Shown piece after piece: positions 1 through 64,000 of a stretch of 64,000 bases of DNA. The position numbers were made by a program, and so were the translations under genes. Every line of letters starts with the position of its first letter. The stretch's first letter is position 1. Under the pieces are notes generated by a model, which was given only the letters and a program-made list of their open reading frames with translations, searched no databases and was not told the origin of the DNA. The stretch lies in the NCBI GenBank assembly GCA_026874595.1, contig CM049316.1:63221176-63285175 (forward strand). Direction: 5' to 3'. The stretch comes from Sipunculus nudus (Eukaryota > Annelida > Sipuncula > Golfingiida > Sipunculidae).

Positions 1-115
1 TAGTTGATAATAAAAATAATAGTAATAATAATGAAAATTTGCGTATAAAATTAAATATCAGACCATCTCATCTGGGTATTGTCTCTTAGTTAACAAATTT
101 CTTGGTTTTACTTAC

Positions 116-231
116 ATTTTATTGAGAATCAGAAGTAGTGGCAGCCGATCAAGTTTCTCATCTGATAGCACAGTCAACAGTTCTATGCACGCTGCTGACA
201 TCTGGTGTCTGTTGTTGATATCAACCATGAA
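116..231 (-). CDS. ARL16: ARL16 exon 4
   Basis: 38 codons plus 2 nt, opening FMVDINNRHQ (human FVMDASD region) and ending ILNK before donor GTAAGTA. The NKxD aspartate must come from the next exon. Positions 1-115 show no further exon. Confidence 0.9.
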
Positions 232-3200
232 CTGCAAGAAACAAAGCATGACTGTACATAGAACACAAGGTCTTTTTTTCCGCAAAATTGATCTCTACTT
301 TTGCATATTTATGAGATCTACGGGATATCTATGGATAAAAATACATTCTCTGTGTCAATGTTTTCATATTTACTCTGATCTGGTTCCAATTCAAACTGGG
401 CCTGGATTTTCTTAGAACATTGAATGAATAATATATAAATATAGAAAATATATAAACATGAAGACTAAAATGCCCATTTTTCTATATCTCATTTTATAAA
501 ACATGGGTCTGTACACAGTTTGTTCATAAACTCATGATAAGCAAGATGTATTACATGGGTTATACAACCACTAGAATATCAAACCCACTTCTCTGGAAAT
601 CAATGCTTTTATTCTCACCATGATGGCAGGACAGTCTGTGTAATAACTGGGCCAGATTGGTGCCATGCATCCTCCCAGCTCCCTCACTGTCACCTCTGTT
701 TTACGACCTAGTAACACATTCACTAGGTTTGTTCCTACCTGTAGGTATATAGATATAACAATAAATGATGTAGAATGTCATAATAATAATAATAACTAGA
801 TATTTCTTGGCACCGCAGGTGCCATAGTATCCCCAGACAATTAACCCCCCGCCCTCCTCCCAGCCTCGAAGAATAGGATCCCATCTTGAATTCAGATGCA
901 GAGACTGACACTTGGCAAGCCACCATGGTTTCTTATAAGTATGGGCATATTAAGGTAAAGGTCACTCTCATAGGAGAGGTCATGAATATATTGAAATATA
1001 TCTCATTCCATAACCCATATCTATATACATGATATGAAAGAAATCTGTCCATTAATTTTCAACTTATCATGCTCACAGTGCTGTGAAGTGGCAATGGTGG
1101 GGTATTAACAGGTGCAAAAGCAAGAAAATGACACAAGGTGGCGCCACCTGTATTCTGCAGAAGAGAAAAAAAATCAAAGGTTTAAAAAAAAATTTTTTAA
1201 TTAAAATTAAAAAAAAGTCCTGATCACAAGTATATTTCAATGATGTTGTAGGCTGATAAACAATGATTGAATAAAACAATAGAATATAACATATTAAAAT
1301 ACTAAAATACATGTAGAAATGCCCATATGCCCAAAATTTAATTTTTTTCTGTGAGCAGTAATACTTACATTATTAACACCTCTTTACTCAGGACACAGCT
1401 CTGTTATAGAAACTTGTAGGGGGTCCTAAGACATCTCACTTTATCTATATAACTTACACCTATAACTGGAGCAGCACTTGCGGTTGGTAAGTTCTGCTAT
1501 TCAATTATAAATAAATAATGTTGTACAATCGTTTAACTATCACACTTTCTCTTTATTTAATTCTGGAGTGTTTACAGATGATTTGCACATACACATATTA
1601 CTCTAAACACTAACAGTAAGGCATTTTACAAAATTATATAAGACACATTGCAAACTGTCAGTTGATCACTGTTAGGGTTACTACAGATTGTTACTATTTT
1701 AATGGTTGACTCTTCACTATCTTACATCAATATAATCTAATCCCTATTCAGGGATCTGTGTTGCCATTACAATGTCATAGATAGGACAATGTACTTACTG
1801 TAGGAATTGTAGCTGGTGCATCTGGAAGCTGATTTGTGTTTCCATGGGAACAAGCTGAGACAACAATCAAGGAAGGCATCAGATTCACTCTTGCGCTGGT
1901 TTGACAAATAAGCCTCCATGGTAGGGAGGAAAGGTCTATTCAAGCTATTCATTATATTTCTATATAAATATAGTATACGAAATTATATATGACATAAAGT
2001 ATACATACACAAGGGTCAAAATGTTGTATTCCCACTTTCCAGTGGCAAATTTATTTTGAGCACTGGAAGCTATGTCAAATCTTATTTTTTTTCCAGTTGG
2101 GGGTAGGGGGCAGAGGGTACAATATAAAATGGGGGGGGGGGGCAATTGTATAGTTTTAAATTTAATTGAATACAGGTGGGTCATGGGATGATTTCCGGTA
2201 ATTTTTCAGTGGTTTCCTCTAAATTATTGATCCATCTTACAGGAACGGTGGCTCTTGACTGCCAGAACCAGACAAGTTTGAAATTTCACTCATGGGACAG
2301 ATTCACAAGTTTCCGATAAGACTGATATATCTATATTAATTTATCGGTCGGACTAAACACCCAAAACACCAGTGTTTTGGCTACCTGAGACGAAACACCA
2401 TGAAACACCTATTTATCCTCAATGTTAAAGTTTAATTTTGAGTCACTTTGATAAATCATTAAATCTTGATTAAATATATGATGTTTGGACTGAAAATCCC
2501 GAGGAAAACTTGTGATAAAGGAGGGTTTCGTCCCGTGATGTGTTCACTGACGTTCAAGGCAGCCATTCATGGCTCGCATATGCTGCCCCCTGGCGGTTGC
2601 TAAACATATCAAACTTTTTATCGGGAACTTGGTGGGAAAACTAAGCATTTGGGTATTATGAATAAGGCGAGCAGAAAAGATAGTATGTATAATGGAAGAA
2701 TAATTTATTTATCCAGATTCTAATATCCAGCGCCGGCATTTCAGCCACTATGATTTTGGTTACAAAATCCTCCACTAGGTGGTAGCATGAACTCTGTTAA
2801 AATGGCTACCACTGTCAACGAATCAACAAGGCAAGACCACGGAACAAAACCCGCTAGTTCATCAAAAGTTCACCCATTCAGGCCCTGAAATTCGGCAGAT
2901 ATTATTAACATTTAATGATTCATCAAAGTGACTCAAAATTAAACTTTAACATTGAGGATAAATAGGTGTTTCGTCTCAGGTACCCAAAACACTGGTGTTT
3001 TGGGTGTTTAGTCCGACCCTTAATTTATTGTTCTGATAGTGATAGTAATTCTCAGGCTCAGGTCATACTGTTTCAAGACGAGACTTGAATGATCGGAGCA
3101 AGTAAAGAATCTGGCCTACATGGACAAGGTAATGGGTTTATACAGATGGATGTAATGATGTAAGGGATTCAGGTATTGCCTATTGGAGAAGTAAGAGGCA

Positions 3201-5538
3201 TGTCAATGTCATATCATCAAACAAGTCATGGCTTATGTTGCTTACTACTAATATGAGATGGTCCAGTCAGTTTAGAACCATCTTGGTTTTACACAAGTGC
3301 CCTACCCCCCGTATTACCTGGGGACACCCTATGATGTCATGGCAACCAGGGGAGGTAGCCCGATTTAATCAGACTAAATATTATTAGGCCCTGCCATATA
3401 TTGAGTCCTATAGCGATTCAGTGAGAGTTTCTACCATATAAGCCTCAGACTACACACCACCCAATGCCCTTGTAACCAGTGGCAACAGATGTTTATTACC
3501 CCATGCCAGCGCGTCACTCTTCACAGCTGGGTCCGTTGAAACAAACTGTAACAAAATTTTAGCTGTCAATCACTCGAGTCGGCAAGGCTCCCATGCAGTG
3601 GGGTCTTCAAGTGTGCCTATTCGACTGTTCTTCTCTGTCCCTACTAAACTCGCTGACATGCCTCTGGTAAAAAGGTCAGTAAATTTTTAAAAATGATGAT
3701 CCAAGATTAATTTTAGTTGCTATCGAATCCATGAAACACATACTTATTGGTGTTAAAATGGTGTAATCCTTTGTTATGTTGTTTGACAGTAAACAGGCAG
3801 TCAAAGAAGATGCAACAGATCCGTTGCATCTTCTGTGGCTTATATTGTAGAAACCACTCTTTAATGTATTGCTATCGGACTCAACATATGGCAGGGCATA
3901 ATAATACTGAGTCCTATTAAATTGGCCTACAGGGGAGGGTCCCTTGGCAGTGATGCCATGGAAGCTGCCCTAATTGTAACATTGGAAATGTAGGCCAGAT
4001 TCTATATACTCTGGCCGAATGATCAATCATGGATGTATCAATGTCAAAATTGTGGAGCGAGTATAGAATCCGGCCTACATCGGAGAAGGTGGAAAATTAA
4101 TAATGTTTTTTTGAGTGATTCTGTGTTATTTTCTATGTTCCATGACCTCCGTTCTCTCACCTTGGTTGTATGTGCAATCTGAAACATGAGATAAATACGT
4201 GAATTATTAGTACATCGAGAACATGCAAAGATGTGATCATACAACGGGATTCGAACCACCGACCGCACGCCCAGAAGCCGTCTGCGTAACTAACTGTGCC
4301 ACGAAGGCAAGTTGCAAGCGAGAGAAAAGCCAGGAAATTTAAGCCTATTCAAACTATTGTGAATGAATAACTGCTGAAATTTCCACCAGATGTTGCTGTG
4401 TTTTAGGGGTGGATTCTCAAAGGTTAATAATAGTACTGTATATGTAATAACGTGTTTCAATTGGGGGCTGGCTGCCCCCACACCCCCGCTAAAATTCTGA
4501 AATGGTAAATGAGAATGTGAAGCAAAATAAAAAGCAGAATGTGTGGTAAAAGACAGTAGAAATAAATTAAATGGGGGCTGGCCGCCCCCACACTCCCGCT
4601 TAAGTCACCCCCTTCGGATTGTTGTGTATAACGTCAGCATAGTTTGTGCACAAGGAAACACAACATGGCGAGACATAAACAGTGATGGATGGATACGTTA
4701 GTTGACGTTGAGGTGACAAGAAACAGCAAGTATATGAAGTTCACATATTAAGGACAGGACTGATTATACTTAAGATTAAGTTATTGAATAGGCAGAACTA
4801 TAGAAACCGGGCTTCAGCCTGCCGCCGGTACAACGGGTGTCGCATAATAAATTGTTTCCTGGAAAAGGCCGATACATATCATTTTCCTCAGAATTCCCGT
4901 ATTTAATTTTGCTCATAGCTGGAGTTTATTATATTAGAGGAGGAGGGGTCCGGGGAACCTGAGTTCCCCATCTGAACGGGGGTGTGGGGGCAGAGCCCCC
5001 ACCTAAATCTTTATTTTCCTGTAAAAATAGTAAATGGTTTCCAATTTTTGAGACAGATGCCTCTTCAATCGCAGATATAAATGAACAAAACTTGCTCCTG
5101 CTGGTATCTCGTCTTCACGGCTCACTTAGTAGCGTGTAGGGCTCCTAGTCTAGAGATCGTAGGTTCGATTCCCGATTCAGGCGACTTCTGATGCTTAGTA
5201 GTTGTTTATGTTAGAAGAGTTAAGTGTAGGGACATCTACAGGGAAAAGTAGGAGTTAAAATAGGGAGTGAGAGGAGACAATTTTATTTATATGTTCCACA
5301 AAAGAAGCGAAGCCCGCATTCTATAGTGGCTCCATTGAATATTCTTTGATGGCTTATGGCAATTATTAAATTGTTCCAGCCAGTTAAGACCCATATTCTT
5401 GTCAGATGCAAATGTAGGCCTGATTCTATACTTGGGCCAAAATGGTAAATGATAATACAAGTTTACAAAAAGGATACATGACAGTCTCTTCAGCAGCAGT
5501 GTTTTGCCAACTCCAGGAGGCCCCAGCAGCAGCACCAT
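116..5538 (-). CDS. ARL16: ARL16-like small GTPase, partial (exons 1-4)
   Basis: ADP-ribosylation-factor-like GTPase, coding segments 5478-5538, 1799-1854, 619-738 and 116-231, all with GT/AG introns and consistent phases (117 codons plus 2 nt). Residues 6-13 are a Walker A loop, GPPGVGKT. PTVGT at about 38-42 supplies the switch I threonine. RELGG at 58-62 replaces the usual DxGG of Arf proteins, a known ARL16 peculiarity. NK at 116-117 begins the NKxD guanine-specificity motif, split by the next intron. The start is the Met directly before VLLLG, matching the short human form; an in-frame stop lies upstream. The last roughly 55 residues lie off the left edge. Family knowledge links ARL16 to Golgi-to-cilium export. 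It is divergent to TMEM70. Identification is confident from the GPPGVGKTLLLKRL and VGTNL/RELGGCM blocks. Confidence 0.9.
619..738 (-). CDS. ARL16: ARL16 exon 3 (switch I/II)
   Basis: Exactly 40 codons, starting VGTNL and containing RELGGCMAPIW, the most diagnostic block of the ARL16 family. Acceptor TACAG, donor GTGAGA. Confidence 0.92.
739..1798. other. ARL16 intron 2
   Basis: AT-rich intron. It holds one end of a Helentron/HINE-like repeat (795-1150, separate entry) and A/T homopolymer runs around 1160-1220. No coding signal seen. Confidence 0.6.
795..1150 (+). mobile_element. HINE-like element, family A, 5' part
   Basis: Begins ACTAGATATTTCTTGG, followed by hairpin GGCACCGCAGGTGCC (809-823) and the sub-terminal motif GTATCCCCAGACAA (827-840). 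About 200 bp of the same satellite unit found at 29904-31240 follows (GCTCACAGTGCTGTGAAGT near 1071). No 3' hairpin is seen, so this copy is truncated. Confidence 0.65.
1799..1854 (-). CDS. ARL16: ARL16 exon 2
   Basis: 56 nt between GTCTCAG and the strong donor GTAAGTAC. It is phase 1 in and phase 0 out, reading SHGNTNQLPDAPATIPT. This is the weakly conserved linker before switch I, where human ARL16 is also proline/threonine rich. Confidence 0.85.
2345..3019. mobile_element. MITE with long terminal inverted repeats
   Basis: About 675 bp. The ends are inverted repeats of about 120 bp: GGTCGGACTAAACACCC at 2346-2362 against GGGTGTTTAGTCCGACC at 3002-3018, continuing inward through GTTTAATTTTGAGTCACTTTG. 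TTAATTTAT occurs immediately outside on both sides (2336-2344 and 3020-3028), reading as a 9-bp target-site duplication. No coding capacity. Long TIRs and a 9-bp duplication fit a Mutator-like non-autonomous element, but the superfamily is inference. Confidence 0.8.
3106..4003. mobile_element. Foldback/MITE element A
   Basis: Terminal AGAATCTGGCCTACAT (3106-3121) is matched exactly in inverse by 3988-4003. Inside, about 150 bp arms are also inverted repeats: 3290-3450 against 3830-3975, with GGCCCTGCCATAT and ATATGGCAGGGC. No long reading frame. Confidence 0.65.
4244..4312 (-). repeat. tRNA-like SINE head
   Basis: On the minus strand, an A-box-like GTGGCACAGTTAGTTACGC is followed at tRNA spacing by a B box, GGTTCGAATCCCG. 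The acceptor arms do not pair, so this is a tRNA-derived repeat or a pseudo-tRNA rather than a functional tRNA. Confidence 0.5.
5112..5184 (+). repeat. tRNA-like SINE head
   Basis: A-box-like GGCTCACTTAGTAGC and a perfect B-box-like GGTTCGATTCCC (5162-5173). The acceptor arms do not pair convincingly, so a tRNA-derived repeat is likeliest. Confidence 0.45.
5478..5538 (-). CDS. ARL16: ARL16 exon 1 (P-loop)
   Basis: Codes for residues 1-20 plus one base. Contains the nucleotide-binding P-loop. Donor is T|GTATCC. A TCTCAG six bases before the ATG could also be a 3' splice site for a 5' UTR exon. Confidence 0.88.
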
Positions 5539-5848
5539 GTTATACTGAGAGGAACACAACCACAGATGCTACCACACAGTTCCTGCTGTCATCTGTAACC
5601 AAAACAATCCAGATCGTTGGGCGATAATGGACCAAGTTGACGATAAAAACCATTCACTACAAAGTGGGCCAAACCTTTAACTGTGAACGATAATAGGGGC
5701 TCCAATAGCTGTGAGTGAAATGTATTTGATGACATTTTTGTAAACCGTTCGGTCGAAAGTGGACAGGGCCACCGGTCGCGTGAAGCAGTGGAGTGGTTTC
5801 AAGGCCAAGGGTGACTTCTGGTTCACAAGTGTACTGTCAAAAAGAATC
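5539..5848. promoter_or_regulatory. Divergent promoter region ARL16/TMEM70
   Basis: 310 bp between the two start codons, richer in G+C and CpG (around 5760-5790) than its surroundings. No TATA box. Bidirectional use is inferred from the head-to-head layout. Confidence 0.5.
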
Positions 5849-5902
5849 ATGTATTCACGGTTACGACCATCACATGTCCAGCTTTTTGACAAGCTTTCTA
5901 AG
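5849..5902 (+). CDS. TMEM70: TMEM70 candidate exon 1
   Basis: 18 codons ending AAG|GTATTT, phase 0. The frame is open upstream to a TAA near 5740 with no other Met. The opposite strand is also open here but lacks splice support. Confidence 0.55.
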
Positions 5903-7690
5903 GTATTTATTCAGTGAAAAATGTTGAAACAAATCATACCTGTTGGTAGCTTCATGTGTATCAATCTTCATGTCCCAGAGTCCTGGATTACTTTTTTAAT
6001 AATTTGTTATAATTAATAATTATTTTTGTCCAGGCAAACCACATGTTTAAATTTATTAAGAGATAACAGCTCGTTGATTCGTCACCATTTACATGCGGTA
6101 CCACATGGTCAATTTGTCACCAATGTTTTTAATGATAAAATCTCAAGTCTATTACAATTAAAATTAAGATAACGTTGATACCAATCAGTACTGAAAAGTT
6201 TGTTTAATTGACCCAGGATACACCATGCAAGGAGTGAATTACACGGTTTTCAGGGTTATTTACTTCACCGCACACCATAAACGATTCCCTCATGGCAGCT
6301 GAGCCCATTCGAATATGTCTTTTTATTTCACACTTTATACTATACAAGTATTAGTTAATTAAAATCTACAGTTGCCATACAGAAAAACAAGTCCCTAAAA
6401 GAACTTTTTAAAATATGAATCGTTGCAGAGTGAAAACACTATTTTTGCAGTAACTAACTTCCTGGTCATATTTTTACTCTTTTGTCATTCAAAATTATGT
6501 TCCTCTGTCATTCCCTATATATTCGAATTGCTGATTTTAAGAACATGCCAAGCCAAGTCTCGCCTGATGTATTCTGACGGTCACATTGTCACCATTTCCC
6601 TTTGGTGACAAATCAACTTTGGTGACAAAACTACGGGTTCCCTATATAAGCATGTGATCTGGCAAACAATATTTGTGATTGGGGTGCAATATAATTGGAG
6701 TGTATGGCAGACCATCTTTGCATGATTGTTCATTTGTTACTATTGAGGCCATAAATATAGTAAAATACATTGTCAGCTAACAGACATCATTACTACATAA
6801 AGTACTCTTATTAAATAATAGGTTATAAATTAAGCTTCTGTTTTGTTCCTGCTTCATTGACCTGGTATGACATTAAGACCATTTTATCATAGCCATGTGC
6901 CCATCTGAATGTTGAAGATGTTTATGATGTACAACTGAAATTGCAGCTTAACACGCGTTCATTTAACCTTATATTCTACTTGTTTCAGATCTGTGAAGGA
7001 TGCACCCCAGTATTGACTAGAGGCCTTCATTTCAGGCTAGGGGCTGTGCACCAAAAGTTATCTATCAACTATACCCTGGTCAAACAGAATGATCAAGTGG
7101 CCAATGTTAAAAGATATGTCAGAAACAGCATAAGTGTGAAACCAAATCAGCAACCATTCAGTACTTGCAGTACACTGTACAGTGCAGACAGACCAGACAC
7201 TGAGAGGGGCAAATTAGTGTATGCAGGATTGATCAGTGACAAGATTAAGTATTGTAAATTGTTCTCGTTGTTTACCAGTGCCATGGGACTAGCTTTCCAG
7301 CCAGTTTTGTTCTGGAAAACGGATGGTATTCCATTTTCTATACAGCTTGCAGCAGGTGGAGCAGTGACCTTTTTCATTGTAGCTACACCTTTACTACTAA
7401 ACTGGGTCACAAAACGCTACGTACTGGATTTGTATTTCAACGAGAGAAGAAAAGAGTTCACAGCTTATACGTACACTCTGTTTATGAGAAGAGTAGAGAC
7501 AAAATTCACTGTGGAGGACATTAAGTACCCGGAAGTGCCCGGTATGCTGACCACAGTTGTCGTCAAGGACAATATCCCTCTGTTCATGGATCCTTTGGCC
7601 TTCACAGACAGAAATGCGTACATTCACTTGATGGGGTATGATAAACCACTGGAATGGGAATTGCCACTCGAAAAGAAGAATGAGAAATGA
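5849..7690 (+). CDS. TMEM70: TMEM70-like mitochondrial assembly protein
   Basis: Two coding exons, 5849-5902 and 6989-7690, joined in phase 0: 251 aa (human 260). TMEM70 is an inner-membrane protein that assists assembly of ATP synthase (and complex I) in animals. The first 18 residues (MYSRLRPSHVQLFDKLSK) are basic and presequence-like. RGKLVYAG at about 91-98 starts the conserved region. Two membrane segments follow, about 109-127 and 135-158, forming the family hairpin. The diagnostic C-terminal IHLMGYDK lies at about 230-237. Exon 2 is certain. Exon 1 is inferred from phase, a presequence-like N-terminus and its place opposite ARL16; its donor GTATTT is only moderate. A poly(A) signal is 59 bp past the stop. 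Confidence 0.85.
5903..6988 (+). other. TMEM70 intron 1
   Basis: 1.09 kb, AT-rich, ordinary. No repeat or coding signal recognised. Confidence 0.5.
6989..7690 (+). CDS. TMEM70: TMEM70 exon 2
   Basis: Starts after TTGTTTCAG and codes for 233 residues and the stop. It carries both transmembrane segments and the conserved C-terminal domain. Reading on upstream of 6989 gives intron sequence. Confidence 0.93.
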   Translation: MCEGCTPVLTRGLHFRLGAVHQKLSINYTLVKQNDQVANVKRYVRNSISVKPNQQPFSTCSTLYSADRPDTERGKLVYAGLISDKIKYCKLFSLFTSAMGLAFQPVLFWKTDGIPFSIQLAAGGAVTFFIVATPLLLNWVTKRYVLDLYFNERRKEFTAYTYTLFMRRVETKFTVEDIKYPEVPGMLTTVVVKDNIPLFMDPLAFTDRNAYIHLMGYDKPLEWELPLEKKNEK

Positions 7691-7748
7691 GTACAGCTAA
7701 TTGCAAGGACAGAATAGAATGATTGATTTGTTTTATTTATAAGAATTT

Positions 7749-7754
7749 AATAAA
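7749..7754 (+). terminator. TMEM70: TMEM70 poly(A) signal
   Basis: AATAAA 59 bp after the stop, followed by a T/GT-rich stretch at 7768-7790. Confidence 0.7.
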
Positions 7755-8249
7755 CACAAAGTGTTTATAATTTTGTTTCTTTTTGTGCAAAATAGATACA
7801 AGACATTTACTGCTGTATATTATGCAGGATGCCTCTCATCTTTTAGTACCGAATCCATCAAATAGATGTCAGCACCAAAGGCAGTTCCTTTTGATAAGAC
7901 AAACATACAAATAGACTTTTGAAATATAAGCAACTCTACAAATGTTTTCTAGAAATATTTCATTCCTTGTTTTATAAAATTGTATGAATACAAAACGGGA
8001 CAGATGGGTCTGGGTGAAAAAAAATACCCAGAAGAAAAATTGCACATAAATAGGACAGACCGTGATGAAAAAATATATGCTGTCCAAATTCTCCGACAGG
8101 AGGAAAACAATTTGCAATGCAATAAATGTTGCCTGCATTTCTGTTTTAGTGTGCCTCGAATTCCTTAAAACTTGTCCAACAATTCATATTTATTAACATT
8201 AAATACTTTGTAGAATATCATTTGTGACACCAACAACCCTTGACCAAAC

Positions 8250-8830
8250 AATTAACCTCACCATGAAATTTATGTGACATTAATAGCATATTCATTTATT
8301 GAATAATCATGAGCATAACTGTTACCTGCAGCCTATTAGGTGGCCAGTATTACTGTAAACTATCAGTCGCCTTACCATATCAAAATTTGCATAATTTGTG
8401 AGACTTCTCCCAAACAGAACATGTGTTGTCTGTACCAGTACCCTAGTAGGCATGTTTTCTGGGATATTTTGTTTATTAAAAAGGAGACCATATAAAAGGT
8501 TCTAGGCCAAAGGTTGCAGGAGGATTCCTCCGACCATCGGTGAATGATAAGGTTTTACCAAAGACATAATTTGAATGAGACAAATAATCCAAAATATAGC
8601 AAACAGTTCTCAATGACTTCGATATACTCAACACTAGAGTTCAGAGATATAGCAATTCCAGTGGATGACGTCATGAATGCGACATCATACATCAACCTAT
8701 GTGACGTCACTATTGTGTTGTAAAGAGGTTTCGCAACCATTGGCATGGAAAGCCTTCTGTGAAGCAGCGTTTTGGGGTCTCATTATCATAATTAGCTGAA
8801 AGGGCGGCGCATGTGGGCTGTGGTGGCGAG
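8250..8830 (+). repeat. Dispersed repeat, copy 1
   Basis: About 570 bp resembling 25410-25985 in the same orientation. Shared landmarks are TTGAATAATCATGAGCA, GCATGGAAAGCCTTCTGTG and GGGCTGTGGTG. It lies between TMEM70 and the INTS11 3' end. The rest of 7755-9640 shows only AT-rich sequence with a short (TA)n at about 9270. Confidence 0.6.
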
Positions 8831-9660
8831 GTCAATTGGGAAACATTTTAGAAGATGGCACTATCCCTTCTTGATTGTTACACTGATCTGAGGGTTCACA
8901 ATTGTGAGGAATTTGTGACAAACCATCCACACAATGCAATAAAAAAAAACAATATAAACATAATTCATAGGGGTGTCTGCATGAACAATCTTTTTAGAGG
9001 GGTCAAGAAGTAACTAGAGTTGGGACAGATTATCAGTTATAATCTATGTTTGGTCAGCTGAGTTGGACAGTCAGATGATCGATCTTGCATTTCCATAATT
9101 GAGTACAGAGTTTTCACAAAGGTTAGGCTTTATAATAACAGCAGGTAAACTTTCTTAAAATTTATGCGGACAAAAACATTCTATGTGTACTAATTGATTG
9201 TCATCTTAATTGACTGAATACACTTGTAGGCTATGAGTTATCAGATATATTAGCCAATATTTAGGCCTATATATATATATCAGTTGAGAGGATGTACAGG
9301 TTTATATTTGATCAGAAATTTCATACTTTAAGAGGTCAACCAATTTTTACTGATGATTAATCATCAAATTACAACTAAATCCCAACACATCTCAAATGCC
9401 TCTTACAATCAATCATCAGTATGCCAATATGCTGTCAGTGATCAATTATGATCAAGGTAACAACTCCAGACACTAGAACCATTGCACATCTGTTTTGTAG
9501 GATATACACGCAGAAACCTGTCAACATACTGCCTGTAGACAAGAATAAGTCATTCTGGTTCTGTCAGCATGTTTGCTAATTGTTGTGGCATATCCAAGGT
9601 CATCCAATATCATGCAACAGCAAGCAAATAAAGTAAAGCATAGAGAAATATATAAATATT

Positions 9661-9666
9661 TTTATT
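9661..9666 (-). terminator. INTS11: INTS11 candidate poly(A) signal
   Basis: AATAAA on the minus strand, 1.24 kb past the INTS11 stop codon; no closer AATAAA was seen. Sequence 9667-10903 would be 3' UTR. It has no long conserved frame. Confidence 0.45.
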
Positions 9667-10903
9667 GTTGTAATATATCTAAACCATAAATACATACAAA
9701 ATAATTTACAACAAAGATCATGGGAAATATGAACAAATCCTTATTAAACATAGTGACCAAGGAACTGATCAGGTGATTTCCAACATAACATTAATATAAT
9801 TATAAGTTTTTGATGTTAGTGCACTAAATGTTTCCTTCAAAGATGACATTCAACACAAATGATCCATAAACCAAAAAATATTTATAACACAATCATGTAG
9901 GGGTAACAAATACAAATGAAAAGTAAAATGACAAATACTTAATAAGTTTAACACTTGCAAATGTTTCCTTTTCTTGATATCTTTCAGCACATCCTATCTG
10001 ACCTCATAAATGCATCACAGTAAATCTCATATATGTTATTATAAAAAACACTGTCTTACAACCAATGGGAAGTTGTGCAAACACTTGAAGCCAGGATGAC
10101 TGTATTTTTTTTTCCAAATTGGCAGTTCTTCTTTTCACAGTTTAACATATGTTATGACTCCCAAAGCAAATGTGATGGAAACCAAACAAATGGCCTTTAT
10201 GATAAATCAAAATATGGTAAAAGTTGGTGGCACGTACTGGCAAGAAGGAGCTAGGGTCACTTTGATCTTGTTTTCATTGTCCTTAGAATATGATGCTACT
10301 TGTTGGGTCATACAGTGGTCTCAGTCACGTTAAATTCATAAATGCACTGACTTCTATCAGGTCTCCTTTGTAGCAAAGAATGACTGTGTTTTCTTACAGC
10401 AAACTTTAACCAGCAGTCCAAAACAGTGCTCTCCTCAGTCCATCTGTCTCATAACACAGTGGAACATCAGCTTGACTTGAGGTTTTGTCTAAGACAAAGA
10501 AGTGGCCAAACTAGAGGCAACAGGTATCATCATCTCGCCTGTCTGTTTACATGTGATGAAAAGCTCCTTAAACACGTGCATTGTGCATGCTCATGGGAAA
10601 GGTCTATTAGAGAGAATAAAATGGTGTGAGATGGTATTAAGTGTATTATTTTAATTCCGATGTTTTTAAGTTGAAATAGAAGGGGCTTGTGCCCCATGCA
10701 TCCCCCTCGAAATCCACTCCTGGTGCCTGCAAGGTAGATGGTGCTTGCAAGGAGAGAAACTGTTTCCCTAAACTTTTTAAGCACATTAACCCACAGATCA
10801 ATGAGAGCAAAGGACATGTCACATTTGCTGATGTGGGTCAATGTAGCCGGGCCATCTGTTATCAAATAAAGCAGTCTGTTTACAGTGGTGGCTGTCTGTC
10901 TGA

Positions 10904-10960
10904 TCAGCTGTTCAGTCCTGTCTGTATCAACTTCAGAAGTGAACTCCCAAGCTCTTCATC
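10904..10960 (-). CDS. INTS11: INTS11 exon 18 (terminal)
   Basis: [18 protein letters not shown] and TGA after TTTTTTTTCAG. Matches human DEELGSFLTSLLKKGL. Confidence 0.93.
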   Translation of the reverse strand, partial: DEELGSSLLKLIQTGLNS

Positions 10961-13900
10961 CTGAAAAAAAATATGGGAAAGAAATAGTTGTGGTATCATT
11001 TCATAAGGTTTGATGTCAATTAATGTTTCTTAATATAAATTTGCCAATGTTGACAAACAAATAAACATGCAGCTGAATGTGGTTGTTTGCTTATGCATGG
11101 AAGTTGAAAGACCACCAGTTGCAAAATTTCTCCTACAAAACCCCCCCATTCCCTCCCTGTGAATGGTGGTTTTGTTAGTAAACTGTTGTGAGCTTTTCTG
11201 TATTAATGAGAATTTTCTCTGTTAAAGTTTATACCCCAGAGTAAGCCAACCGAAAATTTTCCCTTATTGGGCCTATTATCGCCCATCCCGCCTCGTTCCC
11301 GTGTATCTAGGTCACACTTCCGTTACCCATAATCACATTTTCGAAGGCGTAAGGAAGAGGACTGGGAGGGAGCGATGTTTGTAATACAGAAAAGCTCACA
11401 ACAGTTTACTAACAAAACCACCGTTCACAGGGAGGGAATGGGGGGGTTTTATTACGTAAACATAATTGTGAGCTGTTTCTGTATTAATGAGAAAAAAACA
11501 GACATGCCTTGGGGAGGGAGCACCTACCTGTAACGCTGGAACGAGGAATCACAGTGCTGTGAAGGAGCAGCGGACGACGTCGGTGGCGGAACCGACGGAG
11601 AGGAAGAAGATGGCCTGGAAAATTGTAGGACCTCACCCGACGCGAACACAGGGCCCATGGAGGAGAGGCCCGAAGCCTGGAGCGGAACAACAGTCAGATA
11701 GAAGCGTGTGAACGGAGATGGGGATATCCAGTATCCCATCTGGACCAACTGACTAGGTGAGATCCTGGAGAAATGGGCCAAGGAAGTCGAAATAGCTCGA
11801 ATGTCATGGGCCTTGAAGTGAAGTTGGTCTAATGTGGAATGAGAAGCGGATTCATATGCGGCGACGATAGTAGCTTGAGTCACGCACTAATGGTGAAAGG
11901 GCTAATCACCGAATTGGAAGATGTGACTTTTGTAGAAATAAACAACTTCTTGCGCCCCCCCCCCCCCCCGTAAAGAAGGAGGAGCGTGTGGATAATAACG
12001 CAACGCACGAACCGGGCAATTGGGAGCCCCATAACGGTACTGACCTTTAGGGAGGGCCGGAATGTGTCAAGCAGACGGGGGTCATCGAAATTGTGATATT
12101 TCCTATAAAAATCCGGCGGAAAATGTAGAGTGGCGGACGAACCGTCGGCCGCAATTTGCGTGAATTACGAATCAGCCACGAGGGCATGAAGCTCAGAACG
12201 GCGACCAGCCAAGGCAAGAGCAAGGAGGAAAACCGTTTTCCGAGACAAATGGAGAAGATGGGCCAAACGCAACGGCTCATAAAGGGGGTTCCCGGAGGTG
12301 ACGTAAGACGATGTCCAGGCGCCAGGAAGGCGCAACATACCGTGGACGAGACGCACGGGCATGAACCCCCTTGAGAAAGTCCGACACCAACGGGTGATGA
12401 AGGACACGATCGTGACCCAGCGGACGGAGCACTGACAGCAGGGCGGCGCGATAGCCACGCAGAGATGGATAGGATAAATGTTGATCCGGTAGTAAGAACA
12501 CGAAAAATCCAAAACAGCCGCAAGCGACGGATCTAAAGGGGAGATGCCGCAGGAAGACGGCCATTCCGTGAAGAGACGCCACCGGGAGTCGTAGATGCGG
12601 TCCGAAGAACGGCAACGGGGAGCCGAGGCAAGGAGAGCAGCCGGACTTGAAATGCCCTGATCCTTGAGGTGGCCGATGAGAGCACGCATGCGCATAGAGG
12701 GCACGACCGAAACGGGCGCCGGGCACGAGGGAACGACAGGAGCGCGATGCGGAGCGGTAGTATAAGGGGGGGGCGAGAGAGAAGCGAGCGCCACAGAGGA
12801 AACCATGGAGCCGCAGGATGAAACGGAACGATGAGAAGCAGGGTAGTCTGGTCCGCGCGGGACAAGCGGAGGAGGACACGGCGGATGAGCGGAGGCGCCG
12901 GACACGCAAAGAGAAACCAGTGAGACCACCCGGACGGCGGCGTGTCGGGGAGACGGTCGCGAGGGTGACGTAGACGCGTCTCGGAAGGCACGAGAGCGGG
13001 GGGGGGGCAACGGAAAATCAAACAGATCGAATTCCGGCCGCCCCAGGCGAGCGAAAACACTCTGAATAAGGAGTGGAAGGAGCGGTGGGGAAGGAAGAGA
13101 CGCCGGATGACGGGAAAGGGCGTCCGCTAGGACGTTCGACACACCCGGAAGATGGGATGCACGAACTGAAGCCCGGAGAGAGAGGCATAGATCGAACAAA
13201 AGGTAAGTCTCCTGCATGAGCGAGGGAGACCGAGTACCGCCCTGCTTGTAGATATAGGCCACAACCGTGGTATTGTCGGTCCGGATGAGAATGTGACGTC
13301 CGATCAAGCGGGGAGACCAGTGGGAGATCGTGCGACGGACGGCACGCAGGTTGAGGATATTGATATGGAGCAGACGTTCCGACGGGGACCATATCCCGGA
13401 AGCGCGAAGATCGGCGAGACGGGCCCCCCAACCAAGGAGAGACGCATCGGCATAGACGGAGCAATAGACACCCCTGGAAAAAGGAACGCGGCGCAGGAGA
13501 CAGGAAAGGTCCATCCAGGGACGAAGGGACCGCCAGGGGCGCCGAAACGGGAGGATCGTAGGACGAACCAAGGTTAATCGGAGAAGGCCGTGACGGCGCA
13601 AGATAGACTGAATCGGACGCAGGTACAGGCGGCAGAACGGGATGAAAGACGCGGCCCGGTTGAGAGCACCGTGGAGAGAAGCCGCAGGGCGCAAGTCTAC
13701 ACGGCGCCTTGTGAGAAAGGAACGAATCAGGCGGCGGAGCGGGAGAGTAAAATCGCGCGGGAGCGACGCTGTGCCGGACGCCAAAGCGAGCGTGACACCC
13801 AGAAATCGGAGGGACTGGGTGGGAGTGAGAAGAGATGACGCCGCAATGACCAGGAAGCCGAGGTTCCGAAGTAAGATGAGAACCCGGGAGCGATGCGATG

Positions 13901-16900
13901 CGATGCGGCCGCATGGACAAGCCAGCGTCCAGAGAAGGGAGCACAGAAACGCCAGGTGAACGGAGAAAACACGGGACCGCGTGAACAAGTATGGTAAAAT
14001 CCAGGGGGCCACGTGGATCCCGAACGGATGGACCCGGAAAGGAAACGTGAATTAGGCATCCGTAAGGTCTATTTTTGAACGCCCAATCCATCCGCCGAAC
14101 AATGCGGAGCACAGCATGGATAATGAACATCCGAAACGGGGGCGGACAGATGAACGAAAGGAGGCGCTACAGGTCTATGATCAGGCGCCAACGGCCGTGC
14201 GGTTCGGGAACAAGAAAAGGCGAGAGTGAAACCCCATGGAGGATGGGGAAACCTCGAAAATGCCCGTTTGTCGAACATAGATGGAATGGCCGCCGCCAAG
14301 CAAGGCGTCATGCCGGAACGGACGGAGGCGGAGCGGGCTAAACGTAAGATGGAACCCGAACTGTAGGGCGCCGAGAATGAACCGCTGTGAGGTGAAACCC
14401 GCCCACGCGGGAAAACGGTCGCTGAGCCGAGCGCCGATCGGAGCTAGAGAGGCAATTCTTGGTCGAACCTCGGATGGAGGAACGACCACGAAAAGGCGGA
14501 GAACGGCTGGAACGTCCGGAAGGACGTGAAGAGAGAGCAGATGTGCGACGCGGCTGAGCGGAAGCCGCAACCGGCTCCGAAACGGGAGGATCGTGGAAGG
14601 AAGGCCGAGGCGCAAGAGAGGTCGCGCGGAGGCGGGCCAGACGATCCGAGCACGCCAAGGTGTGGGCAAAGAGAGGCTGTAATTGGCTGCCAAACAGCAG
14701 GGAACCGGTAAAGGCGGAGAATAAAGCTCGGTCAACTCCGCTGGAGAAGCTTCGGCTGTAAGTGCTTAAATGACAGAATGCAATTGTACAACCGGGAGCC
14801 AACGACCTGAATAAACTCAGCGCCAGTATGGGCAGAAGCCTGCCAGAAGGCGTGGAGAGTGAGCGTGTCCGGAGAAACGGCGAGCAAGCTAGTGACAGCC
14901 TGCAAGTCGTTAACCATACCGGCCGCACGCCGGCCGAGCCCCTCCAGAACCGACAGGTGACGATCAGAAAACGGGACAGAGGATGGTAATAAAGACTGAC
15001 CGTCCGCAAACGGCTCTGCCAGGCCGGACACGAGGCGCAGCGGAGCAGACTGAACATCCGGGAGCTCAGGAGAAGGGAGCAAGCGAACGAACAGGTAGCC
15101 TGGAACCCAGGGGAATTCCCGAGGGTACCGGGGAACCAAGGTGTAACCGAACCCGGCGGAAGCGGGGTTCCAGTAGAGCGAGAACCCGAGACCACCGCGT
15201 GGGGCCCACGTAAGAGATCCCCCGTGTGGTCTGTAATTCCAGACACACGGCGGGCGCTGCGGAGGGCGATGGAAGGGGCCAGGATTCAATTAAGAACCGG
15301 CCGCCGACGCCGAGGAAGTCCGAGGTTGTACCAACGGAACTTCGGACCACTAGGGTTAGCCTCCTATGTGGAGGTAGCCCCTAGGTCCATAAGCGTACGC
15401 CAAGCCTGGCGGTGCAGCGCGATCGCCGACCACTGGTCTGGTGCCAGGGCGGGATTGGCTGACTGAGCTGATTTGCGCGGACGCCAAGCCTGGCGGTGCA
15501 GCGCGATCGCCAACCACTGGTCTGATGCCAGGGCGGGATCGGCTGACTGAGCAGTCGGGGACCCTGGAGAACCCCGTGTAGGGGGAGCCAGAGAGACCCG
15601 CTGAGCCGGAGCCACCGGAGGCTGGAAACAGGAAGCCGAAGAACGAGCAGCAGCAGGAACCATCCGGGAAGGCACAGGAACCGGAGCCGCAGGCCGCACA
15701 GCAGATGGTCACTGAAAGAAGAGCCGGCCGGCCGGCCAGTAAGTAACGACGGCAGACGGAGGAACCGGAGGCGAGGCCGGCAGCCCCGAATGGAGGCAGG
15801 AGGGACCGACTCACTTACCTGCACACCAGGAAGGTCCGGGCGATCCAGCGGGACGGCTCCAGCCGGCCACGGGGATAAGGAAGGAATCCGGTGAGGAGCC
15901 GGGCGACGAGAACGGCCGGGGAGAAATAACCGGGGCGCCGGCGAGGAGCCGGGCGAGGAGAACGGCCGGGGAGAAATAACCGGGGCGCCGGCGAGGGCGC
16001 CGGGCGGACTGAATCGGGTCTAGACAAATCGTCAAGATCCAACATAAGTGATTAACAAGCCCGGGACAAAATATGTAATATGGAATAGGCAGATGTGCTG
16101 GCAGAACGGGAGGCCGCGGAAACGGGGGAAGAATGCCGTGTCCGTGAATGAGAATTCAACGATTTAACTGTCTAAACCACTGGAGAGGTGACAGGACCGG
16201 CGGGAACGGACGGTGAACGCAGCACGGCCGTGGTGCGGTCAACCAGGGTAGGCCCCCCCCCCCCACCCCCACGGAGACAACCACGGGGCCAGACAATGGA
16301 ATATAGGAGGGGGAACCCCAAGTACCGGGGAATGAGCCCAATCCTGGAAAGGGCCCACTGGTCAGACGTCCAAGTCTGGCAGTGAAAACAAGGATCAGCC
16401 GGAACACGGCAGGAGTCATTGTTGGAGCGGCAACGAAAACAAGTGGGGTGTGAGTCCCAACCGGGATTAAGAAGACAAGAGCCACAATAAGTGGGGTTCT
16501 CCATGGGGGGCAAGGGAAAAAGAAGACAACTTACAGTTCAGTTGGCAAACTCATTAGTACAAACCCAACAGTGGACGAATCTCGCAGAGCGGGATCACAC
16601 GTCCATCATGGCGTACGCCAGGAGAAAATGTGATTATGGGTAACGGAAGTGTGACCTAGATACACGGGAACGAGGCGGGATGGGCGATAATAGGCCCAAT
16701 AAGGGAAAATTTTCGGTTGGCTTACTCTGGCGTATAAACTTTTACAGAGAAAATTCTCATTAATACAGAAACAGCTCACAATTATGTTTACGTAATAAAA
16801 CTGTGGTTTGTCGCACTCACCGCCAGATATCCTTGCTGAATATGTTGCAGATAATTTTGGGGGGCACCCAACATGTCATGAACACATGGATATAAACAAA

Positions 16901-19900
16901 ACCAACAGCCTGAGTACTATGAGATCAGTGTTTTTCTGGCCTATTTTTAATTAAGGTTCAAGGAATTATCTTTACTTTATAAACGTCAGATATCAGAATA
17001 GGCCCCTTTAAGAACACAACTTCGTTAATGATACCTGTAAACCTACCTGGTGTTTCCAGGATACGAGCACATCTTTTTCTTCCTCATCTTCAACCCCTGC
17101 CACTTTCACCAACACAGAATCAGATATCGTCATGGAGCCATCAGCACCTTGCTGTATGGTCAAATCCTTCACCTCACTGTAATAACAAGCAAATTCAATG
17201 AATTTATGTCCCCCACTAGTGATGCCTGTTGGTGATTAGTGAAACTAAATGTGCTGATTCATCATATGAAAAATTAAATATCATATTGTATAATTATAAT
17301 CTTGTGAGACAAACACTTCAAAACCAATCCCAACCAAGGAGTAATCACAGTTATATATAACAGATATAACATGAAATCACAGTTATATATAACAGATATA
17401 ACATGAAATCACAGTTATATATAACAGATATAACATGAAATCACAGTTGAGAAACTAATGCTTTTGATGTTAGTCATCAGGTTTTCAAGGAAATGTTTTA
17501 TTGACCTCCCTGGATTTTCAGTTAGAAATATTTATGTTCAGGGGTTACAATTTGTGCCCTGCTAATGGACAGCCAGCCAGATGACAAAGTGCGATTGCAA
17601 TACCTCAGTTGACTCGCTGCATGAGCTACAACTAATGTACATTCTAACCTTTTAATGAGCTGGTACAGCTTGTCTGCTGTAGCTGTTGGGCAGCCTGGGT
17701 CTATGACTGTGATTGTTGATGTGAAGCGTATCTGATGTTCCGTCAAACCCAGATCCTGTAAAGTCTGAACTGGATCCATCAGCTGCATCTTCTACAAAAA
17801 ACAAGAGAACAAGGGTTCTTAACCCTACCCTGCAGTCATCCCAGATCTCCTTTCTTGATACCGCTGCTTAAGATTCTCCGGGTTCAACCACCACGGTGCG
17901 AACAGAGCGAAGAATTGCAATCAGGCCAATGAGAGCGTGGTATTGCATTGTGCATCCAACTCCAGATTTAAACATGTGACGCCCACTCTCGTTGGGTCTG
18001 ATTACACTGACTGCATTGTATAACCACTGCATTAAGGAGCGTACCTGTGCATTAGTGTGGACAAGAGTGGGAAAAACAGAAACAAAAGAATCTAAGTGAA
18101 AATACCATTTCAGTTTAGCCAAATATTGGTGGTATTTGTACTTCCTATTTACATCTGCATTCCAGTAAAATGATCCATAATCCTGAAAAATTTATTGCTG
18201 ATAGCTGCAGCCATTCCTGATAATCAAATGCAGCAATATGTTACAACAAAAGTTATGTTCTGCTACTCCTCTTCTTAGTAACCCTTGACAACTATCCTTG
18301 ATTAACAGTCCACAAAAATCAAGTGCTTCACCTGTTGGTTCAGCAGACAGTGCATTTACTCAGTAAAACAGCAGCTGTGGTTCCAATCCCATTACATCAA
18401 CACTACATAGAACAAGTCTTACCACTTTCATTTTTATGTGAAAGAATGCCTAGCTGTGCTGGGGTATTTGCTCTCTGCTAATTATAAGCACTAGTGGTAG
18501 CCCAATTAATCAATTACTGTGGTTGGCTTCATATTCACAGGGTTAAAATTTCGCAATTTTCACATTACCCATAGTGTAAAACTTCAAAGAGTATTTCCAA
18601 TAAAACTAATATGAATTACTTATATTAAATAATCTATTCCCAAGTCATGAAATTTAGACAATGACTCAAACCAGCATCAATCAAGTGGAACTTCTTATTC
18701 ATTATTGGCATATTATTTGAAAAGATTTGATATAATTTATTATAGCAGCCTTTGATTTACTGGTGATCTACAAGATCTATTAATATTCCTATATCAATAT
18801 TTTATTTTATGACTACCCTTTGATGATAGGGCCTCTTACTCATGACGGTTTTATGATTCCAATAATTTCTCTTTCACAAATATTGTGAATTTGAAACCCT
18901 TGGACACATAAAGCAACCAACATATATCAATGATTGGTCAACTTTTTTCATAATTGATCAAATTGTTGCATTTTGCATAATCAATCACGAACAATTATTT
19001 ATATGCACATCATATTGTCGAACAAAATATATTTAATTTTTTTTAACATTTTAAAGAAAGACTGGACACAATTAAATAAACATCATTAAAACTTAACCTT
19101 GCTCAGCAAAAAAGGGGTCAACAACCTGGCTGCTACCTTGATCTTTCAGCAAGCTGCACAAGTTAGACTGAATTTACTTGGTCAATTTTATAGATATAAT
19201 TCTAAACAGCAGATTTCACGGTAGAATGTTCATAAAAAATTGATTAATAATCCATCCATCATCAATTGTTTTATTTCTTTAAATCTTTGAATATGCTATA
19301 TCAATTAATTCCTACACCTACTAAGCACCCACCCCCTCAAAATCACATATCATGGTTTTGCTGACTCAAGTTTTTGCATAAAATGTATTTACTCACGTTA
19401 TCTGACATGACCAGTGCTCCATGCATCACTCTGGACTTCTTTGGAGATCCTTCTGAGGGAGGCAAATCTGTCCAAATCAAAATTAATCCCTGTTACTTTA
19501 TTATGCACAATCAGCTCTGAACTTTATATCACACATATTTGATATTTTAACATTTTTGTCTTCGGCAGGAGGTTATGTGTTCATCCCCGTTTGTGTGTGC
19601 TTGTTCACAACACAACTCACACTTTCATGAACCGAATCTGATGAAATTTATAGGGAATTTTAGGAATGACCCAATGAAGAAAGAATTAGATTTTGGTGTG
19701 GATCCAGGTCATGTTCTGGATTTGGGAAACTCATCAAGAAATATTCAAAAATTTGAGTCTCTTATGCACGAATGAACGAAGGAATATGGACTGAATAAGT
19801 GAATGCAAACATCAGTTGGGGAGCATCCTACAACAGGGCCCCCAATATGGGGGAGGCTTGCATTCCTTAGAAAGCAGGTTTCTAGTCTTAAGATATTTTT

Positions 19901-22900
19901 TACCAAACAATGAAAAATAATATCATTATCAGTTCAGCCTGACAAAACAAATATCTATGGATAAAATAAAACATCACAAAAACACTTTTAACTTTGAAAA
20001 CACTATTCATTAAATATTTATCCTCTAGTCTATGAGTAAAACACAAAATAATTGTCTCATGGAAACTGAAGTATTTTTTAATACAACATGGCAATGCATG
20101 GGTGTATTGATTGATCAAATTACTGATGTAATGAATTCTAACTTCTTGGTTAAATTGTAATCCATTCTTAACTGCCAAATCAATTTTGATTGATATTTTA
20201 TGCAAGCACTACTCCATAACCCTTAGTGATCTTTAAACTTTAAAGAGCTAACCACAATATTGAGACTATTTATTGTGTATGTACTCAAGATATAGTTTCA
20301 ACTCTCACCAGTAAAGCATTCCACTCGCATTGAAATGAAAATGGCAGCGATGAACAGAGGGAAACTATATTTTTCCTTTACTTGGTAAAATTAACTGCCA
20401 TCCATAGTGGTAAAATATAAAATTTTACTTACAAGAGTCTGAAATTTAGTACTAATGTAATAATTGAATAGAGAATCGAATTGAAGATAACAAATCAATT
20501 AACTGAACTGATTCAAAGGTCCCTCACAATTCACAAGCCAATGCATAGAAGTTACTTAAAACTTATATCACGTGGTGGTGTTTTGTGCAGGGGGCATTGC
20601 ATCCAGAACAGAGACTGGGCCCGACGTGAATGGCTGGTGTAAAGTGTGACGTAACAGGTAAATTTAGAAATGATTTAAATCTAACAATACATGTTGTTTT
20701 TATTCTTCCCTTAATTTGGGTCTGACAGTATCAGAATTACTAAGCTTTTCATGATATCTGGAATTTTTGTAACAGGGGTTTTTTCACTGCTAAGTTCACA
20801 GTTCTCACAGATGCACCAAAGAAAATACTTAACCTCCTCATATTTTTTGTGGCAAAATAAATAGAAAACATATATGTCCTTTTATGTTAAATATATATTA
20901 ATATTTTTTATAGGTAAATGTGTTATATGATAATATGAAACTTGGAATACATTTGTTTGACTTGAAAGTACTCACTAGCAAGTGCTGCTTCTCTTTTAAG
21001 CAGACTGAGGCTGGCCTGTACAGGAATGGTAGTTGGTGTTTTCATGGTGACTGTCTCCCCATTGGCTGGCATGAAGCAGTCGACACCTACAGACACAAAC
21101 ACATACTTGCTGAAATGTCATTTATTTTATATAGTTTCATGCAGTGTAACAAGTATTACATAGTCTGCATTAGTATGAGGGTATAGTAGTTAAAAGTTCT
21201 CTCACACATGAGAGATATATGATGATTCATACTTTGATACATATTTCTTAGGTTAAATATTTGCAGTATTTACTTCTTCAGTGTTTCATGAGGGATTCAT
21301 TTTCAAGATTTAGCATACAGTAACTTACACATTGTATATAATCATTATAATGTCAATTCACATTCTTCATACGTTATCGGGGCGTAACCACAAAGTAGCC
21401 TAGTGACCCATAACCTTATTAAATAAGTGTGGATTTTGCCCACAATCAAACTCAGGCAAGATAATCTAATGGTTTGTAGTTGTGGTGAGTTTCATGAAAG
21501 TCCAACAAAGCCAAGGTAAGTTATCGTGGCGACACTTCTGTCATATGATGGGCGTATAAAAAGTACTTAGTAAACCAGTATGGATATTAAAGCTCACAAT
21601 GACCTTGAGTAATTTTAACAGCTGTGTAAATATCAAACCAAGTTTCTTAGGATTTCAAATTTGGGTCCAGAGGTTTATATAGACTTCACACTTAAATATA
21701 AAATGAAATGTTGCAAACACGATCACCTGCAGGACCAGCCAAAGTAGTCATATTCGCAGGGGGGTCGCGTTAACAAGTGATTTTCAAGTTGATTTACATG
21801 AGTATGGGACAAAAGCAAGTGGTCATCTTAGCCCAATGTTCGTGATAACAGGGTGGTCATCAGGCAAGATTTCACTGTAGTTTACTTAATACCTGTGTTT
21901 GTATATTTGTCTATACAGTGGAACCTCTCTGAAAAACAAGGGACCTATGGGTCACGACGCTCAGCTGTTATATATGATAAAAAAATATTATTTAGAAATG
22001 AGGCACATGCTGGTTTTGTGTGGTAATAAATATAAGCTGTATTATGAGTTGTTGTTGTTTAGCTTATGTATGATTTTGATAGTACCTTTGGAGACAGGGA
22101 AGAGGATTGATTTAATTTATTTTATTAAACAAATGGAGTACTATTGTCACACAGATTTTGACTTGGCCATATAACTTATAAGCAGAACATATAATATAAG
22201 AGTTTAACTATTTATTAAAAAAAATTACAAATATTGTCCCAAATATAATTTTTATTAAAAATAATAAGAGAATCATATGATTTTTTAAAATGAAATATAA
22301 CTGATATGATTATTAAAATAATATTAAAGAATATATTCATGAATGCATTCATGAATACATTTTGAAAGTATTTGCACGAGTATTCATATACCTTCATTTT
22401 TACCTGAATTCCCATTCTTTATGCAAGAAATTTTATAATGGAGTACATAATCATATTCGTATTTTAATACAATTACAAAGTATTCGCACCATGTCTGGTA
22501 TTTATTCAGTTTTCACCAAACAATGATGTTGAGAATCCAGAATATACAAAATTCACACATTTAAATAATGATCATAAGTACCTGGTTTTTATGGCTTTTA
22601 TTTATATTAAAAAATAACTGTAAAAAATTCATTTTGGACTAATTTCACATCAATGTACACACTAGACACAGTAGGAATCTAGATTTATATTATCAACTGC
22701 ATCTTTGTCTATCATTAATTACCTTCATATGATCCCTAATGATTAGTAATGAATAATATGATTTACTTCTTTATCATTAAAACTGAACTGAAAAATGCCA
22801 TAGGTGACTGCATGGTGTTATTTGGAATATGTGACATTCTACCCATTGATACAAGATTCTTATATCATCAGTAACTGCAAGTTAATTTCCTGTTATTTTA

Positions 22901-25900
22901 AACTAACAAATTCCTTTTCTATTTTTCTTTAATTTGTTATTAAAAACCAATAAAAATTGATTAATTTATTGTTTATTGTTATGTTGTTGGTTAAAACTAC
23001 TAGATGAGTTGGGTTGGACACCTGGATCAACTATGGCTGGCCATAAGCTGCCTGGATTCTCACCTCAAGCGTGCATAATTTGATGAAAGGTCAACAAGGT
23101 CAACATACAGGTGACTCAAGAGGGGCTGGAGAGAGCCAAAGTCTGACAGGGTCTCATAAAAAAACATTAATAAAAGCTACAATTTTTGGCCAATTGCTTT
23201 CAGCTTTCTAAACTAAAAAGCTGAAATCCTTATGTGTGCATGATATGAAAATTATATCAACAGTGCTCACGGGAAACAAACGTGCCATGGTCACAGTTGG
23301 GCAAAAATTTAAGGTACTAATTTTATATTTATACTAATAACTTATAAAATTTGAAAAATTCAGAACTAATTTTGGGTATTCAATTGAATCTTGATTAAAT
23401 AATGTTACATCCCTGACAAAAAAATCTCTAGCTTCAGCAATGCCCTTGTTAAGGGAGTAAATATTTCTCAATTTTTTACAAAGTGCATTATGTTTGGGCC
23501 CATAACTTAAAATAATTACGCAATACTGACATCATTCTGGCATGTGCATAGAGAATGAAAAATATGTATATTATTTATGATTAAAGTCAGATCAGTGGTT
23601 TTGATATTAGGCAGTCTTGAAGTGTAACACTGGGTTTTAATGGAAAAATGAAGTTTTTCATTAATATCTCAGGGTATTAAGTCCTAGTGACCAAATTCTT
23701 GGCATGGTAGGGGATTTTGGAGACATCTAACTGTATGCCGGATTTAAGGAACTTAGAGCTGAAGCTGGGGAGCTGAGCTCTTGCAAACTGCATAACACTA
23801 GCTTGATGTAAACAATATGTTACATGGTGCTTGAAAACTTGATTTAAATCTACAGTTTTTGATCAACTGGTTTCAAATTTTTGGTGTTAACAGTTGAAAT
23901 GCTAACAAAAACATGCTGTGAAAATTAAATCCACAGTACTTACAGGAAAAAAACGTGCCATGGTCAAAGTTGGGCAAAATTTAAGGTACCAATTTTTTAT
24001 TTTTATTAATATTTTAACAAATTTAAAAGATTTTCATCTAATTTTGGGTATACAATTTAATTTTGATTAATTAAAGTTATGATACTGGAAAAAAGGTCCA
24101 TAGCTTTAACATTTTTTGTGTTAAGTAATCAAATATCTTTCCTAATTTTTTACAAAATGCATTATGTTTGGGCCCATAACTTTTTTAAATTAAATAATAC
24201 AGACATAATTTCTGGCATGTACATAGGAATTATATAGAGGAATATTTATGGTAAATATGAGGAAAAACAGATGAGTGGTTTTGATATTAGGCAGCCCTGA
24301 AGTGTGAAAATGGGTTTTTAATAAAAAATTGAGGTTTTTCCTTAATTTCTCAAAGGAACGAAGTCGCAAAGACCCAGTTTTCGGCTTGGTAGGAGATCTT
24401 GGGGACATCTAACATTATGCCGAATTTTGGATTCCTAGGTCTTACGGTTTCAAAACGTGCCACATCTACGGACGGAAGGACGGACGGACGGACAGACGGA
24501 CGGATGGATGGACAGACGACGGACAATGGACCACGACTATAGCTCAGATGACTTATAGTCAGCTGAGCTAAAAAACACCTCTCTTATAAGACTACCTGTC
24601 TATTAAGACCACCCTGGGTTGAACTGAAAGCATTCAGATTGGTTATGACTGATCAGTCTTATAAGATCACATGTAATTTAAGACCACTTTTGGCCAGTCT
24701 CATGGGTAGTCTCCAAACACAGGTAACACTATAAACATTTTTTCTCACCGAATTCTTGTGTGATCTTTTTACTGAGGAACTCCATCTTACTGGCCTCTCC
24801 GTGTACAAGCATCACGTTGCGGGGTTCACATTGTCTGATGAGCTGCATGATGCCTTTAGCATCTGCGTGAGCACTGAATGACATGTACTGGACAGCCATC
24901 TTGACATCAATCTGCAATGGAAAACAGTTACAATCTATATTATAACTGACGGTGGTCACACATCTCCATGGCCACGCTTCGTGTCCACACAAGTGGACAC
25001 GAAGCTTAAATTGGGATATTAGTAGTCAGCTGGAAGTGTGCAACAGGCAACGACTTAATGAACCATGTTGGTTTGGAATAAATTTCTAGGAAAGACCATC
25101 AATAAATGCTGAAATCACTGGAAAAAACCTTAGTTCAGCAAGGTGGTGGTGTGCGGCGTTAACTGTCCCAAAACCTCTAGACTTTACAAGTCAATGAAAT
25201 AGTTGAGCAGAGAGCCATATATTTGTAAAATAGTTTGCCTTGAGGTGACAATACCTGTTCACCTTGTGAACAAGGAAAATGGTAATAAGTATGTGATAAA
25301 AATAATTATTATCAATCTTGAATTTCAGGTTTTCTTTAAAAAATATGAAATATCCAGAAATCATATAATCTGTCCTTCAATCATGCATTTATCAGAATAT
25401 AAGTTGACCTAACCATGAACTGTTTGACCTTAATCGCATATTTTTTCAATGAATAATCATAAGCAAAGCAACCAATCAAGTATCCTTTGGCAATGTAAAC
25501 AGCCAAGCACCTGCCAACCACAAAATTTGCATAATTTGGGGGACTCTCCTATACAGAACACATGTAGTCTGTACCAGTAACCCTGTCTGCATGTCGCTCT
25601 GGGATATTTTTCATACAAAGGAAACAGTATAAAAAGTTATAGGCCAAAAGTTGCAGGAGCTATTCCACCAATTGCTGTGTGTATAATAACATCTTACCTT
25701 GCTCTGAATATGAATGAGACAAATAATCCAAAATATGGTAAAAAAACTTCATAATGACTGTGATAAATTCATCACTGAAGAACAGAGATATAGCAATGCC
25801 AGCTGATGACGTCAGTCAATGCGATGTCATAGGCGATAACCTTTGTGACGTCACCATTGTCTAAAAAACAGCTCTCGCAACCTTCTATAGGCATGGAAAG

Positions 25901-28900
25901 CCTTCTGTGTTGGAAGGTTTTTGAGGCTCATAAGCATAATTTGGTCAAAGGGGCAGAGCATAAGGGCTGTGGTGATTAGGTCAATTACATCATTCAAAAT
26001 GAATAAATGCTTAAGGAAGTTATGTTATCACCTATGTCTGCTTGTTTATCTCTCTGCAGGATTACACAAAATCCACTGCACTAATTTCTACCTTACTATG
26101 TAAAGGGGTGGAAAATGAGCTGGACCCTATCTGACCTTTATAAACTAAAGGTAATCCCTTGGAGCTTTTATAAAAATAGGCCAGAAAACATGGATATCAT
26201 TGCAAAATGGCTGCTTATTTTGTTTATATCATATCAAGGTGTTTATGATATGTGGGGGCTGCCAGAATAATCAAAACAAATTAAACTAGGCATCTGGCAG
26301 TAAGTCAGATAAGCCAGAGCTTTGCAAATGGCATTATGCAACAAGTGACCTTTTTATCTCAGCATCTATGCAACCTACCACCTTAGATTACATTTTTAGC
26401 TCAGCTGACTATAAGTCATCTGAGCTATAGTCGTGGTCCATTGTCCGTCATCCGTCTGTCCGTCCGTCCGTCCGTCCGTCCGTAGATGTGGCACGTTTTG
26501 AAACCGTAGGACCTAGGAATCCAAAATTCAGCATAATGTTAGATGTCCCCAAGATCTCCTACCAAGCCGAAAACTGGGTCTTTGCAACTTCGTTCCTTTG
26601 AGAAATTAAGGAAAAACCTCAATTTTTTATTAAAAACCTATTTTCACACTTCAGGACTGCCTAATATCAAAACCACTCATCTGTTTTTCCTCATATTTAC
26701 CATAAATATTCCTCTATATAGTTCCTATGTACATGCCAGAAATTATGTCTGTATTATTTAATTTCAAAAAGTTATGGGCCCAAACATAATGCATTTTGTA
26801 AAAAATCAGGAAAGATATTTGATCACTTAACACAAACAAGGGACCTATGGGTCACTGTGCTCAGCTGAAGTTAACCTTGAAGGTAAAAATCTAAAATAAT
26901 ATCAAATGGAGATTAAGTGTAAGAGGAAGAGGTAATAAAGGCCATGGTTGGTTTATATGATTGGTTTGTATTGATGAGCAAGAAATTGTTGCAAATAATA
27001 TTTTGTGACCTGACCATGTGTTTCCTAATGTTGAAACTGAAGCATGTGAGCAGTTTGTGAACAAATGATCTGTACAATTACCATTATCATTAGTTGGCTT
27101 TTCGATTAACTGTTGACATTTCAGTAGTTTACACATTTGTTCAATCAAATCTTTTTTTTGTATAATATATATTATTAAATATATGTTTTTTTTATGAAAT
27201 GTATACAGTTGAAATATAACTAATTAACAACATAAAACATGGCAAACAAAGCCTGATCTCAAATTCTGCTGATGCAGGAAAATAATGAACAAATGTTTGT
27301 AATAAATCCTCATTTTTTTATCACATCAATTTTTTTTTTAATTTAAGTTTATATTTCTATAAATTTTCAATATAACATATATATCTGAATATAAAAGTTG
27401 ATTCATAATTCTCAATTGCATCATCATAAATCTCAATCTTGTCAGATAACACCACATCATGCATACAAATGTTTATTTATTTTTTACCACAAAAATATAT
27501 CTTTTAAATCTGCAAAACAATAAATATCTAAAAAAAATACTTGATTTAGATTTTACAATTTTTAATTGTGTCTTTATTTATCCATAATGTGCTTCATATT
27601 TTATCATAATTTAAGCATACTGATGGGTTCCATTATGATTGGTAAAATCATTTAAAAGAAAAATGATTTCTTTAAAAATGCTACATTACACAACATTGCA
27701 TCTTCTGGATTACACCTTGAATTACTTTTTCAAGGAAAGTTTTTGCATATCAGAGTGGAAGCAGCATTACAATTAAGGAGATACAGTGAAAACAATAACA
27801 ATACTGCATAACACTTGGTGGGTTGTGTTTGCGGGGGGGGGGGGGGGGGGGGTCATTGGGGTGGTGATATGAGAATAACTGTACACTTGTCACAGCAGGG
27901 GATCTCCCCCAGTGACTGTAACAAATCAGAAACCCTGGCATAGCTGACTTCCAGTGACCTGGAGTGGGACCCTGCACCTGTAATCTGTAAACAAAGCAAA
28001 TGACTACAATAGAGCCTCAAGAAAAAAATCAATAACTAGCTTAATTTTCAAGCTTTTACTTCCAAATTTCAGATTTAAACAAATTAAATATTTATGTTTA
28101 CATGCTGTGAAAATTAAATCAATGGTACTTACAGGAAAAAAACGTGCCATGGTCAAAGTTGGGCAAAATTTAAGGTACTGATTTTATTTTTATGCTAATT
28201 ACTTAAAAAATTTACAAAATTCAGATCTAATTTTGGGTAAACAATTGAATCTTAATTAAACATAGTTATATACTTGGGAAAACAGACTCTAGTTTCAAAA
28301 TTTTTCATGTTAAGTGAGTAAATATTTTTCCTGATTTTTTACAAAGTCCATTATATTTGGGCCCATAACTTAAAGAATTTATACTTAACAGACTTAATTT
28401 CTGGCATGTACATAGGAACTATATAGAAGAATATTTATGGTAAATATGAGGAAAAACAGATGAGTGGTTTTGATATTAGGCAGTCCTGAAGTGTGAAAAT
28501 AGGATTTTAATAAAAAATTGAGGTTTTTCCTTAATTTCTCAAAGGAACGAAGTCGCAAAGACCCAGTTTTCGGCTTGGTAGGAGATCTTGGGGACATCTA
28601 ACATTATGCTGAAATTTGGATACCTAGGTCTTACGGTTTCAAAACGTGCCACATCTACGGACGGACGGACGGACGTACTCCCGTAGGTGTATTTGTGGGG
28701 TTCATCACTTATGGGGTGCACGGGAGTACACATTTGTTTTGTGGGCACCACCTTAATGTCCAAAAATGTGGGGTGCTTCAGCTATTAATGTGTGGGGTGC
28801 AAAATCCATTAACAGTGGGGTGATTTGTTCATTAAATGCAGGGGGATTTGTGTTTTACGAGAAGGGAACATTCAATATACATTGGGTTTGAAAGGGGGAA

Positions 28901-31900
28901 GAGCACTGGTACTATCTGGCTATTTAAGTGGAAACGAGGGGGGGGGGGGGGGGCGTGGAGAGGTTGCAAGATCAGTTGATCGCCATGTTGGCCTGGAGAA
29001 GTCTAAAATCTATCTCCGTCTTATCATAAATGATTCACAAACTCAAGAGCTGCATCATGATCAGGATTACAGTGCTGACAGTTTGCACTGCTGTCAGTGG
29101 ATGGCATGTAAAATTTGAAGAAAAAGGACCAGCAGTTTCAGAGAGGTCAAAAGTGCAATCTCCTAAACTGAGTACATAATGATCCACAGTTGTAACTTCT
29201 GCAGGATCATCACCAACTCCTTACCTAGCTGAAGCCAATATGCCTTGCAGTATTGCATGAACTGAAAATGTAAATAATTGATGACAGCATTAGCTCAGCT
29301 GTCAAATGAAACATTTGTGCAATAGATTGTTCTCCACTATAAACCTCTAGTTTAATTTGCAAGGTAAGTTCATAAATACGGAGTCACCTTGGAGATTAGT
29401 TTTGCAAAAAAATCCTGGTGTACATTTGAAAACAAAAAAAAAACTGATTTGAATAAGCAAAAGCAGCTGGCATATCCACAATGGCATATTCACAAAGTAG
29501 TGCAAGATATCCCAGCTGAAACATAACACACATTACAAATTTGGAGATGTAATTTTTTATTTAAAAAAAACAAGAGATTACATACTGTGAAGTAAAAACT
29601 TCCACTTACAAGCAGAAGAACAGGCTTTGCCATAAGATATTTTTAAAATCATCAGAAGGAACATTAAATTATTCAGCAGGCAAGTGACAGAGTTTCCACT
29701 CCAACAGGAGGACCAATGACAATCAAAGAAGTCTTGGATCTATTTAAAAATTTTCAACAAATATTAGGTCTTCAAGTTTACATAGAAAAAACAACAATAA
29801 TGCCAATAAAACTTTTTTTAACTAGACATTTCTTGGAACCGCAGGTGCCATAGTATCCCCAGACAATTAACCCCTCCCATCTTCTCCCCCTCACACCTGC
29901 CTTGCTCACAGTACTGTCAAGTACTAATGATGGGGTATTAAAACCTGCTTAAACAAGAAAAAGATAATAGGTGGCACCACCAGTTTCCAGAATATGACAA
30001 AGCTATCCGAGATCTTTGGTCAACTTTAATTTTGGATCGATCCATGCAATATTACTAGAAATATTAAAGAATTTGTATGATATATGGAAATATTCAAGGT
30101 CATGGCCACTTTCACAGGAAAGGTCATGACCCCAATTTAAACATACATCATCCAATAACCCATATCTAGGTATATGCATAATATAGGAGAAATCTGACCA
30201 TTACTTTTTGAGTTATAATGCTCACAGTACTGTCAAGTAGCACTGATAGAGGATTAAATCCCGCTAAAACAAGAAAAAGACAATAGGTGGCACCACCAGT
30301 TTCTGGCACATGACAAAGCTATCCAATATCTTTTGACAACTTGAATTTTGGATCAATCCATGCGAAATTATTTGAGATATTAAAGAATTTGTGTGATTTT
30401 CACCATATATGGAAATATTCAAGGTCAAGGCCATTCTCACAGGAAAGGTCATGACCCCAATTTATACATACATCATCACATATCCCATATCTATATATAT
30501 GCATAATATTAAAGATATCTGACCATTAGTTTTTGAGTTATAATGCTCACAGTACTGTCAAGTAACACTGATACAGGTATTAAAACCCGCTAAAACAAGA
30601 AAAAGACAATAGGTGGCACCACCAGTTTCTGGCACATGACAAAGCTATCCAATATTTTTGGACAACTTGAATTTTGGATTAATCCATGCAACATTATTTG
30701 AGATATTAAAGAATTTGTGTGATTTTCACCATATATGGAAATATTCAAGGACAAGGCCATTCTCCTAGGAAAGGTCATGACCCCAATTTATACATACATC
30801 ATCCCATAACCCATATCTATGTATATGCATAATATTAAAGATATCTGTACATTACTTTTTGAGTTATAATGCTCACAGTACTGTCAAGTAGCAATATTGG
30901 GGGTATTAAAACCCGCTAAAACAAGAAAAAGGCAATAGGTGGCACCACCAGTTTCCGGCACGTGATAAAGCTATTTAAGATCTTCGGTGAACTTGAATTT
31001 TAGATCAATCCATTCAAGATTTCTTCATATATTTAAGAATATGTGGGTTTTTGCCCAAAATTGCACCTATTCAAGCTCATGGTCACTCTCCTATTGAAGG
31101 TCATGACCCCATTTTAATTAGGCGTTGTCCTCTCATCCATATCTATGCATATGTATAGTTTGTATAAGATCAGTGAAATATTTTTTGAGTTATCGTGGGT
31201 ACAAGATTTATATGCGGCGGTGTGGATGGGACCGACATAAAACCATAGTATCCCCGACTTTGTCTGGGGATACAATAAGAGAGAACTAAAACACTTGGGT
31301 CTGTGTTGGTGCACTGATCCAATCAAAATTTTAGGAATCTCAATTCCAGTCTCTGATAACTCACTCTCCAATTGCTGATTCTTGGACTGATGTGTGGATA
31401 GCTCGTCCCTGGAATCTACGTCATGACCATTTGAACTACTGTCGTCACTGTTATCATTTGTTGGACTGTACAGGCTCCCTTCGCGATCTCTAGATTCAGT
31501 TACATCAGACACACTCACTGATTGGTTTGCACACAGCTGGTTCTCAGTCTGATGTATTATGGAGGGACTCACAGGTATTTGGATCTCAGGTAGAGGACTC
31601 AGTGCATGACTCTCAGGTTGAGGATTCCTGTACAGACTTACAGGTAACAGACTCTTAGACTGAGGATTAGTGGACTGACCCTCGAGTGAAAAACTCACAG
31701 GTTGAAGGCATGTGGAAAATGGACTTTCTGACAGCTGACTCCCGGATAATGGTCTCTCATCATGTTGAATCCCTGATAGCTGACTCACAGATGTCAGACT
31801 TCCTGGTAAACTGGAAGTTCCAGTCTCTGATAACTTGCTCTCCACTTGCTGATTCTTGGACTGATGTGTGGATAGCTCATCCCTTGGTTGACTCTGTTCA

Positions 31901-34900
31901 AGCTGGGCTGTAAACATTGAAATGAAATCTTTTTATCCATCTTTTCCAGGTTACGGGGTCACATACACAAAATAAATAATTAAAAATAAGTTCTTTTTTG
32001 TTCAAATAAAAATCCACAGCATTATATAGAAATAAAAAATCAAATACAGGACACCAATTACAAGACCGACCAAATTTAAGTTCTGATCTATTTAACATGT
32101 TACCATCATTTCTACAAGCGGTCAATCTGAGCAGTCATAAATCTATAGAAATTTGTTGCAGCACAAGAACATCAATTATTCAAATCTGCTGAAAGCAGCA
32201 AACATTCCAGGCAAAACACCTTTGTTAACAACACTAAATATGTGTAACAAGTCCAATCTAGTTAGGTGGTCACACAACACACAGACTTCTCTGGATGACT
32301 TATCCCTTTATGATTATCTAAATGGCTTTAGACCAAATACAGCAAATCTGTGATCCAAATACAAATGCTGGCTCTCAACCTCAAATAGAAATACTAAATT
32401 TGGTAATATTTAAATTAAGATACAAAAACAAAAAGGTATCTCACCAGTTCTCTACAATACATCTATACACAATACACTCCCTATCTATACACAATGCATT
32501 GTGAACCTGAGTGACACAGGAGCACATAATCCACAAAATTTAAAAAAGAAAGAGTCAATGACGACCAAGCTCTGACAACCACAGAAATAGGTACACAAGG
32601 TAACATACATCTGAAAGCTGTGCTGCAAGATATACTTACTTAGAATCCATTCAAAGTCATCCAAGAATGCCTTCAGAGAATTGGGTTTTTTCCTCAGCAT
32701 GACTGAAACAAGATAATCAACATGGTAATTACCACCTCCAGCATTATTCCCACTAAAGTAGAAGTGTTGTCTGGACATCTTAATGAAAGTTGTATATGAA
32801 TAATATGAAAATCAAAAACCATGTAAACAGCAAACTGATAACTTGAGGCTGGATAGCTATTACGAAGCATCATTCATTACAAAACAATATTTAGAAATGA
32901 ATGATGCATCTAGCTCTCCAGCTACATGTTATTAAAGGATTGTGTGTTCTTGTGGCATTTACCACAAAAAAATTAAATTGGCAAGGGATCATAACCTTAA
33001 AACAGTGTTTTGCCCTAAATAGCTTATATTTTATCAAACAGCCATGAAACAGTTCCTTTTAATTTTGATAACACTGTGATAATATTCTGAATTTCCAGCA
33101 TTTACATTTTGCCATTTTAAATCAACTATACTTTTATACTCTGTGCAATTATCTTTTAAAACCTTTATGCTAAATTGCAATTAAAATGAAATATAAAAAA
33201 TTTAAAATAAGTTGAGCCATCTGCCCCCCCCTAAAAATACTTGATTTTGGCTACCAATTCAGTATACATTTTACTGGCCATTTGGGTTGGCGAGAAAAAA
33301 TCTTAAATAAAACCCCAATCAAGCAAAAATCCATTAATGCAGAGCATGGAAATTAAACAGAACTCAAATTCTTACCTAATGTCAATCAGGTTTTTTTTAA
33401 TTACCTAACTTCATCAAAGAAAAATGAACAATGTTACAAACTGCTTCTTTGTAAATACCTCGTGATATTTTGAATTATAATCTGACAGTTATTTTTCTTT
33501 CTCATGCAGTTTCTCTTCTCAATAGGAAAGTGCAGGTAAATGGTCAAGTTTACTATGGGAACCTTGCACATGAATTTTGGTCTGGATATTTCATAGCACT
33601 GTCAGAAGAAGTGTCTGGGGAAGGGTTCCAAAACTAGCAGATAAACAAGCATGGTATATTAACATATGGACATTGGTTAAATCAGGTCTGCACAAATGTC
33701 TAACTAAATATGTAACTGATTGCAGGAAATGACACGAAAAGGTGACATCTAATATCAATTTTGAAAGAACCATTAAGTAGAATTGATATTATTGAAATTC
33801 ACATGAAGACAGGCCTTGGGAAATTCACAAGTGTGCAGGGCCAAGAAAAATACAGATTTGCCTCTAGAGAATATGTCCCTAATATGCTGGGTAGGTAGGA
33901 AGGTTATGGTAGCTAATTAGGAAAAAAAATTTTAAAACCTTTTTTAAAAAGGAAGAATTTGCAACCAATGAAATCTGTCGATAGGCTTTCAAGTATTGAA
34001 CATATTAATTAATATGAGTGGTTGAGCAAATTTTTCTTTCCAGGTGAAGCACAGCAAGTGTTACTGTGTAGGATTCTGCTGTCTTTGAAGATTCAGCTAC
34101 TTTCTTGGAATAAAATATTCCAAGCAATTCTCTGTCACAAAGTTTTCATCTGGAGATCATAAAACTTTCGGTTCGGGGTCATTTTTTACTGTCAGTCAGG
34201 TTTCAAGAAATTAACTTTTATAGGCCCTGTCATTAATGGCTGTCCATTCACAGCTGTATCCTTTAAAAACACAGGGACTGCTCCATGAATAATTTATACA
34301 TGTAGTAAATTCCGCCAATGCTATCATGCCTTAACTAAGAACAACAAACTGAACATTTGCGCTTTCATTTACCTTTCCCTTTCTCTAAAAGAGAAAGATG
34401 TTTCCCCCACTCTAATATGTTGGCTTCTTTTACTGTAAAACTGGTTGCAAAATATAACACAATTGAATAAGGATATGTAGCACTACAACTTTTACAACAT
34501 TATAATCAACAATATAAAAAGCATAATTTTAAGTAAACTACATGCAGTATGAGATCCAATATCTCTGAAATATGTTTAAGCAATATACTTAAAATAATAT
34601 TACAATATATACCATCAGTTTTGTTTGTTTTCTGACAAACCAGAAAAGCCCCTTCCTTTACTCATAAATATTCTCTTAAATTTTTTATAATAAAATCTGT
34701 TCCTTGTTGCAAAGGACAGACAAACACATTTTATATACTGAAATATAATATTTAAAGCAGACCAAGTCTGGCAGTCAGGTGCATGGACATTCCCTTGCCT
34801 GGAAAACAGTCCAATACAATTAATTTCAAAATTTCATGGCTGAAAATGAGTGACTCAGCATCTCATCAAGAAGAGGAATTCCACAATATACTGTACCCCT

Positions 34901-37900
34901 TGTGGAAAAAATAAAAATAACTGATATATATATAAATATTTTAAAATAAAGTATAACTTGATTATTTATATATATATATATATATACCAACTCTAATACA
35001 GTCAAGACTGAATGTTCATGTGATTTGATTGGCCAACGTGGCATTGTTCTTTAGTCGTGTGTGTACTTATCTTTCGACCGTGTTCTAGGTGGCTTTCCAG
35101 CTACAAGTTGATGTCACCCATTATAAATTCATGTCACTTAACCAGAGTGGGTCACTTAGTCATGATGTGTCCCTCTAAAATGCCTGTTTTCAACCACTGT
35201 CAAGCATCTGTGGACTACTTAAGCATCAATTGGATCACAAAACTTTTACCTCCTGTTCCATAGGTCATGTCTGACCCCCCCTGAATATTTTATCCAAACA
35301 TGTCCATTACTTCTTGATTAGTCTTGTACACTTCCAAACTGTTAAAAAATTGTCAGCAAACAAACATGTAACCCCCTTTGTCAGAGGTAAACAGCAGTTA
35401 AGATTTTGATATATCTCATTGTACATCAACTTACATCAAAGAAATCCATAGAAATTTCTTAAATCAACCCTAGATATTACTCACTAAGCATCATCAGAAC
35501 TGGAGTAGACTGTAATTGAGGTCCCCTCTGAATCCACAATCTTTACCGGCCAGTACACTTTCCCTATTCCAGGGAGGCGACTCCATGCAAACATATCTGA
35601 AATTAGTGAATCATAATGAATACTGTCATTTATGTCACAGTGCCACATGAAAATGTCATGAAATTTTCAATATTTATATAAACTCAACGTTAAAAAACTT
35701 AACCATAAAAAAAATGGATAACATACCCTACTTGTAACATGAAACATCTGCTCATCTTGGAGACAAGATTATACACCCTGCAGTAATGGACAAATCAATC
35801 CTCATAACATCGACAATTTATAAGCCACTGCACCCCACTTTTATGGACAAATCACCCCGAAAGCAACAGACAAATATTCAAGTTTCATACTCCTCTTACA
35901 TATACGCAAAGACATCCCACTGTTCCAGACAAATCACTCAACTATGGACTCCCCCCCCCCCCCCCCACCCCTAAGTAACAGACAAATATTCATGTTTAAA
36001 ACTTTTCTTACATTTATGCCAATGCAACCCACTTTTATGAACAAATCACCCCAACATTTATGGACAAATCACCCCCCCCCCCCAAGTAACAGACATTTAC
36101 ATTTAATACTCATCTTGTAAATATGCCAATGCACCCCACTCTATTGGACAAATCACCCCAGTGACCCCACACAATAGGACAATTCATATACCAATGCACC
36201 CCACTTTTATGGATAAATCACACCAATATTTATGGACAAATCACCCCCCCCCCCAAGTAAGAGACATTTACATTTAATACTCATCTTGTAGATATGCCAA
36301 TGCACCCCACTCTTTTGGACAAATCACCCCACACAACATGGATAATTTATGTGCCAATGCACCCCACATTTTATGGACAAATCACCCAACACAACATGGG
36401 AGAATTTATATGCCCATGCACCCCACTTTTATGGACAAATCACCCCAATATTAATGGACAAATCATCCCCCAAGCAAGAGACATTCACATTTAATTCTCA
36501 TCTTGTAAATATGTCAATACACCCCAGTCTTTTGGACAAATCACCCCACACAACATGGATAATTTATGTGCCAATACACCCCACATTTTATGGACAAATC
36601 ACCCCAACATTTATGGACAGATCACCCCCCCCCCCCAAGTAACAGACATTTACATTTAATACTCGTCTTGCAAATATGCCAATGCACCCCACCCTTTTGG
36701 ACAAATCACCCCAGTGACCCCACACAACATGGACAATTGATATACCAATGCACCCCACTTTTATGGACAAATCACACCAATATTTATGGACAAATCACCC
36801 CCCAAGTAAGACCTTTTACATTTAATGCTCTTCTTGTAGATATGCCAATGCACCCCACTCTTTTGGACAAATCACCCCACACAATATGGATAATTTATGT
36901 GCCAATGCACCCCATATTTTATGGACAAATCACCCCCCAAGTAAGAGACATTTACATTTAATACTTATCTTGTAAATATGCCAATGCACCCCACTCTTTT
37001 GGACAATTCACCCCACACAACATTGAGAATTTATATGCCAATGCACTCCACATTTTATCAACAAATCACCCCACCAGTCATGGACAAATCATCCCCCCTC
37101 CAAGTAAAAGACATTTACATTTAATATCCCCATGTTATGCACACATTTTCAGTTTTCTTTCTCACCTGCAGACAAGCTAATACACCCCATCGACACATCA
37201 TCCCCACACAATATGGACAAAAAACTTATTTGGCAGACAACCAAATGCTGATCATCGTTGTTGACAAATCACCCAACAATACTTGAACAATTTACCTCAC
37301 ATGAATAGATGCGGAAAAACTAGAAATGCACTTGCAAAAACAGATGCCCCCCCCCCCCGCTGTATATAGGTTGTATCAATAAAGGTCAAGGTCACCCGGT
37401 TAGGATCTGGTGTGAGATCTTGGTAGGAACGATCAGAAATTCACATTACGGTTGATCTGACCTTGAGGATGCAGCTCAAGGTCACATGAATAAACATGCA
37501 TGCATTGATTAAATGAACTCATGAGAACAGCAGTTGGTAAATGACCTGTTCAATATCCGTGCAATGAAAAAAGATCGCGACTATAGAATCGGGTATGCAT
37601 GTTCGGACATCAAGCATAAATTCATGGAGCAGTAATAAATTTTCTTGCAATATTTTTGACTTTCTTCACAATATTACACTTATTTAAAAAACTGTAATAT
37701 AATTTATTCCTTATTTTTTTTTTAAACATACAACATTACAAGCTTTGACTTTAATTTCCTCCACAACTCCAAAACCCCAGTTTTTCTCTCCCCAACATGC
37801 AGACCGGATTCTAGCCCCTCTGATAAAAGTTACAAATGTTGATAAAACAGTAGTAAACAATGTTGGCAATATGCATCAAAATGCTTTTTTTATGTTGATT

Positions 37901-40900
37901 AGATTTTATTACAAACATTAATTGTTAAATTACACTTGAAGCTTCTCTTTTTATTTTTTAACACATCAACTCAGTTATGTTGATTTTTTTCAAAATGTTT
38001 AACACGTTTATCCATCTTGAGATGAGCACCGCCGTGTCGCGTGTGACATGGCAAGGGTACGCTGTACTTCTTGTATACAGTATAGTGACAGCTATGAAGA
38101 ATTCAATGACAAGTTGTATATCGTAGGAAGATTAAAACATATCAAGGTTTTATATTTAAAGTTTCATAATGATACTGTGAGCCGTTATTAAACAGGACAA
38201 TTACCCAGAGAACGCTGCTGCGTGAAGCCGCTTGACAGTACATCTGACACGTTTTCTCATTTCAGGCCGCAACGACACAGCGGCATATATCTTTATTATT
38301 TAATCAAACAATATTAAAAATTAGTTCTTGAATAATATCACCTCATTTATAATGGGCGTCAAAGTTTAAGATTTGCCAATTACAGCTTAACTCTCTACAG
38401 ATCTATCGCACGATCAACATCTTACCGCTTGGTTTATCCGCCATCTTGACTCAAAGTAACCCGAGCGAGAAACAAGCTAGCGACAGCTTGTCACCCCAAA
38501 CGTCGATTTTAGATATACTGAAGACGATGGGGTGACAGTACAAGCTATTGGGTTCGCATCAATTCTAGTATGTGCAGATGTGCACGCCATTTCTGACACT
38601 ACTTTTTCATCTTCATCTACTTCTCGAGCTGTCATTTTCCTGAGTTAAGACAAAAAGTGACGTTATTCTGTTGGAAAAAATAATAATTATTACATCAACG
38701 GTTGACTTACGTGTATTCGTGCAGCAGTTTTTAATACCGAGGCTGGTTTTACTCGAAAAACTCGTCTCCACGTCTGTTAGCGGGAGAACCATAAATTCCG
38801 GTAGGGGATTCCCAAACGGCTATGTGTAAAACTCGGAAGTCCGAAGTCGGAAGCAAGGATTTTTTAAAATAATGCAATGATCGAAGCATAATTAAAATGC
38901 TACTACATCAATGGAAAGTACCATTTTATTTTTATTGATAGAATAAGGTTTTTTCTATCATAATGCAAAAATCAAAGTTATCCATCCCAAGTTATAGACT
39001 ATTTTTTTCTCGGAAATGCCCGGTTATGGTCCAGATGTGTAAAACTCGGAAGCCAGTAATGGCTAATGCACTGGTCATCATATTGTCAGCAAACGTGTCA
39101 AGCATTTTCAATTATTTCAATATGACTTTTTTCATAAACTCAATCTGTTTTTTAACATTCATGATGCTGTTTTTTTTTTATAATATATGATATTGATATT
39201 TTATTTCATTTTGTAAAACAAGATTATATTAACTCATCAATATTTTACGCTGTTACCGTATTTTATGTTGGGGGAAAAAGTAAATGTTTAAATATAATTT
39301 GTTACAGAGCAAATGTTATAGATATAAAAAATTCTGTTTAATTATAGAACCTGATACCAGCAACTATTAAGTTCAGAGAGAAGGATGTCCGAAAGCGCAC
39401 GGTACTATACTGTATCGAGAATTCCGACTATAGTCCGGTTAATTTTGTTTTCTGAGGATAAAAATATAAGGATAAAATAAAAATAGTGAGTATACACAGA
39501 ATATTCAGATGCATGGATTTTTATAAAGATAAAAATATATTGAATTTCCATATTTATTCAACGTATGGAAAATATATTACTGTATTTATTTTGAATGACA
39601 TCGTAATTCATAACTTTTTTTTAATGCCGTATTAGGGATTATTATACCATATTTATTATTCAGTGGTGCATCCATAGAGGGCGCATGCCCATTCAGACGT
39701 AATATCTCTCATTTTATCGAGTTCTTTTCCAATAAATTCGTAATCAATTTTCATTTCTTTTTCAGATTACTTTTTTATTCCCCAGCAATTTCATTATTAT
39801 ATTTCTTTACTTTCCAATTCATAAGTTGGTGATTTACTCCAAAATGAGAGCATCCAAATATATACTAGTATATTGAGGAATCCCCCCCCCCCCCCCCATC
39901 GCATTACCGTGCGAGTCATGCACGGTCTCCCCACAGAGCTCAGCTCGGGGTGGGATCGACCGCGAAATATCTCACACCTCCTCGGCTGATACTCAGACTC
40001 AGCCTGGGCGCTCACAGATCACAAAAGTCGGTAAAATGCAAAGATCGTCATAAGACTTAAACAAATCAATTATTTTACAATGAGTACTACCTTTAAATAG
40101 TGACATTTTGCAAGTTATAAATGTATAGATGGGCATTTCATCATTGACATTAACATGTTACGAATTAACTTTTGAATATTTGGACTTTACAGTTTAAACC
40201 GTAATTTTATAGAAATATAAATATTAAAGCCCAACAACCTCAAGTTTGAATAAATTGTTCAAAAACATGTAGGAGAATAGTTGCGGAAAACAGAAAATCC
40301 TCATAATCATTTGTTTAAGGTGCCTCAAAATGTCCTCTTTACATTGCATATTTTAAAAATTTATCCCTTCCCATACATTCCCCATGTAAATATAAATATC
40401 TTCAACAAAAACATAGCTCTAGATGGGGAGAAATATATAACGTGAAAATATATATATATATATATATATATTAAATTTACAAATAAAATAAATAAGAAGT
40501 TTTAGGTTTTCAATTATGTATCATGTATATTGTATTATACACTCATTAAAAGTTGAATCATGCATAAACAATTTTAATATATGCATGCAACTATAATTAT
40601 AATGTAACTGCATTTGGGCTGTGGCTCTTAACTGACCACAAGTTAACCAGTGCGTCTCTGTGACTTCCGATACACATTGGATCACATCCCAGCACATCTG
40701 ACTGACTTCCGAGATGGCTTCCGAGCACAAAATCATCCATAACTTTCAGATTAAAGAATGGATCACTATTATTCTTCACAGAATGATAATGAAGATCTTA
40801 TTCTATCGGGGAAAAACAAAACGGTATTGAAGCGTTAGCATTTTGTACATGCTTTAAACTGCTTTATTTATAAGACAATTGCTTGGTTTCCGGCTTCCGG

Positions 40901-43900
40901 CTTCCGAATTCCAAGTTTACATACACGACCGCGCCATGACACATTTAGTTTTGAACGAGAAGTACCGCTTCACGTGAATCAGTGCCACAGTGATGAAAGG
41001 AGGTAATAAATGTAATTATTTTTGTGTAACAACATTTCTTCTTCGATATTAAGCACATATAATACGACTTTATAAGCCTGTGATGCCAAATAATACCAGA
41101 AAGTAAATATTTTGATCCGACCCTTAGAATGGGCGTTCTGTTGTGACTGCCATCATGACTCCAGGCCCTATCAGTTTATTTCCGAAGGCCTGAGTGTCAT
41201 GTTGTCATGGCTAGAAACAAGCGGACCTTTCCTCATTCCAGTTTTACAAATCTATAACCTGATCATTCGCACATTAAATTAAGAATGTTACAGGCATTTT
41301 TCTAACCTTTTTTCATTCGTTTCGTCATTATTCGAGCTTTCATTTCCCCACACACACATAAACACAAATGCGGGTTTTGAGATTATTTATCATTTCCATA
41401 CCGGACATGTGCCATTTCGGCCAGTATAACCGTTTCGTAATATTTCGGCCCGATGTCACATTAACTGCTGGGTCCCAAAATCGTAGTTCCACCCAGACAG
41501 CAAGCTTATAAACACACTTAGCTTACTAAATACAAATCAATACTTACCTAGTAACTTGAACTTGTACGAATAAATGGAATATACGATCCCCAAAAAGTGC
41601 CCAAGTCAAAAGGTACGAATTGTCTACACCGGAAATGAGGCCGAAAACAAAATGGTCCGAAATGCCTCGACGTCATTTTTCGCGCCGAAAGACCGTTCCC
41701 TCATTGGTTAGCACACACCAGGAGTCACCTTGACGTCATTTTGGCGCCAAAAGACCGTTCTCTCATTGGTTAGGTTAGCACACACCAGGAGTCACCTCTG
41801 CATCATCATTTTTGTCCATTCTACACGTGTTGTCCGTCACCACGGACATCCGTGAGATTTGTGGGGTGATTTGCCATATTATCACTGCACCCCAGGGATG
41901 ACAAATGGACACGTTTGAAAGCCATCACTCCTGGGGTGCAGCCCACAAGTGACCACAAATCCCCACAAGTTATATCTGTACGGCCATTTCACCCCACAAG
42001 TGTGTCACAGGGAGAGCGGACGGACAGACAGACGGACGGACGACAGACAATGGACCACGACTATAGCTCAGATGACTTATAGTCAGCTGAGCTAAAAATG
42101 TTAAAGCTATCGACCTTTTTTCCAGTAATATAACTTTAATTAATCAAAATTAAATTGTATACCCAAAATTAGATGAAAATCTTTTAAATTTTCTAAAATA
42201 TTAATAAAAATAAAAAATTGGTACCTAAAATTTTGCCCAACTTTGACCATGGCACGGTTTTTTCCTGTAAGTACTGTGGATTTAATTTTCACAGCATGTT
42301 TTTGTTAGCATTTCAACTGTTAACACCAAAAATTTGAAACCAGTTGATCAAAAACTGTAGATTTTAATAAGTTTTCAAGCACCATGTAACATATTGTTTA
42401 CATCAAGCTAGTGTTATGCAGTTTGCAAGAGCTCAGCTCCCCAGCTTCAGCTCTTAGTTCCTTAAATTCGGCATACAGTTAGATGTCTCCAAAATCCCCT
42501 ACCATGCCAAGAATTTGGTCACTAGGACTTAATACCTTTGAGATATTAATGAAAAACTTCATTTTTCCATTTAAAACCCATTGTTACACTTCAAGACTGC
42601 CTAATATCAAAACCACTGATCTGACTTTAATCATAAATAATATACATATTTTTCATTCTCTATGCACATGCCAGAATGATGTCAGTATTGCGTAATTGTT
42701 TTAAGTTATGGGCCCAAACATAATGCACTTTGTAAAAAATCAAGAAATATATTTACTCCCTTAACAAGGGCATTGCTGAAGCTAGAGATTTTTTTGTCAG
42801 GGATGTAACATTATTTAATCAAGATTCAATTGAATACCCAAAATTAGTTTTGAATTTTTCAAATTTTATAAGTTATTAGTATAAATATAAAATTAGTACC
42901 TTAAATTTTGCCCAACTGTGACCATGGCACGTCTGTGTCCTGTGAGCACTGTTGATATAATTTTCAAATCATGCACACATTAGGATTTATGCTTTTTAGT
43001 TTAGAAAGCTGAAAGAAATTGGCCAAAAATTGTAGCTTTTATTAATGTTTTTTATGAGACCCTGTCAGACTTTGGCTCTCTCCAGCCCCTCTTGAGTCAC
43101 CTGTATGTTGACCTTGTTGACCTTTCATCAAATTATGCACGCTTGAGGCGAGGCATACAGGAATCCAGGCAGCTTATGGCCAGCCACAGTTGATCCAGGT
43201 GTCCAACCCAACTCATCTAGTAGTTTTTACCAATAACATAACAATGAACAATAAATTAATAAATTTTTATTGGTTTTTAATAACAAATTAAAGAAAAATA
43301 GAAAAGGAATTTGTTAGTTTATAATAACAGGAAATTAACTTGCAGTTACTGATGATATAAGAATCTTGTATCGATGGGTAGAATGTCACGTATTCCAAAT
43401 AACACCATGCAGTCACCTATGGTATTTTTCAGTTCAATTTCAATGATAAAGAAGTAAATCATATTATTCATTACTAATCATTAGGGATCATATGAAGGAA
43501 ATTAATGATAGACAAAGATGCAGTTGATAATATTAATCTAGATTCCTACTGTGTCTAGTGTGTACATTGATGTGAAATTAGTCCAAAATGAATTTTTTAC
43601 AGTTATTTTTTAATATAAATAAAAGCCATAAAACCAGGTACTTATGATCATTATTTAAATGTGTGAATTTTGTATATTCTGGATTTTCAACATCATTGGT
43701 TGGTGAAACTGAATAAATACCAGACATGGTGCGAATACTTTGTAGTTGTATTTAAATACGAATATGATTATGTACTCCATTATAAAATTTCTTGCATAAA
43801 GAATAGGAATTCAGGTAAAAAGGAAAGTATATGAATACTCGTGCAAATACTTTCAAAATGTATTCATGAATGCATTCATGAATATATTCTTTAATATTAT

Positions 43901-46900
43901 TTTAATAATCATATCAGTTATATTTCATTTTAAAAAATCATATGATTCTCTTATTATTTTTTATAAAAATTATATTTGGGACAATATTTGTAATTTTTTT
44001 AAATAAATAGTTAAACTCTTATATTATATGTTCTGCTTATAAGTTATACGGCCAAGTCAAAATCTGTGTGACAGTAGTACTCCATTTGTTAATAAAATAA
44101 ATGAAATCAATCCTCTTCCCTGTCTCCAAAGGTACTATCAAAATCGTACATAAGCTAAACAACAACAACTCATAATACAGCTTATATTTATTACCACACA
44201 AAACCAGCATGTGCCTCATTTCTAAATAATATTTTTTTATCATATATAACAGCTGAGCGTCGTGACCCATAGGTCCCTTGTTTCCTGTTTGTCAACAGAG
44301 CTGAGTTAAAAACATGTTGTTGATAAACAGTTCATACATCCATCATGGAGGCATTTATAAGAAGTTTTTATAACCAGAATTACCCTTAGATCCTTAATAT
44401 ATACTCGGAGGAAGCCAGAAATCACATAAATCCCTTTTCAAAAGGTAGGTCAATGGGCACCTTTAAACTATAGTCTGTATCTGTCCAGAGTGACAGATCC
44501 TGTAGGAATAATTTTGCCTTGTCAAAGGTATGTGCTTATGCAGAGTGCTGCCCAAGTTGATACTAGAATGTATTACTCACAGTCTGCCTGTTCTCCAGCT
44601 CCAGTTTCCTGACACCATTAAGGACTTTGTGTCCCACAGTCCCTGCCACACAGTACCCCGGCATGATGACCTGAAACACACACAATGGTTGTACACAATG
44701 ATGACAAAATGAAGTATGTAATATATATATATATAAATGAATATATGTATCTCTCGCAGATCCCCATTTTATGGCCAAATGACTATTTATTGGCAAACCC
44801 TGAGTTTGTTAGGCACCTTTAGGGTAATAAAATATGACTTTAAACAATATATGTACCTCAGCTGCGTTACTGAAATATTATGCAATGGTTTTTGTTTCAT
44901 CCCAGTTTTAAGAATATGCCTCAATGCTTCATTGCAGAATTTTTTGTGGAATTGTTCAATCAGTTTGTGAAAATAATGTCAAATTCAATGGGTATCTGAC
45001 TGTGGATCAGAATGTACTTAATAAATCACAATGTATCCTGGTAATACTGGTCATAAAATAACTTTTGTGATTACACACAAAGACCCATTTTACCTGAAAT
45101 TAGGTCACTGCAGCCTATATGTGAGCTATGGGGCAAAAATCATAGACAATTGCATCATTGCTTAAAATTAATTTCTCAAAGGAATGAGATGGTGGTGACC
45201 CAGTTTCAGGTTTGGTAGAACTTTGGGACATACAACTGTATGTTGAATTTTGGATTCATAGGTCAAATGGTTTCAAAACAAGCCTTGTTAATGGACGTCT
45301 AGCCAGACAGAAGGACAGACAGTCGGCCAGTACAATGGACCATCACTATAGCTCAGATGCCTTAAAGTCAGCTGAGCTAATTAGTGGTGCCACCAGTATT
45401 TTTTCTAGGTTTCACTCTGTTTTGTTTCAATCATCTGGGGTAAAAATTCAGCATAAATAATTTTAAAGATGTGAATCCTTACCATGTTATTTTCATTTGG
45501 TGCCCATTTCTTGAAGAGCTGGAGTGATAGACCAGCGTGAAGCATGCCTGGAGTTGCAAACACAACCATTGGCCCAGGGTTCTCAGCATACGCCTTCTCA
45601 AAAGGCTGCAGTCAAATAATCATGGCATTAGATAAACATTATCATAATGTCATAAATAATATCAATTTTAGAATTTAATTTTCCAAATTCTACATTTGGT
45701 CAGCTACTCAAATTATGTACATTTTACACATTTAGCTGCATCATTTTATAATGCTCCAATGGTAAGTTACTATGCATTTTTCTTCAGTGACTTAAAAGTG
45801 TAAAATCATAATAATCTGCTAATAATTATGTTTTTGCATAATACAGTTTTTAGTCTCCAATGAAGCTAATGATCTGTTGAGTGAATGATCATTATATAGT
45901 AATGAATGAAATTATATACCAATTCAAAAACAAGAGCACTGCAAATGGTACATAATATGCAAGTAAAATATCTTGTGACCTCTGACCTTTTAAATATGTG
46001 AGAATTTTACTGAAAATATAATTCAGGTGAGAAACTCTACTGGTTAATTTCATGAAAATCCATCAGATTTTTGATAAGTCATCAGGACCACCAAAGTCTG
46101 GTGACCTCATTAAATATGCATCAATTTTGCATATTAAATATCCATCATATTCCTGGTATGTTATTGTGGTGACACCACAAAGTAGCCTAGTGAACTTTGA
46201 CCTAATAAAACTGAACTCAGGTGAGATAATCTATTGGTAAGTAGTCAAGGTGACTTTTGTGAAAAGCCATCAAAGCCCTGGTGAGTTATCAAAACAACAA
46301 ATGTGAACGGACAGACAGACAGATGGACGAACCATAATGGGTATACCATAATATGTGCATTCATAGACATGCATATAATAAATAATTTTGGATATGCAAT
46401 AATCACATAAACAATGCTTTTCTTTCATCCAAGATGGCAAGATAGAGATAATTAATACTATAGGCCAGTTCAAAGAAAGTAGTCTGGAGGTAGTGAGTTA
46501 AATATGAACCAGTGTACCTTAATATGTTTGAACTCAAACATGTTTCTCTGGACAAACGTCTTCCTGATCTTCTGATTGGTCCAGGTGATGAAGAGCTTGT
46601 AGTAATGATTTGCCTAAAACAACCAATGTAGATATAAACTTTAAATAACAAGAAATCTGCACTCTAAGGAATGCAAGCCTCCACCATATTTGGGGGGGGG
46701 GGGGGGGGTCCCTATTATTGGATTCTTCTAAAACCAAGTTTGCATTCACTTATTCAGGTCATATTCCCAGGTTCATTCATACACAAGTGACTAAATTTGT
46801 GGATATTCTTAAATAACATTCCTGAAACCAGATCATAAGCCAGATCCAAACTAATACCTTACAGGTTTTTCATTGGCCCGTTCCTGAAATGCCCTGAAAA

Positions 46901-49900
46901 TTTCTTGAGATTCTGATTGTGTGAGTGATTGTGTGAGTTATATTGTGAATTAGCACACACAAACACAAATACACAAGAACAGGGATGCAAGCATACCCCC
47001 TGGCAGAGGCAAATATAAAACATAACGTTTAATACATCTTTCCTATTAATCACCAAAGATATTACGGTATTCTGCTATAGGCACTTTCCACTAAATGAAA
47101 GTTAAGTTAAATGGCAGTAGGTGTTGTTTTATTATAAAGCCCCTTGAATTTAGGTTTTAAAAATATAAGCCTTGGACTGATATAAAAGTAAGCTTTTGAT
47201 AATACCCAAGACAGAACCTTTGTGGCTAGTTAGTGGTTAATCAACCAAGACACCTAGCTCAGCAGCTGACCAGGTTCAGGATACATTATGACATTTTCTG
47301 GAACTGCCATTGCAAATCTTAGCATAAGTGTATTCTTCATTCATTGAAATTAAACATGGCAATTTCTTTCATTAGATTTTCACTAAATTTGTGTTTTGGC
47401 AGATGAAAACATTATTTTTCTTACATCTTACATGTTGCATATTTTTTAAATAAACCATATGTACAGAGACTAACAAGAAGTGGCACATGGTTTCTCTTAG
47501 TCTTACCTTTTCTGTGAGTCCTACAGAGAAGTAAATAGGGACCTTGAGGTTCATCCTGTCCCAGTAAGTCTCCAGCAGAATACACAGCTCCTGTGCTCTC
47601 CCCAGAGCAAACACTGGTATCAAAACCTACAAAATCAAGGTAATAGGGCTGAAATACACTCAGTATGTGGTGGTTATATGCTGCGGTCATTCTGCATATC
47701 TTCTCTGCTTTTTGTTTAACAAACTTTTCTTGGTTTTACTTGAGCAGGTAAGTGTGATTCGGTGTTTGCGTATACTGTTATGAACTCTATTTAATTAATG
47801 AGATTACTGAATTAACAGAGGTTACAATTGTTGCATAGCAAAATGTGAGACAAACTCAAGAAAACTTGGAATACTAAATCTAATGAGATCTCTACTTTAA
47901 GTTATGATAACACTGATTGAATGAGGAATAATCATTAAAGGAGCCTATTCTGATATCTGACATTTATTAACCAAAGTAATCCCTTGAACCTTTTATAACT
48001 AGATGTGTCGGTACGACACGAATGCCCCGCCTGGGGCAAATTAGAAACATTTGTTAAATTTTGTAAAATTTTTTGAAGTTCAGGAGGTTATGTATGGTCA
48101 AAAGTAGGTCAAGAAGGGCAAAATGCCAACTCGATCTGTAACGGGTCATTATCAAGGAACACACCAAAAATCAGGCCAGTATGCAGGCATTGTGAAAAAA
48201 AGTCCATACATGTGCATTTTTCATAAAAAATTCTGTCTTTCATGAATTTTCTATGTTAAGGATCTGTCATATGGTCAAAAATAGGTTAACTGGGACGAAA
48301 TGCGAACTCGACCTGTAAGTGGTCATTATGCACCCAAAGACCAAACATTGGGCCAGTATCTGTAAGCATTGCATTGCGAAACTAGAATATTAGCAAAAGC
48401 TGGTAATCAGTTATAAATTTAAATTGGAGAGGTATGTACCATGTTTTATAACAATCCACCAAATGCTTCCTGAGAAATATCCCCCTAAGTTTTTTTTCTA
48501 TACTAAGCTCTGTGACCTTGAAAAGTAGGTCAAGACCACCCATCTTTGAACCTGACCAAGATTTTGTAAATTTGATGCAAAAGCACTGAAGTAATGAAGT
48601 TCCTTAGTTGAATACCTTTGGAGATATCCTGCACAAAGGCCGAAATTAAAAAATCCGATAAAATTTCATTAAAAAAGCAGAAATTGCAGGTGACGCCACC
48701 AAAATTGTGCAGCACGTACAGACCATCAGTCCCAATGATCATAGTAAGTTTTGTGAAAATCCACACAATGGTTCCTGAGATATAAGCTTGTGAGTGTTTT
48801 TCTATAATCAGCTCTAAAATGTAGAAAAATGGGTCAAGGTCACCCATCTTCGAACTTGACCGAGATTTAATCGATATACATCTTCACTGATGAAATAAAA
48901 TTCCAACGGTGAATCCTTTAAGAGATATCCCGCTCACAAGGTAAAAGTTAACAGACGCGGCACGGACGGACAGATGGACAGACGGACACCCTATAGACAG
49001 ATGGACGGATAGACGGACAGCTTGGGTAACAACAATAGCCCATCAGCCTATGAGCTGAGGGCTAAAAACTGCTGTACATGTACATTTGTCATGAAAATTT
49101 ATATTTTTCATGAAATTTTCTATTTTTAGGAGCCGTAAAACAATCAAAAGTAGGTCAACCGGGACGAAACACGAACTCGATCTGTAACTGGTCATTATCT
49201 GCATACACACCAAAATTCAGGCCAATATCTGCAGGCATTGCGAAAAAAAGTCCATACATGTGTATTTGACATGAAAATTTCTATTTTTCATGAAATTGTC
49301 TAAGTTAAGGAGCCGTAAAACGGTCAAAAGTAGGTCAACCCGGACTAAACGCGAACTCGACCTGTAACTGGTCATTATTTGCCCACACACCAAAAATCAG
49401 GCCTTTATCTGCAGGCATTGCGAAAAAAAGTCCGTACAACTGTTTGATTTCGGAAGGACGGAAGGACGGAATGACGGACATGGGTAAAACTATATGCCCC
49501 GGCCACTTTGTGGCGGGGGCATAAAAATAGGCCTGAATATGCTCATCCCACTAGAAACAGGCTGCTTGTTTTGTTTGTATTCATGTGTTTATATCATGTT
49601 GGGGGGGGGGGGCTTGCTAATATAATCCAAACACACTTGAACAAGAACATCTGGTGGCAAGTCAGATGAGTTTTGCAAGGGCATTTTGCAACTGGTGACG
49701 TTTCATCTTCCACACATAAGCAACTTACCACCTGACCTTACATGGTTTTTCTGTTTGTCAACATTGCTGTATTTACTGAAAGCTGGTTGATAAGCAAGCT
49801 AATACATCCATCACAAGAGGCTTTATATGGCCTCATCTTAAAAGGAGTTACCTAGAGTTAATTTATATGTCTACATGCAGAGTGAGCCAGAAATAACATT

Positions 49901-52900
49901 AATATCTAAAGAAAAGGGAGGTAAATAGCTAGCTTTAAATTTATTCATACACATTTAAGGTCATGTTAACCAAAAGTAACAGACCTTCCCTCCTTTTTCC
50001 ACACACTCATGCACTTTCTTCAGGAAGTCTCTCTCTCGGCACCTCTTCGAGTCTCGGATGGTTGTGGCATAGGTTGATTCGGTAATCAGGAGGTCTGGTC
50101 TACACTTGTCAATCCAGGCAGCTCCAAGGTGTCTGTCTGGTGTCATGTTGTAGTCTCCCTGTTAAATTTTTTTTTTTTAATTTTGTCAAAGGTAACAGCC
50201 TTTGTTCTTTTTAATGCTAGCTCAACTGAGTATGTACATCTGCAGAATTTCATTACAGTTTGGACTACATGACAGGGCAATCTTCCTCTCAATTTTTAAC
50301 TTGGTTTTAACCAGCCCCAGAAAAAACTGCACCTGTAGGTCCTAGATGTGTAATACCACCACGGAACCCCTGCAAGGCACATTTGTTTTTGAGGGGCATG
50401 GACTTCCAATGAAGCCTGCAGAGTGTCCCCCTGGCTCAGGACTGATCATGAAAAACCTCACTGCCTAGGGTGAGATTCAGACTTTAAAGAAAGAGTCCTG
50501 TGCTCAACCCCAAGACAACAAACTGGTTAATAAAATGGTTAATGAAGGTTAAAAAGGTAACAAGGCCTACAGGCCTAATGCGAACCTGTGCAATGGTTTA
50601 TACATAAGGTATAATGCTTCAATGCTGGGCCATTACTTTTCAAGTAGGCCTACATGTCTTGTATATGACGAAGGTATCAGAGAGGTATACATATGCCCTA
50701 TTTCAGGCTGATATCCCCTCCTGAGAAATAAGCAAGGACATACACTGTGCAAAAATTATTGTAGGTGGCGCAACCAGTCTTTTGTATGACAAAGCTTTAC
50801 GATATGTATAAATTTGTCCAATTTCAGGCTGATATATCAAATTGCTCTGGAAAAATATGCAGGCACATACACTGTGCAAAAGTCATTGTAGGTGGGGACA
50901 CCTGTCTTGTGAATGAGAAAGCAATCAAAGACCCATAGACAGGTCAAAATATCAGGCCAATACATCAAACTCTCGAGTTTGATGCACTGAGCTGACCAAG
51001 CTTAGGTGAGAAAGGCAGTTGCCCTGAGTGAACTGTGAACAATTGCTGGCTCAAGCTACTGGACTGAGTTAACTCTTGACCTGCACCTGGCTAGACTGAG
51101 TGAACTTTTGACCTGTACCTGGCTGCACTGAGTGAACTCTTGACCTGTTGAATAAACTGACACAGTTGGCAGTCTGCCAAAGCTATAAATAGATCTAGGC
51201 TGAACTTTGGTGCCAAATCTGATGCAGTGGCCAGTCTGCCAAAGCTATAAATAGATCCAGGCTGACCTTTAGCCTGTTTCAAAATCTGGAATAGTTGGCA
51301 ATCTGCCAAGTTATTTAACCTGAAATCTAGTGGCATGATGTTATAGATACTGATTAACTGGTGCAAGGCTAGTTGTAACTGCTTCACACAGCTAACATAT
51401 ATGGTAAAATGGCTCAATTCAATCTCCATAATTCAGCCAAAAATTATTCATGTGGAACCATTGAAGACAATTATTATAAGAAATATTGTGGGGATTATTC
51501 TTGTAAAATATTAAACAAATTGGCTCCAGTGGCGTTAGTCGAAAAACGTTTTGCAGGTTTATCACTCATATAGGAAGATACAGCAAACTGGCTAAGTTAA
51601 GCTTCCCATAACTCAGCCAAAGAGCACTGAACCAAAACCATTTGAACAAATTTGAATTATCAACATCTGAGAATAAATAAAGTGTGAGATTTAAGAATTT
51701 GGCCCAGTGGTTTTTGAGAAGAAGATCTTTGTAGCCACTGAGCTAAAATGGGCTGTTATGGCATATGACTAAATTCAGCATAACTCAGCCAAAAGTCACT
51801 AAACAGAGACCATTTGAACAAACTTCAGAAAGCACTACCCTAGGACCATGTCTGTGCGATATTAAACAATTTGGCCATATGGTTTCAGAGCAGGTTCGCT
51901 AAAAGATATAGGTTGAGTTTATGGTCTGAAATTAAGATAAAAATATACAAAGCGTCCGAACTAAATTTTCCCCTTGATCTTCTTTCATTTAGATCAGCTT
52001 AGTTATTTTAAGAAAAAATCTAGCAAATACATTTTTTTCATTTTACACTGATTTTATTGACATATTTCTACACAATAATCTTCGCATATCAGGTGTCTAC
52101 ACTTTACAATTGAGAAAAAAAGTACGAGGCATTACTAATTTTTTAATACTTACAGTATAAACCACAGACTGTGTGCCGACTCTGATATGGAACATGGCTG
52201 CTCCCAGGACATGACCCGCGTAATAAGCCTTGATTTCCATATCATCAGTCACCTGCATAGACAGAAAGCAAACAAGAGACCTATGGGTCATGATGCTCAG
52301 CTGACAGAAACATTATCTCACACTTCCCCAGTGGTCCTTTCTACTTGAAATTTATCTCTTCTGTTGGATGAAGTGGGATGGCCAGGACTACTTGTCTTAA
52401 CTGTCAAACTTTAAAATCAAAATTTGCAACATTTCAAGGAAACACCTTCTGTTTACATTTCCTATGCGCACGCTTACAATATATTACTTTTTCTGTAAAG
52501 TCACTACTACAGTAACATTCATATTTATGTAATTTGCTTTGAAACAATTCTTATATAACATACTTGGACAGACTACACTGTCCTCTTCAATGCATTTATA
52601 CCTATGCCAATGGTGTATGTGCATTGTGGGTGTCAGATTTTGACTCGAACAATACCTAAACAGCAAAGTCGTACTCTTGTGAGTATGAGTCTGCTCAGTG
52701 TGACATTATCTTTATTCTGAAAAATCTAAGGTGAGGATATATATAACAAAGTTACTTAATATGTAGAAAAGATATTTAACATTATTTTGACTTTGGTTAG
52801 AGAGATTAATGTTTTTCATTCTGTCTGTAAGAGTTACAAACAGCCTACCTAATAACTTGCCAGTCTGCCCAAGGGAAGGCATGTAACAACAATTATAACC

Positions 52901-55900
52901 TAGCATTATACAGTGTGTAAACAAAGCTACACAATTTCAAAATCAAGCAAATTGCTTAAAACAATCAACTTTACATGACTCGTCATGCTTCAAGGACAGC
53001 TTTGTCGAAGGTTATAAAGGTAAACCAAATAGCACATGTAGGTGTTAAATGCATTTCATCCAGAACAGAGACTGGGCCCTGATGTGATAGGCTGGTGCAA
53101 GTGTCACATCACAGGCAAAATTTTTAAATGACTTAAGTCTAGAAATACATGTTGTTCTTATTCTTTCTTGGAGAATTACGGGCTTACAGTGTCAGAAATA
53201 CTAATCTTTTGATGAGATCTAGAATTTTCAGTCACCCTGGTTTTCCCTGTGGGTGACATCACTGCCAAGTTGTTTTTTCCTCCAGGAATTATGATCAGTT
53301 TATAAAATTTTTATTAATATATTTTATTCATAGGCAAGTGTGCTCTGTGATTATATAATGAAACTTGGTGTATGTTTGCTCGACCTTGTGGCAGGGTCCT
53401 GATGTGATGGGTATGCTGCTATCTGGTGGCAAAAGAAGAAACAAACCTGTCAATCACTGAACTGGCACACTTGCGTAATTTGTATAAATATCCTGTTTGG
53501 AAACTTTAAGGGTATGCATGCATGTGATTTTTCATCAACTCCTGGTGAATCAGACACACAGGGGTAAAACTGTCTGCTATGAAAGCCCTGCTGTGCATGG
53601 ATGAACACAAAATATGTGAAGACCCATGCCCACTTCTGGTTAGTGTAATAATAATTCACTTGTTTGGAGAATGGATGGACCTGAGTTTACTTATGTAATT
53701 TACCTGAACAGTCTGATGAAGATTCACTGCCACAACTTTCTTCATGCAGTTCTTTATCATGTCAGATGTGAAGAAGTTTGTCTCACCCTTTTTCTCCACA
53801 GTGATCTTGCGAAAATCTTCCTGTTTGTGACAAAATATTACACAACAGTAAATTATCCATATTTTCACCAAGTACAGTAGTGGTGTCATTTATCTAAACC
53901 CCATTTACCTGAAAAAATGGTTAATTTGAAATTGAAAACCGATTTTGATCTGAAATCCAAACAATGAAAAAATATTCAACAATTAAATTCTGATTTTCCA
54001 GGGTCAATTAACAATAATTTAAATGTATTTTTCATAATAAATTGATTAAACTGATGGAAGGTTACAAACATGCTGTTGCAACATTTATATTGAACTTACA
54101 GCATTAAATCTTGTCAGTCCATCTCAGGTAAACTCTGTTGGCAGCAGGTTGGCAATCATAGTGAATTGTTTGGTATCATTTATCAGAACAATCATTTATC
54201 TGAACAAAAACCCTGTCCCCGGAGCCTTTCAGATAAATGACACTCTACAGTATCAGCATGCTATTATGTATCAAATCTCACTAAATCACTATAAGATCAC
54301 ACATACAGACTTCAGATATATTTCTATAATTTCAGGGGAAAACATAATCCTGTTGCAGTCCATAAATTGTATCAAACACTTCATTGCAATTCAAATAAAC
54401 TGAGCATATGAAGCTAGAAAAATTTACCTTGATACAGAGTGTGCCAGTAAGCAAAGACTGTTGTTATAAATAGAAGGAACCAGGATGCTATTTATAATAA
54501 GACTTTAAGACTGATATATCATACTCAAATTTCTATATATTTTTTTTATTTTTGGTTGTCTTGTTTTATCAAATAATAACTGCAAACAAGACCCAGAGAT
54601 ATTACTTTTACTGTGGGCAAAAGAAAACTTAACAAAATTAAAACTTACCAATAAAATAGGACAGATGGCTTTTGTTGGGTGTGTCATATAGATGGGTCCA
54701 TCAAATCCAACCATCTCTGACATGTAGGGCAGGGCTCCACAATGGTCAAGGTGAAAATGACTGAAAAAATAGATTAACAGTTTGCAAATTAATCAGAAAT
54801 GAGATGAAAAAATATTCTTTTCCTGTTAGAGAAATAAGAAAGATGGAACAGAAAGTAGTATATGGGATAAAAACTGAAGGTCCATAACACAATTGATTAA
54901 TAATCCATCATTTGTTTTTCTTTCTATCACTGAACATGATTTAACAACCAAATCCAACCACCAGTATTTACCAACCTAATGTTTACCTGCTCAGTATTTA
55001 CCCACCTGTATTTATTATTTACCCAACTGGTATTTACCAGTCAACATTAAATAGCAGGGTTGTTCACCAGTGCACCATGACATTGAGATACAAAATCAAA
55101 TACTGTATCAGTATTGTCAGAAGTCTCTGTATTGATATATTGATAAGATATGACCATCCAACAGGAAGTATGACAATTAAATGGCAACATCAGGGATTTA
55201 ATAATAGTCACCTTGAGCCCAGTGAATGTAAGGAAATACACCATTGGCCAGAATTCAATAAATCAGCATCTGATTGGCTAATCACTGAAAGATCAATTAA
55301 CTGAAGGGTCTTGTTCATTTTTCATCATTCAAGAAGTAGTTCACCTACCTGATGATGACACACTCCAGGTGCTCCGTCAGTGATCCGTCCCTGTTGATGT
55401 AACTAAAGTCAGGAAATCTTCTCTGTTGGAGAGAAGAAAATTCCCATTATGTGACACTCAAGTAATTTCAGAATGCTTAACAATAGCAGAGATATGAGAA
55501 ATCTTCAACAAATATTGACATATAAATTGTGATGTGTTATATGATTTGTATGTTTAATGAGAAATATTATGAAATTTTATCAAATATTTAAGATTAAACC
55601 TTGGAAAGAACATATCAAAATCGTCTTAAAATGTATTAATTAATTATACCTTAAAACCCACAAGCAGCCAATTCTGATAAAATAAGAATGCTTATAATGG
55701 CTATCCTTAGGTTTAAGGACTGACACTAGCATATCTGAGAATTTGTAAACCAAATATTTGATAATGACAAATAAAGGAAACTCTTATTTTACTGAAGGAA
55801 ATTTGTTAATATTATAATAATAAATTCAATAAATAATGACTCTGATTCATTGTTCAAAGAAATCATCAATTTAACCTAGCACTCTTTTTGCCCTCTAACA

Positions 55901-58900
55901 TTAGAGAGCCTAAGACCAGCACACTAATGTCAGAGTGCCTTTCAACGAGGACCGCACTGTAACACTCAATGAGGATGCAAATATTTTCATCAAATTTTAT
56001 GACATCTCTTGGCCTACAATTAGGCTGTCACTTAACAAAAGCAAGACCAATCCTTACCTTGTATACTTTTGAACAACACCTACCATGTGCAAGAAAAATC
56101 CATTATTAACTCAGCATATTGGAAAAGGGTTGCTAGATGATAGCAAACTTGTACATGATACAAGAAATGACTCATTACAACAGAGACGTTTTTTCAGTTT
56201 GCTTTGTGAGTTCACAAATTCCTTTGTATTAAATTCATCACTTGTAGCCTAATGTGAAGATTATCAGTGGTTTACTACAGTATCAATGCAACAGGATGGA
56301 TGACCTTTGCAGTACATTCCCCTGTATGGCTTGTATCATGACTCAAGTTAAGCTTACCAGCCCATTTTAAATGTCTATTGAGTCATGCATGGTCTGAAGT
56401 CTGCAGGGTCTGGTGTCTGAATGAGTATTTGTTTAACTGACACAAACTGTTATGACTCAAGTATTTCTAGAAAATGTTTTACAATAATTATAGGTGGCAC
56501 CAAAATGTCTTGTGTAAAAGTTGAATCATTAGTAAGAATGAAAGGCCTACCTGAAACACTCAAATATGCAACTGTTTCTGTCATAGGGAAGGGTTTGGGT
56601 TGATTTGATTGTGATTTTGCACCTTAACAGGTCACATGGGTATATGTGCAGTTGATGCATTTTTTTTCAATGACAGGGGCAGATACAAGATTTTAAACAG
56701 GGGGGGGGGGGAGTTAAGGGATAGGGATCCCCTCTATAGTGTAGAAACATTTTGAAAATTTAGGTTGCAAACAGTGCAATCTGTGATTGTTAAAAAGGCA
56801 TCATGATGAAAAATCTGGCTCTGTTTCTGTATTAGGCACTTTTTGTTCTATTTCTTAAATTTTCTTTAGGTAAAAAAGGGGGGAGGGGTAGAGGGTGCCA
56901 CACCCTAAAGCTACCACTGTATTATAAAATAGAATTTTTAATTTATAGACTTGCAATCTTTCCTTAAACACCATGTAACCTAAATATATGTTCACTTACA
57001 TCATCAGAAAAGCCCATGTGCATTCCGCAGTCCAGCATGACATTTCTACCTCCAATAGTGATGAGGATACAGCTCCTGCCAACATCTACAAATTTGATAA
57101 AGAAAAATTATCTCCTCAGGTTTTTAAACAAACAGAATGGCCCCTGGCCATTAAGTGATAAAACTGTCTGGGGATTTTTTCAATGGTTTTTCCTTAAAAT
57201 TATTATGCTTTTGTTGTGATTATAATTACAGAAAAAAATTAATTATATTGGAATAATTATTAATCTAGATATAAAAAATATCTTCTTATATATATTCAAT
57301 AAACATAAACAAGTGATTACTAGAAACAATGGCATAGCTTACAGGATTTATAAAACCAAATGACATGATGTGATCCCAAAAATATACATGTGTATGTAAT
57401 ACATCTATCACTCCTATTTAATTAATAATAATCAAATATACAAATGTGGTTCAAATGACCAATAATATTTCCCTTGCCTAATAACTTATATTTTACAGCA
57501 TTGTAACTATGTAAAATGTTTGCTTAACTCTGGTGGAATTTAAATGCAGCAGTACTCACCCTGGCCAGCACCTGAAAGACAAAATCAAGAGGTTTACAAT
57601 TAACAAGCATGAATACAATTGAAAACAAACATATGTGATATTTAGCTATTAACAAACATAAGTGATATGCTTCTGATAATGATAGGAAACTAACTGAAAC
57701 CAACATGTTTTGACTTCAATCCAGAACACTATACTAATACAGATGGCATTGCATGTCAAATAAGATAAAACTCTCTTTTATCATTTATCTTAAAAAGGGC
57801 AGTAATTTTTTTTGTTTTATAGGTTCTAATGCTGAAATTATAAAATTTCAATACTCTTCATAATTTATGAAAAAAAAATAATTTTGTAAGTGTAACAGGA
57901 AATTAAGAAAACCATTTAGAATAATTACAATAAACTATTATAAAAGTGAAAATCATATTTTACTTTATAAACAGTGAATACCAGTAATATTTAATTTATA
58001 GACTGTTTAAGGAAATTTTCTTACATTTTTTCATGAAGGGTAATTAACAATTACAGCCATGATCTCAAGTATACTGACACAAAAAAATTTCAAAGATCAG
58101 TTTCAAGACAGAACCTGAAAGCCTAGCATATAGCAAAAGACCCTTATCAGAATCAGCTTTTGTCTGGAGGAATATAGGAAAAATTATATGGAACACTGGG
58201 CTTCTTTAACTTGGAATTGTAAGAAAGGAAGTGTAAGAAATTAGATTAAATAAATGTTGCTTTTCTAAAAACTGTTTTATAAAGACAATTTTTATTGGGC
58301 TTATATTGATTGCATACCAAAGGTGTTTTTAATCTATGTTTCTTCCTTATTTACATTTAAATATTTTATTCAAATGTAATTTAAATTCCGAATAATGCAA
58401 CCCAATATAATTAAAATCATATTCACACAGAAACACTGGTATACTTCAAAGGGTGGCACAGTCTTCCCACCCCATTCTTTAGTGTGAATCTGCAGCAAGG
58501 ACACATTTGCTATATTACATACTATTATTGTGTATTTATCATATAAGGACAATGGAAATTTGGGCCCGAGTGTAGAATCAGTACCTGCATTGTGGACTCT
58601 TATTATACCACTACAAATGAGAAAGGAAGTAATAGTTTTACAACCAAATAGCCCTATATTGCCTATTATAGGTTTAGAAATACATATTAGGATTGATTCT
58701 ACAAATATATTTCGTCTGGAGTACATATTAAATACCGCTAGTAGCATGTTGTTGGAATCCAAATCCAGACGGCAGCCATGATTTTTTTTAAACAGATAAT
58801 TACGGTATGGTAAACAATCTCCGTTTAGACTACCGTAAAGTATACCAGTCTGACCATGGGGGGGGGAGGGGGGGTTTGGGGGGGGGGGGGGGGGGGAGGG

Positions 58901-59758
58901 GGGGTTTGGGGGGTCTCCCCCCACATTAAAAGCACTTAAAAATGTTTCTGTTTTGTTGTCGGAATTCTAAGGGGGGTATGGGGGGTTTCCCCCCATCTTT
59001 TAAGTAGTTAATAATATTTCTGAATGAATATTTTCATGATATTTAAAACTGCCGTTAGGTGGCGCTGTTTATTACTCCACACCCAGATTTAAAAGCCCTC
59101 TTTTTCCTGTGACCTTCACATCGTCTTGCATGGTGTAATGGCATTAGTGTTCGACTACTGATCCATGCTGCACAGGATCGATTCCAGCGAGGACCAACTT
59201 CTGCTCTTTCATGTGATAATCATGATTTATAATGTATACATGTACTTACACATTTCCGAATAATAATATGTCTTTCATCAACAGATAACACCGCGGTAGG
59301 AAATATAACAGAAGACAATAAGTGGTAGCAATATTTTATTCAGCTGTCCCAAATGTAGGTACTGATTGTAAATTCGCTCCGAAATTTGTTGATGGAAACT
59401 TTATTTTCAATATGTTTCGCTAACAAAAGATATAAATATATATGCAGAATATACAGACGGAGAGGCGTTGCATTCAGCTATATTCAATGCCTTGTGTATC
59501 TGATCAATATGTAAAAAACATGATTGGGGAGGTAATGAAGAAAAGGTTTTTCATGTATTGAGTCTTATCAGAATATTGAAATTACATCGCATCGGGCTGC
59601 GTCCCTTCAGGATGACGACAAATGCGCACGTCCCACTGGGATGCGTCTTAACGGGCATGTGATATATCGCTTTGTTTTGAACGCAATGGATCTCAGTCGC
59701 TGCGTTTTTTAATTTGAGAATCCAGCTTACCCAGAGGGACGACTTTAATTTCAGCCAT
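10904..59758 (-). CDS. INTS11: Integrator complex subunit 11 (RNA endonuclease)
   Basis: Catalytic subunit of Integrator, the nuclear complex that cleaves snRNA 3' ends and attenuates paused Pol II transcripts. 18 exons: 59731-59758, 57560-57571, 57000-57085, 55349-55422, 54649-54760, 53704-53820, 52154-52252, 49985-50158, 47507-47626, 46518-46613, 45483-45605, 44581-44670, 24749-24911, 20976-21086, 19397-19467, 17649-17791, 17047-17176, 10904-10960. They total 1806 nt, 601 aa and a stop; human is 600 aa. It is a metallo-beta-lactamase/beta-CASP protein: HFHLDH 68-73, H157, D178, E203, H392 and H414 sit at the human positions, so the zinc site looks intact. The C-terminal part (about 432-601) is the less conserved INTS9-binding region. 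Phases agree at every junction. Start context GAGATGG. Confidence 0.97.
11186..11342. repeat. DIRS inverted terminal repeat, right (3' of element)
   Basis: Inverse of 16624-16780. Matching blocks include CCGAAAATTTTCCCTTATTG and the segment around CTAGGTCACACTTCCG. Only a few mismatches are seen. Confidence 0.92.
11382..11493. repeat. DIRS internal complementary region
   Basis: First half (11382-11450) is the inverse of the left outer flank 11137-11203; second half (11447-11493) is the inverse of the right outer flank 16750-16800. They meet at TTTT, the shared AAAA of both element ends. In the DIRS model this templates circle formation. Confidence 0.88.
11524..12909 (-). pseudogene. DIRS tyrosine recombinase domain, frameshifted
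   Basis: N-terminal part around 12530-12690 ([11 protein letters not shown] region) and a second frame at 12277-12550. The first catalytic Arg is in GRRSELHAL near 12180-12210. The H-x-x-R box, AHDIRA, is near 11795-11810, and the tyrosine, in FTRFYL, is at 11698-11700. The parts lie in different frames, so at least two frame breaks separate them. Family: DIRS YR, which integrates the circular DNA. Confidence 0.8.
13107..13466 (-). pseudogene. DIRS RNase H domain
   Basis: In a 615-codon open frame (12165-14012). [11 protein letters not shown], then [10 protein letters not shown] and [15 protein letters not shown] give three of the catalytic acidic residues. The usual glutamate of the LELxAV motif reads NLRAV, a probable inactivating change. 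Confidence 0.85.
13590..14740 (-). pseudogene. DIRS reverse transcriptase, decayed
   Basis: Fragments of the RT fold in at least three frames: SRLFLFPN near 14190-14230, the [13 protein letters not shown] thumb-side block near 13790-13830, and [19 protein letters not shown] downstream. The catalytic Asp-Asp box is not intact near 13890-13930. Not functional as read. Confidence 0.7.
14741..16513 (-). pseudogene. DIRS gag-like region, broken
   Basis: Opens at 16513 with a cysteine/histidine-rich stretch (CGSC, HPTCFRC, CFHCQTW), as in gag-like ORF1 of DIRS elements. It then shifts frame within proline/arginine-rich, repetitive sequence, including two 100-bp near-duplicates at 15395-15550 and a 59-bp tandem at 15896-16000. 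Confidence 0.6.
16624..16780. repeat. DIRS inverted terminal repeat, left (5' of element)
   Basis: Inverse partner of 11186-11342. It precedes the gag-like frame on the coding (minus) strand. Confidence 0.92.
17047..17176 (-). CDS. INTS11: INTS11 exon 17
   Basis: [18 protein letters not shown] through [10 protein letters not shown]; aligns with human LPDGSVTVESVLL and VLLVSWTYQ. Ends at donor GTAGGT, then the DIRS-bearing intron. Confidence 0.93.
17343..17448. repeat. 32-bp tandem repeat
   Basis: Three full copies plus a partial of a 32-bp unit beginning AATCACAGTTATATATAACA, in INTS11 intron 16. The unit is itself partly palindromic (TTATATATAA). Confidence 0.9.
17649..17791 (-). CDS. INTS11: INTS11 exon 16
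   Basis: 47 codons plus AG, containing [13 protein letters not shown] (human LKELGLAEHQLRF). Donor GTTAGA. Confidence 0.92.
17792..19396. other. INTS11 intron 15
   Basis: 1.6 kb AT-rich intron; no repeat or coding signal recognised. Confidence 0.5.
19397..19467 (-). CDS. INTS11: INTS11 exon 15
   Basis: [20 protein letters not shown] through SDN, aligning with the KKPRLLHGTLIMKDSN block. Acceptor GGACAG, donor GTGAGT. Confidence 0.88.
19560..19858 (+). repeat. Dispersed repeat with G-rich end, copy 1
   Basis: Starts CGGCAGGAGGTTATG and ends GGGGGAGGCTTGCATTCC. An inverted relative lies at 46670-47010. In INTS11 intron 14. Confidence 0.6.
20575..20945 (+). repeat. Dispersed repeat, pair with 53035-53385
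   Basis: Shares GCATCCAGAACAGAGACTGG and ATACATGTTGTT with 53035-53385, same orientation. It runs up to the end of INTS11 exon 14. Confidence 0.65.
20976..21086 (-). CDS. INTS11: INTS11 exon 14
   Basis: [15 protein letters not shown] through LKREAALA; matches human [13 protein letters not shown]. Phase 1 both ends. Confidence 0.93.
21371..21545 (+). repeat. Dispersed repeat, pair with 46157-46300
   Basis: Shares ACCACAAAGTAGCCTAGTGA and AGATAATCTA with the second copy in intron 10. Confidence 0.6.
21935..24570 (+). mobile_element. HINE-like family S element; left arm of inverted pair
   Basis: 5' end AACAAGG, hairpin GACCTATGGGTC (21942-21953), then GCTCAGCTG (21959-21967). The 3' end is an imperfect palindrome, TAGCTCAGATGACT-TAT-AGTCAGCTGAGCTA (24540-24570), preceded by (GGAC)n. 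Inside are two related units of about 670 bp, each starting near CGTGCCATGGTCA. 21935-24115 is nearly identical in inverse to 42100-44284. Confidence 0.75.
24749..24911 (-). CDS. INTS11: INTS11 exon 13 (His392/His414)
   Basis: 54 codons plus one base, with [10 protein letters not shown] and [10 protein letters not shown], the beta-CASP histidine motifs B and C. Its flanking introns contain a long inverted repeat pair. Confidence 0.97.
25410..25985 (+). repeat. Dispersed repeat, copy 2
   Basis: Partner of 8250-8830; see that entry for landmarks. Confidence 0.6.
26398..26868 (-). mobile_element. HINE-like family S, short copy
   Basis: Minus-strand 3' palindrome at 26398-26430 with (GGAC)n beside it, then about 370 bp of the family S body. 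A 5' motif in plus orientation (GACCTATGGGTC, GCTCAGCTG) follows at 26840-26868, suggesting a rearranged or composite copy. Confidence 0.6.
26891..27130 (-). pseudogene. Degenerate EEP endonuclease remnant
   Basis: Minus-strand frame with [20 protein letters not shown] and a later [15 protein letters not shown]. This resembles the C-terminal part of the endonuclease/exonuclease/phosphatase domain of LINE or Helentron elements (D-H pair in TDH, SDH-like SGH). Short and isolated. Confidence 0.4.
27853..27977 (-). CDS. Nested gene exon 6 (terminal)
   Basis: 125 nt after ATTACAG, ending in TGA directly beside a 22-bp G tract. Contains CCDKC near the C-terminus. Joins exon 5 in frame. An AATAAA on the minus strand lies at 27573-27578. 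Confidence 0.65.
27853..38444 (-). CDS. Nested gene, PWWP-like N-terminus, function unknown
   Basis: Six exons inside INTS11 intron 12, same strand: 38426-38444, 35485-35596, 34373-34440, 32640-32702, 31365-31907, 27853-27977. They total 930 nt, 309 aa and a stop, with all junction phases matching. Residues 1-100 read like a PWWP/Tudor-type reader fold: [40 protein letters not shown], then helical [14 protein letters not shown]. Residues 90-270 are Ser/Gln/Pro/Glu-rich and probably disordered, with an internal duplication of [13 protein letters not shown]. The C-terminal 40 residues ([20 protein letters not shown]) look ordered again. Start context is CAAGATGGCGG. A chromatin role is inference from the fold resemblance only; I do not recognise a named family. 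Confidence 0.72.
28080..28680 (+). mobile_element. HINE-like family S fragment
   Basis: About 600 bp of the family S body, from AACGTGCCATGGTCAAAGTT to (GGAC)n, lacking the 3' palindrome. Followed by a GTGGGGTG-rich stretch with an inverted pair GTACTCCCG/CGGGAGTAC (28676-28730). Confidence 0.6.
29821..31276 (+). mobile_element. HINE-like element, family A, full length
   Basis: 5' ACTAGACATTTCTTGG, imperfect hairpin 29834-29848, and GTATCCCCAGACAA (29853-29866). The core is a satellite of about 325 bp. The 3' hairpin has arms GTATCCCCGAC and GTCTGGGGATAC (31248-31273). The 3' arm is the exact complement of the 5' sub-terminal motif. It lies in the nested gene's intron 5. Confidence 0.75.
29904..31240 (+). 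repeat. Satellite core of about 325 bp, four units
   Basis: GCTCACAGTACTGTCAAGTA recurs at 29904, 30220, 30545 and 30871 (spacings 316, 325, 326); the last unit is more diverged. Each unit includes AATAGGTGGCACCACCAGTT. Confidence 0.9.
31365..31907 (-). CDS. Nested gene exon 5, low complexity
   Basis: 543 nt, Ser/Gln-rich. 67-bp direct repeat at 31818-31884 and 31344-31410, in frame and 474 bp apart; the second copy straddles the exon end and supplies the donor GAGA|GTGAGT. The alternative is read-through to a stop near 31115. Confidence 0.7.
32640..32702 (-). CDS. Nested gene exon 4
   Basis: 63 nt, [20 protein letters not shown], between TTGTTTCAG and GTAAGTAT. Predicted helix closing the N-terminal domain. 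Confidence 0.75.
34373..34440 (-). CDS. Nested gene exon 3
   Basis: 68 nt, reading [20 protein letters not shown]. Acceptor is CAACCAG, not the nearer TTTTACAG, because only CAACCAG keeps the frame from exon 2 to exon 4. Donor GTAAAT. Confidence 0.72.
35485..35596 (-). CDS. Nested gene exon 2
   Basis: 112 nt, phase 1 in and 2 out. Core of the PWWP-like segment (VYWPVKIVD). Donor GTGAGT; the only frame without stops before it. Confidence 0.8.
35780..37290 (+). repeat. AC-rich minisatellite with higher-order structure
   Basis: Short motif CACCCCAC-TTTTATGGACAAATCACCCC repeated dozens of times, arranged in larger units marked by ACATTTACATTTAATACTC at about 36093, 36267, 36481, 36646, 36815, 36950 and 37108. 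Poly-C tracts (up to 16) punctuate it. In intron 1 of the nested gene. Confidence 0.9.
38426..38444 (-). CDS. Nested gene exon 1
   Basis: 19 nt, MADKPS plus one base, with a strong Kozak context and donor GTAAGA. Surrounding sequence (38390-38830) is more CpG-rich than the intron, as expected for a promoter. Confidence 0.7.
38477..38635 (-). CDS. Possible upstream ORF (52 aa) of the nested gene
   Basis: ATG at 38635 (context AAAATGA) runs [20 protein letters not shown] onwards to a TAG at 38477, 33 bp before the nested gene's start. Too short to recognise. It could be a uORF in the leader, a non-coding coincidence, or an alternative first exon. Confidence 0.3.
   Translation of the reverse strand: MTAREVDEDEKVVSEMACTSAHTRIDANPIACTVTPSSSVYLKSTFGVTSCR
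39897..40020 (-). repeat. Possible tRNA-like repeat
   Basis: Minus strand holds GCGGTCGATCCCACC, a B-box match, after a GC-rich stretch, next to a poly-C run. Weak A box. Confidence 0.25.
42010..44284 (-). mobile_element. Family S, right arm of inverted pair
   Basis: 42100-44284 is the near-identical inverse of 21935-24115. Just before it, 42020-42096 is a family S 3' end in plus orientation with its palindrome, so a solo end abuts the inverted copy. Confidence 0.75.
44581..44670 (-). CDS. INTS11: INTS11 exon 12
   Basis: 30 codons, [15 protein letters not shown] through ENRQT, residues 348-377. Followed by the 19.7 kb intron 12. Confidence 0.95.
45160..45385 (+). mobile_element. Family S 3' end fragment
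   Basis: Diverged 225-bp 3' part ending TAGCTCAGATGCCTTAAAGT then CAGCTGAGCTA, in INTS11 intron 11. Confidence 0.55.
45483..45605 (-). CDS. INTS11: INTS11 exon 11
   Basis: 41 codons, [20 protein letters not shown] onwards to PNENNM, residues 307-347. Confidence 0.95.
46157..46300 (+). repeat. Dispersed repeat, pair with 21371-21545
   Basis: Diverged second copy in INTS11 intron 10. Confidence 0.55.
46518..46613 (-). CDS. INTS11: INTS11 exon 10
   Basis: 32 codons, [14 protein letters not shown] through FKHIK. Beta-CASP domain, residues 275-306. Confidence 0.95.
46670..47010 (-). repeat. Dispersed repeat with G-rich end, inverted copy
   Basis: Inverse relative of 19560-19858: GGAATGCAAGCCTCCACCAT then a G tract at one end, CTGGCAGAGGC at the other. 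In INTS11 intron 9. Confidence 0.6.
47507..47626 (-). CDS. INTS11: INTS11 exon 9
   Basis: 40 codons, [13 protein letters not shown] through GLTEK, residues 235-274, entering the beta-CASP domain. Confidence 0.96.
47998..49524 (+). mobile_element. HINE-like element, family C
   Basis: 5' ACTAGAT, perfect hairpin GTGTCG-GTA-CGACAC (48005-48019), then palindrome TGCCCC-GCCT-GGGGCA (48023-48038). The core has repeats of about 178 bp (e.g. 49075 and 49255 on). The 3' hairpin has arms ATGCCCCGGCCA and TGGCGGGGGCAT (49494-49522). A second repeat with (GGAC)n and GCCCATCAGCC...AGCTGAGGGC (about 48410-49070) is inserted within. In INTS11 intron 8. Confidence 0.7.
49985..50158 (-). CDS. INTS11: INTS11 exon 8
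   Basis: 58 codons, starting [12 protein letters not shown] with Asp178 and containing ITESTYA with the catalytic Glu203. The donor AAG|GTCTGT is weak; conservation of GGKVLIPVF across the junction fixes it. Confidence 0.95.
50159..52153. other. INTS11 intron 7
   Basis: Contains local tandem duplications: a 37-bp unit with GACTGAGTGAACTCTTGACC three times (51060-51145), a 73-bp unit with GTCTGCCAAAGCTATAAATA twice (51160-51280), and a diverged repeat with CATACACTGTGCAAAA near 50730 and 50860. No gene seen. Confidence 0.6.
52154..52252 (-). CDS. INTS11: INTS11 exon 7
   Basis: 33 codons, residues 144-176, with the zinc ligand His157 in AGHVLGA. Donor GTAAGT. Confidence 0.96.
52272..52305 (+). 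repeat. Family S solo 5' end
   Basis: AACAAGAGACCTATGGGTCA followed by GCTCAGCTG, 20 bp from the start of INTS11 exon 7; no body follows. Confidence 0.5.
53035..53385 (+). repeat. Dispersed repeat, pair with 20575-20945
   Basis: Second copy, INTS11 intron 6. Confidence 0.6.
53704..53820 (-). CDS. INTS11: INTS11 exon 6
   Basis: 39 codons, [13 protein letters not shown] through NLHQTVQ, residues 105-143. Donor GTAAAT. Confidence 0.95.
54649..54760 (-). CDS. INTS11: INTS11 exon 5 (HxHxDH)
   Basis: Carries [11 protein letters not shown] (68-78), the zinc-binding signature, and ends in PILL. Acceptor TTTTTTCAG, donor GTAAGT. Confidence 0.97.
55349..55422 (-). CDS. INTS11: INTS11 exon 4
   Basis: [13 protein letters not shown] through CVII plus AG of Ser67. 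Acceptor AACAG, donor GTAGGT. Confidence 0.95.
55423..56999. other. INTS11 intron 3
   Basis: AT-rich; a G tract at 56701-56711 and a short ATAGGTGGCACCA motif near 56491 echo the family A satellite. Introns 4 and 5 (54761-55348, 53821-54648) show nothing notable. Confidence 0.5.
57000..57085 (-). CDS. INTS11: INTS11 exon 3
   Basis: Residues 14-42: DVGRSCILI through [12 protein letters not shown]. Contains the first metallo-beta-lactamase strand and the LDCG turn. Acceptor TGTAG, donor GTAAGTG. Confidence 0.95.
57560..57571 (-). CDS. INTS11: INTS11 exon 2, 12-nt microexon
   Basis: GTGCTGGCCAGG between TTTCAG and GTGAGT. It completes Gly10 and codes for Ala-Gly-Gln and the first base of Asp14, giving the invariant GAGQDVG. 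Without it exons 1 and 3 do not join in a frame that keeps this motif. Confidence 0.9.
58859..58918 (+). repeat. G-tract cluster
   Basis: 60 bp almost entirely G, with two GGGGGGGTTTGGGG units separated by a 20-base G run. Quadruplex potential on the plus strand, in INTS11 intron 1. Confidence 0.8.
59122..59195 (+). repeat. tRNA-like sequence
   Basis: A box TGGTGTAATGG (59131-59141) and B box GGATCGATTCC (59175-59185) at tRNA spacing. The acceptor arms pair only at about five of seven positions, so a tRNA pseudogene or SINE head is likelier than a working tRNA. Confidence 0.45.
59731..59758 (-). CDS. INTS11: INTS11 exon 1
   Basis: 28 nt, MAEIKVVPL plus one base of Gly10, donor GTAAGC. It matches the conserved N-terminus of the beta-CASP nuclease. 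Confidence 0.93.
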
Positions 59759-60203
59759 CTCTTTCAGACAAATGTTCGCACATTTAACGACATGCCACTT
59801 CTGAATAAGCTGATTATTTTTCAGAAATCCACGGCGCGGTTTTCCTAAGTCCGCGTATGGGCGCTGACATATTGTAGGACCGCAGATTCGTCGCAGTAAG
59901 TTTGGCCCGAGTAAATCTCGATACTAACAACACAACCCAAACAGACAAGCTGATAAAATCTCAAAGATTGTATTTTGACCGGTCAAAATAGGTCGCACTA
60001 TATTTATTTGGTCCCGGAGTCTGTAGAACATTATTTGATTGACTATTTAACGGTGAGAAAATCTTAGTTCACCGAGTTTGTATTTTCTCGACTTCTAACA
60101 GATGATATGTGCGAGTTGCCCCTGGAACGAGTTGACTTGACATTCTTGATCCAAACAGTGACCAGGTGACTGCGTGAAGCCGTGAGCTACCAAGAATTGT
60201 AAG
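59759..60203. promoter_or_regulatory. Divergent promoter region INTS11/CPTP
   Basis: 445 bp between the two start codons with no other feature. CpGs are frequent for this AT-rich window and no TATA box is evident. Shared promoter use is inferred from the head-to-head layout, which vertebrates share. Confidence 0.65.
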
Positions 60204-60325
60204 ATGGCTAATTCGCCAGACAGTTTTGACTTAAAACGAGTTCACTCAGCGTTTTCAGAGTGCAATAGTGAGGACGGGAAGATCAGTCTTTCAAAATATA
60301 TCCAAGGTTACACTGAACTTAACAA
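60204..60325 (+). CDS. CPTP: CPTP exon 1
   Basis: 122 nt coding for residues 1-40 plus AA of Lys41. Donor AA|GTAAGTAT. Contains FDLKRVHSAF, the first GLTP helix. Confidence 0.92.
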
Positions 60326-62548
60326 GTAAGTATATGACACTGTCATTTACATGCAGTGCAGTGAATGTGAGACATCTCTCTGCACAAACATTACGTCATT
60401 ATAGTCCGTTCCAGTACCCCTGTCCACCTGTTTTTTCGCAATTATTTATCTGTGAATCAAAGAACGCCAAAACTATTTGACCTTGGGGAAGAAAGAGGAA
60501 AAAGCGTAATTAACTAATATGGAAATAATAGCCTACCTTATGTTATTTTCCTATAAACAATTTAAAATCATTTTATGAGTAACTATTCTATTCTTTAGCG
60601 ACATCTTGCCACTAATCTGTGAAATGTGCATATCAGGGGATAGTGATGACGTCATAATAGACGTACTAAAGAGGCACCAACATTCACGGGACCAATAATC
60701 AAGAGCTGCCGACCTCTGCTTACAGCGAGACTTGTATTCTTCGCGTGCACGCGCTTCACTGTTACGTCACATTACTTTATATCCATATCCAAGGAGGATA
60801 AACAATGGCCGCATATTAGGGACGCCATGAACCACGGATATATTTGAGACATGTCAACCAGGCCGTAAAGTAAATAATATTTATATCGTGAGTAGGTAAT
60901 TAAGGTTCCAAAAATTACGCTTTTGCCTCTTTATGCCAATGGTGCAAATTTTGTTTGCCAGATATGTCTTATGAAGAGATAATCGCGAAAAATCAGGTGG
61001 ACAGGGGTACAGGAACGGACTATAGTCATAAAGAAAAATGGGCGTGGCTCTGATGCTGCATTAACTGCATGTTATAATGCGGCGTATGTATCCATTCCAT
61101 ATAAAATTCAATATTGTGTTTGTAACAGGGAAGCTTACGCCTTTGGGGGCAAACAATGTTAATGTATTCGCCTGTACAAGAAATTTTACTGTAACCCCTA
61201 CTTTAATGCCTAAACAGTACTCACTTTAAAAGTTTACCGTCCCTGGACCTGACAGTTGTTCCTAAATTTGGGACAATCACCAGGTGGCGTGTGTGATGCA
61301 TCATTCTCCGTACAGAAATTTATCATGAATGCTAAGGATATACACAACATATCTTGACTCCGCACTGGAGGTTGAAAACGGGTATGACGTTTTATGTTGG
61401 GGAACTCCCCGAGGAGATCCCCTCCAGACATGCTTGTTTTTACCGCTTGAGATCTAGACCTACCTGATTCAACTGTTTAATGGACATGACGATTTTAAAG
61501 TGGTATGTTGTGTTACCATATGATACAAATATGTTTGTATTCTTATATATGACACAATTTTGGCTCGGATATCATTTTTTTATTGTCCAGTGGCATGTCT
61601 CCAGTTTTCAAACACCTCGTACTAGGGCTCTCTCAGCGGAGGGAACCAAAGCGCAAGGAGAGAGCACGAATGCTATGGGCTAATGCTGCATATGAGTCAA
61701 ACTGACTTGAACACATATAAAATTGATAATGATCGAGGTCCTTTTTCTGAGCTTTAGGAAAACCAAAAGCTTATATCATCCACATACATAATTAGTTGTT
61801 TAACTGATTTAGCTGGTTAAATTTGATAAATTTGCCCGAGTAGCATTAACCAAAATGTTCGAACTGGTATAAATCAGATATATTAAATATTTAAGCAAGA
61901 ATTAATGAAGAAAAGCTGTCAGTGTTCAGATCAAAGCACTAAACCATTAATTATATTTTTTTTGCTCACCTGCTAAAAATTAACAAGATCCTTAATTTTT
62001 GCTCTGTAATCTTGCAGTTTTTCTTTATTTTCAGATTACTAAGCCTCTTGGGTGCAGTCTTCAATTTTGTGTCCAAAGATGTAAAGGAAAAGATTGGAAT
62101 CCTTCGCCAACATTCCAATTCTGCAGAAGGCAAGCATTACGAAACTGTTCAGGAGATGCTTGACTTCGAAGAATCATCAGGAAAAACGACCAGTAAATCT
62201 AAACCGCCTTCAGGATCACGGACATTGCTTCGACTCCATCGAGCTCTGGCATTTATATCAAACTTTTTGGAAAGGCTAATAAAAATCGAAGGGGATGCAA
62301 GTTTGACACATGTTGCCTGGGATGCGTACAAAGAATCTCTCGCAAAATTTCATCCGTGGCTTGTCCAAAAGGGAGTAGGTATAGCTGTTTACACTCTCCC
62401 GAGTAGAGATCAGCTGCTAGGTAGGATGAAGCTACAGCCAACAGAGGAGACCAAAACACTAGTTAATGATGTTATAGCAGTATTAAATCCAGTATATGAA
62501 CAAGTAGAACAGATGTACACCGATCGTAATTTGCATGGTCTGCCATAG
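60204..62548 (+). CDS. CPTP: Ceramide-1-phosphate transfer protein
   Basis: GLTP-fold cytosolic protein that moves ceramide-1-phosphate between membranes. Two exons, 60204-60325 and 62035-62548, 211 aa (human 214), joined at Lys41. Headgroup-binding residues of the family are present: D56 and K60 in SKDVKEK, two arginines in RTLLRLHRAL (R103 and R107, human R106/R110) and a histidine in HPWLV (H147, human H150). It ends in LP like the human protein. Start context is AAGATGG. It is divergent to INTS11, with 445 bp between starts. A poly(A) signal is at 63150-63155. Confidence 0.95.
60326..62034 (+). other. CPTP intron 1
   Basis: 1.7 kb; no repeat or exon recognised. A small hairpin, GGGCTCTCTC/GAGAGAGC, lies near 61626-61668. 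Confidence 0.5.
62035..62548 (+). CDS. CPTP: CPTP exon 2
   Basis: 514 nt from TTATTTTCAG to TAG. Holds all the phosphate-binding residues and most of the fold. Confidence 0.95.
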
Positions 62549-63149
62549 CAGTCAATGAGGAAATGAGCAAAGAACCATGACTTACCAAAGTGATGGTAAA
62601 CCATGCCATTATCTTCCAGTTGCTTCCAGAGGGACAAATGCTTCATTGTAATCAAATAGAATCATTGTCCTCCAAACGGTCAAATGCTTAAGCAAAATCA
62701 TTAAAATTTTCATATTTTTCATTTTCATAATACAATGCTGTTGTGATATCTGCACCATTCATCATACTAGAAAAGACTGCATAATATGCTAAAAGTGATT
62801 GTAATATAGATGTTGTGAATTGGAGGTTCTGCATGTGTTTTGGGTCATGTATAAATTGCTAGGAAGTCTAGTCATCATTGATTCCAGTGTGAGAGAGACA
62901 GACAGAGAAAGAGAGACTTTAATTGTATATGTGTATCATTAACTGATGTTCTGATGCATGTGTTTTCTATGGAACAATATTGTTTGAGATATTTTTTAAT
63001 GAAAACCATCATGAAAAAATTGTAAAGAATTCGCTTTTTTCTGATATTGTACAATTGATCTGTGGCATATCTCATCTTTGTTTTATATGTACGTGAAGGC
63101 CCTGCAGGGTATCATCTTTTTAATGTTTTTTTTTAGTTTATTGTTGTAA

Positions 63150-63155
63150 AATAAA
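63150..63155 (+). terminator. CPTP: CPTP poly(A) signal
   Basis: AATAAA about 600 bp after the stop, following a T-rich stretch. The 3' UTR (62549-63170) shows only a GAGAGACAGACAGAGA repeat near 62890. Confidence 0.55.
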
Positions 63156-63208
63156 ACACATCAATTAAATTGATGACTAACATGGGTCTTGTGTACCGTG
63201 TAATATGA

Positions 63209-64000
63209 TATTATTGTATCCGCCAAAACAGAGTTTTGCGGATACTATGTTTTCAGCTGCACGCCGCCGCCGCGTAGGTGTCCGGAGAACTCCTCCGTAA
63301 CTGCTGGGCGGAATTTTACGAAACCTAGGATTATGTTCACATGTGAACTGCTGTGCCCCTATTTGTTTTGACCTCTGACCTTTCCTCTGCGCTCTGCGTC
63401 CGTTTGTGCGTCTGTTTCCACACATAAACCCACATATCTCGGTGTCACCAGACAATAGGTGACAATATGTACGGTGTTTTGTATCATAGTTTAACGAAGT
63501 CTGTTCTCTATTGATATTGACGTGAAGCGTCATCCTAAAGCGTTGACAGGTCTTGATTGTATATATATATTGTGTATTCTTGTATGAAATCCCATCGGCT
63601 ATCAGCTGATTTATCCGTGTCACGCATCGTGTGTATTAATACATTTAGTATGTGGGTCGCCATGGTGACGCTAACAGTCAAACTAGGTCACATATATCCT
63701 TATATGGGACACTTGAGAAATAAGCCATACAGAGAACCGGATTGCCGTACACAGTGAACAGGCGATTGTGACGTCAGACTTCAAGAAGAGACGCTGATCG
63801 TTGGTTCAGTTGGGTCTTGAAGCTTGAGGTGGCAGCACGCACGCACGGGAGTAGGAACATTGAAACGCCAGGAACGGCATAGAAGCAAGCTTCTACAAGG
63901 ACCCAGCTCATGAGAACTCAGCCGTGCTGCCGACAGAGCTTCGTATTGGCAATAAAGTGAAAGAGCGCTCGCCACCTGCCGGCCTAGTTCAGCTTGACCT
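63209..64000 (-). mobile_element. HINE-like element 3' end, minus orientation
   Basis: Hairpin with arms GTATCCGCCAAAAC and GTTTTGCGGATAC (63216-63245), flanked by CATAG on the element side as in family A. The rest to the window edge is GC-richer sequence without a recognisable gene. The 5' end is not identified, so extent is uncertain. Confidence 0.45.

What the first reader, a model, noticed from the sequence alone, without database searches (positions are those of the whole stretch)
27853..38444. Six-exon gene nested in the long INTS11 intron, coding for an unrecognised PWWP-like protein
Six separate minus-strand segments each have splice sites, and together they give one 309-codon frame with no phase conflict. 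One acceptor choice (34440) is forced by phase alone, which is hard to get by chance. The protein joins a reader-like N-terminal domain to a long Ser/Gln-rich linker and a short ordered tail. It sits on the same strand as its host, so it must be transcribed from its own promoter inside INTS11 or spliced out of the same transcript.
Basis: partly seen in the sequence, partly recalled or inferred. Interest (0 to 1): 0.78.

Follow-up and report, generated by a model that had tools for sequence, protein, structure and literature searches.

The report
Truncated chromatin-reader gene in jumping DNA
The supposed gene inside the INTS11 intron is the shortened front part of a larger gene carried by a Helentron-like jumping element that has copied itself around this animal's genome, so its odd protein domain is probably real but this copy is most likely a passenger and not a working nested gene.

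Summary
The exons are real in part. Exon 2 recurs in 12 nearly identical, dispersed places and one older copy, mostly with the same neighbouring exons and introns, so this is not a single-copy gene. In the window the exons lie sense in a 15.3-kb element (26836-42097, minus strand) with Helentron/HINE ends: subterminal inverted repeats, GTCY microsatellite, 3' palindrome, T-rich target, no target duplication. It sits inside an inverted HINE in a 19.7-kb INTS11 intron.

A full-length copy on contig C8 (24.76 kb, clean empty site) carries a 10-exon gene: PWWP-like exons, Ser-rich linker, zinc-finger-like and, by my reading, tyrosine-recombinase-like parts. The window and nine other copies share one 10.5-kb internal deletion that removed most of it. 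The PWWP call holds through a paralogue with a PWWP-matching exon and the same intron phases. The PWWP exons were constrained before this amplification. This copy is most likely inert; the full-length element, with no Rep/helicase match found in it, is the interesting object.

The parts
26836..42097 (-). Helentron-like mobile element copy; on the minus strand its 5' end is 42097 and its 3' end 26836
   Evidence: ends located; flanks join in a paralogous uninterrupted HINE (93% identity, a 3-base difference in an A run) without target duplication; same kinds of ends in other copies
42061..42097 (-). 5' terminus: T run, subterminal inverted repeat AGCTCAGCTGAC with its complementary repeat; GTCY microsatellite follows (42017-42048)
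   Evidence: compare the HINE description in passages of PMC7492417
26836..26867 (-). 3' terminus: subterminal repeat CAGCTGAGC plus palindrome
41214..42060 (-). 5' region of the element, upstream of the ATG; joined to exon 1 without the nested insertion in other copies
   Evidence: 97.4-99.2% identical in 10 of the 11 other young copies; that of C5 was not fetched and C15 lacks the last 50 bases or so
38478..41213 (.). nested 2.7-kb transposon with 9-10-bp duplication (GAAACAAGC), separating the 5' region from the ATG; absent at this place in the copies whose 5' region was read next to exon 1
   Evidence: high copy number: 40 scored of 1758 candidates
38426..38444 (-). exon 1 (MADKPS, phase 1 end)
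35485..35596 (-). exon 2, PWWP-like motif (FAWSRLPG...YWPVKIVD)
34373..34440 (-). exon 3
32640..32702 (-). exon 4, presumed C-terminal helix of the PWWP-like domain
   Evidence: similarity to the paralogue weak, 38 of 2000 shuffles
31345..31907 (-). retained 5' part of exon 5: Ser/Gln/Pro-rich linker, about 1.2 copies of a 166-residue unit (about two in C8)
31344..31345 (-). junction of the 10.5-kb internal deletion relative to the C8 copy (C8q 8552 | 19037)
   Evidence: identical 22-nt junction in 10 of 13 copies examined; C8, C2 and C9 lack it
31111..31344 (-). sequence beyond the junction, read as the end of the open frame; stop at 31113-31111
29903..31116 (.). 326-bp tandem array (3.8 copies) within the element
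26394..26835 (+). 5' part of an inverted HINE (26394 to 44281 on the plus strand) into which the element inserted
42098..44281 (+). 3' part of that inverted HINE
24912..44580 (-). INTS11 intron that holds all of this

Best explanation
The 'nested gene' is the truncated cargo of a Helentron-like mobile element that landed in the INTS11 intron. The full-length element (one copy found, C8, 24.76 kb) carries a 10-exon gene on its own sense strand, about 1,250 residues: PWWP-like domain, Ser-rich linker with 166-residue repeats, zinc-finger-like part, helical part, tyrosine-recombinase-like boxes and a charged tail. A single internal deletion of 10.5 kb removed everything after the middle of exon 5, and this shorter element then multiplied. 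The window copy, further split from its 5' region by another transposon, is most likely not a functional gene. SHOWN: dispersal, ends, empty sites, shared deletion junction, full-length copy, PWWP-matching paralogue exon, constraint on the PWWP exons. INFERRED: movement by rolling circle using Rep/helicase supplied in trans, the tyrosine-recombinase-like nature of the C-terminal part (motifs compared with recall), and that the full-length protein works on chromatin or in transposition.
For: Copies and introns. Ends and Helentron features: with passages of PMC4067079 and PMC7492417. Empty sites: window and C8, where C8:77.0097M runs from the 5' flank (99% over 379 nt) straight into the 3' flank (97% over 971 nt). 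Shared deletion. Full-length gene with one frame and one premature stop: (two exon-9 donors fit the phase). PWWP by homology. Constraint: exons 1-4 23/262 changes v introns 513/3326 against C2, P=0.003 (the far and repetitive parts of intron 1, which differ more, were left out of the intron set); Ka/Ks 0.25 (bootstrap 0.09-0.67) for the PWWP codons, C2's stop codons left out; with them counted, 11 of 24 changes synonymous v 23% expected, P=0.011. Post-insertion changes in young copies look neutral: 3 synonymous of 9 in the PWWP part, 6 of 19 in the tail. The ZnF/helical part v C17 paralogue: 44% identity over 369 codons, pN 0.41 v pS 0.76.
Against: No RNA data, so expression of any copy is untested. 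The constraint test rests on one old copy. The linker shows no significant constraint (Ka/Ks 0.71, 0.41-1.36; 18 of 63 synonymous, P=0.26). The only full-length copy found has a premature stop. No autonomous Rep/helicase element with these ends was found (only two loci tested). C8's 5' T run is slightly atypical. Neither the window exon nor the paralogue exon appears in the whole-genome PF00855 list.
Confidence: 0.88

Rival explanations
1. A genuine host gene nested in INTS11, with its own promoter and six exons.
For: One open frame with splice sites; exons 1-4 intact.
Against: 12 young dispersed copies, element ends found in most of them; exon 6 is high-copy repeat; exon 5 is cut by a deletion; a transposon splits the 5' region from the ATG.
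Confidence: 0.03
2. On the origin of the full-length gene: a passive capture of an ordinary host gene; the constraint seen acted on the host gene, which is not in this assembly or has diverged beyond detection.
For: Helentrons are said to be capable of gene transduction (PMC4067079, passages read; capture with introns is recall); no Rep/helicase match in the element (capped list); relatives elsewhere in the genome include long open frames.
Against: The old C2 copy already starts at the same element 5' end; no non-element close copy was found in two searches of the genome; the paralogue pair C17/C10 is itself 99.3% identical over at least 18.4 kb on two contigs.
Confidence: 0.4
3. On the origin of the full-length gene: it is the element's own long-term gene, whose PWWP reader and recombinase-like part help it transpose or choose targets.
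For: Purifying selection while element-borne; paralogue with similar 5' sequence directly after a GTCY microsatellite (67% over 126 nt, E 0.01 in a 13-kb subject); no autonomous partner could be related to oyster HINEs (PMC7492417).
Against: HINE ends point to Rep/helicase machinery; only one full-length copy, with a stop; recombinase assignment unsupported by Pfam or PDB; no element end found beside the paralogue.
Confidence: 0.3

Closest known systems
Helentron / HINE (DINE-1-like) elements, incl. oyster Cg_HINE and Pearl
   Same: Subterminal inverted repeats, GTCY microsatellite near the 5' end, tandem repeats inside, 3' palindrome, T-rich target, no target duplication
   Different: Carries a long multi-exon gene; large (about 10-25 kb where both ends were found); no Rep/helicase match in the full-length copy (capped list)
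PWWP-domain proteins (PF00855)
   Same: Paralogue exon matches the Pfam model below cut-off; same intron phases in the window gene
   Different: Window exon itself is below detection and has extra residues before YWP; coupled to a zinc-finger-like and recombinase-like C-terminal part
Crypton-type tyrosine recombinases and their domesticated DUF3504 relatives
   Same: Motifs resembling the R, R, LGH...Y boxes in the full-length copy (my reading and recall)
   Different: No Pfam or PDB match; first His replaced; element ends are HINE-type; membership not shown

Membership tests
Helentron/HINE | Subterminal inverted repeats at both ends | tested here: met
   GCTCAGCTG near the 5' end and its inverted copy near the 3' end in the window element and in the copies whose two ends were found; C15's ends were not found and C5's 5' end was not fetched
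Helentron/HINE | Palindrome/stem-loop close to the 3' end | tested here: met
   GACCCATGGGTC-type palindrome next to the 3' end, perfect or nearly so
Helentron/HINE | Insertion in T-rich/TT target with no target-site duplication | tested here: met
   two empty sites
Helentron/HINE | Autonomous partner with Rep/helicase(-endonuclease) and the same ends | tested here: inconclusive
   143 PF14214 matches listed (150 of 195 candidates scored), none in the C8 element; two loci fetched do not show these ends in 10 kb each
PWWP domain | Match to PF00855 above cut-off | tested here: not met
   window protein no PWWP match, absent from the genome list; paralogue exon 20 bits v 25.6 cut-off, a single exon covering 23 of 93 positions
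PWWP domain | Homology to a recognised PWWP exon | tested here: met
   paralogue exon 2: 0 of 2000 shuffles reach its score to two own-genome PWWPs; 1 of 2000 for window v paralogue exon 2; window exon alone v those PWWPs only 126 and 114 of 2000; same intron phases
PWWP domain | Beta-barrel fold and methyl-lysine binding | not testable with these tools
   spliced proteins are outside the stated rule of the structure tool; no job was sent
Tyrosine recombinase (Crypton-like) | R-H-R-H/W-Y catalytic set and fold | tested here: inconclusive
   R, R, LGH and Y-like positions seen by eye; Pfam and PDB searches found nothing
Single-copy host gene nested in INTS11 | Unique locus, own exons conserved | tested here: not met

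The most novel reading that the evidence does not exclude
The full-length 25-kb element encodes its own mobility or targeting protein, a PWWP chromatin reader fused to a recombinase-like domain. It is the missing partner, or a LEDGF-like targeting helper, of the abundant HINEs in this genome, steering them into transcribed gene bodies such as the INTS11 intron.
Probability: 0.12. Interest if true: 0.85.

Novelty: new variant of a known kind. Interest (0 to 1): 0.58.

Why it matters
It turns a supposed nested gene into a traceable case of a rolling-circle-type element carrying a whole ten-exon chromatin-reader-like gene, present both in an old copy and in a recent burst, with a full-length copy, empty sites and a shared deletion junction in one genome. 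For oyster HINEs no autonomous partner could be related to them (PMC7492417, passages read), and a PWWP plus recombinase-like cargo gives a testable candidate for a helper or targeting protein. It also warns that such copies may be annotated as nested host genes.

Tried and rejected
Rejected: single-copy nested gene; exon 6 and the 31364 donor; the idea that the window protein's own sequence shows PWWP by Pfam, NCBIfam, PDB or profile comparison (nothing useful); an earlier thought that C8 was the host progenitor locus, dropped when its empty site was found. Led nowhere: Rfam, viral contigs (31 pattern hits, none confirmed), two Rep/helicase loci, PDB and Pfam for the C-terminal part (one search gave a sub-threshold zinc-finger match, zf-Di19, 16.9 v 27.5 bits), a middle PWWP exon in the C17 paralogue (no candidate listed). 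One search hit its time limit and was redone with a mismatch scan.
Full report
WHAT WAS CLAIMED AND WHAT IS THERE. The host is INTS11: the exon at 24.7-24.9 kb matches Integrator subunit 11 in the PDB, and the intron runs from about 44580 to 24912.

IT IS A DISPERSED MOBILE UNIT. A search of the genome with the protein finds exon 2 in 12 young places on 10 contigs (window; C3; C7; C11:20.2M; C13:38.3M; C5; C8; C1; C15; C4; C13:45.4M; C9), one older copy (C2:57.7M) and an exon-5 fragment (C17:43.8M). In the young copies exons 2-5 keep the same order and spacing except in C9, which has lost exons 4-5. A second search with the C2 protein gives the same set. Core DNA of the young copies is mostly 98-99.4% identical to the window, C9 being lower at 92.8-97.4%. 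The shared unit is about window 28100 or 28660 to 38467 plus 41210-42098. Between these the window has a 2.7-kb insertion with a 9-10-bp duplication, beginning about 33 bp upstream of the ATG, which the copies read across that point lack. That insertion is itself a common transposon.

ENDS AND KIND OF ELEMENT. Read on the gene strand, the element begins at window 42097 with a T run, AGCTCAGCTGAC, its complementary repeat and a GTCY microsatellite. It ends at 26836 with CAGCTGAGC and a palindrome. Ends of these kinds were located on both sides in C3, C7, C11:20.2M, C13:38.3M, C1, C4, C13:45.4M, C9 and C8; 3' ends differ in type between copies. For C5 only the 3' end was in the stretch fetched, and for C15 neither end was found. 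Forty scored places (417 candidates) carry one of the 3' ends. These are the features that passages of PMC4067079 and PMC7492417 give for Helentrons and HINEs. The flanks of the window element, joined, match an uninterrupted HINE at 21936-24573 (93%) without duplication, in a T run on the gene strand. So the element lies inside an inverted HINE (26394 to 44281), which lies in the INTS11 intron.

THE FULL-LENGTH COPY. In C8 the open frame of exon 5 does not stop where the window's does. It runs for 500 codons, one in-frame stop, and 388 more. Five further exons follow with compatible phases to a terminal stop; two donors of exon 9 fit. The window sequence after 31345 resumes 10.5 kb later in C8. 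The junction, 22 nt, is identical in the window and nine other copies; of the three others examined C8 is undeleted, C2 lacks it, and C9 has lost that stretch by its own deletion. The C8 element is 24.76 kb. A second place on the same contig, C8:77.0097M, has the 5' flank (99%) running directly into the 3' flank (97%), a clean empty site with no duplication. C8 is therefore a transposed copy.

WHAT THE GENE ENCODES. Pfam, NCBIfam and PDB searches with the window protein found nothing meaningful, a PF00855 search of the genome lists six places, none in this family, and a profile comparison with five PWWP exons of this genome was weak. The C8 ZnF/helical part has relatives in this genome, best C10:73.3M and C17:2.9M at 44% (39 matches listed, C8 itself included). 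In C17 and C10 an exon upstream of that part reads GDAVWVKLDICWWPGMVV..., a match to PWWP at E 0.001 and 20 bits, below the curated 25.6. It has the same flanking intron phases as window exon 2 and similar length. Shuffle tests: window v C17 exon 2, 1 of 2000; C17 exon 2 v two own-genome PWWPs, 0 of 2000 each; window exon 2 v the same two, 126 and 114 of 2000; window exon 4 v C17, 38 of 2000. So PWWP is supported through the paralogue and only marginally by the window exon itself. A zinc-finger model matches C8 below its cut-off. The C-terminal exons contain NRRRTGE, STRLRKYMAT and LGH...HYR, which I read as tyrosine-recombinase boxes; that reading rests on recall, and searches gave no support.

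SELECTION AND DECAY. Against C2, exons differ at 92 of 804 sites and introns at 513 of 3326 (P=0.004); exons 1-4 at 23 of 262 (P=0.003). The far and repetitive parts of intron 1 (380 of 1811 differing) were left out of the intron count. Ka/Ks is 0.25 for the PWWP codons and 0.71 (not below 1 with confidence) for the linker (C2 stops left out). With C2's stops counted, 11 of 24 PWWP changes are synonymous against 23% expected (P=0.011), and 18 of 63 in the linker (P=0.26). The ZnF/helical part is 44% identical between C8 and C17 with pN 0.41 and pS 0.76. Among the 12 young copies, exons 1-4 and the exon-5 frame are open in the window, C3, C7, C11:20.2M, C13:38.3M and C1, and in C8 up to its stop; C15 and C5 have stops, C4 and C13:45.4M share a frameshift, and C9 has lost exons 4-5; exon 1 of C5 was outside the stretch fetched. 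Changes within the young copies look neutral.

INTERPRETATION. A Helentron-like element carried an intron-bearing gene, seen in an old copy (C2, incomplete in the stretch fetched) and in the young set. One internal deletion made a smaller derivative that multiplied, and one of these landed in the INTS11 intron. The window copy is most likely inert. Whether the full-length gene is a captured passenger or a resident gene that serves the element cannot be decided here. Selection while element-borne, and a similar 5' sequence in the C17/C10 paralogue (67% over 126 nt just after a GTCY microsatellite, E 0.01 in a 13-kb subject), lean towards residence; the HINE-type ends, the single stop-bearing full-length copy and the lack of a HINE end beside the paralogue lean towards passenger.

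LITERATURE. Searches for PWWP with Helitron (no paper), PWWP with transposable elements and capture (20 of 37 listed), PWWP/transposase/Helitron (12 of 546 listed), Helentron gene capture in molluscs (15 of 50), captured genes in bivalve Helitrons (20 of 52) and Crypton with PWWP (12 of 53) show no title or abstract start describing such an element; most listed papers were not opened. PMC4067079 (passages and one section) discusses captured genes useful to Helentrons. PMC7492417 (passages) reports that ten autonomous Helentrons could not be related to oyster HINEs. PMC3212892 was seen in passages only.

Noticed in passing
G000 C17:2911000-2929475 and C10:73341000-73359367 (L039, L040, L043, L044): Paralogous PWWP-ZnF gene lies in a unit of at least 18.4 kb, 99.3% identical on two contigs, starting at a GTCY microsatellite; another recently moved or duplicated gene-bearing unit.
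   Followed up: partly
window 21936-24573: A complete 2.6-kb HINE in the neighbouring INTS11 intron with the same ends.
   Followed up: yes
window 11524-16537, minus strand: Stretch with long overlapping frames (628 and 382 codons) that look like a DIRS-type retroelement (recall).
   Followed up: no
window 38478-41213: High-copy 2.7-kb transposon with 9-10-bp duplication.
   Followed up: partly
window 17343-17448: Perfect 32-bp tandem repeat, 3.3 copies.
   Followed up: no
window 6893-7690 (+) and 61943-62548 (+): Open frames resembling TMEM70 and a glycolipid-transfer protein (recall), likely host exons.
   Followed up: no
C7 copy, L011/L012: A 1.9-kb HINE carrying the exon-6-type module has inserted into the gene-bearing element, so the family nests in itself.
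   Followed up: partly
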